From positions 50,563 through 114,562 of the forward strand of contig CAMXCT020002037.1 of assembly GCA_947184155.2 (NCBI GenBank): a DNA stretch of 64,000 nt. The letters are read 5' to 3'. A model generated the notes under the pieces. It did not search any database and was not told the DNA's origin. It worked only from the letters and a program-made list of their open reading frames with translations. Origin of the DNA: Cladocopium goreaui (Eukaryota; Sar; Dinophyceae; Suessiales; Symbiodiniaceae). Position numbers and translations under genes: made by a program. Of this stretch, positions 1 through 64,000 are shown one piece after another (the stretch's first letter is position 1; every line of letters begins with the position of its first letter).

Positions 1-772
1 CTACACATTGAGCCCCTCACAGGTGCCCCAGGTCTTGCCTGCTCACAGCGTTCTCCGCCTTGTGCAGCCAAATGCAACAGGCAAAAACCTGGCTGAGAAA
101 GGTGCTTAGGCTCCGCTCCAACATGGGGTATCCTGCGAATATGATAATCATGTGATGGGATTTGATGTTGGAATATGATGTTCGGAAATAATATGAAATA
201 TAACACAATAATAAGAATCAATAATAATAAACAAACAAAAAATATAACCAACAAACATGGGGATATCATGGTGATTTTGTCGCCGAACAAACGGACTTAA
301 CCATTACAGTAATCATTGAGACTTTGACACCAATCAACTATGGGAATTTCACACCAACAAGCATGGACATTCAAATATTTTGACATTACAACATTATAAA
401 CAGGGATTCAATCATCAATAATATAAGGATTTCACCAATGCATAATGCATGTGGTGTCAAAAAATGTGGATCGACATGCACAAAATGTGTGACAATAATG
501 ATGATCCACCGTCAAATGGAGGTTTCCAATCCATGGGGGTACCCCCAAATCAGCCCATTTTTATGGGATTTGCCATTCGAAACCATCCAGCTATTGGAGA
601 TCCCCCATTTGTGGAAACCCCCAAATGTTCAGGTACTTTACTTTCAAACACCCCCAAACATGGGCTTAGAGAGTCCGTCCAAAGAGCTGCCAATCCAAGC
701 CCATATCTGCAGGCAACTTCCAAGAACGTGACTGAGAAAAATCTGCGGATTTGAAGGCTTGCAATGTGGCAC
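1..772. other. gene-free AT-rich stretch
   Basis: No convincing gene. Short open frames on either strand have no recognisable domain and no coding-like composition. I see no repeat of note before the MITE-like unit at 773. Confidence 0.5.
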
Positions 773-889
773 TACCCTCTGGTAAACTAACACAGATATG
801 ACAAAACATATCAACACATGTTTTTAAGTATATACATCATCTACGGTATCAATGGTCCCTGTTCCATAGCTATGCAAATTTGGAGGGTA
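773..889. repeat. degenerate MITE-like unit (TACCCTCTGG family)
   Basis: Begins TACCCTCTGGTAAACTAAC and ends with a diverged inverted end GGAGGGTA. It is the most diverged of four related units; better copies lie at 47610, 53716 and 56255. Flanking TA dinucleotides fit a TA target duplication. Confidence 0.45.
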
Positions 890-1514
890 CCCAACAGCAA
901 GTGATCTCATGATTTGGCTCACAAAATATTATCTGGGGACCTTCAATATTCCCTTACATTGTCCAAACACATAGGCCGCTTATATGTGTGGGCACCTCCA
1001 ATTTTGTTTCCTAGAAATGGCGTTTTTATTCCATCTTTCAGGGTCTTTACCAACCATTTACCAATTTACCGACCATCTACCCACGGTTTTTCGCGCCCGG
1101 CCTGGGAAAACGTCCACGTCAAGCAAGGGAGGCAGCTTGAGCTTTGTGGAGGCCCCTTTCTCCAGCAACTCCTGGTGCGGTCTTAAAAATGCATGGCTGG
1201 GTGGATATATATATATATATGTTTTTGGCATTACATCAAAATGTGCCTCGATTAAGTATCTTGTACCAATATATAAATTGACAGTGGTTGATACACATAT
1301 ATATATAGAGAGAGAGAAATACTTGCAATCAAGTTTGCTTACGCACCTTGATAACTATAGATATAATCTGTTACAATTACTCTAAGCCCTAAATCCTGGC
1401 AATCGTTAGTTGCTATATTCTTATGAACTATAATGGTTATTACTCCTATCAGTATTGTTGTTTGTTATTATTATTGCGTTTATTGCTATGATTTATTGCT
1501 ATCATTGTGTCCAT
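890..1514. other. no gene seen
   Basis: AT-rich sequence with short TA runs at 1207-1220 and 1298-1318. No gene, RNA or mobile feature is recognisable. Confidence 0.5.
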
Positions 1515-1800
1515 GGTTGTTGTTGTTGTTGTTGTTGGTAGTGGTAGTGGTATTGGTAGTGGTTGTGGTAGTGGTAGTAGTAGTACTAGTAGTAGTATGA
1601 TTAGTAGTAGTAGCAGTAGTAGTAGTAGTAGAAGTAGTGGTAGCAGTAGTGGTAGCAGTAGTGGTAGCAGTGTAGTAGCAGTGTAGTAGCAGCAAAGGCA
1701 GTAGCAAAGGCAGTAGCAGTGGCAGTAGTAGTAGTAGTAGTAGTAGCAGTAGTAGTAGCAGTAGTAGAATTAGTAGTAGAAGCAGCAGCAGCAGTAGTAA
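1515..1800. repeat. GTA/GTT/GCA trinucleotide repeat block
   Basis: Imperfect runs of GTT, GTG, AGT and AGC triplets. They produce long Thr-, Ala- or Ser-rich open frames on the minus strand, which I regard as artefacts of the repeat. Confidence 0.85.
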
Positions 1801-2445
1801 CCCGATAGGAATTTACTACTTCCACTAGTTATTTCCCTACTTCAGTAGACTTGTCTATTTTTTGTTGGTGGGTGCTTTACTTTAGAAGAATATCGATACG
1901 TTAAAAATAATGTCACAAAAGATGGACGCTGATTGAACTGTTGATATTCTATCCGCTTCGTTATGGTTATATATGTATATTTTTATATATACATACATAT
2001 TTATATATACATATATATAAATATATAAATACATACATACATACACATATATATATATATACATACATACATACATTTATACATACATGTATGACTTACA
2101 TATGAATCCTACTTAATCGGTATGTCACGGATATCACAAATATATCATGCCTGGATGCCCGGTGAAGGGAACTTTCAGTGGGTCTGCCCAGGGGAGGATC
2201 GAAGCCAAGTGAATTTCTGCGGTGAGATCTATAGTATGACACTAATTGTAGAAAAGGAAACACGTGAAACCTAGATATATATCGTTGATTGAAAACAAAA
2301 TATGTATGTATGTATATATAGATAATAAATTATACATACACAAAAATGAAAAACAAATAATAAAACTGGCGGCCGCTGACGGATCGTGTGTCGGCTTAGT
2401 ACTTGAAACCAAGGGAACAGATATCGGATTTTTGAACCAAAAAAA
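1801..2445. other. AT microsatellites, no gene
   Basis: Contains ATAC/TATA runs around 1966-2085 and 2282-2340. No supported gene. Confidence 0.5.
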
Positions 2446-2982
2446 ATGCCCTGCAAATTTCAGAACGAAAATCTTCAAGCCTCAAACGGTGGCCCGGAGA
2501 AACGGGTAAACATTGAAATTAAACAGCCGAATTGTCAGTTCGCTAGGGTGATCGACCGCTGCCAATGTTTCAAGTCACTCAAAAGAGATGCTTTTGTCAA
2601 ACCAGCTTATAGAAGTACACCTGCTGACAAGATTCTTGTGCTGTTGGTGAGATTTTGCGGGTTTGGGAGGCTCATGCCCCATCAACTTCATGATTTTCGT
2701 GACTTTGCGTTGATATACAGGATTGCATGTCGCATGTGGTCAAAGCTAGGCAAACCAAAATCGCGGAAGAAGATCCCACTCCAGCGTAGTCTGTCTCTAC
2801 CTTTTTTCCAAAGTAAAAGAATCAGAAAGGACAACAACCATCCCCATCCCAAATACTCCATGCACAACTTATTCCGCATTCACCACCCAAAAAAGCCCGC
2901 TGCTATTTACGGTAATATACCATCCCTGGAGCATTTAAGAGGCTTTGAACATCCCCCGATCTTGATGCAGACCCATTTATAA
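2446..2982 (+). CDS. hypothetical 178-aa open frame, unrecognised
   Basis: This is the only frame in the first 5 kb that is long and not made of simple repeat. It is rich in Lys/Arg with scattered Pro and His. I see no signal peptide, membrane span, zinc motif or family signature. A TATA microsatellite follows the stop. No neighbour suggests a role. It may be an exon, a decayed gene fragment or a chance ORF; I favour chance or decay. Confidence 0.2.
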   Translation: MPCKFQNENLQASNGGPEKRVNIEIKQPNCQFARVIDRCQCFKSLKRDAFVKPAYRSTPADKILVLLVRFCGFGRLMPHQLHDFRDFALIYRIACRMWSKLGKPKSRKKIPLQRSLSLPFFQSKRIRKDNNHPHPKYSMHNLFRIHHPKKPAAIYGNIPSLEHLRGFEHPPILMQTHL

Positions 2983-5150
2983 TATATATATATATATGTC
3001 ATGTCAAATCCTTAGTTTTCATTGATTAATCTGTATCCCCTTTGGTAAATCACCATAAATCATCAAACAAATTGACAATTTTCCACAGCTATGCTGAATA
3101 ACTAGAGGGTAAATCCTGTTTTCTCATCGGTCCATTGTTTCTCGTGGCAACCTCCAGCGACCCATCCTGCATCATCTCCGTTTGACCCGACAGCGTCGCG
3201 CAGGCCAGGCCGGTCATGCCCACCTGAAACTGTATCGCATCCTTAGATCCAGCCACCAAGGACAGGTCGGACAGCTGGGTGGCTTACCATATCTTACCAT
3301 TCTGTATAGCCGTACTTGGGATGATGTTGAAAAAAGTAATCGGCCTGATTCGAAAAAAAAAATATTTAGAATATATAGCCCAAACAGGCTAATCATTAGC
3401 TGTTCATCCAATAGATCGGCTTAGATTTGCTTGAGGTTCTAGAATGTCTTTGCAAAAGAATCAAAACTATCGGTAATTCCACGATATTGCGGTACAATAT
3501 ACTGTTCATCCAAAGGTGTTCAAACTTTTCAGTAGATTTTGCGTGAAAATGCTGGATTCACCGATTGGAAAATGCCACCCAGGCATCGTTAGGCGAGGAG
3601 AACATGTACTTTCGCCAGAACTCCTCCGAAGACCGAGACGACACGAGATGGATCCATAGAGAAAACCCGCCGGATATGTATATAAATATATATATATATA
3701 TGTCAAAATGTGTGTGTGTTAATCAAAATGATGATATCAATAGTATGATACATTATATTTCATATGACATGGCAGATGTTGAGATGTGATCCTGACACTT
3801 AACATGGAGATGTGAGAAATATGTGGTAAGGATAGGATGTGTGTGTGTGTGTCACGGTTTCAATTTTCTGCTGAGTTGCCCATCAAATGTGAAAATAATT
3901 AGTTACATAAAATTACAATGTCATAGGGATATCAAACCGGTAGAAACAGGACATTTAGCTGTTTGGACAACAGTCCGGAACGGGTGTTTTTTGGTTAAAT
4001 GCACAAACATCCTTGAAACGAGCCAAAACGCAGATCGGGCAGAAAAGTGTGCCCCTTTGAAAATTCAGTTGTGTATATAATATATGCAGCATATATATAT
4101 ATGTATATAATTATATATATATACATACATAAACATACATACACATATATGTATATATATATATATATAGAAAGAGAAATATATGCAGAGATCACGCAAC
4201 AACAAACTTATTACCTGTTTTGCCACTCAGGCGGCCCAGGCAACACAGACATGAAAGCCATGGTGCCTGGAATGGCTGATTCTTTGGGTAAATTAGGTAG
4301 AATTCGCCGGTGGCTGCGAACATGGCAGATTGAATAAGTCCTAGAGATGAAGTTTTTTTCCGCAAAACATGTTTTGTTGCTAATGGGACATCAACTATCA
4401 ACGGTGGATTTTCCAGCACGTCATGTTTGTTGACACCGGAACATCTTCCATTAAACATCCCATCAAGTCTCCCAATATTAGCCATTGTCAATTATTCTAA
4501 CCATGCTGGATAGATACGCTACATGCCCTTGCTCCATCTTCCTACTTTTGCTGGGCCGGCTTTGTCCTCCATGGTGTCGTTGCAAATGGCTTTCCCGCAG
4601 ATCTCATCGGCTCGGGCTAGAAAAAAGCGGTACAGGTTCAGGTCCTTCACACAGGCAGTGGATGTAGTGATGTAGTGATAGCCATGATTTCACCAAGACA
4701 AATAATGAATTTAATAGGAGATCATAGGGATATCATAGGGAATTTAATGGATCTATAATGGGAATATGCCCTCCGACATCAAATATGGTAGGGAAAATCT
4801 GGGAAACCCACTCTACAGGTTTTTTAATGGGAAAGTCTAAATATCTACACGAATAAATAGGATTTTCCATTGCCATATTTGACTACCCAAGGGTATGCAT
4901 CCTCCTTTTAGATACAGATACTTCAAACGCAAATGTAGGACATCATGCACTGGTCTGTACATCACACAAACAGTATCGTCAAATGATCTCAAGGTCATCA
5001 ACTGGATAAGATTGTTTCAATTTAATATTAATTGGCTGGTTGTACATATATATATATATATGTATACAGGGTATACATAAATATGTATATATATATATAA
5101 ACAAATAAATTAATAAATATAAATAAATGAATAAACATATATATATATAT
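2983..5150. other. no gene seen; AT microsatellites
   Basis: Several TA-rich microsatellites (around 2981, 3675, 4090-4170 and 5045-5150) lie among unremarkable sequence. Short open frames here have no recognisable features. The last TA run directly abuts the left end of the outer element at 5151. Confidence 0.5.
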
Positions 5151-5180
5151 GGGTACGAGTCAAAATACAAGGTATGGATC
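5151..5180 (+). repeat. left terminal inverted repeat of outer element
   Basis: Pairs with 14467-14495: the terminal block differs at one base, and the GGTATGGATC block 20 bp inside also pairs. Confidence 0.65.
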
Positions 5181-5465
5181 AAGGCCCCGAACCCACACAC
5201 GATCCATACCCCCCGATCCATACCTTGATCCATACCCTGTGGTACTGCATGATCCATACCCTTGATCCATACCCCTGATCCATACCCCTTTCTCATTGAA
5301 GAAAGATTGATGCTGGCCCTAATGCTGCTGTTTATCCTAATACTGCTTCTGGTCCTCGTACTGCTACTCCCGTTGCTACTCCCGTTGCTACTCCCGTTGC
5401 TACTCCCGTTGCTACTATCGTTGCTACTGCTGCTTCCGCTGCCTCCGCTGCCTCCGCTGCTTCCG

Positions 5466-5503
<38 letters not shown>

Positions 5504-6223
5504 CTACTAGTCATCTTCCTCCCAGGAGCTGCTGCTGCTGCTGCTGTCGCTTCTGCTGCTGCTCCTGCTGGTCCTGCTCTCGCTGCTGGTGCTGGTTCAC
5601 TTCCTCCGTGTGCTTCTGGTAGTTGGACAAATGCAACTAGTTGAGTAGCTACTAGCAATATTGCAAGCGCACCTTGGAGGCTAGTAAGACCGCTTCTAGT
5701 TCCGCTAGGTGCTTCTTGTACTTTTAGTGGCGCTATGATTACAACTCCTTCTGTTTCTGCTTTATCTGGCACGTGTAGAACTAGACTAGGCTTGAAATAC
5801 CCCGCTCTCTTCCTTCACAGCCATAGCGTGAAAGCCGGCCCAGATAGCGTGTCCCGATCCATACCCCGATCCATACCTGTTCCATACCCGATCCATACCC
5901 GAACCCAGTGACGCCACAACAAATGCCAATATGAAGTCCGATTCTACTACTACTTCTACTGCTGCTGCTGCTTCTACTACTACTACTACTCCTCCTCCTG
6001 CTGCTGCTGCTATTCCTACTCCTACTCCTACTACTCCTGGTACTACTGCAGCTGCTACTGCTGCTACTACCATTAGATTACTATTGACTTTTACTAGTTC
6101 TACTGTTACTGCTACTGCTATTTCTACTGCTGCTGCATCTTATCCTTCTATTGCCACTACTGCTGCTGGTGCTGTTTTTTTTTCTGCTCCCTCGACAAGC
6201 AGTGGTAACAGTTTTAGCAGCAA
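5171..6223. repeat. left arm of outer element: GATCCATACC repeats and CTG/CTA triplets
   Basis: GATCCATACC-type repeats cluster at 5171-5290 and 5856-5905, in both orientations. Between and after them are trinucleotide tracts: a pure CTG run near 5468-5502, and mixed CTG/CTA/CCT triplets at 5330-5580 and 5938-6180. The tracts create Ser/Ala- or Leu-rich open frames on both strands that I do not call genes. Confidence 0.7.
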
Positions 6224-6247
6224 CCCTGAGGATCCGATATTGAAAAA
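6224..6247 (+). repeat. left TIR of hairpin element
   Basis: A 24-bp perfect match to the reverse complement of 14304-14327. Confidence 0.9.
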
Positions 6248-6249
6248 AA

Positions 6250-6400
6250 TCAATCCTGATCAATCCTGATCAATAATATTGAAAATGATTTTTTTCAATA
6301 CCAGGAAAATATGTTTTTCAATATCGAGGATTGAAAGAAAAGATCAATATTTCCAATCAATATCGATCAATAGCATGATCAATATCATATAGTAGTATCA
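6250..6400. repeat. left subterminal GATCAAT repeats
   Basis: Repeated GATCAAT/ATCAATAT units, plus an inverted repeat TATTGAAAATGA..TTTTTTCAATA at 6277-6300. They resemble the units at 14124-14303. Such arrays are often transposase-binding sites (inference). Confidence 0.7.
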
Positions 6401-6516
6401 TCAGCAAGTCAAGACCATCATCAGTCTTCAGCTACAATTGTCAGATCCATTTTTCAAGCATGTAGGGGGCCATTAGAGGCATTCACAACGCGCAAGCTTC
6501 TATTTCATACTCATAT

Positions 6517-6699
6517 GTGCCAGAGCGGTTTTTGCTTATAGCAGGTTTAAACTCATTGCCTGGTCTGGGCCTGAAAGAAGGCCATTCTTCAAAGTTTTGG
6601 GGTTTCAGCTGGTGTGTTGTGGGCTTGAAAGATCAATCATCTTCAAGGGATTTGAATCTGAGGATTTTCAGCTTGCTAGGGCTTGAAAGAAAGCCATGA
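6517..6699 (+). CDS. short upstream ORF (60 aa) overlapping ORF1 start
   Basis: A 60-codon frame whose TGA stop overlaps the ORF1 start as ATGA (6696-6699). It contains hairpin 6568 read as GLKEG, a decayed hairpin near 6621 read as GLKDQ, and hairpin 6680 read as LERKP just before its stop. It could be a regulatory upstream ORF, an exon or chance. Translation is not demonstrated. Confidence 0.3.
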   Translation: MPERFLLIAGLNSLPGLGLKEGHSSKFWGFSWCVVGLKDQSSSRDLNLRIFSLLGLERKP

Positions 6700-7946
6700 C
6701 ATCCAAGGGTGGAGCACGCAGGTCATTGGTGCCACCAGTGGACTTGGATGCTTTGCGAAAAATTTTTGAGACAGCTGTGGCCACCCAAGGTGCTGATGCT
6801 TTTAAACTTGGTGACTATCAGGAGAAAAGTGTAAGCACAGCTGTGAGCTCTGCAGGTTTGCACCACAATGCAAAGTATGTCAAGGAGTTCTACAAAATCT
6901 CAGAAGGAGAAATTCCCTCTGGGCAGTTGAAGCAGTGCATCCTCAAATATGGGTACACTCACAACGACAGTGAGTGGAAGGATGACCTGTGGGCAGGCAA
7001 GCTTGCAAGTCAATTTGTCTGCTTGCTCAGCCATGTGAGAAGACTGAAAAGAGACTCTTCGAAACTAAGGCAGTGCCTGCAGGGAGCTACAGGGGCTGAA
7101 AGGCAATCCATTCTTGAAATTGTGGATTTGCCAGATGCTTGCAAGAAAGCAGCCCCAGGTCCTGAGGATGACCAGGCCTGCAAGAAGGCCAAAGCTGCCA
7201 AGGAGACTTCTTCTGCGAAAGCTGCAGAGGCTGGTGGCCAAGGAAGTTCCAGCTCTGCTTCTTTGAAAGAACCCGAGGAGCAGGCCTGCAAGAAGGCCAG
7301 AACTTTGAAACTACAAGTTTCAGATGTTTCTGTCGACTCCCATGGCTGGCCAGCCATTCTCAATTCTCCAAAGGCTGCAAAAGAAGAAGAAGAAGAAGTG
7401 AAAGATTGCTTTTCCAGAAACATGACAATTCTGGAAAAAATGAGGGTAAGCTGCAAGGAGCAGCTGGATAAAGCTGCACAAGAGGCAGCCCAAGAGTTGG
7501 TTGAGAGCAGACCAGGGCTTGAAAGAAGGTCAGAAATCCAAAAAAAGCCAGCCAGCAAAGAATGCAAAAAAAAGCCAGCTTCGAAGAAAGCTTCCTTGCC
7601 CAAGGCAAAAAGCTTAAGGCCTGAAAGAAGGCCCACAGAGAAGCAAGGACCAACAAAAGAAGCAGCACCACAGCCAGAACCATTGGTGGCAGCAGAAGGG
7701 CCAAGGCCTGAAAGAAGGCCATGGTCAGCAGTGAAAAAAGTCATGGGCAAGGACCAAGCCTATCTCATGGGCCTTTTTGGAAGAGATTGGAAGCTCATCA
7801 TTGGCTGCACCAAAAGAATGGGAAAGATTTTCCCAGGTGGGCATCACGCTGTGATTTTGGAGCTGGAAAAGGTGGCCATGGAGGAGGACATAACAAAGGA
7901 AAACATGAAAGAAAAAAGAGACGATTTAGTCAAAAATGTAGATTGA
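6696..7946 (+). CDS. hairpin-element ORF1, 416-aa basic protein of unknown function
   Basis: Not recognised. Residues 1-150 look folded (mixed hydrophobic and charged, with Trp and Tyr). The rest is Lys/Glu/Ala-rich and probably disordered, except for a short globular-looking end from about 345 (MGKDQAYLMGLFGRDW). Six hairpins fall inside: four read ACKKA or ASKKA (7136, 7175, 7283, 7577) and two read RPERRP (7618, 7705). The ATG at 6696 directly follows hairpin 6680-6695, and another hairpin begins one base after the TGA. No intron is needed. As first ORF of a transposon with a basic tail it may bind nucleic acid, possibly the hairpins (inference). Confidence 0.7.
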   Translation: MTSKGGARRSLVPPVDLDALRKIFETAVATQGADAFKLGDYQEKSVSTAVSSAGLHHNAKYVKEFYKISEGEIPSGQLKQCILKYGYTHNDSEWKDDLWAGKLASQFVCLLSHVRRLKRDSSKLRQCLQGATGAERQSILEIVDLPDACKKAAPGPEDDQACKKAKAAKETSSAKAAEAGGQGSSSSASLKEPEEQACKKARTLKLQVSDVSVDSHGWPAILNSPKAAKEEEEEVKDCFSRNMTILEKMRVSCKEQLDKAAQEAAQELVESRPGLERRSEIQKKPASKECKKKPASKKASLPKAKSLRPERRPTEKQGPTKEAAPQPEPLVAAEGPRPERRPWSAVKKVMGKDQAYLMGLFGRDWKLIIGCTKRMGKIFPGGHHAVILELEKVAMEEDITKENMKEKRDDLVKNVD

Positions 7947-8189
7947 ATGCCTGAAAGAAGGCATACACCTTTCTAACAGGGCAAGGCCTGAAAGAAGGCC
8001 ACTAGGAGGGTTCAGGCCGCAGCCATGTGCAAAGCACGTGGCCAGGACTTTTTTCTTGGCCAAAAAAAATTGTGGTTTGGGGTTTGGGTAAAGTGTTTGT
8101 TTTTGTGGGGCAGGGGATAGCCAACGAAATTTAAAGAAAAACCTCACCGTTTTCACTGTCATTCTTTTTGTACTTAGGTTATGACCTGA
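7947..8189 (+). other. spacer between ORF1 and the small ORF
   Basis: Holds two hairpins. The one at 7948 extends to a 6-bp stem (ATGCCT/AGGCAT); the other starts at 7985. A separate inverted repeat TGGCCAGGACT..TTGGCCA spans about 8039-8066. No ORF is supported. Confidence 0.5.
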
Positions 8190-8396
8190 GTGTTCCAGGG
8201 GTGTTATGTTCACCAAAAAGGGTTTAACATAGTAGGCGAAAGCAATCTGTTTGTTGCCTGCTGCCTCAAAACCGAAGATAGGTGGGGGGGCACCTTTCAA
8301 CCTCTAAGCGCACTTCAACTTAAGGCCTGCAAGAAGGCCCAGCAATTCAATCACTTGCAAATCTTCCAGCTCAAGGCCTGCAAGAAGGCCATCTGA
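8190..8396 (+). CDS. small ORF (68 aa) with two ACKKA hairpins
   Basis: The frame holds two hairpins (8324, 8375), both in the phase where the usual TGA loop would be a stop. Both have TGC instead and read ACKKA. Every spacer hairpin outside proposed frames keeps A or G at that loop position, so this pattern suggests translation. It lies in frame with ORF2 and is separated from it only by TGA 8394 and two codons. It might be a leader ORF, a stop-readthrough extension of ORF2, or an exon. The start at 8190 is simply the first ATG in frame. No homology is recognised. Confidence 0.4.
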   Translation: MFQGCYVHQKGFNIVGESNLFVACCLKTEDRWGGTFQPLSALQLKACKKAQQFNHLQIFQLKACKKAI

Positions 8397-8402
8397 AACC
8401 AC

Positions 8403-9668
8403 ATGACCTGGTGGGTAGGCCGAGCTTATGCTGGCTATGTGCCCTGGGGTCATGAAAAGGATTGGGATGATGGCGACACCTGGACTGGCTGGGAAAGGGA
8501 GCCTGATAGGGAGCTGAGAGACAGGGAGAGAAGGTGGAGGGACAGGGATGAGGAGGAGGAATCATCCTCTGACAACTCCCTGCGCAGGGGGCAGAGGAGA
8601 CAGGAGGAGGAGGCTCCCAGAAGCACACAGGGCCGCCTCTTTGGCCCAAGCCCTGCAGAGGCAGCCAGGGAAGGCCTGCAAGAAGGCCAAAAAGGGAAAA
8701 GCAAAGGCAAAGCCAAGGCCAAAGAAAAGGGGTCAGGTGCAAGCAGCAGCAGGCCTGAAAGAAGGCCAGCTTTTGTCCCTGAGCATCGACCAGGGGAGGA
8801 GGATTGGGACCCTTTCAGGCAAGAAGCCAGGGGCAAGAGGGGAAGGGAAGCGAGAAAGGCTTTGAGGGCCAGAGACCCTGAAGTCCAAGCCAGGAAAGAG
8901 AAGGGCCTGAAAGAAGGCTTTAAGGAAGACAAGGTTCAGCCTTTGCATGAAGGGAGCAGGAAATGGAGGATGATCAAGGAGAGGGAGAAGGAGGTGAAGG
9001 AGGAGGAGGAGCAACTAATGCTTGAAAGAAAGCAGTTGCTGGAAGAGAAGGCAGCCTTCTTGGAAGAGAAGGCTGCATGGCTCAGCAAGCAGGAGATGAG
9101 CCCCAGCCCTGCCAGAGGGGTTGTCCTGCAGGAAGGGCCAGGGGCCAGGCCTGAAAGAAGGCCAAAAAGGAAGGACAGCAGCAGCAGCAGGCCTGAAAGA
9201 AGGCCAAAAAGGAAGGACAGCAGCAGCAGCAGGCCTGAAAGAAGGCCTAAACAAAAAGCCGGCAGATCCTCCTCCTCTTCTTATTCATATGAATACAGTG
9301 AAGAGGAGGAGGTATTTGTGGAGGAGGAGCAGCCAGACTGGCAGGAGGAGGAGGAGGAGAAAGAGGAAAAGGAGGAGGAGCAGCCAAAGAAAAAGGACCC
9401 CAAGGACAAGGAAAAGAAAGCTGCAAAGGAGGAGGAGGAGCGAAAGGAGAAAAAGGTTTCCAAGGAAAAGGAAGCTGCAAAGAAGGAGAAGAAGCCCCAA
9501 AAGGAAGAGAAGCCCAAGGAGAAGGAGAAGGAAGATGACAAGGATATGGAGGAGGGGAAAGCAGCCAAGAAGCGAAAGGAAAGGAAGAAAGTGGTCAAGG
9601 AGGAGGAGGAGGGGCAGGAGGAGGGAAAAGAAAAAAGAGAGAAAGAGGTGGATGCTTCTGACCTGTGA
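8403..9668 (+). CDS. hairpin-element ORF2, 421-aa highly charged Lys/Glu-rich protein
   Basis: Not recognised. The first 40 residues are Trp/Gly-rich. The rest is almost all Glu, Lys, Arg and Asp, with a long charged region from about residue 290 that could form a coiled coil or stay disordered. Seven hairpins lie in frame: GLQEG (8673), RPERRP (8752, 9148, 9190, 9232), GLKEG (8904) and MLERKQ (9019). The three at 9148-9232 form a 42-bp tandem repeat. Hairpin 9669 starts at the base after TGA. A scaffold or nucleic-acid-associated role is guesswork. The very biased composition could also mean relaxed constraint. Confidence 0.6.
   Translation: MTWWVGRAYAGYVPWGHEKDWDDGDTWTGWEREPDRELRDRERRWRDRDEEEESSSDNSLRRGQRRQEEEAPRSTQGRLFGPSPAEAAREGLQEGQKGKSKGKAKAKEKGSGASSSRPERRPAFVPEHRPGEEDWDPFRQEARGKRGREARKALRARDPEVQARKEKGLKEGFKEDKVQPLHEGSRKWRMIKEREKEVKEEEEQLMLERKQLLEEKAAFLEEKAAWLSKQEMSPSPARGVVLQEGPGARPERRPKRKDSSSSRPERRPKRKDSSSSRPERRPKQKAGRSSSSSYSYEYSEEEEVFVEEEQPDWQEEEEEKEEKEEEQPKKKDPKDKEKKAAKEEEERKEKKVSKEKEAAKKEKKPQKEEKPKEKEKEDDKDMEEGKAAKKRKERKKVVKEEEEGQEEGKEKREKEVDASDL
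9148..9247 (+). repeat. 42-bp tandem repeat, each unit carrying a hairpin
   Basis: Hairpins at 9148, 9190 and 9232 are exactly 42 bp apart and joined by AAAAAGGAAGGACAGCAGCA-type linkers. The unit length keeps the reading frame. Confidence 0.85.
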
Positions 9669-10077
9669 GGCTTGAAAGAAAGCCACAGGGAAGAAATTGG
9701 CATGCACAAAAACTTGGCTTGAGAGAAAGCCACAAGGAAGAAAAGTAACCAAAAACAGGTTTGAAAGAAAGCCAAACCACCTCAGGCTGTCTCACCAGGG
9801 GACAGGCCTGAAAGAAGGCCCCCCTGCTTCAGCGACCAATAAATAAAAAAGAAAAAAAAGATAATAAATAATATAATAAGAAATTTAAAAGTAAATAAAA
9901 TATTGAAAAATAAAATAAAATGAAATAATAAGAAATAATAGTTAAGGTAACTGAAAGAGAGCCAATACTATTTGAAAAAAGAAGAAACATTTAATTAAAA
10001 AAAGCATGTCATAAAAAAGTTATAATTTAAAAAAATAACTTCAACTGCGCCTAAACTACGCGAAACCATCCTGTGAA
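9669..10077 (+). other. ORF2-ORF3 spacer with four hairpins and an A/T-rich stretch
   Basis: Four hairpins (9669, 9716, 9758, 9805) follow ORF2 at 42-47 bp spacing, with varied loops (GAAAGA, GAGAGA) and one wobble stem. An A/T-rich stretch with many AATAAA-like words follows (9838-10040). No ORF is supported. Confidence 0.6.
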
Positions 10078-10364
10078 GTTCCCAACTGCGCGAAACCTGC
10101 GCGAAACCATCCTGTGGAGTTCCCAACTGCGCGAAACCTGCGCGAAACCATCCTGTGGAGTTCCCAACTGCGCGAAACCTGCGCGAAACCATCCTGTGGA
10201 GTTCCCAACTGCGCGAAACCTGCGCGAAACCATCCTGTGGAGTTCCCAACTGCGCGAAACCTGCGCGAAACCATCCTGTGGAGTTCCCAACTGCGCGAAA
10301 CCTGCGCGAAACCATCCTGTGGAGTTCCCAACTGCGCGAAACCTGCGCGAAACCATCCTGTGGA
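10078..10364 (+). repeat. seven 41-bp tandem repeats
   Basis: Seven nearly identical 41-bp units, each containing GCGCGAAACCTGCGCGAAACC (a direct double of TGCGCGAAACC), with partial units at both ends. There are no spacers. All overlapping ORFs here are repeat artefacts. The array lies between ORF2 and ORF3, so it could be an internal regulatory or maintenance sequence (inference). Confidence 0.9.
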
Positions 10365-10493
10365 GTTCCCTGGGGTCTGGCAAACTCACACGCATGTTTT
10401 TTTTTTAATGTTAACTTTCAAACTTCATGTAAACCAAAACCTTTTTTTCTGTAGCAATTTCAGAACTCAAATCCCCAGCCGTACTTGGAGGCT

Positions 10494-12031
10494 ATGGCCA
10501 AGAAAAGGCCTGCATCCCTTGAGGGCTTGAAAGAAAGCCAGAAAAAAAAACACAGAAACTGAATGAAAAAAATGAGGAAAGCCAACCACTGAAAGCAACA
10601 CAAGAGACAAGTGCTGAGGAGAAGCAGCAAGAAGGCCTGCAAGAAGGCCAAGTAGGAGCTTCTGAGCCCGAAGCAACTCAGGAAGAAGCAACCCAGGGGG
10701 CAACTGCTGAGGAGCAGCAAGAGGGCCTGCAAGAAGGCCACCAACCAGATGCTTCTGAAGAAGGGAAACCAGCTGCTGAGGCTGAGATAGAGGAAGCAGC
10801 AAAGATGCTTCCAGACAGTGTAGCAAAGGCAGCCCAGGCAAGCCTGAAAGAAGGCTCTGAGGCTGGTGCCACTTTGACTTCTTCCAGGCTCAAACTTCAC
10901 GAAAAAACACAGGCAGCCATCCAAGGCCTGAAAGAAGGCCACCTGTCAGAGGCTGCATTCTGGCAGGAAATCTCCAACAAAGACAGAGCTGCCTTGTGGA
11001 AAAAATATGAAGGAGCCAGGAACAAAGACCCTGAAGCCAAAGCAGCTTGGCTCCAGATGGGTGGCCCAGGTGTCCTGGATCAGAAGAAGCAACTGCTTCT
11101 GCACTTCCTGAAGACTGGTCAGGCCCAGGAAGGGGGCTTGAAAAAAAGCCAAGAAGTCGCCAACTCCAAGAAGGAGAAAGAATGGTTTGAGTGGGTCCCC
11201 TGGAAGCAGATCCTTGACTGGTATGGGGAAGAGGAGGCCCTGGCCAGGGTAGAGAGTGGTTTAATAGCAGTGAAAAAGGTGGGAAAGAAATTCTATGAAT
11301 TTCTCCTGGTGAAGATCAGGACCGAGCTCACACTGGAGCAAAAAAAAAGGATTGCTGCTGAGCAAGAAATAGCACTGCAAGGTGAGGAACTGAAGGCCTG
11401 CAAGAAGGCCTTAGCAGCAGCAAGAACAAAACAGGAATGGGATGACCTTTGGCTTGAAAAAAAGCCACAGAAAGGCTTCCAGGTTGAAGATGCTTTGTCA
11501 GAACCTTCTGAAACTTCTTCTGAACATGAGGACGAAAGTTCAGCAGAGCAACATAATCCTGCAGCAAGTTTCCTGCAAGGCCTGAAAAAAGGCCAGGCTA
11601 TGGTCTCTCAGAAAAAAGAAAAAAGAAATGATGACAAGCAGAAGCACCTCGCAAAGGAAGAGAAAGTCAAGGAGGAGGACAGCAGAGCTTGCAAGAAAGC
11701 TCAGGCAGAGAAGACTAAGATTGCCAAAAAAAAGGAAGCAGACAAAAAATGGCACACAAAGTTAGAGGAAGCCACACAAGTGGGTGAAAACGAAAAGGAC
11801 AGTAAGGTCAAGAAGATGCTGGCCTTGGTCAGCAAAGGAGTGGCTGATTTGAAGAAGGCTTGCAAGAAAGCCAAAGATGCCAGCTGGGGTGCAGATGTCC
11901 TGCAAGCTCTCATCAAATCTAGAGACAGCTTGGAAGATTTGGCAACAGATGGTGAGCTGGAAGGCATCAAGAACCACTTGCTGGAAGCAGCATCAGCTCT
12001 GAAGGCTTTCAAGAAATTGCTCACTGCCTAG
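10494..12031 (+). CDS. hairpin-element ORF3, Lys/Glu/Ala-rich protein, apparent +/-1 frameshift at A9
   Basis: Not recognised. ATG 10494 opens a frame starting MAKKRPASLEGLKES that hits TGA just after a run of nine A (10542-10550). The next frame is open and similar in composition from before that run to 12031, but has no ATG until 10805. I infer one gene with a frameshift at the A run: an indel, a sequencing slip or programmed slippage. Otherwise the protein is the 408 aa from 10805. Its hairpins read GLQEG (10634, 10724), SLKEG (10841), GLKEG (10925), GLKKS/GLKKG (11135, 11579), ACKKA (11395, 11686, 11857) and LEKKP (11451). Hairpin 12036 lies 4 nt after TAG. The region around residues 50-200 of the 10805 version looks most folded. 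Confidence 0.6.
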
Positions 12032-12209
12032 GATTGGCCTGAAAGAAGGCCTGGGACATGGCCACTTTTGCCTTGACTTGCGACAGCATGGTTGCCCCGC
12101 AAAAAAAATAAGCAGCTTGCATGCCCAGCCCCCAGGCAGCTTTTTTTGGGTAAAGAGGTTCACCTGTAAGATACATGCATGCTGCAGCTGTTTTTAATGG
12201 CTCAAGGTC
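12032..12209 (+). other. ORF3-ORF4 spacer
   Basis: One hairpin (12036). Near the end is GGCTCAAG (12199-12206), just before the ORF4 ATG at 12210. It equals the last eight bases of the dinoflagellate spliced leader and is preceded by a T run, but upstream bases do not match well. It could be a relict leader or chance. Confidence 0.35.
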
Positions 12210-14030
12210 ATGCCAGGCATCCATCAGAAAATAGAATTAACAAACACTAGGAAAAGACCAGCTCCAGGCCTGAAAGAAGGCCAGGCTCTAAGCAAGAAAC
12301 TTTTGCAACTTTGGTCCCTGGGGAAATTAAGTAGCTCAGGGCTCCAAGAAATCGCTTTTGCAGCCACTGCAGATGGCTTGCAATGTGAGAGCATAGTGGA
12401 ATTGAGCGGCTTAGGAACCTTTGGTCAATACCCAAGCAATTGCCATAGAGACCTTGTAAGGCTATTAAGGGCTAGGTTGAAAAAGTCCATGCACGGGGGC
12501 TTGCAAGAAAGCCCAACAATTTCCATTCAGGTTCCTGCCTTGGATGCCAAAGAAGAAAATCCAGAGACCAAGGCAGCATGCCACATTGTACTGCCACATT
12601 TGCTGGTTTGGCAATTATTCAGCAGCTATCCTAAGTTGGCTCCTTCGCTTTTTGGCCTTCACAAGTTGAAAGCTTTCTGGGGAAACTTGAAAAGCAATGA
12701 CCCCAGGCTGTGGGACAGTGGCTTGAAAGAAAGCCAAAAACACAAAACCATCCCTCTCTGGCTTCATGGAGATGGTGTCGAATTTTCCACAGACTCCTTA
12801 ATGACATTCACCTGGGGACCCACGCTTTATGCTCCTCAAGGCCTGAAAGAAGGCCCAAGGGAAATGCATCCCAGCCACCCCATGGATAGTTCTTTCCTCA
12901 TAACTGCATGGCCAAAGTCAGCAGCTGCTTCCAACACATGGGTGGAAATCCATGAGGTCATGGCTTGGAGCTTCACTGCTCTTTTCCAAGGTTTTCACCC
13001 AGACGTGGATTGGAAAGGGAGGCCACTGCCAACAAATTTGAAAAGGCTTGCAAGAAAGCCAATTACACCTGAGGGGCATTCCTTCTGGGTGTTCAATTTT
13101 TTAGGCGATTTGGAATACTATGCAAATCACCTAGGTTTCCCCCATTGGCAAAGCAAAAAAATTTGCTGGCTCTGTGATTGTGAGAAAGGAAACCATCTGA
13201 AAAACCCTTTTGATTTCACCTCTGAACCTGGATGGGAAATGAAATCTTTGGAAGGCTTGAAAGAAAGCCCTTGCACCAACCACACTCTGTTCAAAATCCC
13301 TGGTGGCCTACCAGAATACAGAGTGTGCTTCGATGTCTTGCACACTTTAGATTTAGGTGTGACTGCCAGGTTGGCAGGCTCCATCCTACATGCCTGGGCA
13401 TATCCACCTGGATCCAAAAAAGAGGTTGGGCCTGGCAACACTGCCAAAATATGGGCACTACTCAAAGAAGCATACGCAGAATTGCACATCACAGAGAAGT
13501 ACAACAACCTCGTGGTTTCTATGTTTACTTCTGAAAGAAACCCATTTTCACAGCCAGCAAAGCTCAAAGGCCATGCAGGAGAGATTCGACATCTCATGCC
13601 AGCATTAGCCATGGTGGCCTGGAAGAAGGCCAGTGAATGTGAGGCTTTTGCCCACATGGCTGAATGCTGCCACCAAATGGCAAATTTCTATGCCATCATT
13701 TCAGAAGATGATTTGTTCATGAAGGACAGCACAAAAGCTGAGAAGTGCTTGAAAGAAAGCATGCAGCATTACATTTGGTTGCACCGCCATTTTGGAGATG
13801 AAGTCAGATTCACATTGACGCCTAAATGCCACTATGTGGCACACATTGCTTTGATGCTGCATTTCCAAAACCCAGCTACCTGCTGGACATACAAGCAAGA
13901 ATCATTCATGGGATACATTGCAACCTTGGGCCACAGCTGCTCACATGGAACCAGAGCTTCGAGAATCAGTGAATCTTTCATCACAAAGTACACCATGGCT
14001 GTGCAGCTCAGAATCAATGAAATAATTTAG
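12210..14030 (+). CDS. hairpin-element ORF4, 606-aa putative DDE-type transposase
   Basis: Most likely the element's transposase; the family is not settled. Candidate acidic residues are D188 in LHGDGVEF, D375/D381 in FDVLHTLDLGV and E564 in YKQESFMG. A cysteine cluster CWLCDC (319, 322, 324) and KCHYVAH (540-546) could bind metal. The order, with a Cys/His insert between acidic blocks and a late QESFMG..LGHSCSHGTR motif, recalls CACTA/Plavaka-like proteins (family knowledge plus inference). Eight hairpins are in frame: GLKEG (12267, 12840), GLQES (12498), GLKES (12720, 13254), RLARKP (13045), AWKKA (13616, loop TGG) and CLKES (13746). Hairpin 14032 begins one base after TAG. The frame is complete, so it may be active. 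Confidence 0.65.
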   Translation: MPGIHQKIELTNTRKRPAPGLKEGQALSKKLLQLWSLGKLSSSGLQEIAFAATADGLQCESIVELSGLGTFGQYPSNCHRDLVRLLRARLKKSMHGGLQESPTISIQVPALDAKEENPETKAACHIVLPHLLVWQLFSSYPKLAPSLFGLHKLKAFWGNLKSNDPRLWDSGLKESQKHKTIPLWLHGDGVEFSTDSLMTFTWGPTLYAPQGLKEGPREMHPSHPMDSSFLITAWPKSAAASNTWVEIHEVMAWSFTALFQGFHPDVDWKGRPLPTNLKRLARKPITPEGHSFWVFNFLGDLEYYANHLGFPHWQSKKICWLCDCEKGNHLKNPFDFTSEPGWEMKSLEGLKESPCTNHTLFKIPGGLPEYRVCFDVLHTLDLGVTARLAGSILHAWAYPPGSKKEVGPGNTAKIWALLKEAYAELHITEKYNNLVVSMFTSERNPFSQPAKLKGHAGEIRHLMPALAMVAWKKASECEAFAHMAECCHQMANFYAIISEDDLFMKDSTKAEKCLKESMQHYIWLHRHFGDEVRFTLTPKCHYVAHIALMLHFQNPATCWTYKQESFMGYIATLGHSCSHGTRASRISESFITKYTMAVQLRINEII

Positions 14031-14123
14031 AGGCTTGAAAGAAAGCCAAGCCTGGAATGCTGCTGTAGACATGGCTTCAAAGAAAGCCCTGACACCTTCA
14101 GCTTGTCAAAGAAAAAGCTTTGC

Positions 14124-14303
14124 CAAGATCAATATCGATCAATATCGATCAATATCATTTTCAATATTTTCCATCAATTTTAATCAATCTTGATCAATCT
14201 CAAGATCAATATAGGATTGATCATGGTATTGATTTTTGAGGTCCCAACATGTGTCATTTTCAATATTATTGAAAATGATTTTTTTTCAATACAGGGATTG
14301 AAG
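14124..14303. repeat. right subterminal GATCAAT repeats
   Basis: At least five GATCAATATC/GATCAATCT units, and a TTTTCAATATTATTGAAAA inverted repeat near 14258-14276. They mirror the left end. Confidence 0.7.
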
Positions 14304-14327
14304 TTTTTCAATATCGGATCCTCAGGG
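14304..14327 (-). repeat. right TIR of hairpin element
   Basis: Exact reverse complement of 6224-6247, followed by AA, the candidate 2-bp duplication. Confidence 0.9.
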
Positions 14328-14466
14328 AACAGTAGCAGGAGGAGAAGTAATAGCAAGTCGGGGAGTATCAGCACAGTTTGTATGCTATGATGAGCCCTTA
14401 CGAAAGGGTACGGATGAGGCACCTTACGTAAGCACTCGCGATCCATAGTACGGATCACCGCGGAGC

Positions 14467-14495
14467 GATCCATACCCGATTTTTGACTCGCACCC
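14467..14495 (-). repeat. right terminal inverted repeat of outer element
   Basis: Pairs with 5151-5180. Two GATCCATA words lie just inside, at 14441 and 14467. Confidence 0.65.
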
Positions 14496-14510
14496 ATATA
14501 GAGTCCGTTC

Positions 14511-14787
14511 TAAAAGCTGTAACAATCACAAAAAGGATTTCTTTATATTTTGGGCGAACGTTGTTTTGAGTGTTTTCCTTCGTGCACAAAATCGTGCTTT
14601 TCGGTGCTTTCCCTCGTGCAAAAAATCGTGCTCTAGATCGTGCTTTTTGGTGCTTTCCCTCGTGCCAAAAACCGTGCTTTCTGGTGCTTTCTCTCGTGCC
14701 AAAAACCGTGCTCTAGATCGTGCTTTTTGGTGATCTCCTTCGTGCCAAAAATCGTGCTCTAGATCGTGCTCGCTGTTACAGCTATTA
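14511..14787. repeat. 277-bp MITE-like unit with internal CGTGCTCTAGATCGTGC repeats
   Basis: The ends are inverted (TAAAAGCTGTAACA and its counterpart TGTTACAGCTATTA). The interior is a degenerate tandem of TCGTGCTTTTTGGTGCTTTC and CTCTAGATCGTGC blocks. The minus-strand open frame across it is a repeat artefact. Confidence 0.6.
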
Positions 14788-16648
14788 GGCTTGTGTATAT
14801 ACACACACACACATATATATATATAAATACCCGATGAAGTGTCCCCATATGTCCCCATTATATCCCATCATGTCCCATTTTACATAATTACATTCCATTT
14901 AAGCCACCATCCATATCCCACTACCATCCATATCCCACTATTTCAATGAATATATCACAATATATAAAAACATATGATATATCCCTATGAATATCCTCAC
15001 ATTTCCCCATGATTATGTAAACCACCATCAATATAATATCAGGTCCTTTATGGTAGTGATGAACATGACTATGATAATAACCTCCATATAGGGTATAACT
15101 TCTAATAATTATGGCTATGTAAGTTATTTACACATGCATAACCACTGCTGCACCCTCCAAGAGCTCACCCAGGTCCTTTTTGCGTTTGCTTTCCCTCAAG
15201 CGTTGAAGCTTCAGGCTCAGGGCTTTTTGAATAAAGCGGCTGACCTTTCTCCGATCCTCGCGATCGACAGACGCGTCTACTGGGGAATGGAAAAATGGAA
15301 ACTAGTGGGATATGAATGGGATAAATATGCATAACTGGTCAACAATTCATTCATAAATGAAAATCTCCAGCGTCTACGTGTATGTTGATTAAACACCAGT
15401 CTGTACAATACTTTGTCAGATATGCACATATAAAGAGCACACACGGGCACCAATGGAGATGATCCCTCAAGGTGTGGCGGACATGGCGGAGTTGGGCCTT
15501 TTTTTGTGGGGCACGTTGCATGATGAAAAACCGGTTGAAATGAGGACTAGCTTGGATTAACCAAAAGGTATTCCCGTATGGCGTGTGTATAAATATATAT
15601 ATATATATTTATATATCCTAGGAATGCAATTCAGTGGTTGTGTTCCGCATCAAACATCCTTTTTACTTTCTGGGATTTTGTGGGTGTGCCAACAATGACA
15701 CCACCAACCAGTTGGTGCGCTTTTTCTTCTTATTATTATTCTTGTTTTTGTTGTTGTACTGCTGGTGTTGATCGTGGTGGTGTTGATCGTGGTGGTGGTC
15801 CAGGCTATCACGTGGAGCGCCCGAAGTTGGGCCGATTGGGAACCCCATGGCTTTATGTGAAGATGCTGCAGAAAAACACATGTTGCTTGGATGATCACAA
15901 TATGTACTGTATATATCTGTATATACTGTATGTATATATATATACACATATTAATATATATATATACATATATTATAGTAATATTATATATACATACATA
16001 TATATACTAATATAATATAGATCTATATATATATATATATACATGAGTTATATATTAGTTATATATTAGTGATATATTAGTGATATATTCTAATTTGTAT
16101 ATAATTTATGTATATATTATGTACCATCATTGATCATCATGTTATCTTACTTCATTTAAATAGATTATGATTAAACTGTCATTAAACTGTCATTAAACTG
16201 CCTGTCAATGGTGCTACAACCCCAATGGCTTGAGATACCAAGCATTTCTGAGGGTGAAATCTCAATTTCTCGAAGTCATTCTTTGTTCTCAACATCTTCC
16301 GCAAGAAAATTGGCATGTCAAAACCCTTTAAGTTTGAGGTTTACTATGGTTCACTATGGTTTATTATGGTTCACTGAGGGGTAAATCCCATGGTTTACTC
16401 CATCAAAAAAAAAACGATTCACCCTGATCCGCGGCGCACCGACTCTAGGCCGAAATCGCCCTGATGCACAGGCGAACGCATCCACATCATAGGATGGTCA
16501 AACTCTGCGCGATCGCTGGCAGTGACCACCTCAGAGGTCTAGGGGAATATAATGGTTGGTGGTAAATATAAACTGGTTGATATAATGGTTAATATAATGG
16601 TGAATATAATTATATATATTATTAATGAATATCATGGGTAAATATAAA
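14788..16648. other. no gene seen
   Basis: AT-rich, with TA microsatellites at 14810-14826, 15590-15618 and 15905-16045. The open frame at 15638-16015 runs into the microsatellite and has no recognisable domain. Confidence 0.5.
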
Positions 16649-16762
16649 CTGGTTGGTGGTGCAATGTGCCCATCTTGAAAAATGATGGAGTTCGTCAATG
16701 GGAAGGATGACATCCCATATATGAAATGGAAAATAAAATTCATGTTCCAAACCACCAACCAG
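16649..16762. repeat. CTGGTTGGTGGT MITE-like unit
   Basis: Begins CTGGTTGGTGGT and ends ACCACCAACCAG, exact inverted ends. The interior shares GATGGAGTTCGTCA and TTCATGTTCCAAA with units at 48109 and 51832. Confidence 0.75.
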
Positions 16763-17605
16763 CCAGCAATTCTCTGATGGCAGATGGTAGCGGAGCAGAT
16801 GAGGAACGATTTTGGGGCAACACTCTATATTGATGGATCATAGGGAAAAGAAACCATTGTTTTTTGGATATTTGATGGGATGTGGCACTGCCCAACTTGC
16901 TATGATATTTAGGTTTGTCTGAGAAAGGGTAGTTGTACCACCCCGAAGCGGGAATTTCAATAGGAACATGATGATTGACCATGGAATTTTGGGGGTATAC
17001 GTTCAGATAAACCTCAAATAGATAGGTTAACATAGGTTAACCATGAAAACTAGAGGTGCCGTCATACTTCAACCATTAAAACCCACGGCTTTTCGATCAT
17101 CAAACCACAGCGGATTAAACTCACCACGGCTTCGCAGCTAAATTTTGGCACCTCCAACTTAGCTTGGTTTATGTTTCTGGGTTAAGAACTGAATTTATGG
17201 TGGATAAATGATAAATGGAACTAGTCAATATGGATGGATTCAAAACCAAAGAAATGGAGGAACCAACTTGTATGGTATCTACCATGAAAGTAGATTGTGA
17301 AGAAATCACGTTTAAAGTTTATGTTTGTGTGTATGTGCTCGTGAAATTCCCATGACGTGTTGTGCAAGTACATTCTTATTGATCTTAATATTAGCAGGGA
17401 CATCATCGTGTTCAATGTATGTTTGTCACTGCGCTGAGTAGGCGGGAACCCGAAAAAATGTGGGTTTCTGATACTAACCAACAAACATGTCACTCTTAGC
17501 GGACATTTAAGTGGGGCTATACAAATGGAAAAAGAAACAGGGATATATGATATATCTATGATATCTATATAGTGTATCCATCAATCCTATATATATTTTT
17601 TTTTT
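16763..17605. other. no gene seen
   Basis: Unremarkable sequence up to the copia LTR. A T run (17596-17605) directly abuts the LTR. Confidence 0.5.
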
Positions 17606-17761
17606 TGAAGCAGCACCATGTCACTTGCAGCTCAGGGATCACTTGCACCAATCGAGGCAACATCCGTTCCATCTGTAGCCAACTTTCATTGCTCAGGCGT
17701 GCAAAACAAGGAAGGCGGCTTTTGTGGGCCCAGGGGGGCCAAAGGTTCCGTGGAGCTACCA
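17606..17761 (+). repeat. 5' LTR of copia element
   Basis: TGAAGCAGCACC..GAGCTACCA, identical to 45634-45789 over 156 bp. Confidence 0.9.
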
Positions 17762-17763
17762 AA

Positions 17764-17777
17764 CTGGTAGCGGAGCC
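17764..17777 (+). other. primer-binding site of copia element
   Basis: TGGTAGCGGAGCCC lies 2 bp after the LTR. It has the TGG start of a sequence complementary to a tRNA 3' end. The tRNA is not identified; initiator Met-like is likely for copia (family knowledge). Confidence 0.7.
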
Positions 17778-17829
17778 CCAATAGGGGGTCTCCGGATACC
17801 TAGGAAGGTATAGGAGGTGAAGCAGCGCC

Positions 17830-20800
17830 ATGGCTGACGTTAAGTCAGATAGCGGCGGTGGACAATTCAAGAGGTTCTCAGGAGAGAGCTTGGATGGGAA
17901 AGAACTGAAGAAATGGAAGCTATGGGCTCAAGCCAAAATGGCCGCAACCAAAGACCTGAGTGAAAAACAGCGGGGTCCTTGGGTGTTCACTCTCCTGGAC
18001 GGCTTGGCCTTGGAGACGGTGGAGCATTTGACCTTAGAACAACTGACTGAGGTAGGCGGTGATCAATACGTGTGGAACGCCCTGGAAGAACGTTTTCCAG
18101 ACAAACTGAAACACGATCACTTAGCAGAATGTCTTCACGAAGTTTTCCAGTTAGCTGCAAAAGAAGGTGAAAACATGGCTAGCTGGTGCAGCAGAGTGCA
18201 GGAGACGTTTGCCAAATGCCGTAGGAAAGTGAATGTGGAGTTTCCATCAGAAGCCAGAGGCTGGATAGCTCTCAACCAGTCTGGGTTGAGCCACGATCAG
18301 CGGGCCGTTGTGACGGCTAGGTCCGGTGGCGAGCTCAAGTTTGACGTGGTGACAGCAAGTTTGAGATCATGCTATCCAGAGTTTCAGGTGCCGAGCAGGG
18401 CCAAGCGCAGCAATCCTGTCATGTTGGTTCAAAACTCTGAAGCTGAAACAGCAGAAGACTTCTCAGATGTCGGCGACCAAGTGGTTTTTTCTGAGGTGGA
18501 GGCTCTTTTGGCCGAATATGGAGTACAAGACACAGAAAACTCAGAACAGGAGGTGTTTGAGGAATCTGAGGCAGTCGAAATTCTAGCTGCAACATGGAAG
18601 GAGAAGCGTGCTGAGATCAACAGATTGCAGAAGAGTAGGAATTTCAAACAAGTTGCCACTGTTCAGAAACAGTTTCGCCAAGATGTGACAGATGTTAAGC
18701 GCAGGGCTCGCTGCTGGAGGTGCCAACAAGTGGGACATTTCTCCAGGGACTGTCCAAAACCCAAGGGTTATGGCAAGGGTAGCAGCACGTCCAACTCTGG
18801 GGAGAAGTCGTCCTCAGCTTCTGGAGCAGCAATGGTGGAAGACTTTGTTCCATGTGATCCCAATAGTTCCGAAGTGTATCTGGTCTCTTCACCAGGTTTT
18901 GGTATCATCGACAGTGGGTGTGGCAAAACCTTGATAGGACAGAGCACCTTGAATGCACTGTTCCGCCAGTATGCGGAGATTGGACAACAGTTGCCAGAGC
19001 TTCGGAGAGAAGAGCACCTGTTTCGCTTTGGGAATCAGAACGAGGAACTGGCTCAATATGCGGTCACCCTTCCCATTGGCATCGGAGGTCGTGGAGGTCA
19101 AGTGGATGCCTCAGTGATCAAGGGCACGGCTCCTCTTTTGCTGAGCAGGAGCACCATGCGCAGTTTGGGGGCAGTCCTAGACTTTCAGAAAGAAACGCTT
19201 TCTCTCTCCGGCGCAAAACCAGAAAGGTTGAAAACAAATGCAGCGGGGCAGTATATCATCAGTATCATGGATTTCCCAGCAAACAGTGGACCTGTCGGTG
19301 GTACAGAAATCCCTACTTTGGGGGTGCCAACCAAAGCCTTGTCCAAGCGTGAAGCTCGGGTTTTAGAGTCTTTGGCTGCGGCATGGCAAAAGGGTAACTC
19401 CAAGTGCGTAGTGGCAGAGCTTTTCTCACCACCACGTTTCACCACTGAAGCGGAACGTCAGGGTCTTACTGGGTTGAGTTTTGATTTGAAAAATGGATAC
19501 AACTTGCTGGATAGAAGAACACAGCGAGAAGTAGAGGCTCAACTGGATGAGGTACGACCTGAACTGTTGGTATTGTGTCCAGAGTGCAAGCATTGGGGAG
19601 GTTGGTATCGACTCCATGAACACAAGCTTCCAAACTGGAAGAGAGTGTGGAACCGCAATGTGGCCGAACGCCAAGTGGAATTCTGCATAGCTCAAGCCGA
19701 GCGTCAGTTGAGACGCGGGGGGCGCGTTCTGTTCGAGCATCCGTGGTCATCAGGTGTTTGGAATCATCCACCCATGGCCAAACTTCTCAAGAGCATGCAC
19801 CTGTGTAAAGCATCCATGTGCGCCTATGGCCTGAAGAACCCTGACAACGGCTTGCCGATCCTGAAGCCAACAGGACTCGCCGTATCACATGAGGACATGG
19901 TAGGTTTAGCACAAACATGCCCAGGACATGATGTACACCATACCATAGCCGGAAAACTTAATGATGGGTCGTCCTTGAGTGAGTGGACAGCAGCCTATAC
20001 TCAACAGTTCTGCCAGCATTGGTTGTCATGTGTCACGAGTGTTTGCCATCTTTGTGATCACGCTGCGGTTGAGGACAACTTCTCAACTTTCAACCTTACT
20101 GAGAGCGTTGTAGGAGAGTCTTCCGAAGCCCTTGCAGCCGAAGCCACCACACCAGAGCAGATTCGTATGTCGCTGAAACGTTTGCACAATAATTTGGGGC
20201 ATCCTAGTAACCAAGACTTAGTAAGGGTTCTTACTAATGCTGGGGGTTCCAAAGAAGCCATCGAAGAAGCCAAGAAGTACAGTTGTGAGGTTTGCATTCA
20301 GCGCCAGCGACCGACTCCGTCTCTGCCCGCGTCAGCTCACCAGATTTTGGACTTTGGACACAGGGTAGGACTGGACGTGAAGATACTTCCAGGCTGGACT
20401 CAAAATCAGAAGGTGAAGTGTTTGAACATTGTTGACTACGGGTCCAGTTTTCAAGTCATGTGCCCCTTTTATGAAAATGAAACCGGTCCTCTCCTGAAAC
20501 GACTCTTCGATGAGAACTGGTTGCAATGGGCCGGTCGACCGGTCGAGATCATCGTGGATCCAGCTCAGACCAATTTATCTGAAGCGTTTGCAGGTGCTCA
20601 GGAGCAATCAGGCATTCGAGTTCTCAGCATTGCAGCCGAGGCACATAATCAGCTAGGCAAGGTTGAGAAACATGGTCATTTGTTTGAAGTGATTCTCCAA
20701 AAGGTCTTAGACTCAGCGCAGCCTAGTTCCAAAGAGGAATACCACCAGTGCATTCGTGAAACCATGAATAGCAAGAATGAATCCCTCAATCATCATGGCC

Positions 20801-23340
20801 TCAGCCCTTGTCAACATGTGTTCGGTAGGAATCCCAGGGTGCCCGAAGACCTGATTCAGGAATCTCCGTGCGTGATTGCCGCGACAGCACCGTTGCACAG
20901 TGAAATGCATGCGAGAAGCCATGCCATCCGAACTGCAGCCCGAGTTTCCATGGCACAGTCTCAAGATTCGAAAGCCTTGCGAGTGGCTTTGAATGCACGG
21001 CCAAGGGTTGAGCGTGACTTCCTGCCAGGGGACTTCGTAGCTTACTGGCGTACTCAGAAATATGAGAGAGGAGCCAGATTAGTTGGGGGTAGATGGTTCG
21101 GTACTGCAATTGTCATGGGTAAAGTGGGGCGTAACATTTTAGTGTACCATAGACGCAACATGTTCAAAGTCTCCCCAGAACACCTGAGACATGCCACGTT
21201 GGAAGAACGAGCAGTAGCCCAGTCAGATGGTAGAGAGATGCTAGGGATTGCACAGTATGTTGGAGAAAATGGATCCCTCCGAGGAAGTCACTATGTGGAC
21301 CTTACACAGCAGGGATCACGTGAAGGTCCTGACAATTCAGCTGTAGCAAGACCGACAGCCGAGCATGAGCCTAGCCAGGCCAATCCTGCTCTGTCTCCTG
21401 CCAGCGTCCCGGCTCAGTCCGCCAGTCCGGACAACATGGACATTGTAGCTCCCGGTGAAATCATAGACAAAAGCCCTGCTGAGCCGGAATCCTCAGGTGG
21501 AGACAGCTCCAGTAGCAATCCTTTAACTGCAGCATCCTTTTCGGCAAGACAAGAACCTGGTTCTCAAAGTGCCTATGGTCCAGTTAGACATAGGCATCAT
21601 GGAAAGAAACCTGAACCAATGACCACAGTGTGGCGTCCGGCCGAACTGGTGCCATCAGATTTTATGGAAGCCCATCAGGAGATCACGTCTCACAAGCGCC
21701 AGCCCAGTCGAGCTTTGAGTAGCGAGCCACCGTGCAAATCCAGCAGATCAGAGCCAGATCCGAGAGACGAAGCTCTCTTGTGTGAGGCAAAAGAGCACGA
21801 TGAAGTGTTTCTCGTCACAGAGCAGCAAGGGGAATCCGCTGAAGTTTTTGTTGCAAATTTTCTCAAAAAGAAGTTGCAAACAGAACTCCATCACTCCAAT
21901 AATCCAACTGACCTTCAGGAAGCTATCGACGAGGCAAAAGTGACAGAGTGGCTGACTCTTCAGGATGAGAAACGAGCCCTGCATGTAGTTCCTCCGCATC
22001 AGGCACATAGCATCCGCAGACACCAAAGCCATAGAATCATGTCAAGTCGTTTTGTCATCACCAAGAAAACTGAGGACGGTGATTCCAAGATCAAGGCCAG
22101 GTGGTGTCTATGGGGTCATCACGATCCAGACCTTATCCAAAAAGTGTTGGCTGGAAAGTGTCACTCACCTACGTTGTCACAGCTGGCCCGAAACCTGCTC
22201 CTGCAGCTCATTGTCAGCCACCAGTGGACCATGAAACTTGGGGATATCAAAGGTGCTTTTCTAGAAGCTGATGTCCAGAAGCAAATGGCCGACAATCCAG
22301 TGTATGCAGAGTTGCCACCAGGAGGGGTTCCAGGCGTTGAAAAGGGGTCCCTGATTCAAATAACTGGTAACATCTATGGAGCAAACGATGCACCCCATAA
22401 TTGGTACGTTGAGTTCGATGCCGAAGCCCGTCGTGCTGGTCTCACACGCAGCAAGTTTGACAGTTGCTTGTATTTCTGCCATGGACCACAAGGGGATTTA
22501 CAAGGGGTTTTGGGAGCTCACGTTGATGATACCATAACTGGGGGTCAGGGCCACGAATATGATCAAGCCATTGCCTATTTGCGCCAGAGGTTTCCTTTCA
22601 GAAAATGGAGAGAGGGTCAAGGAGAATTTCTGGGGGTCATGTACGAACAGTGTCCAAACACCAAAGAAATTACCTTTCAGCAAACCGAATATGCACAGCA
22701 TATCAGGCCGATCAAGGTTTCAAGAGACCGAGCCCACACTCCATGGAAGCCAGCCACGGCAGCCGAAATGGCTTCCCTGCGCGCGGTGAATGGTGCATTG
22801 GGATGGCTGTCATCCCAGAGCCGGCCAGATTTGGCAGTTCAGACATCCATGTCCCAACAGTGCTTTCCTCAACCATGTGTTCAAGATCTACTGGCGGCCA
22901 ATCAGGCCATTCGTAGAGCTCGTCAACATGCAGACATGAAGTTGAAGGTTCCCTATATTCCTCCGGAAGATCTCACAGTAGCTTTTTGGTCCGATGCAGC
23001 ATTTGCAAATCACATAGATCACAAGACTCAAGGTGGTTGGTTGTTGGCTCTGACAAGTAAAGAAATGTCAAAAGGGAATGATGTTCCATTGTCATGCTTG
23101 GGATGGAAGTCATATCGATTGCCAAGGGTTGTATCCTCCACCATGGGGGGTGAGTCTCAAAGTTTTGCAAGTGCCTCAGGGGTAGCCGAATGGTGTCTTC
23201 TGATTTTGGCCGAAGCAATAGACGGTCCTTTCAGTCTTAGGGACACAGACCAGGTGCTGAAGCGCCGCCAACCTATCGGAATGACCGACTGCCGTTCGTT
23301 GTATGATCATCTTATTTCACTTAGGCTTGTCCAGTTGTAA
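17830..23340 (+). CDS. copia gag-pol polyprotein, 5' part (interrupted in RNase H)
   Basis: Encodes gag, protease, integrase, reverse transcriptase and most of RNase H. Visible motifs: zinc knuckle CWRCQQVGHFSRDC (C295, C298, H303, C308); protease IIDSGCGKT (D361); integrase HHCC from LHNNLGH to CEVCIQRQ (about 785-822) with catalytic D near 848, D near 911 and E near 945; RT blocks LGDIKGAFLEAD and HVDD (D1566, D1567); RNase H FWSDAAFA and GGESQS. Gag-integrase-RT order defines Ty1/copia. Residues after DHLISL come from the insertion, so the stop at 23340 is foreign; the true C-terminus resumes at 44271. The interrupted protein would lose the end of RNase H. Otherwise the frame is intact. 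Confidence 0.95.
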   Translation: MADVKSDSGGGQFKRFSGESLDGKELKKWKLWAQAKMAATKDLSEKQRGPWVFTLLDGLALETVEHLTLEQLTEVGGDQYVWNALEERFPDKLKHDHLAECLHEVFQLAAKEGENMASWCSRVQETFAKCRRKVNVEFPSEARGWIALNQSGLSHDQRAVVTARSGGELKFDVVTASLRSCYPEFQVPSRAKRSNPVMLVQNSEAETAEDFSDVGDQVVFSEVEALLAEYGVQDTENSEQEVFEESEAVEILAATWKEKRAEINRLQKSRNFKQVATVQKQFRQDVTDVKRRARCWRCQQVGHFSRDCPKPKGYGKGSSTSNSGEKSSSASGAAMVEDFVPCDPNSSEVYLVSSPGFGIIDSGCGKTLIGQSTLNALFRQYAEIGQQLPELRREEHLFRFGNQNEELAQYAVTLPIGIGGRGGQVDASVIKGTAPLLLSRSTMRSLGAVLDFQKETLSLSGAKPERLKTNAAGQYIISIMDFPANSGPVGGTEIPTLGVPTKALSKREARVLESLAAAWQKGNSKCVVAELFSPPRFTTEAERQGLTGLSFDLKNGYNLLDRRTQREVEAQLDEVRPELLVLCPECKHWGGWYRLHEHKLPNWKRVWNRNVAERQVEFCIAQAERQLRRGGRVLFEHPWSSGVWNHPPMAKLLKSMHLCKASMCAYGLKNPDNGLPILKPTGLAVSHEDMVGLAQTCPGHDVHHTIAGKLNDGSSLSEWTAAYTQQFCQHWLSCVTSVCHLCDHAAVEDNFSTFNLTESVVGESSEALAAEATTPEQIRMSLKRLHNNLGHPSNQDLVRVLTNAGGSKEAIEEAKKYSCEVCIQRQRPTPSLPASAHQILDFGHRVGLDVKILPGWTQNQKVKCLNIVDYGSSFQVMCPFYENETGPLLKRLFDENWLQWAGRPVEIIVDPAQTNLSEAFAGAQEQSGIRVLSIAAEAHNQLGKVEKHGHLFEVILQKVLDSAQPSSKEEYHQCIRETMNSKNESLNHHGLSPCQHVFGRNPRVPEDLIQESPCVIAATAPLHSEMHARSHAIRTAARVSMAQSQDSKALRVALNARPRVERDFLPGDFVAYWRTQKYERGARLVGGRWFGTAIVMGKVGRNILVYHRRNMFKVSPEHLRHATLEERAVAQSDGREMLGIAQYVGENGSLRGSHYVDLTQQGSREGPDNSAVARPTAEHEPSQANPALSPASVPAQSASPDNMDIVAPGEIIDKSPAEPESSGGDSSSSNPLTAASFSARQEPGSQSAYGPVRHRHHGKKPEPMTTVWRPAELVPSDFMEAHQEITSHKRQPSRALSSEPPCKSSRSEPDPRDEALLCEAKEHDEVFLVTEQQGESAEVFVANFLKKKLQTELHHSNNPTDLQEAIDEAKVTEWLTLQDEKRALHVVPPHQAHSIRRHQSHRIMSSRFVITKKTEDGDSKIKARWCLWGHHDPDLIQKVLAGKCHSPTLSQLARNLLLQLIVSHQWTMKLGDIKGAFLEADVQKQMADNPVYAELPPGGVPGVEKGSLIQITGNIYGANDAPHNWYVEFDAEARRAGLTRSKFDSCLYFCHGPQGDLQGVLGAHVDDTITGGQGHEYDQAIAYLRQRFPFRKWREGQGEFLGVMYEQCPNTKEITFQQTEYAQHIRPIKVSRDRAHTPWKPATAAEMASLRAVNGALGWLSSQSRPDLAVQTSMSQQCFPQPCVQDLLAANQAIRRARQHADMKLKVPYIPPEDLTVAFWSDAAFANHIDHKTQGGWLLALTSKEMSKGNDVPLSCLGWKSYRLPRVVSSTMGGESQSFASASGVAEWCLLILAEAIDGPFSLRDTDQVLKRRQPIGMTDCRSLYDHLISLRLVQL

Positions 23341-23376
23341 CTGGCTACTTTCCAAATAGGAACTGGCCCTTGAGAT
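23323..23376 (+). repeat. left TIR of 20.9-kb element
   Basis: Roughly 70% match, with one or two 1-bp gaps, to the reverse complement of 44214-44266. Shared words include CTTGT, ACTTT.CC and GTGGC/CTGGC. Confidence 0.75.
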
Positions 23377-24029
23377 GGCTAATTGCACAGTCACAGTTTT
23401 GCGGCATTTTCGTTTTTTTTCCCCTTTTGCTCACAGCAAGTCTCGCTCGCACAATTTCGTGTGCACATAACCCAAATCATCAATGGCCACCGCCACAGAA
23501 ATCAGAAAGTGTTGTCATCAGAAAACCTGAATTCTGAACTTATGGTTGAATCACTTGTCAAAAAAGATGGCCATTGAGCCATGTAAGACATCAATCAAGC
23601 ACCCGAAAAGCTGAGCAATCGCTTCACGGCCGGGTGATCAGAATGACCTTCCTTTCGAACCCACCTGGGATGCTACCCGTGGCCACTGGACTCATACCTA
23701 TAAAAATCACAAACCATAACATATCAAGTTGTCACACTCAACAACCATGTGTCAAATTTGCCAAGCATAAGGGTTTTGCGCCCTGGCACTCCATCCTGGC
23801 ATGGTCCGCCATCCGCTTGGCTGTCTTCGGAGAGTTCTTTGCAACTTTGGCAGCCTTGTGGATGGTGGAGTATACCTGAAATGGGGGCCAGCTTGATTCT
23901 GATGATGAAGAAGAAGATGATGATGATGATGATGGTAATTGTTTATTCTGAAGGGGGGCCAGCACAATTTCCATTAGCTTCATACCCCTTAAACGTTGCA
24001 TGAAGAGTTTTGCAAATAACCCGGGTTCA
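23377..24029. other. left end of 20.9-kb element, no gene
   Basis: Holds a short GAT/ATG microsatellite (23896-23935). No exon is recognised downstream of the stop at 24030. Confidence 0.45.
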
Positions 24030-27000
24030 CTAATTGAGCTGAAGCACGGAATGCATTTTCTTTTCAACCTCATCCTTTGGCTTGCGCGACGTTGCTTTTG
24101 CTGCTGCTTTCGGCTTGGCTGCTTGCTTGGCTTTTCCTTTGGGTTTGGTATCCACGGTGCCGCGGGCGTGGGACTTGGCTTTGGCCTTTGGGGCTTGCTT
24201 GGCTTTGGCGCGGGGCTTGTCGCATGTCTTGCGGGCTGCGCGAGTGCGCTTTGGCTTCGCAGAGTTTTTTGGCTTTGGCGTCATGGGTTCTGTCTCTGCT
24301 GGCGGGGTTGTGGGCATTCCATAGTATTGGGTGTCATCTGCACTGGGTGTTCCGGTCAAAGGCTCATGCATGTCACCGGTGACTGAATCTTTGGCGCTTG
24401 GCATTGTGTCCAAAGAGTCAGTCGTGTCATCAATGCCTCTAAGTTCTGTGTCCTGTTCTGGTTCAAACACCATGTCATCCATGTCATGCATGTCATCACC
24501 ACCCTCTGCGGCCAATGGCCCGTCCATGTCCTGGTTCTCGGTGTTCTCCTGGCGGGGAAATTTGACCCAAATTGAAAACATCATTTGACCCCATTGAAAT
24601 GTGAGTGTGATGACTCCATGTTGTCAGACCCATTGCCATCAAATTAAGATGTTATAGCTTGTCAGGCCACTTGCCATCACATCAATAAGATGCTATGGTA
24701 GGAATAATTGGCAAAGGCATATTATTTTTGATTCATATACTTCGTATCTAAGAAGTAGGAAGCTATATGTAGCAGGAAGAGTATCAGGTGGATTTCGGGT
24801 AAAATCATTTTGAAAACCAATGCTGGGGGCCCAATCGTTTTCATTACCGAATACTTGTGACTCAACACCCCGGCAATCCACACCACGGCTTCAAGGTATG
24901 GCACATATGGGATCCTCAAGGACGACAGCATCTAGATTCTCCATGGCATAGCTGCGGTGGAGTGGTGGGCGCAAGTCCTGCGCAATCAGTTTTTGAGAAG
25001 TTGAAATTACCGATACTGTTTTTTTGGGGCAACAGTTGTTGAGAAGTTGAAAATTGATGGCAACAAATCAGATAGATCAGACCATCATGCACTCTTAGAG
25101 AATTCGATGGAGAGAGAGAGAGAGAGAGTCCTTCATGCAGTCAGCATCGGAATCAGGTTGTGTATCGGCCACTTCCAAACCCTGGGACGACACACCAAAA
25201 AAACGCTTTGGATCTAATATGGGTTGTGTTTTCCACTGAACTCTGATGCCTAATTACAACTTCATCAAAAACAAGATGTTTATATAGATGGTTCCTTGTC
25301 TACACTGGGTGTTTTAAGCACCTCAAGGGCCGCCAGCTTCTGCGGTGAAGGAGAGAGGCCCTCTTGGTTCTCAATGAACACCTCCGGTAGAGTCTCGTAT
25401 GCATCCGGCTGGGGCAGAGAAGCTTCCATGTACCTAGGCGGATGAAATCACATAGTGTATTTATAGTTAATATATAATACATATTACAATAAAGGGGCAT
25501 GTTTGGTGTATGTCTTAAATGGTAAGCAGTAAGCAAGGGACAGGGAAGCTGATTCCATGTCCAATGGAGAAGCTGGTGCCATTTCCCATGGCCATTCTTG
25601 CGACCTGAATGCACATTGTTTTAACACATGTATGAATCAGAAAAGAGTGAACCAATAAGTGTGATCTGCTTCAATTCTGATGGTGAAGGCCTGTAAGTGT
25701 GGTAGGACTCAACGCCTTCAATCATGTACTGAAACGGCAATGGCTCTTCAGCCTGAACCATGGGGGGACAACTGTCCAACATAAGCTACTTTGAGGGTGC
25801 AACTATTTCAACATGCGACTCATTCCAACAACTATATGTGCCTCATCGGTGCTCTTCTTGGCAGGTTTCTTCTGGGTAGTCTTTGCACTGGTTGCTGGTC
25901 GTTTCTTGGGTTTTGTCTCACCTTCATCTTCTTGGTCAAACAAATCATCCAAACCATCCAAACCACCAAAAAGGTCATCATCGCCATCTTCATCATCATC
26001 TTTTTTTCCCCACATGAGTATGCTCTTGGTCTGGTTCATCATCTTCTTCCTCTTCTTTACGGCCTTTCTTTTTCAACTTCTTTTCTTTGTCTGATTTCTT
26101 CTTGCTGTCTTTTTTGTCCTTGGTCTTGGATTTGCTGTCCTTGGTGTCTTTGTTCTTTTCTCCGTGCGGCGAGGATTCATCGGAGGACTGGAATCTGGCT
26201 GGCACGATGTGCATGGATGCACCTGTGCCTCGGATCAATGGTGTTGTGCGAGGAACATATGACAAAGCATGTATGTGGGTCCACTCATCTAAGAACTGGA
26301 CAAGTTATATATATAATAGTTAAGTTATATATATGTGTATATATATATATGTTAGATAACATTGGTGTGATAAATCAAGACTAGTTTCCAGCACTCCCAC
26401 TGCTGGCGGCCATCCCACGGCTGGCAGCCATCCCTGATGATGGCGCACGGGTCGGTGCTGCGGAGCGCTTGTTCTCTGACAAGAGCTTGTCTAGGTCAAA
26501 GGCCTAGGATCAGAGATGAAGGGGGCAAGATAGAGGAACGCAACGGTTGCCATAAAGATCCATAAAGATCCATAAAGTATTCTTGACAACATCTCCTATC
26601 TGATTTCTGAACTTGATTTGATTCTTGACTATTTGGCATACTATTTGGATTCTTCAATGTTGTTCACATTGCAACTGAGTGGCAGGGCGACTAGGGGCCA
26701 TAGGTCTCTTGTCCACAGATTCAGATGTGATTATCTGCACATCTGAGTCACCGGAATCGGCACGACTTAACTTCCGCTTTGTCTCCATGGCCACTACTAC
26801 AATGCACCACAGTGCCTAGGATCTTGGATTCTAACCTCTTCCTGTTGAAAGATGGATTGCAAACATAGATACATATGCGGTTGGACTTGGCCACACCAAA
26901 CTTCGACCCCCTACTCGTCAAGAATTGCAACTCAGGATACCTCAGTGATACCTCAATGCAAGCAGCGGATTGCAAAGGCCACTGGTTTTGATGTCTCACA

Positions 27001-30000
27001 TGGTCTGAGCTGCACCGGTTCCACACTCACAGCAATCATTTCCAATCCAGAAAGAACAATGGCTTGAAGTTTTCCAAACTGAATAGATTTTAATTTTGAT
27101 GATTTATTATTTCTATGGCTAAGAAATCAGCTTGGCCAGAGTGTGAATGTACAGCTTCACTAGAGTATGCTTGCGTAAGACCCAAATGGTCTAAGGATCC
27201 AAGGAGGCAGGCAAGGCAACGTTTGCCCATAGGACGAGCTTTGATCCATGGCAAGGTTCTATCACAGCCATCCAAAATTTGGAAGGAATTGGAGAGTATA
27301 ATCCATTGATTCCAAGTTTGGGTTTTGAACCTTCCTGTTGTGGGAACCTTCTCAAAAGCCAATGGAATCCGTCCCGCCGCCACTGCTAGGTCAAAACAGT
27401 TTCACAACCACTTGGTCGAGGTCAAGAACTCCCGACAGGACAGCAACTGGTCGGATCGGGACGATGGTCTTCAATCCCGCAGAGCTGTTGGTATCCAGCC
27501 TGCCCAAATGATATGAGGGCCCAATTCACTAAGAAAATGAAAGAAGTTCATGACAAAGTTGTTGACTGAGAGAACCCAATTAAAAAGAAACCTTTTTGTT
27601 TGGGATTTCAGGCGAGGCGCCTGACACGCCAACCGATCACCAACCGTTTGGCTTTCTTCAATTTGCCAACATCAAGAACCGAACCAAAGCTCTTAGAGGT
27701 CAAAGTTCGGGTAGATCCAGACTTCCTCTGTTTCTTCTTTGGTGGTTTCCCCTCTCCCTGGTCTGGTGATTTGGGTGGGTCCATCAAGAACGCCAGAGGC
27801 TTGTCGCATTCCAACTGGAGCGGCTCATCGGAGGAGATGTTGTGGTGGGTCACGGCCAACTTCACCTGACCATAGCTGGTTGCTTCCCAATGCATAGATG
27901 ATGTATCTGTTATTTCAAATTATCTACCATATGATTCTCATATGATTTGAATATGTTGATATCATGTTTGGTGGTGCAATGTGTTTGGCAAATATGAGGG
28001 CAATTTTTACAGACACACACACACACACACGCACTCACACACATATATGTATATTTGGATTAAATTTACATCATAATAACTAGAAGATATATGCATATAT
28101 TTCTATACATTTCTTAGATTACTATACATTTAGGTTTTAGATGGATGATGTGTTTGGCAATTTTTATACATTTCATTTCCTATATAGAAAAATATAATAA
28201 AACATCACGTGAACGACATATAAGATAAATACTCATGAAACGCTTATTTGTATATATATATATATATAAAACATGCGTTTACACACATATATATATATAG
28301 ATATTATATATACATATATGTATAAAACTGCATATCAGTATTCTATGAAATGACTATATGGTAGATATGGTATTATACACACATATATATATATATATAT
28401 ATGCATGTGTGTGTGGGCGTATGTAAAACAATAATCTGATCCTTGAAAAGTATATGTGGCACATGCCTAGCCTCGCCACTGTCCTGGAGCTCACGCATGA
28501 CTGTGGAAAGGTAGCTTGGGGTGTCCACACAAGGTAACCCTGAAATGTGTTCTGGCAAGCCCTTCTTTTCCAGAATCACCACGGTGCTGGGGGTCGCGCA
28601 AAAGCTGAACCAGCGTCCGAGCGGATCCTCCAGGATCTCCCCGGCATCCTTAAGATAGGAATGGTAAGATTGGACAACAAACTGGTTGAGTTTGGGTCAG
28701 CCAAGAAAAACCCTAGGAATTTGGGTTTGGCAATTCTGAACCTGCCAGGATTCAGCTCCCACCCTCCAATCTCCGCTTCCGAAGCTGAATCTCAGCAGGC
28801 GGGGCACGAGAATCTATTATGAAGAGCATTGGAACCCCAATACCTAAAGACAAAACAACACCATCACATTGGGCCCAGACTTATAGCAATTGGGAATTGA
28901 ATCTCAAAATAGGGTTATGTTCCAAGCAAGAAGTAGCTCGCGGTGTAAGAGGAACTGGTTCTTGCTGCGTGAAACCAGGAACAGCGGCAGACCTTCTTGT
29001 CCACAAATCATCTCAGCACAGTTGTTGATCACACAGTTGTACCTTCCAACAGGAGGGCCGCCGGTAAGGTATTGAATTAATGCATTTGTTGTCTATGTTT
29101 ACCGAGCCGGCTGAATAGTGAAACCGCATAGAAACATTGTGGGTTATCTAAATTTTTGAATTTATTTTTGCTAAATCAGACATTGAATGAGTTCAGACTA
29201 CATGGGTCATCCCCACCCTCCAGGTAAAGGTAAAATCCAAGTTGCGGTTTTTGCAAGTTGGCAACATCGGCCTCCTGCTTGATTTCCTCCGTGTCCAAGC
29301 GAATCCGTTTGGCAGGGTTCCTGGCATCGTCTTCTTCAGCTGGCCTTGTCAAGGCAAGATGAATGTGGGAATGGGAGCACAGGGCTTTCAAACATGTAAA
29401 ACATAATCCGAATATAGTAGTGGGCTTCACCTTGATATCCAAAAAGTAAGACCATATCATAATAACATACGGGATCAGGCTTCAGGATTAAAAATTACTA
29501 TATTTTCAAAGTTTGCGGTGTTATTATCCTATGTTTACTTTGATGCACCCTAGCTAGCCTGCTCTCTGTCGATTCCACCCAGTACTCACCATCTTTGTTG
29601 TACTTGGCGTTGTGAGATTCGATTGCAGTTGTGACCTCATCCTTGAACTCGGTTTCCAGCCACTTCGAAGCCAAAGCTTGCAAGATAACCAACCTGTCAT
29701 GCTTCTTCACGGTGACCTGATACTGTTTCCCAGTGTCTTGTGGGGCAACATTCTGCAAAGCCGTGAGCACTGGCGTGTAGTCAGGGAAACCACATAGTTT
29801 CAGATCCCCTGTCCTGGCATCTTCGTACACCCGGTTTGACACACGCTGGATCAGGTCCTCGTGCTGTCTGTCAAGGACAATGTTGGCGCAAAGGACACGC
29901 CGGCCATCTGTGATCTCCTGCAGTGGTGAGATATGTCAGGGAAATAGGGGAAAAATGGTGTGGACAATTGTTTAAAAAGATGATTGAATCCTTTTTCAGT

Positions 30001-30837
30001 AAATGTGTTATCTCCCTTTTATCTTTTCTGTGGGGTTGGAATGTTTGAACAAAACAGCCTCAAGGGCTGCCAAAGCCGGCCAACAGTCGTAGCAGTGCAA
30101 ATCACAAAGCAAGACCGTACCCACCGTGTCAGGCACAAATGCACTCAACGTTTTCCGAACAAAGTCACATCCACCGGCCACCTGGGACAACCAGACTTGG
30201 GGACTGGACTAGGGAAAGAAATCTATTTTAAGGGTGCAGATTTAAGCCGAAACATGCTGAAACCTATGACCAATGTAATGCGCTCTTTTGCTCACAAAAT
30301 AAAACTTATAAAACGTTCAGAGTGTGCCTGGCGCAACTCCTGGGCATCTGTGAATGCCCGTCCAAGATGTGGAGTGCCAGACCGAGCCTTGGGTTCCGGA
30401 GGAGAAGAAACGTCCAACATCTTCAAACATTCTATTAGGTTGTTGGTACTTCTTTTGCTGCACAATGTGCTAACATACGGTATCGAACAAATACCAGTCA
30501 TTTTCAACATGACCATCATGATGGTCATTGGGGCTGCACTCATCTTCATTGTCGTCATCATTGTCATGATCCATCATCTTTTGCCCATGATCATCATCAT
30601 CAACATCACCAGCACTATCATTGTCATCAACATTATCGTACTACAGTAGCCGAAACCATGAATTTAATCCTCATCATCATGATCATCCTCTTCCTCAACT
30701 ACTTCATCTTCATCTTCATCATCATCATGATCATCATCACCGTCATCATTGCCACATTCACCATCATCATCGTCATCATCATCATCACCATCATCATCAG
30801 TACCATCATGATCAGCACCACTGTCATGATCAACAAT

Positions 30838-30872
<35 letters not shown>

Positions 30873-30903
30873 TGTCATCAACTTCATCTTCAACATCATC
30901 ATC

Positions 30904-30944
<41 letters not shown>

Positions 30945-33900
30945 CATCATCATGATCATCATCATCATCATCATCATCATCATCGACACCATCATCGTCA
31001 TCATCATCATCATCATTATCATCATCACCATCACTATCGTCACCATCATCATCATCATCACCATCACTATCGTCATCTTCACCATCATCATCAGCATCAG
31101 CACCACCAGCAGCAACGCAAGCAAATCACAGGTCCAAGATTCTGGGGGTTTGTACATGTTCGACCGAGCCAACATGCAAACATCACGGATGATCCCGTGC
31201 TTCCAACCACCAGAAGCTTTGAAGATGTTGAGCCGGTCGCGATGGACCACCATCAGGCCATGTATGCAGGCAGATCGCTTTCCAAACACACTTCCCTGCC
31301 ACAGTTGAGCAAGAAACTTCCCAGTGTATGTATTTATATCTATTTATATTTTTACTGTATACATATACCCTTAAACTCTACAGGATCATTTGTTCACTAG
31401 TTTCACTGTGCACCCCAAGATGATCTGTCTAATTTTGAAAGCTGAACGTTTGTCAAACACGCGTCCTTGTCAAACACCCAAGTGAGATCTTTGACAATCA
31501 AGCTCCGGCTCTTTGCGGAAAGAGCTTTCCTAGCAAACCACCCAATCAAACACCAAAACATGCTGACCGGGAAACGATGCAGCCTTTATGGGAAACAAGA
31601 AACTGGCTAGTTTAGTTGAAAAATAAATAGACCAAGCGTCACCAGCTTGTGTTGCATGTCTCGGATGTCAGCCTCCTCAGGGTCATCCAAGTCCTCAGCA
31701 TTCGACGAATCGCCATCAGAGTTCTCATCCTTTGCTGCCGTGTCATCCTCATCCTTCTCGTCCTTCTCAACCTTTTCCTTCTTCTCAGCTTTCCTCAGGG
31801 GGCATTTGTTTAACCGACCATATGAACCTAGACAGAACCTGAAGGGCATACATCCCCAGGCCCAGAACTTTGAAATTTTAAAAGCACGACTGACCAAATG
31901 AACACTTGTCCTGCCCGTGTCAGACGCTCTGTTGCAATGAATGATGATTCCCAGTCCGTTCCGTTTGTAAGCAGACAGGAGGTTTGTCAGGGCACACAAA
32001 GTCCAGTCGTACCGCGATGCCGACATCACCCCGATTGTGGTCAAATTCGTCCAGAGGATCACGGAGTGATCTTCCGGTGATCGGCATTCCTTGGTGCAAA
32101 CAGAACCGCAAGACAATGCTAGCATTAGTTTAGTAAGCTCCGCAAGACGATGCAAACATTATTTTAGTAAGCATTCGCCTTACTAAGAATAAAAATGTTC
32201 TGAGTTTTAATGACCATCTTAGATTCAGCAATTTGACCCAGTGTGTCATGTACCCATGTTGTGACATTGGGCAATATAGTGCTCTCAGCCTCAAGCGCAC
32301 GCCCTTGGAAGAATTCCAAGTTTGATTGGACGTACTCGGCGACCTGATCCCAGGCCTTCTTGTGCATGTCCTGCAGACATTCATGGATAAGCCACCATGA
32401 AACAAATTTCTAGCATAAAAAATCACAGTCCAATACGATGCCTTGGGTGGTGTTCCGTCCAATCCTGTGAATTACCAAACCAAGCCAAATGAGGTTAGAC
32501 TGACCCACATTGCATCCAAACATAAAATACCAGGACCAGGGTGTGTCTTTTAACTATGTTTTCCTTGAAGGCATACAGAATTAAAATTTCCTTTGGAAGG
32601 GGTCCACGCACACCCACAAAATGAAGGCGTTCACCCCGAAGACATCTTTCAAAGGAAACCTTGTTAATAGCAGAAATCTGAAATGTAACATGTTTGGGGA
32701 ACCTTTATGAAACTATCCTTCAATTTGGGGTCAGTACTGAAATCGGTCAAGCCCATTTTGAAAAAAATGTTTCCCATGTTTCCCCACAAACCCTGTGGTT
32801 TTGTCTCCTCCAGCTGTCCCACCAGCTTGGATCGCCTCTTTGCATGTTCAACTTCACTCCTAAGCTTGGCTGCGCAGGATGAAGCAAAGTTATGCACATG
32901 AACTACAAGGCACGAATTAAGATGCTTTGGGTGGTATGTTTCAACAAAACCATATGGGGTTGGCACTGGTTTTCATGAGGGTTCCCTCAGTGAGCACTAA
33001 GTTTCAAGATGTTTCAAGCTTTTTTAAAAAATTGTCAAACTATACTTTCTATTACTTTCTATGCTCATTCAAGTATCGAGATCCGGTCACTTTCAAAGCT
33101 GATCTGGTCAGATTGAAGCATCTCACGCCAAACGTTGAATGCTGCAGCAACTGACTTTGCGTGAGCGTTTTTGGTGCGGTCTTGGGCTTGACAAATAAAA
33201 TCATCAACGCATTCACCACGGATCTGCAGGGTGACCCCCGAAGATTAAAGATGATTTGGGCCCTATACCGACTGTGTCTAAACCAATCAGGATCAGGATT
33301 CCTGACCCCTAGACTACATCATTCTTAAACAGTTGAACTTTGAACCCACATGAACATGGAACAAAATAAACATATTCATAATTGCAAGTAACGGTTTTCC
33401 CAATTTTACCAACTTATTTTCTGAATTTAGTTATATGAACAACCTCAAGGCCTCAAGGTTTTCAACTTTTTTGGTTTCCCCTACCTCTACCGAAATTTAT
33501 TTTTAGACACCCAGCCTCCAGCACGAATGGAAGCCGGTCCCACTCGAAGTCTTGTGCGGCACGCAAAATGGTGCACAGGTCAGGATCCAAACTCCTTGGC
33601 CAAATTCTGTCGGGGAACTCAAATTCCAGAAAAACATCTAAAAACCAATCACCCGAAGAAGTTGTGGATCAGCCCTCAAATGGTGACGGTATTCTGGGAG
33701 ATCCCTTGACAAAGTACTATTCAAAAAAATATTCAATCAAACTCAGGCTTTAAAAACATACCTGGACAGAGTGATTCCGAGTCAGCGGGAGCAAGTGATT
33801 TGTGACGTGATTTTCCAGATTCCAGTCACAGTCTCAACATGGTGATGGGATTCCTGATGTGATTCATTTCTTTTTCATTTTTTCCCATATCGCCGGAGCC

Positions 33901-36561
33901 GGAGTTCACAAGTGTGACGGGATTTCTGGGAAACCCTTGATGGTCACTCCATCCCGCCGGGATTTCGTCAAAGATGTGACGGGCTCAGGGAAATTAGTGA
34001 TACCCCCCTCTGCAGATTGCAACATGTTTGAATATGTCAACTCACCACACTTATTTCTGGATAAGAATCCCACGCATGAACATCTCATAATGTTTCTGCA
34101 CGATTTGCTTCGGGAATGCAGACTCAAGCTTGGGAAGAAGATAGTGCCACAGACAGCAGCAATCATGCAACATCATCTGAGCTTCTTCGTCTAGCTGTGC
34201 CATCTTCTGATGCAGGGAAGCGGTGTTTTCCGGGGTTTGTCTGCCAGGATCAGATTAAACTTAACAACAGTAACAGATTTCCTGGGATTTTTTGATTTGG
34301 ATATATGGATATTTTACTATATTTTACTGGGCGGGGATCACAGGCAATTCAACACTGTTTCCAAACCCAGCAGTCCTTTGCTTTCGTGGAAGCATCTGGG
34401 CCAACACGTCGCGCGAAATCCTGCAGGGGTCCCGGGGCCACACCCAACACATGATCCACCAAAATCAAACTACTCATTGATCAATTCAGTGGGTAGATTG
34501 ACAACGCTTGGATTGAACATGTCCACCATAGTTTGTTTGTGGAAGACTTATCCCCATTAGCCCTTTCATCCCGATAGTTTGTTTGTGGAAGACGTGTCCT
34601 GAGTAGCCCTCTCAATCCAAGTACGGCAGGTTTCAATCGATGTTGCCAACACCTCCTTGAAAAGCAGCTTTCCCTGAAACTTGGGTGAATCTGCTCTCGA
34701 GGTAGAACCAGGCACCCACCAGTCAGCTTGCAAGACTTCAATCGGCAAGGCTGGCAGGGGTGAGGATATTGGTGGCAAATGATAAATGATGAGAATGTTT
34801 CAACATAATCTTGGAACGTTTGACTCACACTGAGTATCTAATTGGTGATTATTTGGCCAACATCTTGCCTGAGCATGCATGGGGATAGATGTCGTAGTGC
34901 CGGTGAATAGCTGATTGAACTTCATCATCAGTACGAAGCCTCACACTATTCAGTGGGCCAATGATGGGCTATCAACTTTCATTGATTGGGAGTCGGAAAA
35001 AATGAAATATTTCCCAAACACATGAAAGATATTAACATAGTCCCAGGAACAAATTCATGATCAGACCCTTCATCGATGAGTCAATCTTGTGGGACTTTTT
35101 GGTCACCATTTTGTTGAACTCGCCGACACAACGGCTCAGCATGTCCCGCAATGCCTTACTCACACCTGCCTTCGCAAGGCGTTTCTCGACGGAGACTGCC
35201 TGCTTCATTGAAGCCAGGAGATCGATCGGGCTTGGGGCCTGCTTCTCACTGGTGGTATACTGCACTCCTTGGGCGCACAATAGATGTGAGATGTGAGCTG
35301 TAAGATGGGTTGGTATATCCATGTTTTCGGAAACAGTAATCGGAAGTTGGAACCATTCACTGTATATATAATATATATAATATAACTCTCAGTAACAATA
35401 ATAATATATAAATTTAATCCATATATATATATATAATATATATATATATATATTTAATCCAGACGAATCGCTAGTTTGATATTTCAAAAGGCATAACCAA
35501 GAGTCGCAGGGCATGCAGGTAGTGGTGTGCAGGGTTGTCGAAATGTCGATAGCTGCATCTAATCCAGCGAAAGGACTTGAAGACTTTGCTGACGTGCGGC
35601 AGGTCAAATTGCTCTCGGGTCAGATCCTCAGGTACTTTAATTTCCATCTCGACAATAATGCAAATCAGCCCTAGTAGCAAACATTGTTGCCAAAACAAAG
35701 CAATATTATTGGTGCTATGCACAACCATGAAACCAAGTGGTGGGCAATCAGGCAGATACCAGCCATGATGAGAAGTTTGCAAAACCCATCAGTGATTCCA
35801 ACGCTGCCCACAGCTATCGATCTCGTTCCATCACTCACGGGGAATTTGGTGATGATCGCTTCGCTGTCAATACGGTACCCATCCTTCAAGAATTCCCTGA
35901 AATGTGAAGCCACTTGAGTATTCTGTGGGTAGTCTGGCAGGGCGGAACATGCAGGTCACTAGAAGTACTTCATCTATCCGTCTAGAAACGATATATATAT
36001 AATATTATAATAGCTTAGTAATATATTATTTTAAAAATACATTTAATCATGGGAATTACTTGACATCATTTTCAAAATCCCCGGCATCCAGATTTCGAAG
36101 ATGCGCCCAAGTTGAAAGCTATGAAGGGCAGGTAGAACTCTGCAAGACTGGAGTTGGGAATGGTCCCCAAGACAGCACGACCATCTCCATCAGATCCATC
36201 TCCGAGCAAGGTGGTGAAGACCTGCAGGGCGGATTGGGCAAACCTAAGATCTTAAGAAGGCGGACAACGTGGGAGGAGTGGTTTGTAAGTTGGAGAAAAA
36301 AACTATCATGTTGAAATATGTTGGATGTGAGCCTGTTTCATAGTCTCAGGGTCTGTCTTGTTGATCCAGGCGCCAAAATTCTCTTTCTCTATGACCTCAG
36401 TCTTAGGTAAGCATGATTTTTAAAGGAACCCCCATCATAAGCACAAACCACAGCTTTGTAGACTGGAGTTTCGAAAAAAATCAGCCCCGGACGGAATCAA
36501 AGTAGGCACCAATTCTCTGCAAGACTTCATTGCTAGCTTGGTCATCGGAAAGTTCCACCAT
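24030..36561 (-). CDS. intron-rich gene (or genes) of unknown function, minus strand
   Basis: Exon-like segments, reading leftward, include MVELSDDQASNEVLQ (start ATG candidate 36561), TEVIEKENFGAWINKTDPE (about 36335-36405), a segment at 36065-36255, SHFREFLKDGYRIDSEAI (about 35860-35910), VSVEKRLAKAGVSKALRD (about 35130-35210), IEVLQADWWVPGST (about 34690-34745), VTTWVHDTLGQIAESK (about 32210-32265), VILWTNLTTIGVMSAS (about 32010-32070), FVPDTVGTVLLCDLH (about 30090-30140), VLTALQNVAPQDTGK (about 29735-29780) and a last exon near 24030-24552 with a Lys/Ala/Pro-rich, H1-like tail. Likely splice acceptors end CAG. Exact exons and gene number are not resolved; no family recognised. Confidence 0.45.
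30530..31110. repeat. ATC/CATCAT trinucleotide block inside the minus-strand gene
   Basis: Dense ATC (GAT on the minus strand) repeats. In one minus frame they encode long acidic Asp runs; in the plus frames they give poly-His or poly-Ile ORFs, which are artefacts. It may be intronic or encode an acidic linker. Confidence 0.85.
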
Positions 36562-36739
36562 TGTGGGTTCAAAATTACCCTTCCCACAGAAGGAGCTCGA
36601 GCCCACACATTTACAATAACCAGGAAACTACTTGCGCTTACTGAAAGAAACTATCATAAATCACCGGCACAGCCCATAAACTGAAGCACTAGTTTTGCCT
36701 TATGACATCAGCTTTCCCCAGCTGTCCCCAAAACATTGC

Positions 36740-39611
36740 CTATCTCGCAGGGAGATGGTGAAAAACCACCTTAAGCTTGTATGGCTTTGGTGGTGGGGGA
36801 CGTTGCCCCAACTGCAAATCACCCAGGCCAGAAAAGGCTGCAGGTCCTGATTCGATAAACTTCAAGGGTCCACATGGTTTCCGATGGATGCCTCCAGTGG
36901 CCAAAGACCTCAAGTATGCCACACCCCTGCTCATGGCGGGAAAGTCCTTTGAGATGTTCTCCGCCAGCTCAAGAAGTTCCTGAGAACGATCCTCATCCAC
37001 ACTTCCAGTCACCAGCATTTGGGTGGAATTGATCCGGTTGAAAAAGGCCTGGGTGGCATCCAAGAACGCTTGTGGGTAAACAAGTAAAGGAGGTTGAGCC
37101 AGGTGATCATCTGACATGGTCTGCTTGACCATGCAAAAGACGTCTCGGGTGCAACCCTCTCTTCTCAGCCGGCGGGGGACTCGTTCATCCAAGTCTAGGC
37201 CATGACCATTCCCGGGCATCCCTCAGGGAAATCAAAAATTAGCATCGCCCCCCTGGATTCAAACACTTATTTATTTGACATTTAGGTTCAAATTCAGATG
37301 GGGTTAGCACGATGTTTTAGTAAAGTTCTTGCCTTCCCGCGCCATGAAAGTAAAACTTTGTGGGACAGCCCAGTGTTCCGACTCTGGCCCATCACGATCA
37401 CCCTTACGAGCTTTGTAGCAGTTCGACAAAGTAGCTCCCACCGGCATGAGCCGACACCAGTCACGTACCTTAGTAGGCAGATGTTACGGAATTAAGTTTG
37501 CAGGGGTGAGACCACTGTTTCATATCATATTGTTTGTGAGGCCAAGGCACCTCTGACACATACTCACAATCAAACTGCATCCCCGATCTTTCAAGAAGCG
37601 GTCTCATCCGGTTGATCAGTGTCCTGGATGTCCATGGGGGTAGATTTGTTAGTTGTGTAACTTGTGTACATAGTATTTTATGTTGATGAAGGGCCCCAGC
37701 TAAAACATATAATGGGTCTCCTGCAAACATCCTGCGGTGTCTGCAGGTCCATCTGGGAGTTCAGCGCAGATGTCACGACAGAGAAGATCCCATCTCAGGG
37801 GATGGGCAAAGAAGCCAGCTGTTGTTGTCAAGTAATTTCCAACATCAATAATTATAACTATACTAGCAGTAATGAACATATATAGCAACACTCTTTGTAA
37901 AATCAAAATAACAAACAACCTAATTTTCCATTTCGTGTTTGAAGACTCCATGGCCTATGTCTTCATGAGTGTGGCCCACCATCAAATGATGGTGGGCCAC
38001 ACTCGTGAACCATCCTCCTTGACAAAATAGGGATGCCCATCGACCAACCCAAGAATTACGAACTTCTTTGACAGCATTATCTGCTTGGATCCATAGCCTG
38101 AACTGAGAATATGCAGTTGAGAAAACCAGTTTCTTTCTAGGACACTTGTTTGGGACTACATGTATCAAACCAATCCCACTATAGTCTACCCAAGAAATTC
38201 TGCTGGGAGACTCCGGTTCTTGGCTTGTGCAATTGCATAGGCCCGATCAAGCGACCGCATTGCCTGGGATGGCCGATGCTGGAGGTTCAGCATTGCGGAG
38301 AGAATGCGGGAAGGGAAGGAAAAGGGAAGAAAGTTATTATACCAATACTGCTGTTGAGATTCCACTTCAATTGACCAACCAGCTCCTGTTGGCATGCCTT
38401 CATCACACAAGAAGAGGAAGACACCGACTCCGTGCACAATACATCCAGTCAATGTCATAGATGTACCTTATTTTGGAATGGTGCCTAAGGGGGTATGTAT
38501 GGGGTTCCATAAAAAACAATATTTAAGTAAAACCAAATAGGGCAAAGAATGCATATATATATATATAAATTATATAGACATATATCTATATTAAATAAAA
38601 ATACTTGCAGACAGCATACGATGGGTAGACTCGTAGATGGCTTTTTTTGGTGTCCTTTGACCCGGCCAACGTGGCAATGTTACTTTCCCTTTGTCATAAG
38701 AATCAATGATCATGGTGATCATGTCCCCATGCGTCTTCGATCTTTCCCTGGCAGTCCAATACACCTGTCTGTCAGAGAAAGTTCTAAAGAAGTGGTCCAG
38801 CAATCTATCGCTCCAAAGACACTGGCTTGCCACATCCTGGGGTTTTTGATTGGGCATGGAGACACCTGGCTCACAAATGAAACCTGTCTTTGGACGGGAT
38901 GGTTAAACCCACGAAAACTATCCAAAATTCATGATGATGCATGGACTAAGTATCTTTTGCATTGCGGATTCGGCTCTTCAATGTGCTGCAAGTCAAGCAA
39001 ACTTGGTGTTGGGTTTTCTTATGGAAACGCAAGGCAGTGCGCCATCGATCAGCCACTCCAAAGAATGTTGATTTAGAAGCTGGGGTTTCACCATGGGCTC
39101 TGCAGTGAGCTTGGTACATCACAAACACATTGCTCCAATTCCCGTGTGGTAGCTCACGTAAAGCCAATCTTGTGGGGTCATGGTTGAATGTGATCTGTGC
39201 AAAGGGTCCCATCAATCGGTTATCGATGAGTCGTTGGAAAAGTTCTTCCCGGAGACTGTCATCATCCTTATTGATGTTGGATTTGGCGATCATCCTTAGC
39301 TTAGAGATTCCATTTTGATGTTAAAAGAGAAACGCATCCATTTGAGGAAACCACCAAACAATAAAACCAGGTACCCACCAGCAAAAAGATTATGCTGTCC
39401 TTACCCCATCCTAACCCAAGAGACCCAGTTGGCATTGGCTCTGCAGCTGACCAATACAGGTGGATGAGGAAGTTCGTGACGCTGGCCGACTTCACAGCCG
39501 GATGAGCTGATGGGCCTGAGTAGGATGGCATGAAAGGAATGAGGGGCAGGATGGCACAAAAAATCATGACAGAACATAGGAACTATATACAAAATTATAT
39601 ATATGTTTTTA

Positions 39612-39642
<31 letters not shown>

Positions 39643-40592
39643 ATATGTATGTATTATATGTCTTGGGATCCTAGTTCGTATTTTTTTTCTGGATGCATGT
39701 CATATTTGGATCATTGGTTTCATCTTAATTTGTTTGACCCTGCATAAATTATTCAAAGTGTCCGCCACGACCACCAAAGGATCTGCCATCCCGCCCCTGA
39801 AATGTGTGCCGGCAGCGGCCAAGACGATGCTTTCCCACTCCAAGACATCGTGCCCAAGCTTCATGACATAGTGGATATCCTGTTAATTGGTAGGGAATCT
39901 CTGGGCTTAGACAGGACATAAAGGATATCCTATTGATTGGTGGGGGCTCCCCAAGCTTAGACAGGGGATTGAAACAGTCCAAGACCACACAAGTTCACCA
40001 TCGTTTTTAAACCTGCAGTCCCTCCAAGAACCATTTCTTTTTGCGTGGGGATCCCTGTTGAATACTCCAAAGAAGAGCATCTTGAGATGGCTTAGCCAAA
40101 GTCCAGAAAGCCAGGCATAAGTGATACAACACTTTGACAGGTAGCTTGCACATACATCTACACTGGGGCTGCGTTGCAGCTGACTTGATTCTAGTTGTGG
40201 AAATCCCTCGCTTTCCATAGTCAGTGATCTCTTTCTTTGGGATGCTCCCCATTGCATGTAAAGACTGAAGCCGGTCTAACGTCAAGTCAATACTCACAGG
40301 TGTGCATGAGGCTTCACTCCCGCTGTCACTGTCTGAAATGCTGGTAGACTCCCCGGAACTCTCGGAAGAAGCTGTCCTTAGTTATCTTTAAGTGTTTGAA
40401 GTAAGGGAAACCTATGGAAACCTGGTACTGCATCCCACACTAATCTACCAATGCGCACTGCAAACACACCTACTGCATCACGGTCTACATACAACCAAGA
40501 AACTTGTCTACTTCATCACAGGAAGATGAACTTGTAGCATCATATCTTTGCATTTCAACATCATCGTCGGAGTCCCACCGACGCAAAGACAT
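36740..40592 (-). CDS. DUF7869-like multi-exon protein, minus strand
   Basis: Start ATG at 40592 (MSLRRWDSDDDVEMQRYD), then a Ser-rich exon near 40285-40380 with a clear GTGAGT donor. Later segments: CRCMCKLPVKVLYHLC (about 40100-40160), LGVGKHRLGRCRHTFQGRD (about 39785-39845), ASVTNFLIHLYWSAAEPMP (about 39430-39490), CRAHGETPASKSTFFGV (about 39070-39120), MITMIIDSYDKGKVTLPR (about 38660-38715), CIVHGVGVFLFLCDEGMP (about 38385-38440), QADNAVKEVRN with GHTHEDIG (about 37940-38090), SALNSQMDLQTPQDV, LLERSGMQFDCEYVSEV, RDWCRLMPVGATLS (about 37415-37455) and a final exon to the stop at 36740. The IxDxxDK, QADN and VGHTHEDI blocks recall the DUF7869 family (from memory). Its activity is unknown; a nuclease or integrase-like fold is inference. 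Confidence 0.65.
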
Positions 40593-41055
40593 GGCTGGCT
40601 AAGCAAGCACTAGTTAGTCGTGGCGATTGGCCAAAATAACTTCGATCATTTATTTACTTTTGGATAAATGGGAACCAAGTTGGGGTAGTGGGTACCAAGT
40701 TGGGATAGTGGGTAACCAAGTTGGGGTAGTGGGTACAGGCGCTCATTTGTTGGAACATCCCCCTATGAATGAATTATGTTTTTAGATAATTTGAACATAG
40801 ATCACAGATATTTTACATCCTAAATTCATGCTTTTGTCATGAAGCTTATTCAGAACCAAGCAGCTGATGATACAACACCAAACAAGTATTGACTAACTGG
40901 CTATTCCCAAAACATTGCACCAGCGCATTTCCGTTGTCAACGCAAGAACTATTTTGACAGCCAGAACGAATCCCACCAATGCCATATGGGTCTGAATTTG
41001 GACCAGGCTAGAACCCGGACGTCTTTTAATTTGCAATCAAGCAAGGTGAAATAGG

Positions 41056-44033
41056 TTATCCCTCCCACTTTGCGGGAAGCCTTTCTGGAACACACGATGA
41101 CAAGGCAGCAACGATGCACGGGAGCACTGCCCGCAGAGACATTGCGTTGCCTCCCATGGAATGTAGCACCTCAGCCAGCATTCGAATCCCCATGAGTCCC
41201 CCCCAGTAAGGTAACCGATGGTAACCGTATGCAACAGTTGACAAAATTGAAAATAGCTCAACCAAGAAAGGAATGAAATAGACAACAAGGAGCTCTCTCT
41301 GAGCATCCTTTGATCTTGAGCAAATGCAATGGGAATCCCATGAGAATGCAAATCTCATGGCCAATGAGGTAGCGCCCTTTGCTTGTGCAAAGGAATTTCC
41401 CGCACGGCCTTAGGTTAAAAGCGGACCAATTTACTTCAAGTGTGAACAGGGTACAACATGTTGAAAAAACATGACTTGAAATTCCAACTTTCCAGCATGA
41501 ACTGCCGGCCAGCTGGCGTCAAACATGGCAGAGGATCAGTGTCGCTCTCTATCACTTGCATATGGCCGATGCTTTGGGAGGTGTTCACAATGCTCAGGTT
41601 CTGGTGATGCGCTGCCAGCAAATTCAAGGCCTACACACTGAGGATAACATGTTCACCAATGTACCAAACAATCCACAACTTTCAGTAGACATAGTATTTG
41701 ACCTGCCTCTGCTTCTCTGTAGGTACCAACCTGTGCTGCTGCAGCTTTGTACCTTTTTTGAAAAAGTCTCTGCTTGTTGGCCTTTCTCACGTTGACCTGC
41801 AACATCCACACCAGTCTACAGAGTGGGAAAATCCGATGGGTGGGAAATTCAAACTCCACTAACGATATGAGTTGTTCCACCTGATTGTCTTTTGCCCAAC
41901 AGCGATGGCGTTTGATCCACTTTGCGGTCTTGGCTGGCTGCCTCGGAAACTATTCGATGGTGCCAACCACTAATCCGAATAAATTAAATGCTCACAAACC
42001 TTTAGATCCAAGATACTTCATCTTGCACCTTCGGCTGCGACGCTTGCGCATGTCCCGGGAAACTGCCGGATGATCTTCAGGAAGCAGCAAGTCCTTCCTG
42101 AAGGAATGCGTGGTAGAGTTGGTTGGGGCCAGGACATAGGAATGTAATTTGGATAAAGAAAGCATCAAACATTCAGATAAGAAACCATCCGCATTTGGGA
42201 TCAACTTTCATGGCATCTAACTTCTCCTTGATATAGGTTTGAAACTCTTGGTTCTTTACCTCATCTCTCATGACATCGCGTCTCACCAGTATCAGCTACA
42301 AACTGGCGCGAGATAGGCGATCCATACCGATTCCTAAGGTCAACTGGGAAAACAATTCACCTTTTAATCTGTGAACATCATATTTCAACTGATTCAGAAT
42401 ACACAATTGCAATGGAAGCACGGATTCAGCTTCACACACAGCATCTCATACCTTAGTTCCCAAATTGAAGGGTGTTTTCTAAAATACAATGGGATAAAGA
42501 CCACATATTTCGTGAAGTTAGGTGAGGAACCCTGGGCAATTGCGCTCGATGAATTTGAAGACTTTGTCCAAGACGGAAAGAAAGCCTAGCACGTTCTCTA
42601 AGACAGCTACCTTAGTTGGCCCAGAGCATATCTTAAGGAACAAACAACACCACTGATGCCAGGTCATGTTATTTTTTTGGCTGAGGAACTTTGGGCCTGC
42701 ATTTAGAAATCCTCCGAATACATGCCACCATTTGTCGCGCATTGGGATCATGCAGGCACCCCCGTCCCCCCAGACTCGAGTAGGGAGTGCAGGGGAACCC
42801 TGCTAGATAGAGTGCAACCTTGGGAAGTAATATGAAAACAGCGGCACGGAATGCTGACAAAACTGCCAGAACTACCCAACCAGACTCTTGCAGATCCAGT
42901 GGCTTGGTCAATCAAGGGGCCGTTGTCCTGCTTGAGCACCGTCGTGTTGAACCTCCGCAGAAAAAGGCACGGGTTGAGCCATAAAATCATTTTAACCATA
43001 CCATAATAATATTTTTAACACTGCAAACAAGGGGACAGAAGTTTATAAGCCAAGATTCTGTTTGATCTTGAAATTGTCTTTCAAGAATTGCTGCTTTTGC
43101 GGGTGAATCTCGGATGCTGACCTGATTTTGTGATTTTTTGGGATGCATCCCCATTTGAACTTGTCAAAATAACGTCATTTTCCATCGTGAAACAGAGTGT
43201 GAAAACAGGGAACAAATGCTCCAGGCAATCCCCCTTGCCAGCAGCCCGGAACAGAAGTTGCAGAGCCATGAACGGCACATCTGCCCCACTACCTCATTCG
43301 AGCATTGGACATTGGAGACCATGGTTCTGGATTCATTCACTTTAGTGTGCATAATATAAATCCATTAAAAAAACAAAAACATGTACCCATCAAGGCATGT
43401 ATAGGCCAAGGGTGTGTATCTATGTGAAATGCCTGTATCGTGCATGTGCCGGCAAGATGCAGTCTGAGACGTAGCCAAACTTGTCATCACCCCAGCCTTC
43501 GAACCACTTATCAAGTCCTGAGAGACAAGAAAGGCATCAAAGGGAGATGGATTTTGGAATAAATAGATATATAGATAGGTAGGGAGATAGATAGGTAGGT
43601 AGATAGAGAGATAGATACAGTAGATAAACAGATATAGGGATGGATGGATAGATGGATGGATGAATAAATTTACAAATGGGTAAGTGGAGAAGTGCATGGG
43701 TTCATTTACATGTAAGATATGGGTGTGCTTGGTCTATGACAGCCAAGACTCCAGATGACTGCAAGAAAAGAGAGCCAGCTTCCTCCAGGTGGTCCTGGAT
43801 GAACTTCGGGATGACATGGTCCTGCATGAGCAGCACCCATGGAATATATAATGTAAAACACTTCCACATGATGATGATCATACAATGATAGATGTGCCCA
43901 CATCTCATACAATGAAAATCTACTACCATACCTCGTGGCAGCAACCTGATTCTAGATCCAAGTCCTCCTCTCCACCAGACTCAGAGCTGCTGGAACGTGC
44001 AGTGTCGCTGTCGCTGGAGTCGCTAGAACCCAT
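41056..44033 (-). CDS. cytosine-5 DNA methyltransferase-like gene, minus strand
   Basis: Would transfer a methyl group from S-adenosylmethionine to cytosine in DNA. First exon 43932-44033 (MGSSDSSDSDTARSSSSESG, GT donor). Then DHVIPKFIQDHLEEAG (about 43775-43821), WFEGWGDDKFGYVSD (about 43455-43510), motif-I-like ADVPFMALQLLFRAAG (about 43230-43280), motif IV GFPCTPYSSLGGRG with the catalytic Pro-Cys (about 42760-42800), motif VI VAVLENVLGF (about 42585-42620), TPAGRQFML, GHEICILMGFP (about 41330-41370) and motif-X-like GGNAMSLRAVLPCIVAAL (about 41095-41150), stop 41056. Key residues look intact. Exon borders are approximate. Host-gene capture by dinoflagellate retrotransposons is known; here it sits in a TIR element. 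Confidence 0.75.
43560..43680. repeat. GATA/GGTA/GGAT tetranucleotide tract
   Basis: Imperfect GATAGATAG, GGTAGGTAG and GGATGGATG runs, lying in a probable intron of the methyltransferase-like gene. Confidence 0.8.
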
Positions 44034-44213
44034 GGCAATATATGATGATCGATAGCTAAGTTTGTCCTATAGCTAAATTTGTTCTATATGATGATCGATA
44101 CCTTTTTAAGGAATTCATGGCAATTGAACTTAACAAATTATATAGCTATGATTATGATGATTGCTTTGATCTTCCCAGTCACAATGACTGATTGAGCCAC
44201 AACGAGTGACAGA

Positions 44214-44266
44214 ATGTAAGAGCCACTTTGGTTTTGGAAAAGTGCCACTTGCAGTCGAACAAGACT
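44214..44266 (-). repeat. right TIR of 20.9-kb element
   Basis: Counterpart of 23323-23376. Ends CGAACAAGACT directly before the ACTT duplication. Confidence 0.75.
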
Positions 44267-44270
44267 ACTT

Positions 44271-44573
44271 GGTACAGGTGGTTCTTTGGATGATAAGCGT
44301 ACTGCAATTGATGTGGCGATAGTGAGGCAGTCAATCGCTCGAACAGGGTTGGAACCGCGCTGGTGCCCAACTGACAGAATGGCAGCCGACGGTTTGACAA
44401 AGGACAAAGGGGAGCCGCTGGACTTGCTGAGGTCAATTTTGAGATCAGGTAGGTATCAGTTGGCAGATGAACAGTTGGTGTTGGATCGAAAGAAAGAAGA
44501 AAGAGATCGTAGACGAGAAGTAGGAATGAACCGAAAACAAAATGCTGAGAAGTCTCCACAGAAACAGGCATAG
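44271..44573 (+). CDS. copia pol, 3' part (end of RNase H)
   Basis: Continues the frame broken at 23322. GTGGSLDDKRTAIDVAIVRQ leads to the copia-typical RNase H end WCPTDRMAADGLTKDKGEP, then a charged tail and a stop at 44573. It has no start of its own in context; the ATG at 44286 is frame-internal. Confidence 0.9.
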   Translation, partial: GTGGSLDDKRTAIDVAIVRQSIARTGLEPRWCPTDRMAADGLTKDKGEPLDLLRSILRSGRYQLADEQLVLDRKKEERDRRREVGMNRKQNAEKSPQKQA

Positions 44574-44906
44574 ACCAACTCATGCTTGCCGTCCATGTTT
44601 TTCCTGCACTCCCATGTACAGTGTTTGAAGATCAGATGGAAGCCAATGCGTGCCTCATGTATAGTCAACAGTTTTGCGAATTTAAGTGGCATAGGTATAA
44701 GCCATGCGATGCATAAGAAATGGCCACTCTTTAGTAACGTGGGGCTACTAGGGGGATAAGCTAAGTTTTTAAGGCTGTGGAAGTGAACACCGGATTGCCG
44801 TTTTTGAAATGTTCCGCCACTTGAGGTCCTGTGGTGAAGTCCTCACGGCACAAGCCTGCTCACAATCATAGTTGCTACCGTATCTCCAAGGGTTTCTGTA
44901 GTCGCA

Positions 44907-45533
44907 ATGTCAGGTGCCTCCAAGCCCTCGGACCGCCCAGTGACTGCCGAAGAGCTTCAAATGGTTCGAGAAGTGCTTGCGCGCATGCAGGCTCAGGGCT
45001 CCTCCGGAGTGAATCCAGGCAGCACTGCCTTAGCTGCCTTGTCCTCCTTCGAGTCGAGCTCGATGCTTGCAGGCATGACTGATGCGAGCAAGCGCCAAAG
45101 GGATGATGATTTGCTGTCACACCTAGGTGAGGGCCCCATGTCAGAGGAAGTGGGCTTCTCTGACGCCGGCTTCAGTGTGGTGAGCTCACCAGTGGGGAAG
45201 TACCAAAAGTCTCCGCAGATGCCCGTGGCCCCGAAGAAGACGGTGCCAGATGAGAAGATTCAGCTCCCCACCGGAATTCCCAGTTTGACAGAGTGGGGAT
45301 GCACAGTATGTGAGCTTCCGCGTGTCAAGGGTGACAACAAGACTTATCATGAACTGGCCGTTGACCCAGAGTACAGCAGCTATCTCAACTGGATTGTGCA
45401 GCATGGGAAAGGCAAAGGAGCCAGGTGTGAAGACTTTCGCAATTACTTGATCTTCGGCGATTTTGTGAAATCCGGTGCTTCCAGCATCACTTTCCCGGGA
45501 TCTTCTGAGATCCGCAAGATCCGTTTTCCGTGA
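44907..45533 (+). CDS. second ORF of the copia element, 209 aa, unrecognised
   Basis: Lies between pol and the 3' LTR on the same strand, so it belongs to the retrotransposon rather than the host. The N-terminal 100 residues are Ser/Ala-rich. The C-terminal half holds GIPSLTEWGCTVCELPRVKG, DPEYSSYLNWIVQHG and a Lys/Gly patch, which look like a small folded domain with a CxxC. It follows ATG 44907 after a 330-bp spacer without ORFs. Role unknown. An accessory or regulatory protein, or a captured host exon, are both possible. Confidence 0.7.
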   Translation: MSGASKPSDRPVTAEELQMVREVLARMQAQGSSGVNPGSTALAALSSFESSSMLAGMTDASKRQRDDDLLSHLGEGPMSEEVGFSDAGFSVVSSPVGKYQKSPQMPVAPKKTVPDEKIQLPTGIPSLTEWGCTVCELPRVKGDNKTYHELAVDPEYSSYLNWIVQHGKGKGARCEDFRNYLIFGDFVKSGASSITFPGSSEIRKIRFP

Positions 45534-45633
45534 GTTTTGCATGGTAGTTTTGTGACACCAGCCTGCCAATCTCCAAATATGAAGAGGTGGAATCCTCTTG
45601 TTGATTTTTCTAAAAGAGAAGTTTAAGGAGTTT

Positions 45634-45789
45634 TGAAGCAGCACCATGTCACTTGCAGCTCAGGGATCACTTGCACCAATCGAGGCAACATCCGTTCCAT
45701 CTGTAGCCAACTTTCATTGCTCAGGCGTGCAAAACAAGGAAGGCGGCTTTTGTGGGCCCAGGGGGGCCAAAGGTTCCGTGGAGCTACCA
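45634..45789 (+). repeat. 3' LTR of copia element
   Basis: Identical to 17606-17761. Preceded by a purine-rich stretch AAAAGAGAAGTTTAAGGAG (45611-45629), a candidate polypurine tract. Followed directly by a TA microsatellite. Confidence 0.9.
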
Positions 45790-46675
45790 AATATATATAT
45801 ATATATATAGGGAATGGCGATACAATAGAAATCGCAATCTTCAACCGACAAACAGCTAGCATGGCTTGACCATATGCGACCTGGCCTTGGGATGCCGAAA
45901 TGTGGGGCTTTCCCCGGCTGGAGGGTTAATTTCATGGAAAATCCTAATCTAAAATGGATGATCTGAGGGTACCCGGTATTTCTGGGATTCTCCCATTGCA
46001 TCAGTCGTCGAGTTGCCACAATGGGCACCTTGCTTCGCTCCGACAAAAGCTTGCACCACATCTCCGCACGACACCAACCCCTGCGACGTGTCCCCCAGTC
46101 GGACCACCAAACAGCGAAAGAGAAAATACCAACGGAGATCTTGCAGGGTTCATCCCACTTAGCAGGGTTCATCCCACTTAGCAGGGTTCATCCCACTTAG
46201 CAGGGTTATCCCACTTAGCAGGCTTCATAAAGCAAGTAACCAACTACTATATATGAAATGATCCTGGATGTGTCTGAAATTGGGCACACGTTGGATCCGT
46301 TGGCTGATCATCATTTTCCACATGACATAAATCATGAAAAATGACTATTTTAAGGGGTATACCCGGTATACCCTATGTTCAGACACATCCAAACACCATA
46401 TCAAGTTGGTTGGCCATATCCCATCAAATATTCCCATTATATCTCCATCTTGTCATTGTTTGATACCTTAGGTTCATCCATCTTCGTGGGTACGCCAGCA
46501 TTTTCAGACACCCCAAAAATATGACGGGGATTCCATCCACCACGCCCAAAGATGACCAGTGCTTCTTAAGGGCTTCGTCACCACCAACCACAAGTATAAG
46601 CTTGAATCCCATAAAAAGACTCCCATGACACCCATGGTAAAACCATCATTTCAGCTGGTGACTTTGACATGTTTG
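45790..46675. repeat. gene-free stretch with four 19-20-bp tandem units
   Basis: About four units of CAGGGTTCATCCCACTTAG lie at 46144-46222. A short inverted repeat GGGTATACCCGGTATACCC lies near 46356. No gene. Confidence 0.7.
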
Positions 46676-47452
46676 ATGATTAAACCACCATTTTTGATGG
46701 TTAAACCACCATTTCTGATGGTTAAACCACCATGTTTGATGGTTAAACCACCATTTCTGATGGTTAAACCACCATGTTTGATGGTTAAACCACCATTTCT
46801 GATGGTTAAACCACCATGTTTGATGGTTAAACCACCATTTCTGATGGTTAAACCACCACGTTTGATGGTTAAACCACCATTTCTGATGGTTAAACCACCA
46901 TGTTTGATGGTTAAACCACCATTTCTGATGGTTAAACCACCATGTTTGATGGTTAAACCACCATTTCTGATGGTTAAACCACCACGTTTGATGGTTAAAC
47001 CACCATTTCTGATGGTTAAACCACCATGTTTGATGGTTAAACCACCATTTCTGATGGTTAAACCACCATGTTTGATGGTTAAACCACCATTTCTGATGGT
47101 TAAACCACCATGTTTGATGGTTAAACCACCATTTCTGATGGTTAAACCACCACGTTTGATGGTTAAACCACCATTTCTGATGGTTAAACCACCATGTTTG
47201 ATGGTTAAACCACCATTTCTGATGGTTAAACCACCATGTTTGATGGTTAAACCACCATTTCTGATGGTTAAACCACCACGTTTGATGGTTAAACCACCAT
47301 TTCTGATGGTTAAACCACCATGTTTGATGGTTAAACCACCATTTCTGATGGTTAAACCACCATGTTTGATGGTTAAACCACCATTTCTGATGGTTAAACC
47401 ACCATGTTTGATGGTTAAACCACCATTTCTGATGGTTAAACCACTAGTTTGA
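46676..47452 (+). repeat. 21-bp satellite, about 37 units, with 294-bp higher-order period
   Basis: The unit is TGATGGTTAAACCACCA plus TTTC, TGTT or CGTT. Plain and T/C-variant units alternate to make a 42-bp dimer. The rarer CACG variant recurs at 46859, 46985, 47153 and 47279, spaced 126, 168 and 126 bp, giving a 294-bp super-repeat. Each unit contains the inverted repeat TGGTTAAACCA. The 297-aa frame through it (MVKPPFL repeats) is an artefact of 21 being divisible by 3. Confidence 0.92.
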
Positions 47453-47609
47453 TGGTTAAACCATTAGTTCACCATGGTATTCTACCCATCATCGTCAGAA
47501 CGCGAACCGCCAACTGAAGCCTTTGGAGCCAGCTGCTGTAGTTCACCTGGCTGCCACCTGGCAACTAAAAAGTGACCCCTCTGTAGTCTGAATCACTATT
47601 GAAGTCGGA

Positions 47610-47715
47610 TACCCTCTGGTAAACTAACGTAACTATGGAAAATCACCATTTTCATTGGGTAAATCCACTATTTCTATGGCCATTTCCAATAGCTATGTTA
47701 AATTACCAGAGGGTA
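47610..47715. repeat. TACCCTCTGG MITE-like unit
   Basis: Ends TACCCTCTGGTAAACTAAC and TTAAATTACCAGAGGGTA are inverted and flanked by TA, fitting a Tc1/mariner-type TA duplication. The interior AAAATCACCATTTTCA is shared with 53716-53819. Confidence 0.8.
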
Positions 47716-48108
47716 TCTCAAACACAATGATTGTAACATCATTGTACGTGCTTTTGCTAAAACAATCTACCAGGAACGCAAGGTTTAGCTCGTTGGCACG
47801 GTAATCGTTCATCAGCCATTTTTGTCGAACAATTCAGGAGATACAGGTATGAACAATCCATGGAAATCCACGGCTTTCAAAGGTCCTTTCCTGGGAAAAC
47901 CATGGCTTTTCCGTATCTGAGCGTTAGCTTTTCTAAAAATAGTGGCTTTACTGCATTGTTCGTTATAGATAGTTCCTTGATACTGATTTATTACATGAGC
48001 AGTGTGAGACAAATCCCTCTGGTTGGTTCAGAACGGGATTTCCCGTTCGATTATGAAATAATCTCCAATTTTCTAATACATTGGCAAACGTATAATCCCC
48101 TATATATT

Positions 48109-48231
48109 CTGGTTGGTGGTTTCAACCTACCCCTCTGCAAAATGATGGAGTTCATCAGTTGGGATGATGATCATTCCCAACTGAATGGAAAGTCATAAAA
48201 TTCCATGCCATGGTTCCGAACCACCAACCAG
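48109..48231. repeat. CTGGTTGGTGGT MITE-like unit, first half of a duplicated block
   Basis: Inverted ends CTGGTTGGTGGTT and AACCACCAACCAG (one base inserted). The following 48232-48390 is nearly the same as 51936-52105, so unit and flank were copied together. Confidence 0.75.
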
Positions 48232-48390
48232 TCATAAAATTCCAGTTTGATAGTTTATAGACCCATCATATCCCAGTTTTGCGTGATTCAATTATGATCT
48301 TCCCCATTTTTAGTGATATTCCCCAAGTTATCCTACGGTTTTCCCCAGTAAACACCTCCATTTCTAGAAGATTTCCCATGATTTCCCATG
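48232..48390. repeat. duplicated non-coding block, copy 1
   Basis: Shares TTCCCCATTTTTAGTGATAT and ACACCTCCATTTCTAGAAGA with 51990-52090 at high identity. No gene. Confidence 0.8.
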
Positions 48391-48792
48391 ATTTCAACAA
48401 CCCTCGGATCCAAGGGGCTGGAATGCGTGAGGTTCGGAACGAGGGCCACAAAGATCTGACAGGCCTCCGAGGAAAGCCCCCCGCCGTTGAAAAAGGGTGT
48501 TGATGCAACAGCAAATGGGGGTTTGAGAATGAAAATTGATGGGATTTTACCATAGAATGTAGGGATTTAACGACTGAACAATGGATTTGGATGTCTGAAA
48601 AAGTGCTCGCTAAGCAACAAACATAGGGTTTTGTACTGGAAATTCAAGGGATATCTTATTATGGGATATCACTATCCCATTTGTTATATCTGAGTGTGGA
48701 CCTGAAGCCCGTGGGTGAACCCTAGAGAAAATGACACAATTGGTCCTGTAGTTGTTGCCCTAAATTCCCCTACACCAATGCAGATATGAATA
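48391..48792. other. no gene seen
   Basis: Unremarkable sequence between repeats. Confidence 0.5.
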
Positions 48793-48894
48793 CTTACCGG
48801 TGCTTAGTAGGGAATGGATGGGAATGGGGGAATGGGGTTATTATTGCTAGTGATTATGGATCATTCCCTCATTCCCTACTAAGCACCAGTAAGA
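48793..48894. repeat. 102-bp MITE-like unit
   Basis: Inverted ends of about 25 bp: CTTACCGGTGCTTAGTAGGG at left, CCCTACTAAGCACCAGTAAG at right. Only one copy is seen here. Confidence 0.7.
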
Positions 48895-51250
48895 ATATGA
48901 ACAATCAACAATGTCCACAATGGGTTTTCCACCTACCACATGATCCAAATTTATCCAAATCAACTAACCACAGTGTACAGAATCATGGCTATCAAGTGGT
49001 CATGATCACAGTGAGATTTCCCAGGTGTACTGGTTTAAAGCCTTGAAACAACTGGAATGTTGACTTTTGATGACCAAACTTCTCAACAAACTCCCTAGAC
49101 CTGTGAACAATGACGACCCTTGGTGATTGGTGATGTGTTAAAAGGAAAGCAAAATAAAACTAATTTTGGAGGGTTTATACAATTGAGGTTGTTTATCCTT
49201 GGGTTTACAACATTAGTCTCAAACCTTCTCGATGACGATAATGGTTCCAGTAACAATAACAAGACCGGTCAAACAATGGCTTTGGAGGCCAAGAGTTCTC
49301 CATTCCGATTCTTCTTCCAGAGCTCTTTTTCAGAAACAAACAGAGCAAATCATGATCTTTACTCCGCGTGGATTAAAAAAAACACTTGACTTAAATGTGA
49401 CAACCAGAGTATCAACGATTTGTCTGTATATTATTATTGCTATTGCCCAGTGTACATAGATGGTTCAACCCAACCCGCATGGGACGGGGGACCCTGAGTC
49501 CAGCTCATCCCATCTGAGCGATTTTTAGAAGGGCCCCTGGGGCTATTGGGGATTATCAGCTAACCCATAGTAGGGAAACCTTCAACCAACTAGCATGTCA
49601 TGAGATGGGATAGGCTAAGGGCTATTTTTTGAATGATGTGATGAATTTAAAAACCCACAGGGAGATACGGTCACGTGAGATCAGTTTGGCTGAGATTTCA
49701 GCATCTACACATGGTTCATCTAAGCTCAACTTATGATCCGAATATATTTATATATATTATATGCACAGAGTTGCAAACACATAAACAAATACAATATCGA
49801 TCAAACAGATTCAGCAGTTCATTTTATAGCATATAATATGCTATCATGTGCCATGTTTATCCTCCAGGGATCTCCATCAAGCTCGAGAAATATGGCAAAA
49901 CATAATCCATCAACGAGTTTCTGGCCTCCACATATGCCGGGATGCTCTGTATGCCTCGCTGGGGCACGGCTGTTTTTGTGCAACCCTGGGGTGAGCCCGA
50001 AAAACACGCACATTATTTTTGTGTAGACAGAGTCTGTTCAACCAAAAGTAGGAACCATAAACCTGTGCTTTTTTAAATGTATATTATATGTATATCAATA
50101 TGTACATATATGCACGTTTTTGTTCTCTTTAAAGTATGTCTGCATGTGTCGTATACGTAGATCTTGAATATGTTAATGATACAATGAACAGAAACACAAA
50201 AGTACCCTTTTTGAGGCAATTTGAGCGGGTTTGGGGTGTTTCCCAAAAATTAATCTACCAGGGTTTGCCAATCAGGGGTTGACACTAAAGTTCAGGAAAG
50301 GAAGAACAACGGAACAAATAGTCTCCTTCAAAGACATATACGCGAGTCTAACTTAATTCAGATATTGTTCTGTCATTCCAAGAGTGGCAACACTTCCTCG
50401 GAATCCAGCTGAAATTTGCAGCTGAAATGTCTGATCAGCACAGATGGGCAACTACGACACGACACACGTCACGAATATTTCTCATCCGAATCACGTCATC
50501 AACGTCTCTGGTGTGTGCTGGGCGACATTGTGCGGCAAGACTTCAGAATTGCAACAACAAAACGTATGCCATTTGTCGATTCTCCATCAATTCGTGGATT
50601 TCCCATTGGGAAACTCAGCCGAAATAGTCGACGCAGCAAAAATTCAGGAAGAGTATCTACCCTTTTGGCTATTTGTTGCATTGCTCCGGAAGCCATAGCC
50701 CTAATTCGATGATAAACATGATACTCTACTTCGTAAAACATGTAATTTCCCTATAGCAAAGAGTTAAGTTGCCAAAGGTTATAACCACTTACTTATATAT
50801 ATATAATTTATATACTGTATGAAACTGTTCTCGTTGGTCATATCCCTTTGGATATAAACCAAAACAATACGCCATCGTTCTCAGGATATTGTATATATAT
50901 ATATATATTTGTCCAGTGTTCCCCACTGTTCCTTTCATGTATGCAATATGATGTTCAAATATTTACATTTCCAAAATGACCCAAATGTGGATGTGTGTAT
51001 ATATATACATATATATATATATAACATGTATATATATAAGATTCCATACGTGGAGCATATGGGTTATGTATATCATATATATATATGGACTATAGTACCT
51101 AATCATACTGACAGCATCACTCCGCTTACATCTAACATATGGTTCCACGTTGTGGAGGCCATCCATTGGCATTGCCAGCACTCATCCAGTACCTGGTACA
51201 GTAATCAAACATGACAACGGAGAAACCAACCATTCGTATCATATCCCTAT
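48895..51250. other. no gene seen
   Basis: Short open frames (49120-49389, 49733-50026, 50416-50741) have no recognisable features. TA microsatellites occur at 50795-50815 and 50890-51070. Confidence 0.5.
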
Positions 51251-51350
51251 CTGGTTGGTTTTACAGTAACAATCTTGAAAAATATTAGTAAGTTGGGATT
51301 ATTATTCCCAATATATGGAAAAATAAAAAATCTTCCAAACCACCAACCAG
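51251..51350. repeat. CTGGTTGG MITE-like unit
   Basis: Begins CTGGTTGGTTTTAC and ends CAAACCACCAACCAG. Shares GTTGGGATTATTATTCCCAA with the family. Confidence 0.7.
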
Positions 51351-51831
51351 ATATGGTTCAATGATGTTCCATTCAAATGCCCCTTTGCTTCGGGAATTGT
51401 TGGATTACCCAATGGTAATCCCAGTAAATTGAATTATAATCATATGTCCGCCATGTTTGTTGGTTGTATATCCCACTATATCCCAAGATATTCCATAAAT
51501 TCTCGTGCTTTCCCCAGTTTAGCTGCTTAAAGGCACCATTGTTCCCAAATTCTATTGTCCCAATTAACATGTTCCCATTAAACATTGATAGTTAGTTGCA
51601 TTGTTGATCATTTATAGTGTATATACATGTATCTGTATATATATATATATGTATATATATAGTCGTCCTATTACCCCATTCTCATCCCCATATAGTTGCA
51701 ATGATGCTTAGGTACATTGTGAGGTTACTTCCATAAACATGCATAAACCAATTAATTAATAATTCATGATTTAAACTAATTCAAAACATCCATACACATG
51801 CATAAACTCCAAAAACATCCATAAACATCAC
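51351..51831. other. no gene seen
   Basis: AT-rich, with a TA run at 51636-51661 and repeated CATAAAC/CATCCATA words. Confidence 0.5.
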
Positions 51832-51935
51832 CTGGTTGGTGGTTTCAACCCCTCTGAAGAATATGAGTTCGTCAGTTGGGATTATGATTCCCAATATATG
51901 GAAAAATCAAATTCATGTTCCAAACCACCAACCAG
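51832..51935. repeat. CTGGTTGGTGGT MITE-like unit, second duplicated copy
   Basis: Exact inverted ends CTGGTTGGTGGTTT and AAACCACCAACCAG. Confidence 0.8.
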
Positions 51936-52105
51936 TTGTTTTTCCAGTTTTAAAGTATTTTATTTATAGTGTATAAACCCATCATATCCCAATTTTGCAT
52001 GATTCAATCATGATCTTCCCCATTTTTAGTGATATTCCCCAAGTTATCCTACGGTTTTCCCCATTAAACACCTCCATTTCTAGAAGATTTCCCATGATAT
52101 TCCCC
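51936..52105. repeat. duplicated non-coding block, copy 2
   Basis: Counterpart of 48232-48390. Similarity ends near CCCATGATATTCCCCATG. Confidence 0.8.
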
Positions 52106-52440
52106 ATGTCTCCCGGTCGGGTCATTTGTTGGCCAGGTGCATTTGTTGGCCTCGTCCAAGGAGGTCCAGGATTCTGTGCCTGATCGTTCCTGAGATTCGA
52201 CATGGGATCAAAATATGATGAATATTTCAGGATATTCTATGATTAGTATATGTCATATATCATATTAATATATATATATATATATATCATTTATTAATAA
52301 ATATTTCTATGATTAGTATATGATTCAGGATTATATGAAATACACATTAGTATATATATATATATTAATATCCGGGTTGAAATATCCGGGGAGCCCCCGT
52401 GCCCCCTCATTTTATTAGTACAAACCTCGGGCCTTACCCT
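52106..52440. other. no gene seen
   Basis: TA microsatellites at 52245-52300 and 52350-52370. No gene. Confidence 0.5.
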
Positions 52441-52920
52441 GGTTTGCTACAAAATGAACAACCACCATCAAAAACACCCAACTACAACCCAGGGTCCAGG
52501 GGCATCAACATAGGTTTGCTACAAAATGTCATGCCCAATGGCTTTATTTCTAACTTCAACATCCAACATGTTACTTCTTGCTTTGTTGCAGGTCATTTTG
52601 TAGCTATTACATCCTTCTACAGATCCAGTGGAGGGATTTCATTTTGTAGCCACATGAGGGCCGCTCCCACATGTTCTTCTTCTTGATTGCCAACCAAGAA
52701 ACTACAAAATGTTTTCCGGGTCAAACAGCAAGTTGCTACAAAATGTTTTTTTTTTTTAATGTTATCATGTGTTATCCAAACAAGAGCAGCTACAAAATGG
52801 ATTCACGGCCTCACCATATAAGCCCACACACAGCCTTAAAAAAGCTACTTTGCTACAAAATGGTGGCCCTGGGTGCATTTTTAAAACCCTGTTTCACTGA
52901 TAAAATGATATAAAATGCAT
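52441..52920. repeat. dispersed TTGCTACAAAATG motif, eight copies
   Basis: Direct copies near 52445, 52518, 52700, 52733, 52788 and 52850; inverted copies (CATTTTGTAGC) near 52595 and 52639. Spacing is irregular, so this is not a simple tandem. No gene. Confidence 0.75.
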
Positions 52921-53715
52921 TAGGTTCTTAGGCCAGGGCCCTTCAATCTGTAGCTGAGATTTTAACGCGGATATATTAATGATGATCGTAATTAAAATAC
53001 TAATATGATATTATAGTTTCAATGATATAATATATTAATCATATGAATATATATAATCTTGTTTATGATGAAACATATATGATATAATCTATACTAATGG
53101 GTTTAATATAATAGGATTGATGTATGTATATATATATAGCTGTGCATGTTATACACATGTAGTTATACATCTAGTATATTTAATTATATACATATTATAT
53201 ACTTGTATACTTGTACATATATATATAATTATATATATAATTATACTTATATACTTGTACTTGTCTATAAAGATATCTAAATAATTATAAAGATATTAAA
53301 CATGTAGACAATCTAGGTCTTCAACGCCATTCGATGCGTTTCGCCATCGCCGGGGCTCGGAAAGGAAATTCATTGGACTGAAAATGGCCGATGGACTGGC
53401 GCCCATTGCCTTAGTGCCCCAGTTAAGTAACAGTTCGACCCTACCAGGGGAAGATGAGCTTATTATTGTGTTGTTCTGAAGAGGGTCTATGTGAATTTAC
53501 CAGAGGGATCCAGAGGCTAACTAGTTCATTATATATGTTATATTCCCTACATGTAAACTTGCAAAGCCAAACCTTCACCAAGTGAACTCTGCGGAAAAAC
53601 ACCGTTCGCGATTTCGTTAGTTCGGGGGCCTCGCCATGAAAAAAATCGATCATTTTCCCACGGGAAAACCAGGGGGTTTTCCACATTTTTGTTGGACTTG
53701 CTCTAGGTTCTAGGG
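52921..53715. other. no gene seen
   Basis: Very AT-rich to 53300, then ordinary sequence with no supported gene. Confidence 0.5.
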
Positions 53716-53819
53716 TACCCTGTGGTAAACTAACATAGCTATTGAAAATCACCATTTTTCATGGGAAAATCCACTATAAATGGCCATTTTCAATAGCTAT
53801 GTTAAATTACCAGAGGGTA
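53716..53819. repeat. TACCCTCTGG MITE-like unit
   Basis: Ends TACCCTGTGGTAAACTAACA and TTAAATTACCAGAGGGTA, flanked by TA. Closest relative is 47610-47715. Confidence 0.8.
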
Positions 53820-56254
53820 GATAAAATGTAGTGTTTCACCAACCTGACGTGTGAAGCGACTTTTTGGGATAGCTACCCCTTACTAAGTGACATGTCCAAA
53901 TGGGTAAACCTGTTTTGACTCGTATTTGGACCATCATTGTGGGAATGCAATCAGATGGAATTCCCAGTCATGGGTCACATGTCAAGACATTGGCTATCTA
54001 CTACGTTATCATCTGCGTATCAGTATTTCCTAGCCAAAACACTTGAAACCGATAAAACGGCAAAGAAATATATGACATGGAAAATAATATGTTGACTTGG
54101 TGGTGATCGAATTGGCAGACACTTGACTTCACGGGAAAGCACTTGCAAGGGTGAGGCCATAGTTCTGTTACTGATACACTCGAATATGTTACAATGTTGA
54201 GAGGTGAATACATATACATACATAATCATACATACAGTAAAATGAATCCACAACACAAGGAACACAAACTTCCTCTGTTCGATTGGCAACATCTCCATAG
54301 TAATCACGAGTGTGTCCGGCATGTGTTGCAGCCCTTCACGCCCCAAACAATGTGGCTTCGTCCAAAAAAGAAGTTATTTACCCCCAATCATTGCGGTAAG
54401 TTTATTTGAGAATTGACGAGAACCGATTGATGGTTGAACCACCCCTCGGAAAAAATGGTCAAATATGGTCAATTATGGATCATCATTTATGGTTGAACGT
54501 CAATATCTTCCAAACAACCAACAGGAATGAGAATTGTTGGATTCATATGATTACGTTATATAATTATATATCAGATTCTTCTGTGTAATTACAGATTGTT
54601 AGAGTACATTAAAATACCATGAAATCCCATGGTATTCCCTTTCTTAGTCGTATGTATAGCATGATGAATTTGCAGCTCAACTAGCCAAAGCAACTGATGG
54701 AGTGGCTCCTTTCGAGTTCCTTTCCTGTGCGGCACGGCCGGAGCCATACGCCGGGGCCGCCTCTGAATACCTTCCATGAATGTTGCATCCTGGATCTTAG
54801 GGACATGATAAAGTTCGTTGATATAACTTATATAACTGGAAAAAAATCCGTGAGACATACTAAGGCATGACAAACGCTCGTTCTGTGGATGAGATCATGG
54901 TTGCTGTGCGCCTAATTACGGTAATCTACGCTTCCAAATGGCTTCTGAACATGACTCCAGTACTTTTTTCTGTAGTACAGCATGGCATGGCGGACCTTCC
55001 ATTGAAACAGGATCCAACATACAAACTACAATATGTTTCAACAAAAACTTGCATACTCTAGGTATGTTGGCAAACAAGAACAGAACTTTTGGCAACACAA
55101 TACTTGTTCCACCAAAATCTATACTAGATGTACATAGATTCATAGATGTACCGCATGTATGTGTGATTATGTGTAAAAAAATAAGTAGATGTGTAACATC
55201 CAAAAGCGTCACATCAAGCAACAAAAATGGGAAGATCATCTGAATCTGCTGGTGTCACCCAGCCTGGCATATAACAAACTATACTTAATCTATTGAATTG
55301 CAAATAGGTTTACACACAGGGGATGTGAATTCCAAGAAATAAATTATAAATCATGAAATGTTCTGATTCTTCGTTCCGAAGCATGCCCCTCAGCGAACGT
55401 ATTTCCCTGCACTATGTTCCAATGCTCCATCAAAAACCCGTCCTGTGGCACGGAAAACCAATCCATCCAGATGTAGCCTTCCTGGACTGATTGACCCCGT
55501 CGTTTTTCCGGTGTAATGAATCCTATGTCTCGATCAACCACCCAATTTACAAGTCCAATACTAAAGTCAGGGTGTCATTTTGATATAAATAGGCGGCATA
55601 CCAGGGCATATACCAGGTATATACCAGGTATATTGATGTATATCATGTATATTATCTCATTTCAGGATGATTAAACCAACTTTTTTGGCACCATCGTGCA
55701 GCCGATTTTTGATGAAACTATTTAACCTCGGTTTCAAGGGGAAGGGAGTAACCTGGAGTCATGCCAGCCCCGTATGTGGTGGTTGATATCGCAAGTATTC
55801 ATGATTATATATGATTATACTATATAAACAATCTGGCAAACCCACTTAGTAAACAAACCCGGCAGGATTTACATACCGTTTGCCCGCAATGGCCACGTGG
55901 TATTTCCCGTACAACATCACTTTCCCCACACGCCATACACCCTCAGGATGTGATCCCTTATTGATATTTCAACCAGTGTAACAGCTTAACTGGATGGGGG
56001 ATGTGATCCCGTAAAGTCTTGAATCAATAGTTTAAAGGGGGTTGGGGATGTGTTGAAAGTCTTCAATCAGTGCACCAGTTTAACACAGAGGGGGATTTGA
56101 TTCCTCATGGAAAGTCTTCAATCACTGTAATAGTTTGACGGGGGTGGGGTATTTGATCCCGTATTGAACATCTTCAACATGAAAGGCCAACACGTGGAGC
56201 AAGGGCGCGAACAGCCGTTCGCATTTGGGGTGATGTTTCCATCCAATACGACTG
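53820..56254. repeat. gene-free stretch ending in degenerate tandem repeats
   Basis: No supported gene. From about 55925 to 56170 there are three or four degenerate units of 50-70 bp containing AGTCTTCAATCA, GTTTAA and GGGGGATGTGATCCC-like words. Confidence 0.55.
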
Positions 56255-56363
56255 TACCCTCTGGTAATCTAACATAGCTATAGAAAATCATCATTGTTAA
56301 TAGGTAAATCATCTATTTCTATGGGCCATTTTCCATAGCAAACTGTTAGTTTACTAGAGAGTA
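56255..56363. repeat. TACCCTCTGG MITE-like unit (diverged)
   Basis: Ends TACCCTCTGGTAATCTAACA and TTAGTTTACTAGAGAGTA, flanked by TA. Confidence 0.7.
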
Positions 56364-58589
56364 ATGGTTTCTTATTGGGTTTTAGCACATTCTGCTGGTT
56401 TCTTTGATGGATCACCACGGTTTGAGCACCTTGATTTCCTCCCGCTCTTGGTCGCTGAGCGTTTTGTGCTGGCCAATGAACTGCGCTTGCAAATCCAATT
56501 CCTGAGGGTTTTTTGGACCATGGTAAGGAACCATGCCATGGTAACTATGGTTATTGAAATCTCCAACTATCGAAGAAAGGTTACCCCCCCCATCCAACTC
56601 ATATAGATGTGACCATGCGTATAGAGAGAACCATGGTGTCCCTGGCAAAATCATCTACACATGGTGTTTATTTATGCGTGTTTTTTTTTTTTAACCATCT
56701 CTATATCAACTTGCCAAAGGGTATCTAACTTGTGTTATGTTTAGATATAACATGGTGTGCCACGAGTAGCTACTCTGAGTACCATACTCTTACCGTCCCT
56801 AGTCAGGCAATGATCTTGGCCAACAGATTGCCGGGTGGCGGCAAGATATGCGCTGATGCTTGAAGCTAGCACCAGTCTATCTGACTAGTTGTATGAAGCA
56901 TTCTATCACCAATTTTGCCTAGGTGACTTCAGGAGGTATATAAATTTGCTTGAAACTAGTCCCGTTTCATGAAACCTGTGGACTTATAGCACCATCATCC
57001 CAGCAGTAAATGGACTCAGATTGCGTACCATTGCGGCCATCGGTTTGAGAAATATCACGGGAGAACTTTCGGTGGGAAAATGGTCATAATATGTCATAAT
57101 TGTAGTAAGTATCAGAAAATCATTTGATTTGATAAAATGTGGGTTTGTCACCTTTTGCACTAAATGTTTTTCCCTATTGAAATAGTAGTTTTGGGGTATC
57201 TATATATACATATATATATATGTATCATATCATATATCCCCTATTTTTTGGCAAAGCCGTTTGGGCTTTCCCTTTGGGTATCCTCACTCTGTCACCTCCC
57301 ATGCCAACGTGCCAGGAGACCACTTTGGTAACTCCCTCGATGATGTTTGCTAAGGCATCCTGCAACACCTTGCTGGGCCGCTTCAGCTGTTGATTCCCAA
57401 AGGTGTGTCCACTTGAGGTTGTTGTCAAGTAGGATGAACAAAAACAACTACCAAAAAAAAAAAACAAACAAACAAACAAACAGTGTGTTTGCAAATTTGC
57501 AAAAAAGGTTTATTGGACCCCCCCACTATGCTGCGAGGGAACAACTACAGTATGTGGAGATGTACATAACATCGATATGCCGAAGAACACTGCGAACACT
57601 ATCCTTAAACAATATATATATACCTCTATATATATACACCTATATATATATACCTATATATAAATATGTACCTCTATATATAATTATACCTAAAATAAAT
57701 ATGTAATTACATATATAATAAATAAATGTATATATATATATCATTGTATATACACACAGATTCCATCATATTCCTCCATAATCCTCCAACATGTCGGAAT
57801 TTGCCAAGGGACGGCCAGCTGTTCTCCTGATTCATCTGGGTGATCGATGGCAAGCCATTGGTGCGACACAAAAATCGTCAGAAAGGACCTGGGGCCCAGG
57901 GCGGCGCCAAGCCGCGGCAGGCGAAGCCAAGGAGTTACAAATTTGGGGATGGGTCAAAACCCTGGTACCTAGTGAACCCCAAAATAGCTGGTAAATGGAT
58001 GTTCATCCCCCTAAAAATGGTATGTATAGGTATTGATCCATACCCATTTAAGTGCTGCCTGAGTCACCAAGTTCGATGTTGAAATATGTTGAAATCATTT
58101 ATATAAATCCCCATGGCAATGTCGTTCATAAACGCAATCTTCGAAATTGTGATGTTCCCACTCTTTATTGGTGACAAATAAATCCACATTTGTGTTGGTC
58201 AAATCACCATGTTTCATGGTTCCATCATGGATGGACCCAATGCTTTAACTGGGGGTCATCGTCGAGGTACGGATGGTGAGGAACTAATTTCCCGGCCGCT
58301 TGGAGATCTTCGTGACCTGACAGCGTTTTCCAAGATTTCAAGACGGAAATGGGGATGAGTCAATGTTTTGGGGGATGAAGTTTCATTTACCAGGCTTTTG
58401 ACCCCATGCGGGAACTTGCATTTTATGGTATGCTTATATAGATATAAAGATATGTACACGTTGCAAGCATGCATGTAGAAGTGGCATATGATGCAAAACG
58501 TTTGGTTTATAGTTACACCTATGTGTGTATCTATGTGTGTATATGTATCTATGTAATGCAAGGTAACGTAAGGAAAGGTAGGGAAAGGT
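56364..58589. other. mostly gene-free; one weak exon-like patch
   Basis: Around 57860-58000 the plus strand reads KPRQAKPRSYKFGDGSKPWY and then LVNPKIAGKW, more protein-like than its surroundings, but no family or splice context can be shown. TA microsatellites at 57610-57740. Confidence 0.3.
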
Positions 58590-58832
58590 AAGTATGTATG
58601 CATGCATGCATGTATGGATGTATGGTATGTATGGTATGTATGGTATGTATGGCATGTATGGTATGTATGGTATGTATGTTTTTTATTTAATGGTGTAATG
58701 TAATGTACTGTGAAGTAATGTAAAGTAATGTAAAGTAATGTAAAGTAATGTAAAGTAATGTAAAGTAATGTAAAGTAATGTAAAGTAATGTCTGTCTGTA
58801 TGTCTGTATGTCTGTATGTCTGTATGTCTGTA

Positions 58833-58875
<43 letters not shown>

Positions 58876-59460
58876 ATGTATGTATGTATGTATGTACTGA
58901 TGTACTGATGTACTGTATGTACTGTATGTACTGTATGTACTGTATGTACTGTATGTACTGTATGTATGTATGTATGTACTGTATGTACTGTATGTACTGT
59001 ATGTACTGTATGTACTGTAGGTACTGTAGGTACTGTATGTACTGTATGTACTGTATGTACTGTATGTACTGTATGTACTGTATGTACTGCATGTACTGCA
59101 TGTACTGCATGTACTGTATGTACTATGTACTGTATGTACTGTATGTACTGTATGTACTGTATGTGCTGTATGTGCTGTAGGTACTGTATGTACTGTATGT
59201 ACTGTATGTACTGTATGTACTGTATGTACTGTATGTACTGTATGTACTGTATGTACTGTATGTACTGTATGTACTGTATGTACTGTATGTATGTATGTAT
59301 GTATGTATGTATGTATGTATGTATGTATGTATGTTTGTATGTTTGTATGTTTGTATGTTTGTTTGTTTGTTTGTATGTATGTATGCATGCATGTATGTAT
59401 GTCTGTGTGTGTATGTATGTATGTATGTACGTATGTATGTATGTATGTTTGTATGTAGGT
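58590..59460. repeat. simple-repeat block: GGTATGTAT, TAATGTAAAG, CTGT/ATGT and 9-bp TATGTACTG units
   Basis: Successive arrays: TATGGTATG (58615-58680), TAATGTAAAG (about 58715-58790), CTGT/ATGT (58790-58900), 9-bp TATGTACTG (58905-59285) and ATGT/TTGT (59286-59455). All long frames on both strands (for example the 332-, 284- and 210-aa ones) are repeat artefacts. Confidence 0.95.
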
Positions 59461-61434
59461 ACACCACACTGTCACCACACGTATCATGTATTTATGTACC
59501 ATGTAAAGAGTAACGTAAATGTATGCAAAAACCATGATTTGTGCTTGTCCAGAACACAAGACGACATACACATTTTTCTTCACCAGTACTCTGCCTGAAT
59601 TCCAGAGCTGTTTTTTTTTCAGGGTGATCATTGCATTGGATTTTTCACTTTCTAACATTTTTCCTGGATTGCTTGAAGGGAACATTTACAGGAAAATACA
59701 GGGTTTTCCCCAAATTTTCCTGGAGATTTCCCCATTTAAGCCAATCCCTTAAGATAACATATTGTTAAAATGTGCGAATCATCCCATTTTTTCCAGTAAA
59801 AATTGGCGAATCATCCCATTTTCAGGGATAGAACACATTAGGCTCAAAAAATACACCCAACGCTCACTATGTCACTATGCGCCCAGTTTCTCCTATATAA
59901 TTATCTACAGTTTTTGATTAATAGTATCATATTGTCTTGGGATAACATGCTACTGTACATCCCACTAGATCCCACCATGCTCGATCTCAGAACCGTCAAC
60001 TGTAATCCCGAGCGAAGGGGCTCATGTCACAATCTGCTGGAAATTGGCATTGTAGATATCTGCATCCGTATATTCAAAAGTCATAATTATTCATATGTAT
60101 ATAGACAAAATCCTCCTTAAGTAGATAGAAAATTGTACTTCAGAAATACTCCCATGATTGTCATGATTTTTGACACTTCCAGATTCTATGTACTCCAGGA
60201 TGACTATACATATGCATGTATATACATATAATTATATACATATACGTGTACACCATTCTACACATCCTAATCCTCAACTGACCCTAGCAGCACAAAATGC
60301 AGATCCCTTGAAGCATCGTTGGTCCACCACCAAGGCACATGGAGGGCTACCCCGCATTCGCATCACATCATGGACCTCCGCAACATGCAGTGGGCAACAT
60401 GGGGACTAAACAAGCATATTTCTTTCAAATGGTGATTCAATGATTTATATCACAACAAAATATGTATTGACACAATGGCTCAACATTAATGAGCACAAAA
60501 TGGAGGTTTGCAAAAATACAAATTTCACTAGGCACACATGTAGGTGAGACCCCATCTTGTGGTCCAAACGTGAAGCACCCGGAGCCAAGTGAGCCCAAAA
60601 ATGGGGGTATAATTTTTGGCCTACAAAACTTGTTTTTTGAAAACCAAACACATCCAGTGTTTTTGGTCAGTAGTTTTTGTTGGAGCTGGAGAATGCCCCC
60701 AGATTTTTCACATGTCCAGGACATCTCAGGACTGTGATAATCGGAGATTAGCCCCCTTTTTCATCGTCCACCTTCTGGCGTTCTGGTTGTGGGACTGTTC
60801 TGGCGTTTTGTTCAACTTGTGGCCTCAAGGGTGAACACTGAGGTTTCCATTCGTCGTCCTGGCTGATGATGAAAAAATCCCCCTACAAAGACAATACTTT
60901 CGTGGGGGAACAAACATCATTTGAATCATGCAAAAACGCCACTTCTACCCCATCTATGTTGCTGAGCCTTAGTGACTTTTCCCAAAACATCAAAAAGATG
61001 TTGGATAAATCCCATGTTTGTTTCCTAGTTTTGTTCATTTATAGTGGACATAAATCATGTATAATGGGATTTATCCATTGATAATCCATAATTTATGATA
61101 TTATAAATGATTAAACATGGGATTATGGATAAATGACATAATTAAAAATACCATAAAGCAATCATTTATTATTTGATTATTGATGAATCCCATTGCTTCA
61201 AAGCTGACAAAAACGGAGCCAGGTATCGACGTTGCGCACCTTGATGACCCACATGGTGGACAGCTGTTGATGAGCCCTTGCACCATCCTGGGCGTGGAGG
61301 TAGCCATCAGGGGGACCAACCCAACATGTTTAAATGCAAAGAGTATACACATAGAAATACAACGTAGTATTCTAATGAATGTACATGCCCTGATGGTGTT
61401 AAATCTATCCACTGGTGTGATATATATATATATA
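59461..61434. other. no gene seen
   Basis: Unremarkable. GGCGAATCATCCCATTTT occurs in two related forms near 59775 and 59803. Confidence 0.5.
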
Positions 61435-61807
61435 CCTGGAAAGCCAAAAACACAAAACTTTCTGGTCATTATGGGAAAAAGCCGTAATGAACATTTTTGT
61501 TGGTAAAATATTGTTTTTACCCGTAATGACCAAAAAAATTGTCAAATCAAAGAACATTGCAGTCCTACCCGTAGCAAAACCGTATTTTTTCAACATTTTG
61601 TTGAAAAAAAAACGTAAAAAACCGTAGCAGCTCTCACGCAAGCCTACCCGTGGCAAAACAGTATTTTTTCGACATTTTGTTGAAAAAAGGCCGTAAAAAG
61701 CCGTAGCAACTCTCACACAAGTGGCTCCAGACGATCAAAGCCGTAATGACCAAAAAAAACGGTCAAGGCCGTTTGACCCAAAAAAAATGGGATTATGGCT
61801 TTCCAGG
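61435..61807. repeat. 373-bp MITE-like unit with paired internal repeats
   Basis: Ends CCTGGAAAGCC and GGCTTTCCAGG are exact inverted repeats set in TATATA on both sides (possible TA-rich duplication). Inside are two copies of a block, about 80 bp, with CATTTTGTTGAAAAAA and CCGTAGCA, plus GTAATGACCAAAAAAA repeats. Confidence 0.75.
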
Positions 61808-64000
61808 TATATATAAATATAATTATATACAGTATATACATCGGATGAGGACCATGTGCAGACCATGCATGACCTATCATGGCCAAACTAAACGATTGTC
61901 GAATTGAGACGCTCGACTAAGTTGACGGCGTCTTCCAACCACCAGGGATTGCAACCCATGGGTTTCGGGTACTCAAACTTTGATGAGCAATGATCGAAAT
62001 TTGCTATAAAAATGGTATATCTGAAACAAACTATAGAATATTATGGAATATTATATATAGAATATTCAGATATTTTAAGTAACTAATGGCCATTGACAAC
62101 CCAATTTGGGCATGTCAATTCTCGGAGACGGCTGACCATTACACAGATGGCATGTCTCCTAGAAGCGCCGTTTTACATGGCCGATCTTACAGGAAAACCT
62201 TTGTTGGTTGCTATGCTTGTAGGAAAAAAAAATATATACACAGTATATACATACATATCCATCTGCAAAAAAAAACTGACCAGAAATAAGTGGGGATGAT
62301 TTCCTTTGTTAACCATCAGGGTTTCTCGCGACCTGAGGTCGACCCAGGCTGCAGCTTCGAAACTTACAGTGTGTTTAAGAATCCTCCTTCAACGAGGAAA
62401 AAAACAACAGGTGCATGTGATTCATATGACAATATGGTATAAATACAAATGATATAGTGTAACATTGTAATGCCAATAGTAAATATGTTTATATATATAA
62501 TGATATATTATGATAATGTACATGTGTATTATACATATATATATATGTATATATATATGTACATATGTAATACATAGCTCTGCACGGCAAATTTGGCTTA
62601 ATTAATGGTTCGATATGTTGGTTTTAAATCATTCCTGAAACTGTTCCAGACTTGAGAGAGAAGTCCCATGGCACTGGTTTCACAGACCCCTAGACTTGCG
62701 GAGAAGCCTTGTTGCATGCAGGATACCTGGAAAAGAAAATCCTTGAACTACACTAGAAAATGATGTCCAGCAACCAAGCATCTGGGTGGATGTCACTGAC
62801 ACTGCCTCTGTGTTTCTTGATCCCTGCCAGGCGGGCAGGGCCGGCAGTCGCTCATCACATGGGATTGATCATCATAAACCGAATTTGTCCAGTGCCACAG
62901 TCGCTCGAACAGCAATAATATGTATACACGCACTATTTAAAGTATATCAGGTACGTTCGAGTATAACATAATATGTATATTCCACTAGGATTTAGAAAGC
63001 TATGTATATAGTCTAGTATGTCTCTCTATGTATATATATATATATAGATAATTATAGATGCAGCGGATGCAGGATAATACAAGAATAATAAGGAACATAT
63101 TCATAATATGTATTTTTCCCAAAATGTCACGGCTGTGTGAGCAACAGCTGCCAACATCAGGACCTCCCAAAACCACTCCCAGCGGCATAGGACTAAAATT
63201 AAATGGTGATAACCGATTCACCTGAAGCAAGCACTTGGGGTCACTATGAGAGTACAGTCACCCCATTATGGAATGATCACCCTATTTATAACAATACTAA
63301 TAGTAATAGCAGGTAAAGGGCTTCAACTGTACCAATCAAACACGCCCAAAGACTTGCTCTGAGGTCTGGAATAACCTTAAAGAAGCCCCATATCATATTA
63401 GCAAATAGCAACATCTATTAGCCATCATCTATGCTACATGTAGTATCATGTTTTTTTCTTACCGGTCTTTTTTGATAGATGGTCAACAGTCAGAACACCA
63501 TCGAAGCAGGTCGCAGGTCACAGCCTGTTCCACAGCATTGTCCCATGGCACGTGAAGAATGAGTACGTCGCAATTTTGTTTGGTGCTTTAGGAGTCGGTA
63601 ATTTTGCACAATTGGTTGGACTATGTTGGTAAACCTGTTGGTGATACTGGTTGATGTGGTCTGAAAACATCTCTGCATGAACTTACTAGAAGATCCCTTC
63701 ATCAGTTTTACTTGCACATATTTTGATCACATCTCATCACATATATATATATATATATATATTATAAATAGATATAACTAGTTTTTATTCATCTGGCCCT
63801 GTGTAGCTTGTGTATCAATGCACTTGGTAGGCTATAGTTTGTATCAATATGCATCAACTTATTTACTTGCCCTCTTGCAAATTGTTTCATAGCTATGATA
63901 AATCACCTGTTTGTGATACGTAAATCATCGAACTAAATAGACCATTTCTTGTAAAGCAAACTGCAACCAAAGGGTAGATCGATTGAACATATGCGTCAAC
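61808..64000. other. no gene seen
   Basis: TA microsatellites (62480-62560, 63025-63045, 63740-63765). Short frames have no recognisable features. Confidence 0.5.

Follow-up and report, generated by a model that had tools for sequence, protein, structure and literature searches.

Recurrent coding-strand hairpins in a dinoflagellate DNA transposon, a candidate family-specific mark on its messages

Described hairpin systems and the transposon

DNA transposons are usually viewed as genes between terminal repeats, and whether an element marks its own mRNA is a question usually posed for retroelements and RNA viruses. In phages, the boxB hairpin occurs once or twice per operon, alongside boxA, and acts in antitermination by bacterial RNA polymerase. 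N peptides bind the GNRA-like five- and six-nucleotide loops of boxB, and in the P22 loop, GACAA, the C is looped out (PMC12550061). Dispersed packaging signals (MS2, STNV, parechovirus, HBV) are described as numerous short stem-loops that share a loop motif along one RNA. The engineered NC-4 nucleocapsid mRNA is reported to be bound by its own protein product and to carry a boxB tag along with three boxB-like stem-loops from laboratory evolution (PMC11055949). Rickettsia palindromic elements and REPs are palindromes inside open reading frames, in frame (PMC3733652).

The transposon analyzed here lies in a 64,000-nucleotide stretch of DNA (the window) from a 1.17-Gb genome; it spans 8.1 kb (6224-14327) and contains four ORFs, all on the plus strand:

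6224..6256, +, left terminal inverted repeat, 33 nt, begins CCCTGAGGATCCGATATTG; 94% complementary to 14295-14327
6696..7946, +, ORF1, 416 aa
8403..9668, +, ORF2, 421 aa; N-terminus Trp-rich, then Arg-rich
10494..12031, +, ORF3, first ATG at 10494; an A-run near 10540-10547 breaks the frame, which is open downstream
12210..14030, +, ORF4, 606 aa; transposase of the RAG1/Transib-fold DDE type
14295..14327, -, right terminal inverted repeat, partner of the left repeat

The homologues that carry species names belong to two Symbiodiniaceae, Cladocopium goreaui and Durusdinium trenchii, in line with an earlier guess of a dinoflagellate host. The predicted structure of ORF4 resembles RAG1, ProtoRAG and Transib over nearly the whole chain, but the sequence identity is about 11%, the element ends begin CCCTGAGG, and the flanks of the one insertion looked at are compatible with an apparent 2-bp AA target duplication rather than the 5-bp duplication of RAG1/Transib. 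The putative DDE residues are D188 and D300, almost invariant across 34 sequences, and E564, invariant in 14; their spacing may resemble that of RAG1. CACTA (EnSpm) transposons have ends of the form CACT(A/G), which the CCCTGAGG ends do not match.

Selection on the structure of the sense-strand RNA

Within the element, we detected 46 hairpins of 16 nt each, with a 5-bp stem and a 6-nt loop, that occupy all three reading frames and the untranslated edges of the four genes; together they extend from 6568 to 14088, exactly the span originally predicted. In the list, "relative" denotes an element in the same genome with 63% identity over the element.

6568..6583, +, hairpin 1, ORF1 leader
6680..6695, +, hairpin 2, last base immediately precedes the ORF1 ATG
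7136..7151, +, hairpin 3, ORF1; outer pair U-A
7175..7190, +, hairpin 4, ORF1
7283..7298, +, hairpin 5, ORF1
7516..7531, +, hairpin 6, ORF1; two G-U pairs
7577..7592, +, hairpin 7, ORF1; loop CGAAGA; weakest member (E=0.0017), added by hand
7618..7633, +, hairpin 8, ORF1
7705..7720, +, hairpin 9, ORF1
7948..7963, +, hairpin 10, 1 nt 3' of the ORF1 stop
7985..8000, +, hairpin 11, 3' of ORF1
8324..8339, +, hairpin 12, ORF2 leader
8375..8390, +, hairpin 13, ORF2 leader
8673..8688, +, hairpin 14, ORF2
8752..8767, +, hairpin 15, ORF2
8904..8919, +, hairpin 16, ORF2; outer pair G-U
9019..9034, +, hairpin 17, ORF2; outer pair U-A
9148..9163, +, hairpin 18, ORF2; inside a 42-bp tandem unit
9190..9205, +, hairpin 19, ORF2; inside a 42-bp tandem unit
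9232..9247, +, hairpin 20, ORF2
9669..9684, +, hairpin 21, abuts the ORF2 stop on the 3' side
9716..9731, +, hairpin 22, 3' of ORF2; loop GAGAGA
9758..9773, +, hairpin 23, 3' of ORF2; pair 3 is U-G
9805..9820, +, hairpin 24, 3' of ORF2; double compensatory change versus relative
10524..10539, +, hairpin 25, ORF3 start; double compensatory change versus relative
10634..10649, +, hairpin 26, ORF3
10724..10739, +, hairpin 27, ORF3
10841..10856, +, hairpin 28, ORF3; outer pair A-U
10925..10940, +, hairpin 29, ORF3
11135..11150, +, hairpin 30, ORF3; loop GAAAAA
11395..11410, +, hairpin 31, ORF3; double compensatory change versus relative
11451..11466, +, hairpin 32, ORF3; double compensatory change versus relative
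11579..11594, +, hairpin 33, ORF3
11686..11701, +, hairpin 34, ORF3; outer pair A-U
11857..11872, +, hairpin 35, ORF3
12036..12051, +, hairpin 36, 4 nt 3' of the ORF3 stop
12267..12282, +, hairpin 37, ORF4; site common to both main protein clades
12498..12513, +, hairpin 38, ORF4; site common to both main protein clades
12720..12735, +, hairpin 39, ORF4
12840..12855, +, hairpin 40, ORF4; double compensatory change versus relative
13045..13060, +, hairpin 41, ORF4
13254..13269, +, hairpin 42, ORF4; site common to both main protein clades
13616..13631, +, hairpin 43, ORF4; loop GGAAGA; possibly just a consequence of the conserved residues VAWKKA
13746..13761, +, hairpin 44, ORF4; outer pair U-A
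14032..14047, +, hairpin 45, 1 nt 3' of the ORF4 stop
14073..14088, +, hairpin 46, 3' of ORF4; loop CAAAGA

A scan of the window with GGCYTGMAAGAARGCC picks 45 copies on the plus strand (30 exact, nine with one mismatch and six with two), all within the element, and none on the minus strand at 0-2 mismatches, which bears out the claim of confinement to the coding strand. The copy at 7577, with four mismatches but 5/5 positions paired, was added by hand and brings the total to 46, against about 45 in the original prediction. All 45 copies form five standard pairs although pairing played no part in picking them, and the dinucleotide-shuffled element yields a mean of 0.12 such sites with a maximum of two (60 shuffles). 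A covariance model built from the 46 copies, a check that the original prediction suggested, retrieves all 46 at E<=0.0017, and the next match in the window has E=0.36; neither the model nor the consensus scan finds the hexaloop hairpin in the remaining 56 kb of the window, so that the hairpins stop at the element boundaries as claimed. In an IMG/VR control, an exact scan with GGCCTGMAAGAAGGCC gave 74 stretches with one match apiece and, therefore, no clustering. The G-U pairs number four in three copies (two at 7516 and one each at 8904 and 9758) instead of the two exceptions counted previously. Loop position 2 is A in 31, C in 13 and G in two of the 46 copies; position 5 is G in 43 and A in three.

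In the frame where the loop would read TGA, C or G replaces A in 8/8 copies, versus 7/38 elsewhere (Fisher p=2.5e-5); the stem is kept at 32 coding sites where codon usage predicts 4.9, and wherever one of the typical encoded peptides occurs (25 times), the underlying sequence is a hairpin. The hairpins of ORF1 lie in the low-confidence middle of its predicted structure, which is probably disordered, between a helical N-terminal domain and a small C-terminal domain; a Pfam search with ORF1 yielded no match, and no known fold matched its predicted structure. The 13 hairpins outside ORFs are all located within 136 nt of an ORF, and the mid-spacer regions are empty. This distribution argues against single-stranded DNA hairpins that serve replication or transposition; pairing and confinement to one strand would also suit an exposed DNA strand, but transposases of the RAG1/Transib type, the fold predicted for ORF4, act on duplex ends, and we consider this explanation very improbable.

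Comparison with the relative reveals that 32 of the 46 hairpins are kept with five pairs; five of these 32 carry double compensatory changes, and wherever only one side of a stem has changed, a G-U pair is involved, so that stem changes in a related element are compensated as anticipated. Among the 39 ungapped homologous sites, five pairs form in 32, four in one, and one or two in six, so that sites are kept whole or lost; 14 of the 46 are lost or in gaps, and single sites are thus expendable. The shared sites also bear on a tiny mobile palindrome spreading inside the element in the way Rickettsia palindromic elements spread among genes, proposed previously as the nearest analogy. Such spread would account for the many copies in genes and spacers, some of them local 42-bp tandem copies (hairpins 18 and 19, in ORF2, each lie in such a unit); however, the 32 positions shared with the relative, and the ORF4 sites near residues 20, 97 and 349 that are common to both main protein clades, are old, only one strand is used, and loops change by lineage, which makes this process extremely improbable and the analogy inapt.

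Over 115 hairpins from four elements, pair 4/13 is U-A in 54, C-G in 53, U-G in eight and C-A in none; at pair 3, U-G accounts for 65 of the 73 hairpins in two pieces of C1908 and for 22 of 24 in C417. These pairs imply that the coding strand is what folds. In a non-circular test, sites were chosen by loop and closing pairs only, and outer-stem pairing was then scored. The outer stem is fully paired at 44/60 sites in the window (shuffled mean 20.2), at 36/52, 28/45 and 22/43 in relatives of the same loop class (18.3, 15.3 and 11.9), and at 47/53 in C258 and 67/71 in C1908 (23.6 and 20.6); in each of the six elements, 0/500 shuffles reached the observed value. With the same anchors, the antisense control gives 0/5, 0/13, 0/6, 0/8, 1/1 and 1/6, and the rest of the window 0/57 and 2/41. 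Of five covariation measures, two do not rise above shuffles (pairs in which both sides changed, 276/500; additional pair types, 132/500). Predicted in-context folding yields a mean stem probability of 0.78-0.82, with some sites below 0.2; on the antisense strand, the probability reaches 0.55 because the stem is palindromic. As judged by sequence comparison, the compensated stem changes, the single strand and the use of all three frames demonstrate selection on sense-strand RNA structure, independent of the protein reading, as predicted.

Loop classes across transposon families

We read 18 of 41 more distant relatives (transposase identity 32-36%), and all 18 have hairpins on the coding strand, whose loops are family-specific and mostly GNRA, GN(C/U/A)RA or GNRANA (4, 5 or 6 nt). 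Within the window, the hexaloop version is confined to the element, but hairpins of this kind are not peculiar to one element, given that the related families read carry their own versions. The loop rule G-N-R-A-N-A is followed by 113/115 hairpins; pentaloops match GNU(A/G)A in only 9 and 10 of 18 (C136 and C5555). The listed loop classes could all be read as the GNRA-type fold, which the boxB RNA of phages adopts. Copies per element range from 24 to 74 in six elements read over 8-10 kb. The sense to antisense ratio is 46:0 in the window, 47:1 in C258 and 74:2 in C1908; across 17 relatives, the commonest loop class of each, picked after seeing the data, gives 344 sense versus 21 antisense. Copies with the GGCYT consensus are on the transposase strand only, in every locus that has them, upholding the predicted strand bias.

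When mapped on the transposase tree, the loop classes require four changes, the minimum possible, which was attained by 0/200 shuffles; neither the GNRA nor the GNCAA class forms a single clade. Across the loci compared, these sequences show that loop class follows the transposase tree and that the putative mark is family-specific. The GNRA-like rule kept in the classes read would be expected if the loops docked with receptors, whether in their own copy or in another, and compacted the RNA with no dedicated protein; the inserted bases vary by family, yet a receptor would be constant, and such docking appears very improbable. A host factor could be the reader instead, acting on RNA-level sites for export, stability, translation or escape from silencing, with loops that differ by host readers or drift. 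The RNA evidence fits this possibility equally, and the hairpins lie in coding regions and edges, where host mRNA factors act; however, a shared reader should keep the loop class constant, whereas the class shifts with transposon lineage within one genome, and the hexaloop version is confined to the element within the window. A host reader is therefore rather unlikely.

A putative reader and comparison with known systems

The interpretation we favor, and consider likely, is that the hairpins are many-site binding sites, along every element mRNA, for an RNA-binding protein that varies from family to family. Each 16-nt copy would fold in the sense transcript into a hairpin with a 5-bp stem, a U-A closing pair and a loop capable of the GNRA-type fold; the copies across the four genes, in coding regions and untranslated edges, would be equal sites for one protein, and each mRNA would be coated or multiply tethered by it. 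Related families would follow this design too, each with a loop (GNRA, GN(C/U/A)RA or GNRANA) and stem preferences of its own, so that the mark would be family-specific and would have to change together with its reader.

We infer protein binding from these sequence patterns; the element itself probably encodes the reader, for which our guess is the Arg-rich N-terminal segment of ORF2, which presumably resembles phage N peptides. A conserved Arg-rich motif near the ORF2 N-terminus is present in 8/17 stretches scanned, in families of five loop types; it was not found in 9/17, some of which may not cover ORF2, including all three of the window's loop class. As for the use, we would guess that the element's own mRNAs are handled apart from other RNA, in stability, export, local translation or packaging; such handling would favor the proteins of the same family where many related elements share the genome. 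More tentatively, the arrangement might be superfamily-wide, with RAG1-fold dinoflagellate transposons carrying a GNRA-type hairpin per 100-200 nt on four mRNAs, and the Arg-rich ORF2 reader of each family handling its own messages only.

No description of such a hairpin system was found in the open-access literature among the matches listed. The many coding-strand copies and the versions carried by related families suggest a hitherto undescribed means by which a mobile element tags its own messages, and they provide a direct test case for a DNA transposon. Here, selection for a short RNA structure acts densely within the coding sequences, influencing codon choice in every frame and extending into the untranslated edges; loop types that sort by transposon lineage in one genome form a natural series for the joint change of RNA-binding proteins and their sites, and the different hairpin sets could become new RNA tags.

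Among the described systems, Rickettsia palindromic elements and REPs are spread over unrelated genes and thought to be mobile, whereas the hairpins described here occupy positions common to relatives, on one strand, with none in the rest of the window, which argues, for the window and the relatives compared, against mobile insertion into unrelated genes. Dispersed packaging signals are similar in that many stem-loops sharing a loop motif line one RNA; unlike them, the present case involves a DNA transposon with near-identical hairpins and no recognised capsid gene (ORF1 matched no fold). NC-4 differs in being artificial, with four stem-loops, and not a mobile element. The lambda, P22 and phi21 boxB hairpins share, at the sequence level, a short stem closed by U-A and a GNRA-type loop with lineage-specific extra bases (the P22 loop GACAA is also among the C258 loops), as well as lineage-specific pairs of hairpin and reader, the reader here being a candidate; in contrast to boxB, the copies number 46 over four genes in the window element and 24 to 74 per element, in a eukaryote. 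If the superfamily-wide reading is true, these transposons would have arrived independently at a eukaryotic version of the phage N/boxB pairs with many sites, and would be a natural case of mobile-element mRNAs coated via sites written across the coding sequence.

Hairpins along the transposon and its genes

The 8.1-kb element analyzed here is bounded by 33-nt inverted ends (94% complementary), and its flanks are compatible with a 2-bp AA target duplication within a decayed trinucleotide repeat. The element contains four plus-strand ORFs, the last of which, ORF4, encodes a putative DDE transposase with a predicted RAG1/Transib fold. The features of the window that are relevant to the analysis, along with several side observations, are the following.

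6224-14327: the element, with ORF1-ORF4 on the plus strand
6568-14088, coding strand only: 46 GGCYT-loop-ARGCC copies of the 16-nt hairpin
10001-10410: tandem repeats of 41-bp period that include GCGCGAAACCTGCGCG, within the ORF2-ORF3 spacer, where no hairpin lies; a possible promoter array
10540-10547: A-run with a frame change in ORF3 (read by eye), which could be a mutation or a sequencing error
12198-12206: just 5' of the ORF4 ATG and preceded by a T-run, nine bases identical to the last nine of the dinoflagellate spliced leader, which may be what remains of an mRNA end
17830-23340: intact 1836-aa ORF resembling a Ty1/copia polyprotein (named by eye), in which the hairpin consensus is absent at 0-2 mismatches
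46559-47452: 297-aa ORF consisting of MVKPP-type repeats, an open-frame minisatellite

No copies of the hairpin were detected elsewhere in the window, and Rfam, at gathering scores, yields no matches within it. Counted with the gene edges, the four genes contain, in order, 11, 13, 12 and 10 copies. The pair types of the stem are given in the table.

Base pairs of the hairpin stem in the 46 copies
Pair 1/16: G-C 38, U-A 4, A-U 3, G-U 1
Pair 2/15: G-C 45, G-U 1
Pair 3/14: C-G 45, U-G 1
Pair 4/13: C-G 26, U-A 19, U-G 1
Pair 5/12: U-A 46

In the 18 distinct copies, both sides are changed in 13 cells (shuffles give 3.8) and covariation scores 0.472 (shuffles, 0.207), neither value being reached in any of 500 shuffles; the number of pairs with a both-side change (276/500) and the number of further pair types (132/500) are not above shuffles.

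All 13 copies outside the ORFs are at most 136 nt away from an ORF end, a closeness never equalled in 20,000 random placements in the same spacers. A hairpin is located 3' of each of the four stop codons, at 1, 0, 4 and 1 nt (0/200,000 random placements), and hairpin 6680 ends on the base preceding the ORF1 ATG. No hairpin lies in the central part of two spacers, 8001-8323 and 9821-10523; the pyrimidine-rich AG sites at 8177 and 10454/10463 could be spliced-leader acceptors. From the sequence, the hairpins appear to be confined to putative mature mRNAs.

The assembly (6202 contigs totalling 1,165,616,438 bases, with the window on contig 2037) contains ORF4 in at least 15 full-length copies with 99-100% identity, including that of the window, and the family therefore spread recently. 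The homologues with a species name come from Cladocopium goreaui and Durusdinium trenchii, both Symbiodiniaceae, and relatives of ORF4 are absent from the IMG/VR and GTDB contigs searched. Pfam gives no credible match for ORF1-4, a PDB sequence search with ORF1, ORF2 and ORF3 gives nothing credible, and the predicted fold of ORF1 matches no known fold.

Conservation of the hairpin independent of the encoded protein

The possibility that the motif is conserved at the protein level is ruled out by the presence of copies in all three reading frames, by the untranslated copies, and by the observation that wherever the typical peptides are encoded in these ORFs, at 25/25 occurrences, a hairpin is present. 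The latter figure is fairer than the comparison of the 32/32 coding sites that show the stem with the 4.9 expected by chance (for the same peptides and the codon usage seen in the rest of the ORF sequence), those 32 sites having been chosen as hairpins. Where the reading frame would turn the loop into TGA, C or G replaces the A in 8/8 cases. The frameshifted ORF1 homologue P0073 carries three motifs spaced as in the in-frame homologue P0064; when the two frames are combined, with the residues of P0064, the DNA reads GGC[CT]TGCAAGAAGGCC at all three motifs, with one base inconsistent if the Thr of another homologue, P0051, is used at the first site.

Covariation was also assessed at the level of the homologous proteins. 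The codon that follows starts with C in 148 of the 159 unambiguous cases with Gly first (169 in total), and with A in 13 of the 16 with Cys first (17 in total) (p=3.0e-13). Among the 13 Ser-first cases, the T predicted at this place is clear once, against 5 C and 3 G, the rest being ambiguous, so that the A-U outer pair is unsupported at the protein level. The other frame gives Pro-Arg 34 times, Leu-Lys 20, Pro-Lys 8 and Leu-Arg 5 (p=1.6e-6); at least 10 of the 20 Leu-Lys cases represent one homologous site, and the 8 Pro-Lys cases, several of them within a conserved KKPA, are contrary to pairing.

Compensatory change and family-specific loops in relatives

In loci of the same genome at 44-77% transposase identity, the GGCYT consensus (up to 2 mismatches) is found on the transposase strand only, with varying loops (GAAACA, GGAACA, GTGACA, GTAACA, GGGATA and others); when any stem is permitted, 0 to 4 more antisense hairpins appear per stretch, which we attribute to chance. 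Across the 115 GGCYT-N6-ARGCC hairpins of the window and three relatives, the loop is G-N-R-A-N-A in 113, and pair 4/13 is U-A in 54, C-G in 53 and U-G in 8, never C-A; U-G being present and C-A never, the coding strand is the folding strand. A duplex DNA site for a dimer is ruled out because its half-sites would vary independently and C4 is combined with A13 in 0/115 hairpins. The loop is 6 nt long in 79 of the 80 hairpins of the three relatives, in a scan that allowed 4 to 8 nt.

In the alignment with the contig 5 element (7503 columns, 63% identity; 39-82% in the 30-nt sequences flanking the 46 sites), 7 of the 46 window hairpins fall in gaps. Of the 39 ungapped sites, 32 retain 5/5 pairs (16 identical, 16 changed), site 9716 has 4/5 and an unlike loop, and six have 1 or 2 pairs left, the hairpin being lost or misaligned. 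Pair 4/13 shows a double change in five of the 32 kept sites (9805, 10524, 11395, 11451 and 12840), and the stem changes confined to one side (at 7516, 8904 and 10724, and at pair 3 of 11451) create G-U or convert G-U to G-C.

The genome contains at least 77 transposase matches, with 41 at 32-36% identity among the matches listed; 18 of these, chosen by score group before anything had been seen of their hairpins, were examined and the 23 others left out. The contig 258 relative (36%) lacks the window hairpin and carries 47 sense copies of another (1 antisense), with a stem mostly NNCUU/AAGNN, a G-N-C-A-A loop, and an outer pair that is C-G in 32, U-A in 8, G-C in 3, A-U in 3 and G-U in 1. The 17 further relatives (32-36%; 3.4 kb around the transposase) are all sense-enriched for one GNRA-like class, with 10 to 42 sense versus 0 to 3 antisense copies of their own class. 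On each strand, the rest of the window has a background of 0.15 to 1.4 such hairpins in 3.4 kb, the upper value being that of the GNRA class (9 plus/37 minus). Hairpins with other loops are roughly balanced between the strands, with exceptions in both directions (for example, 46/25 for 6-nt loops in L113, 28/84 for 4-nt loops in L117, and 159/92 and 185/82 in L126, which has AT repeats).

Six of the 17 have GNRA tetraloops: mostly GGAA, with U-G retained at pair 3, in C1908 and C417; mostly GCAA in C6081 and C1511, and mixed GCAA, GAAA, GAGA and others in C2112 and C699, pair 3 being most commonly C-G in these four. The pentaloop classes are GNCAA (five), GNAAA (two) and GNUAA/GNUGA-like (four, with 17/21, 14/22, 9/18 and 10/18 pentaloops fitting GNU(A/G)A). 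The 17 represent fewer independent families: C6081 and C1511 are near-identical on the transposase tree, and C2403/C4660 and C6184/C136/C5555 are alike in counts or loops, a likeness not derived from sequence comparison. A 9.4-kb stretch of contig 1908 contains 74 sense versus 2 antisense copies along four ORFs. When sites were chosen by loop and closing pairs only and the pairing of the outer stem was scored against shuffles, all six elements tried were in agreement. On a tree of 15 transposases (of 23 loci; eight with a reading frame below 250 aa were left out), the five loop classes require four changes, the minimum, versus 8.3 in shuffles, and the GNRA and GNCAA classes are each split in two. 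The homologues without the peptide motif (10/34 for ORF4, 28 of the 34 being included in the protein tree, and 3/43 for ORF1) were rejected as hairpin-free outgroups because relatives that distant carry other loops. Taken together, these observations show that each family is under selection for hairpins in its sense RNA.

Two local repeats were also observed. In L126 (contig 1908), GNRA hairpins lie exactly 18 nt apart at 2557-2665 of the merged stretch, forming a local array of the hairpin of that family. In L106 and L095 (contig 152, 45500-55938), a short repeat with GACTTTGTGAAGGCAGAAT recurs about 100 times; it is hairpin-capable and unrelated to the loop classes of the transposon families.

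A candidate reader and the likeness to phage boxB

We infer that the hairpins are putative protein sites, because several stem pairs are free to vary while each family keeps its loop rule, its closing pair and one length, and because many equal sites are retained. Contigs 258 and 1908 each carry a series of four sense ORFs similar to ORF1-4, the match for ORF1-3 being by eye. In 8 of 17 stretches scanned, which come from families of five loop types, N-x-[KV]-x-R-[PL]-x-G-x-G-[TS] is present close to the N-terminus of ORF2, ahead of an Arg-rich segment containing RR or RQ; this motif was read off the matches of a looser search pattern, of which a ninth, in C699, is something else. It was not found, among the 17 stretches scanned, in the loop class of the window itself, where the ORF2 N-terminus is Trp- and Arg-rich. 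The Arg-rich segment presumably resembles phage N peptides. Our guess is that ORF2 might be the reader of the hairpins, and that it might group the mRNAs of its own family.

We found no account of such hairpins in the open-access literature searched for the hairpins themselves and for analogues, subscription journals and most preprints being outside, as judged by listed entries and abstract openings, which in two cases on the hairpins themselves were the best 20 of 222 and 12 of 335 matches. The pentaloops match GNRA with one base inserted before R, and the loops of these families probably take a GNRA-type fold. GNRA-like hexaloops are also known, and in the P22 boxB loop, GACAA, the C is looped out and contacts the N peptide (PMC12550061); by sequence, the pentaloops of these transposon families, GNRA plus an inserted base, are like that boxB loop.
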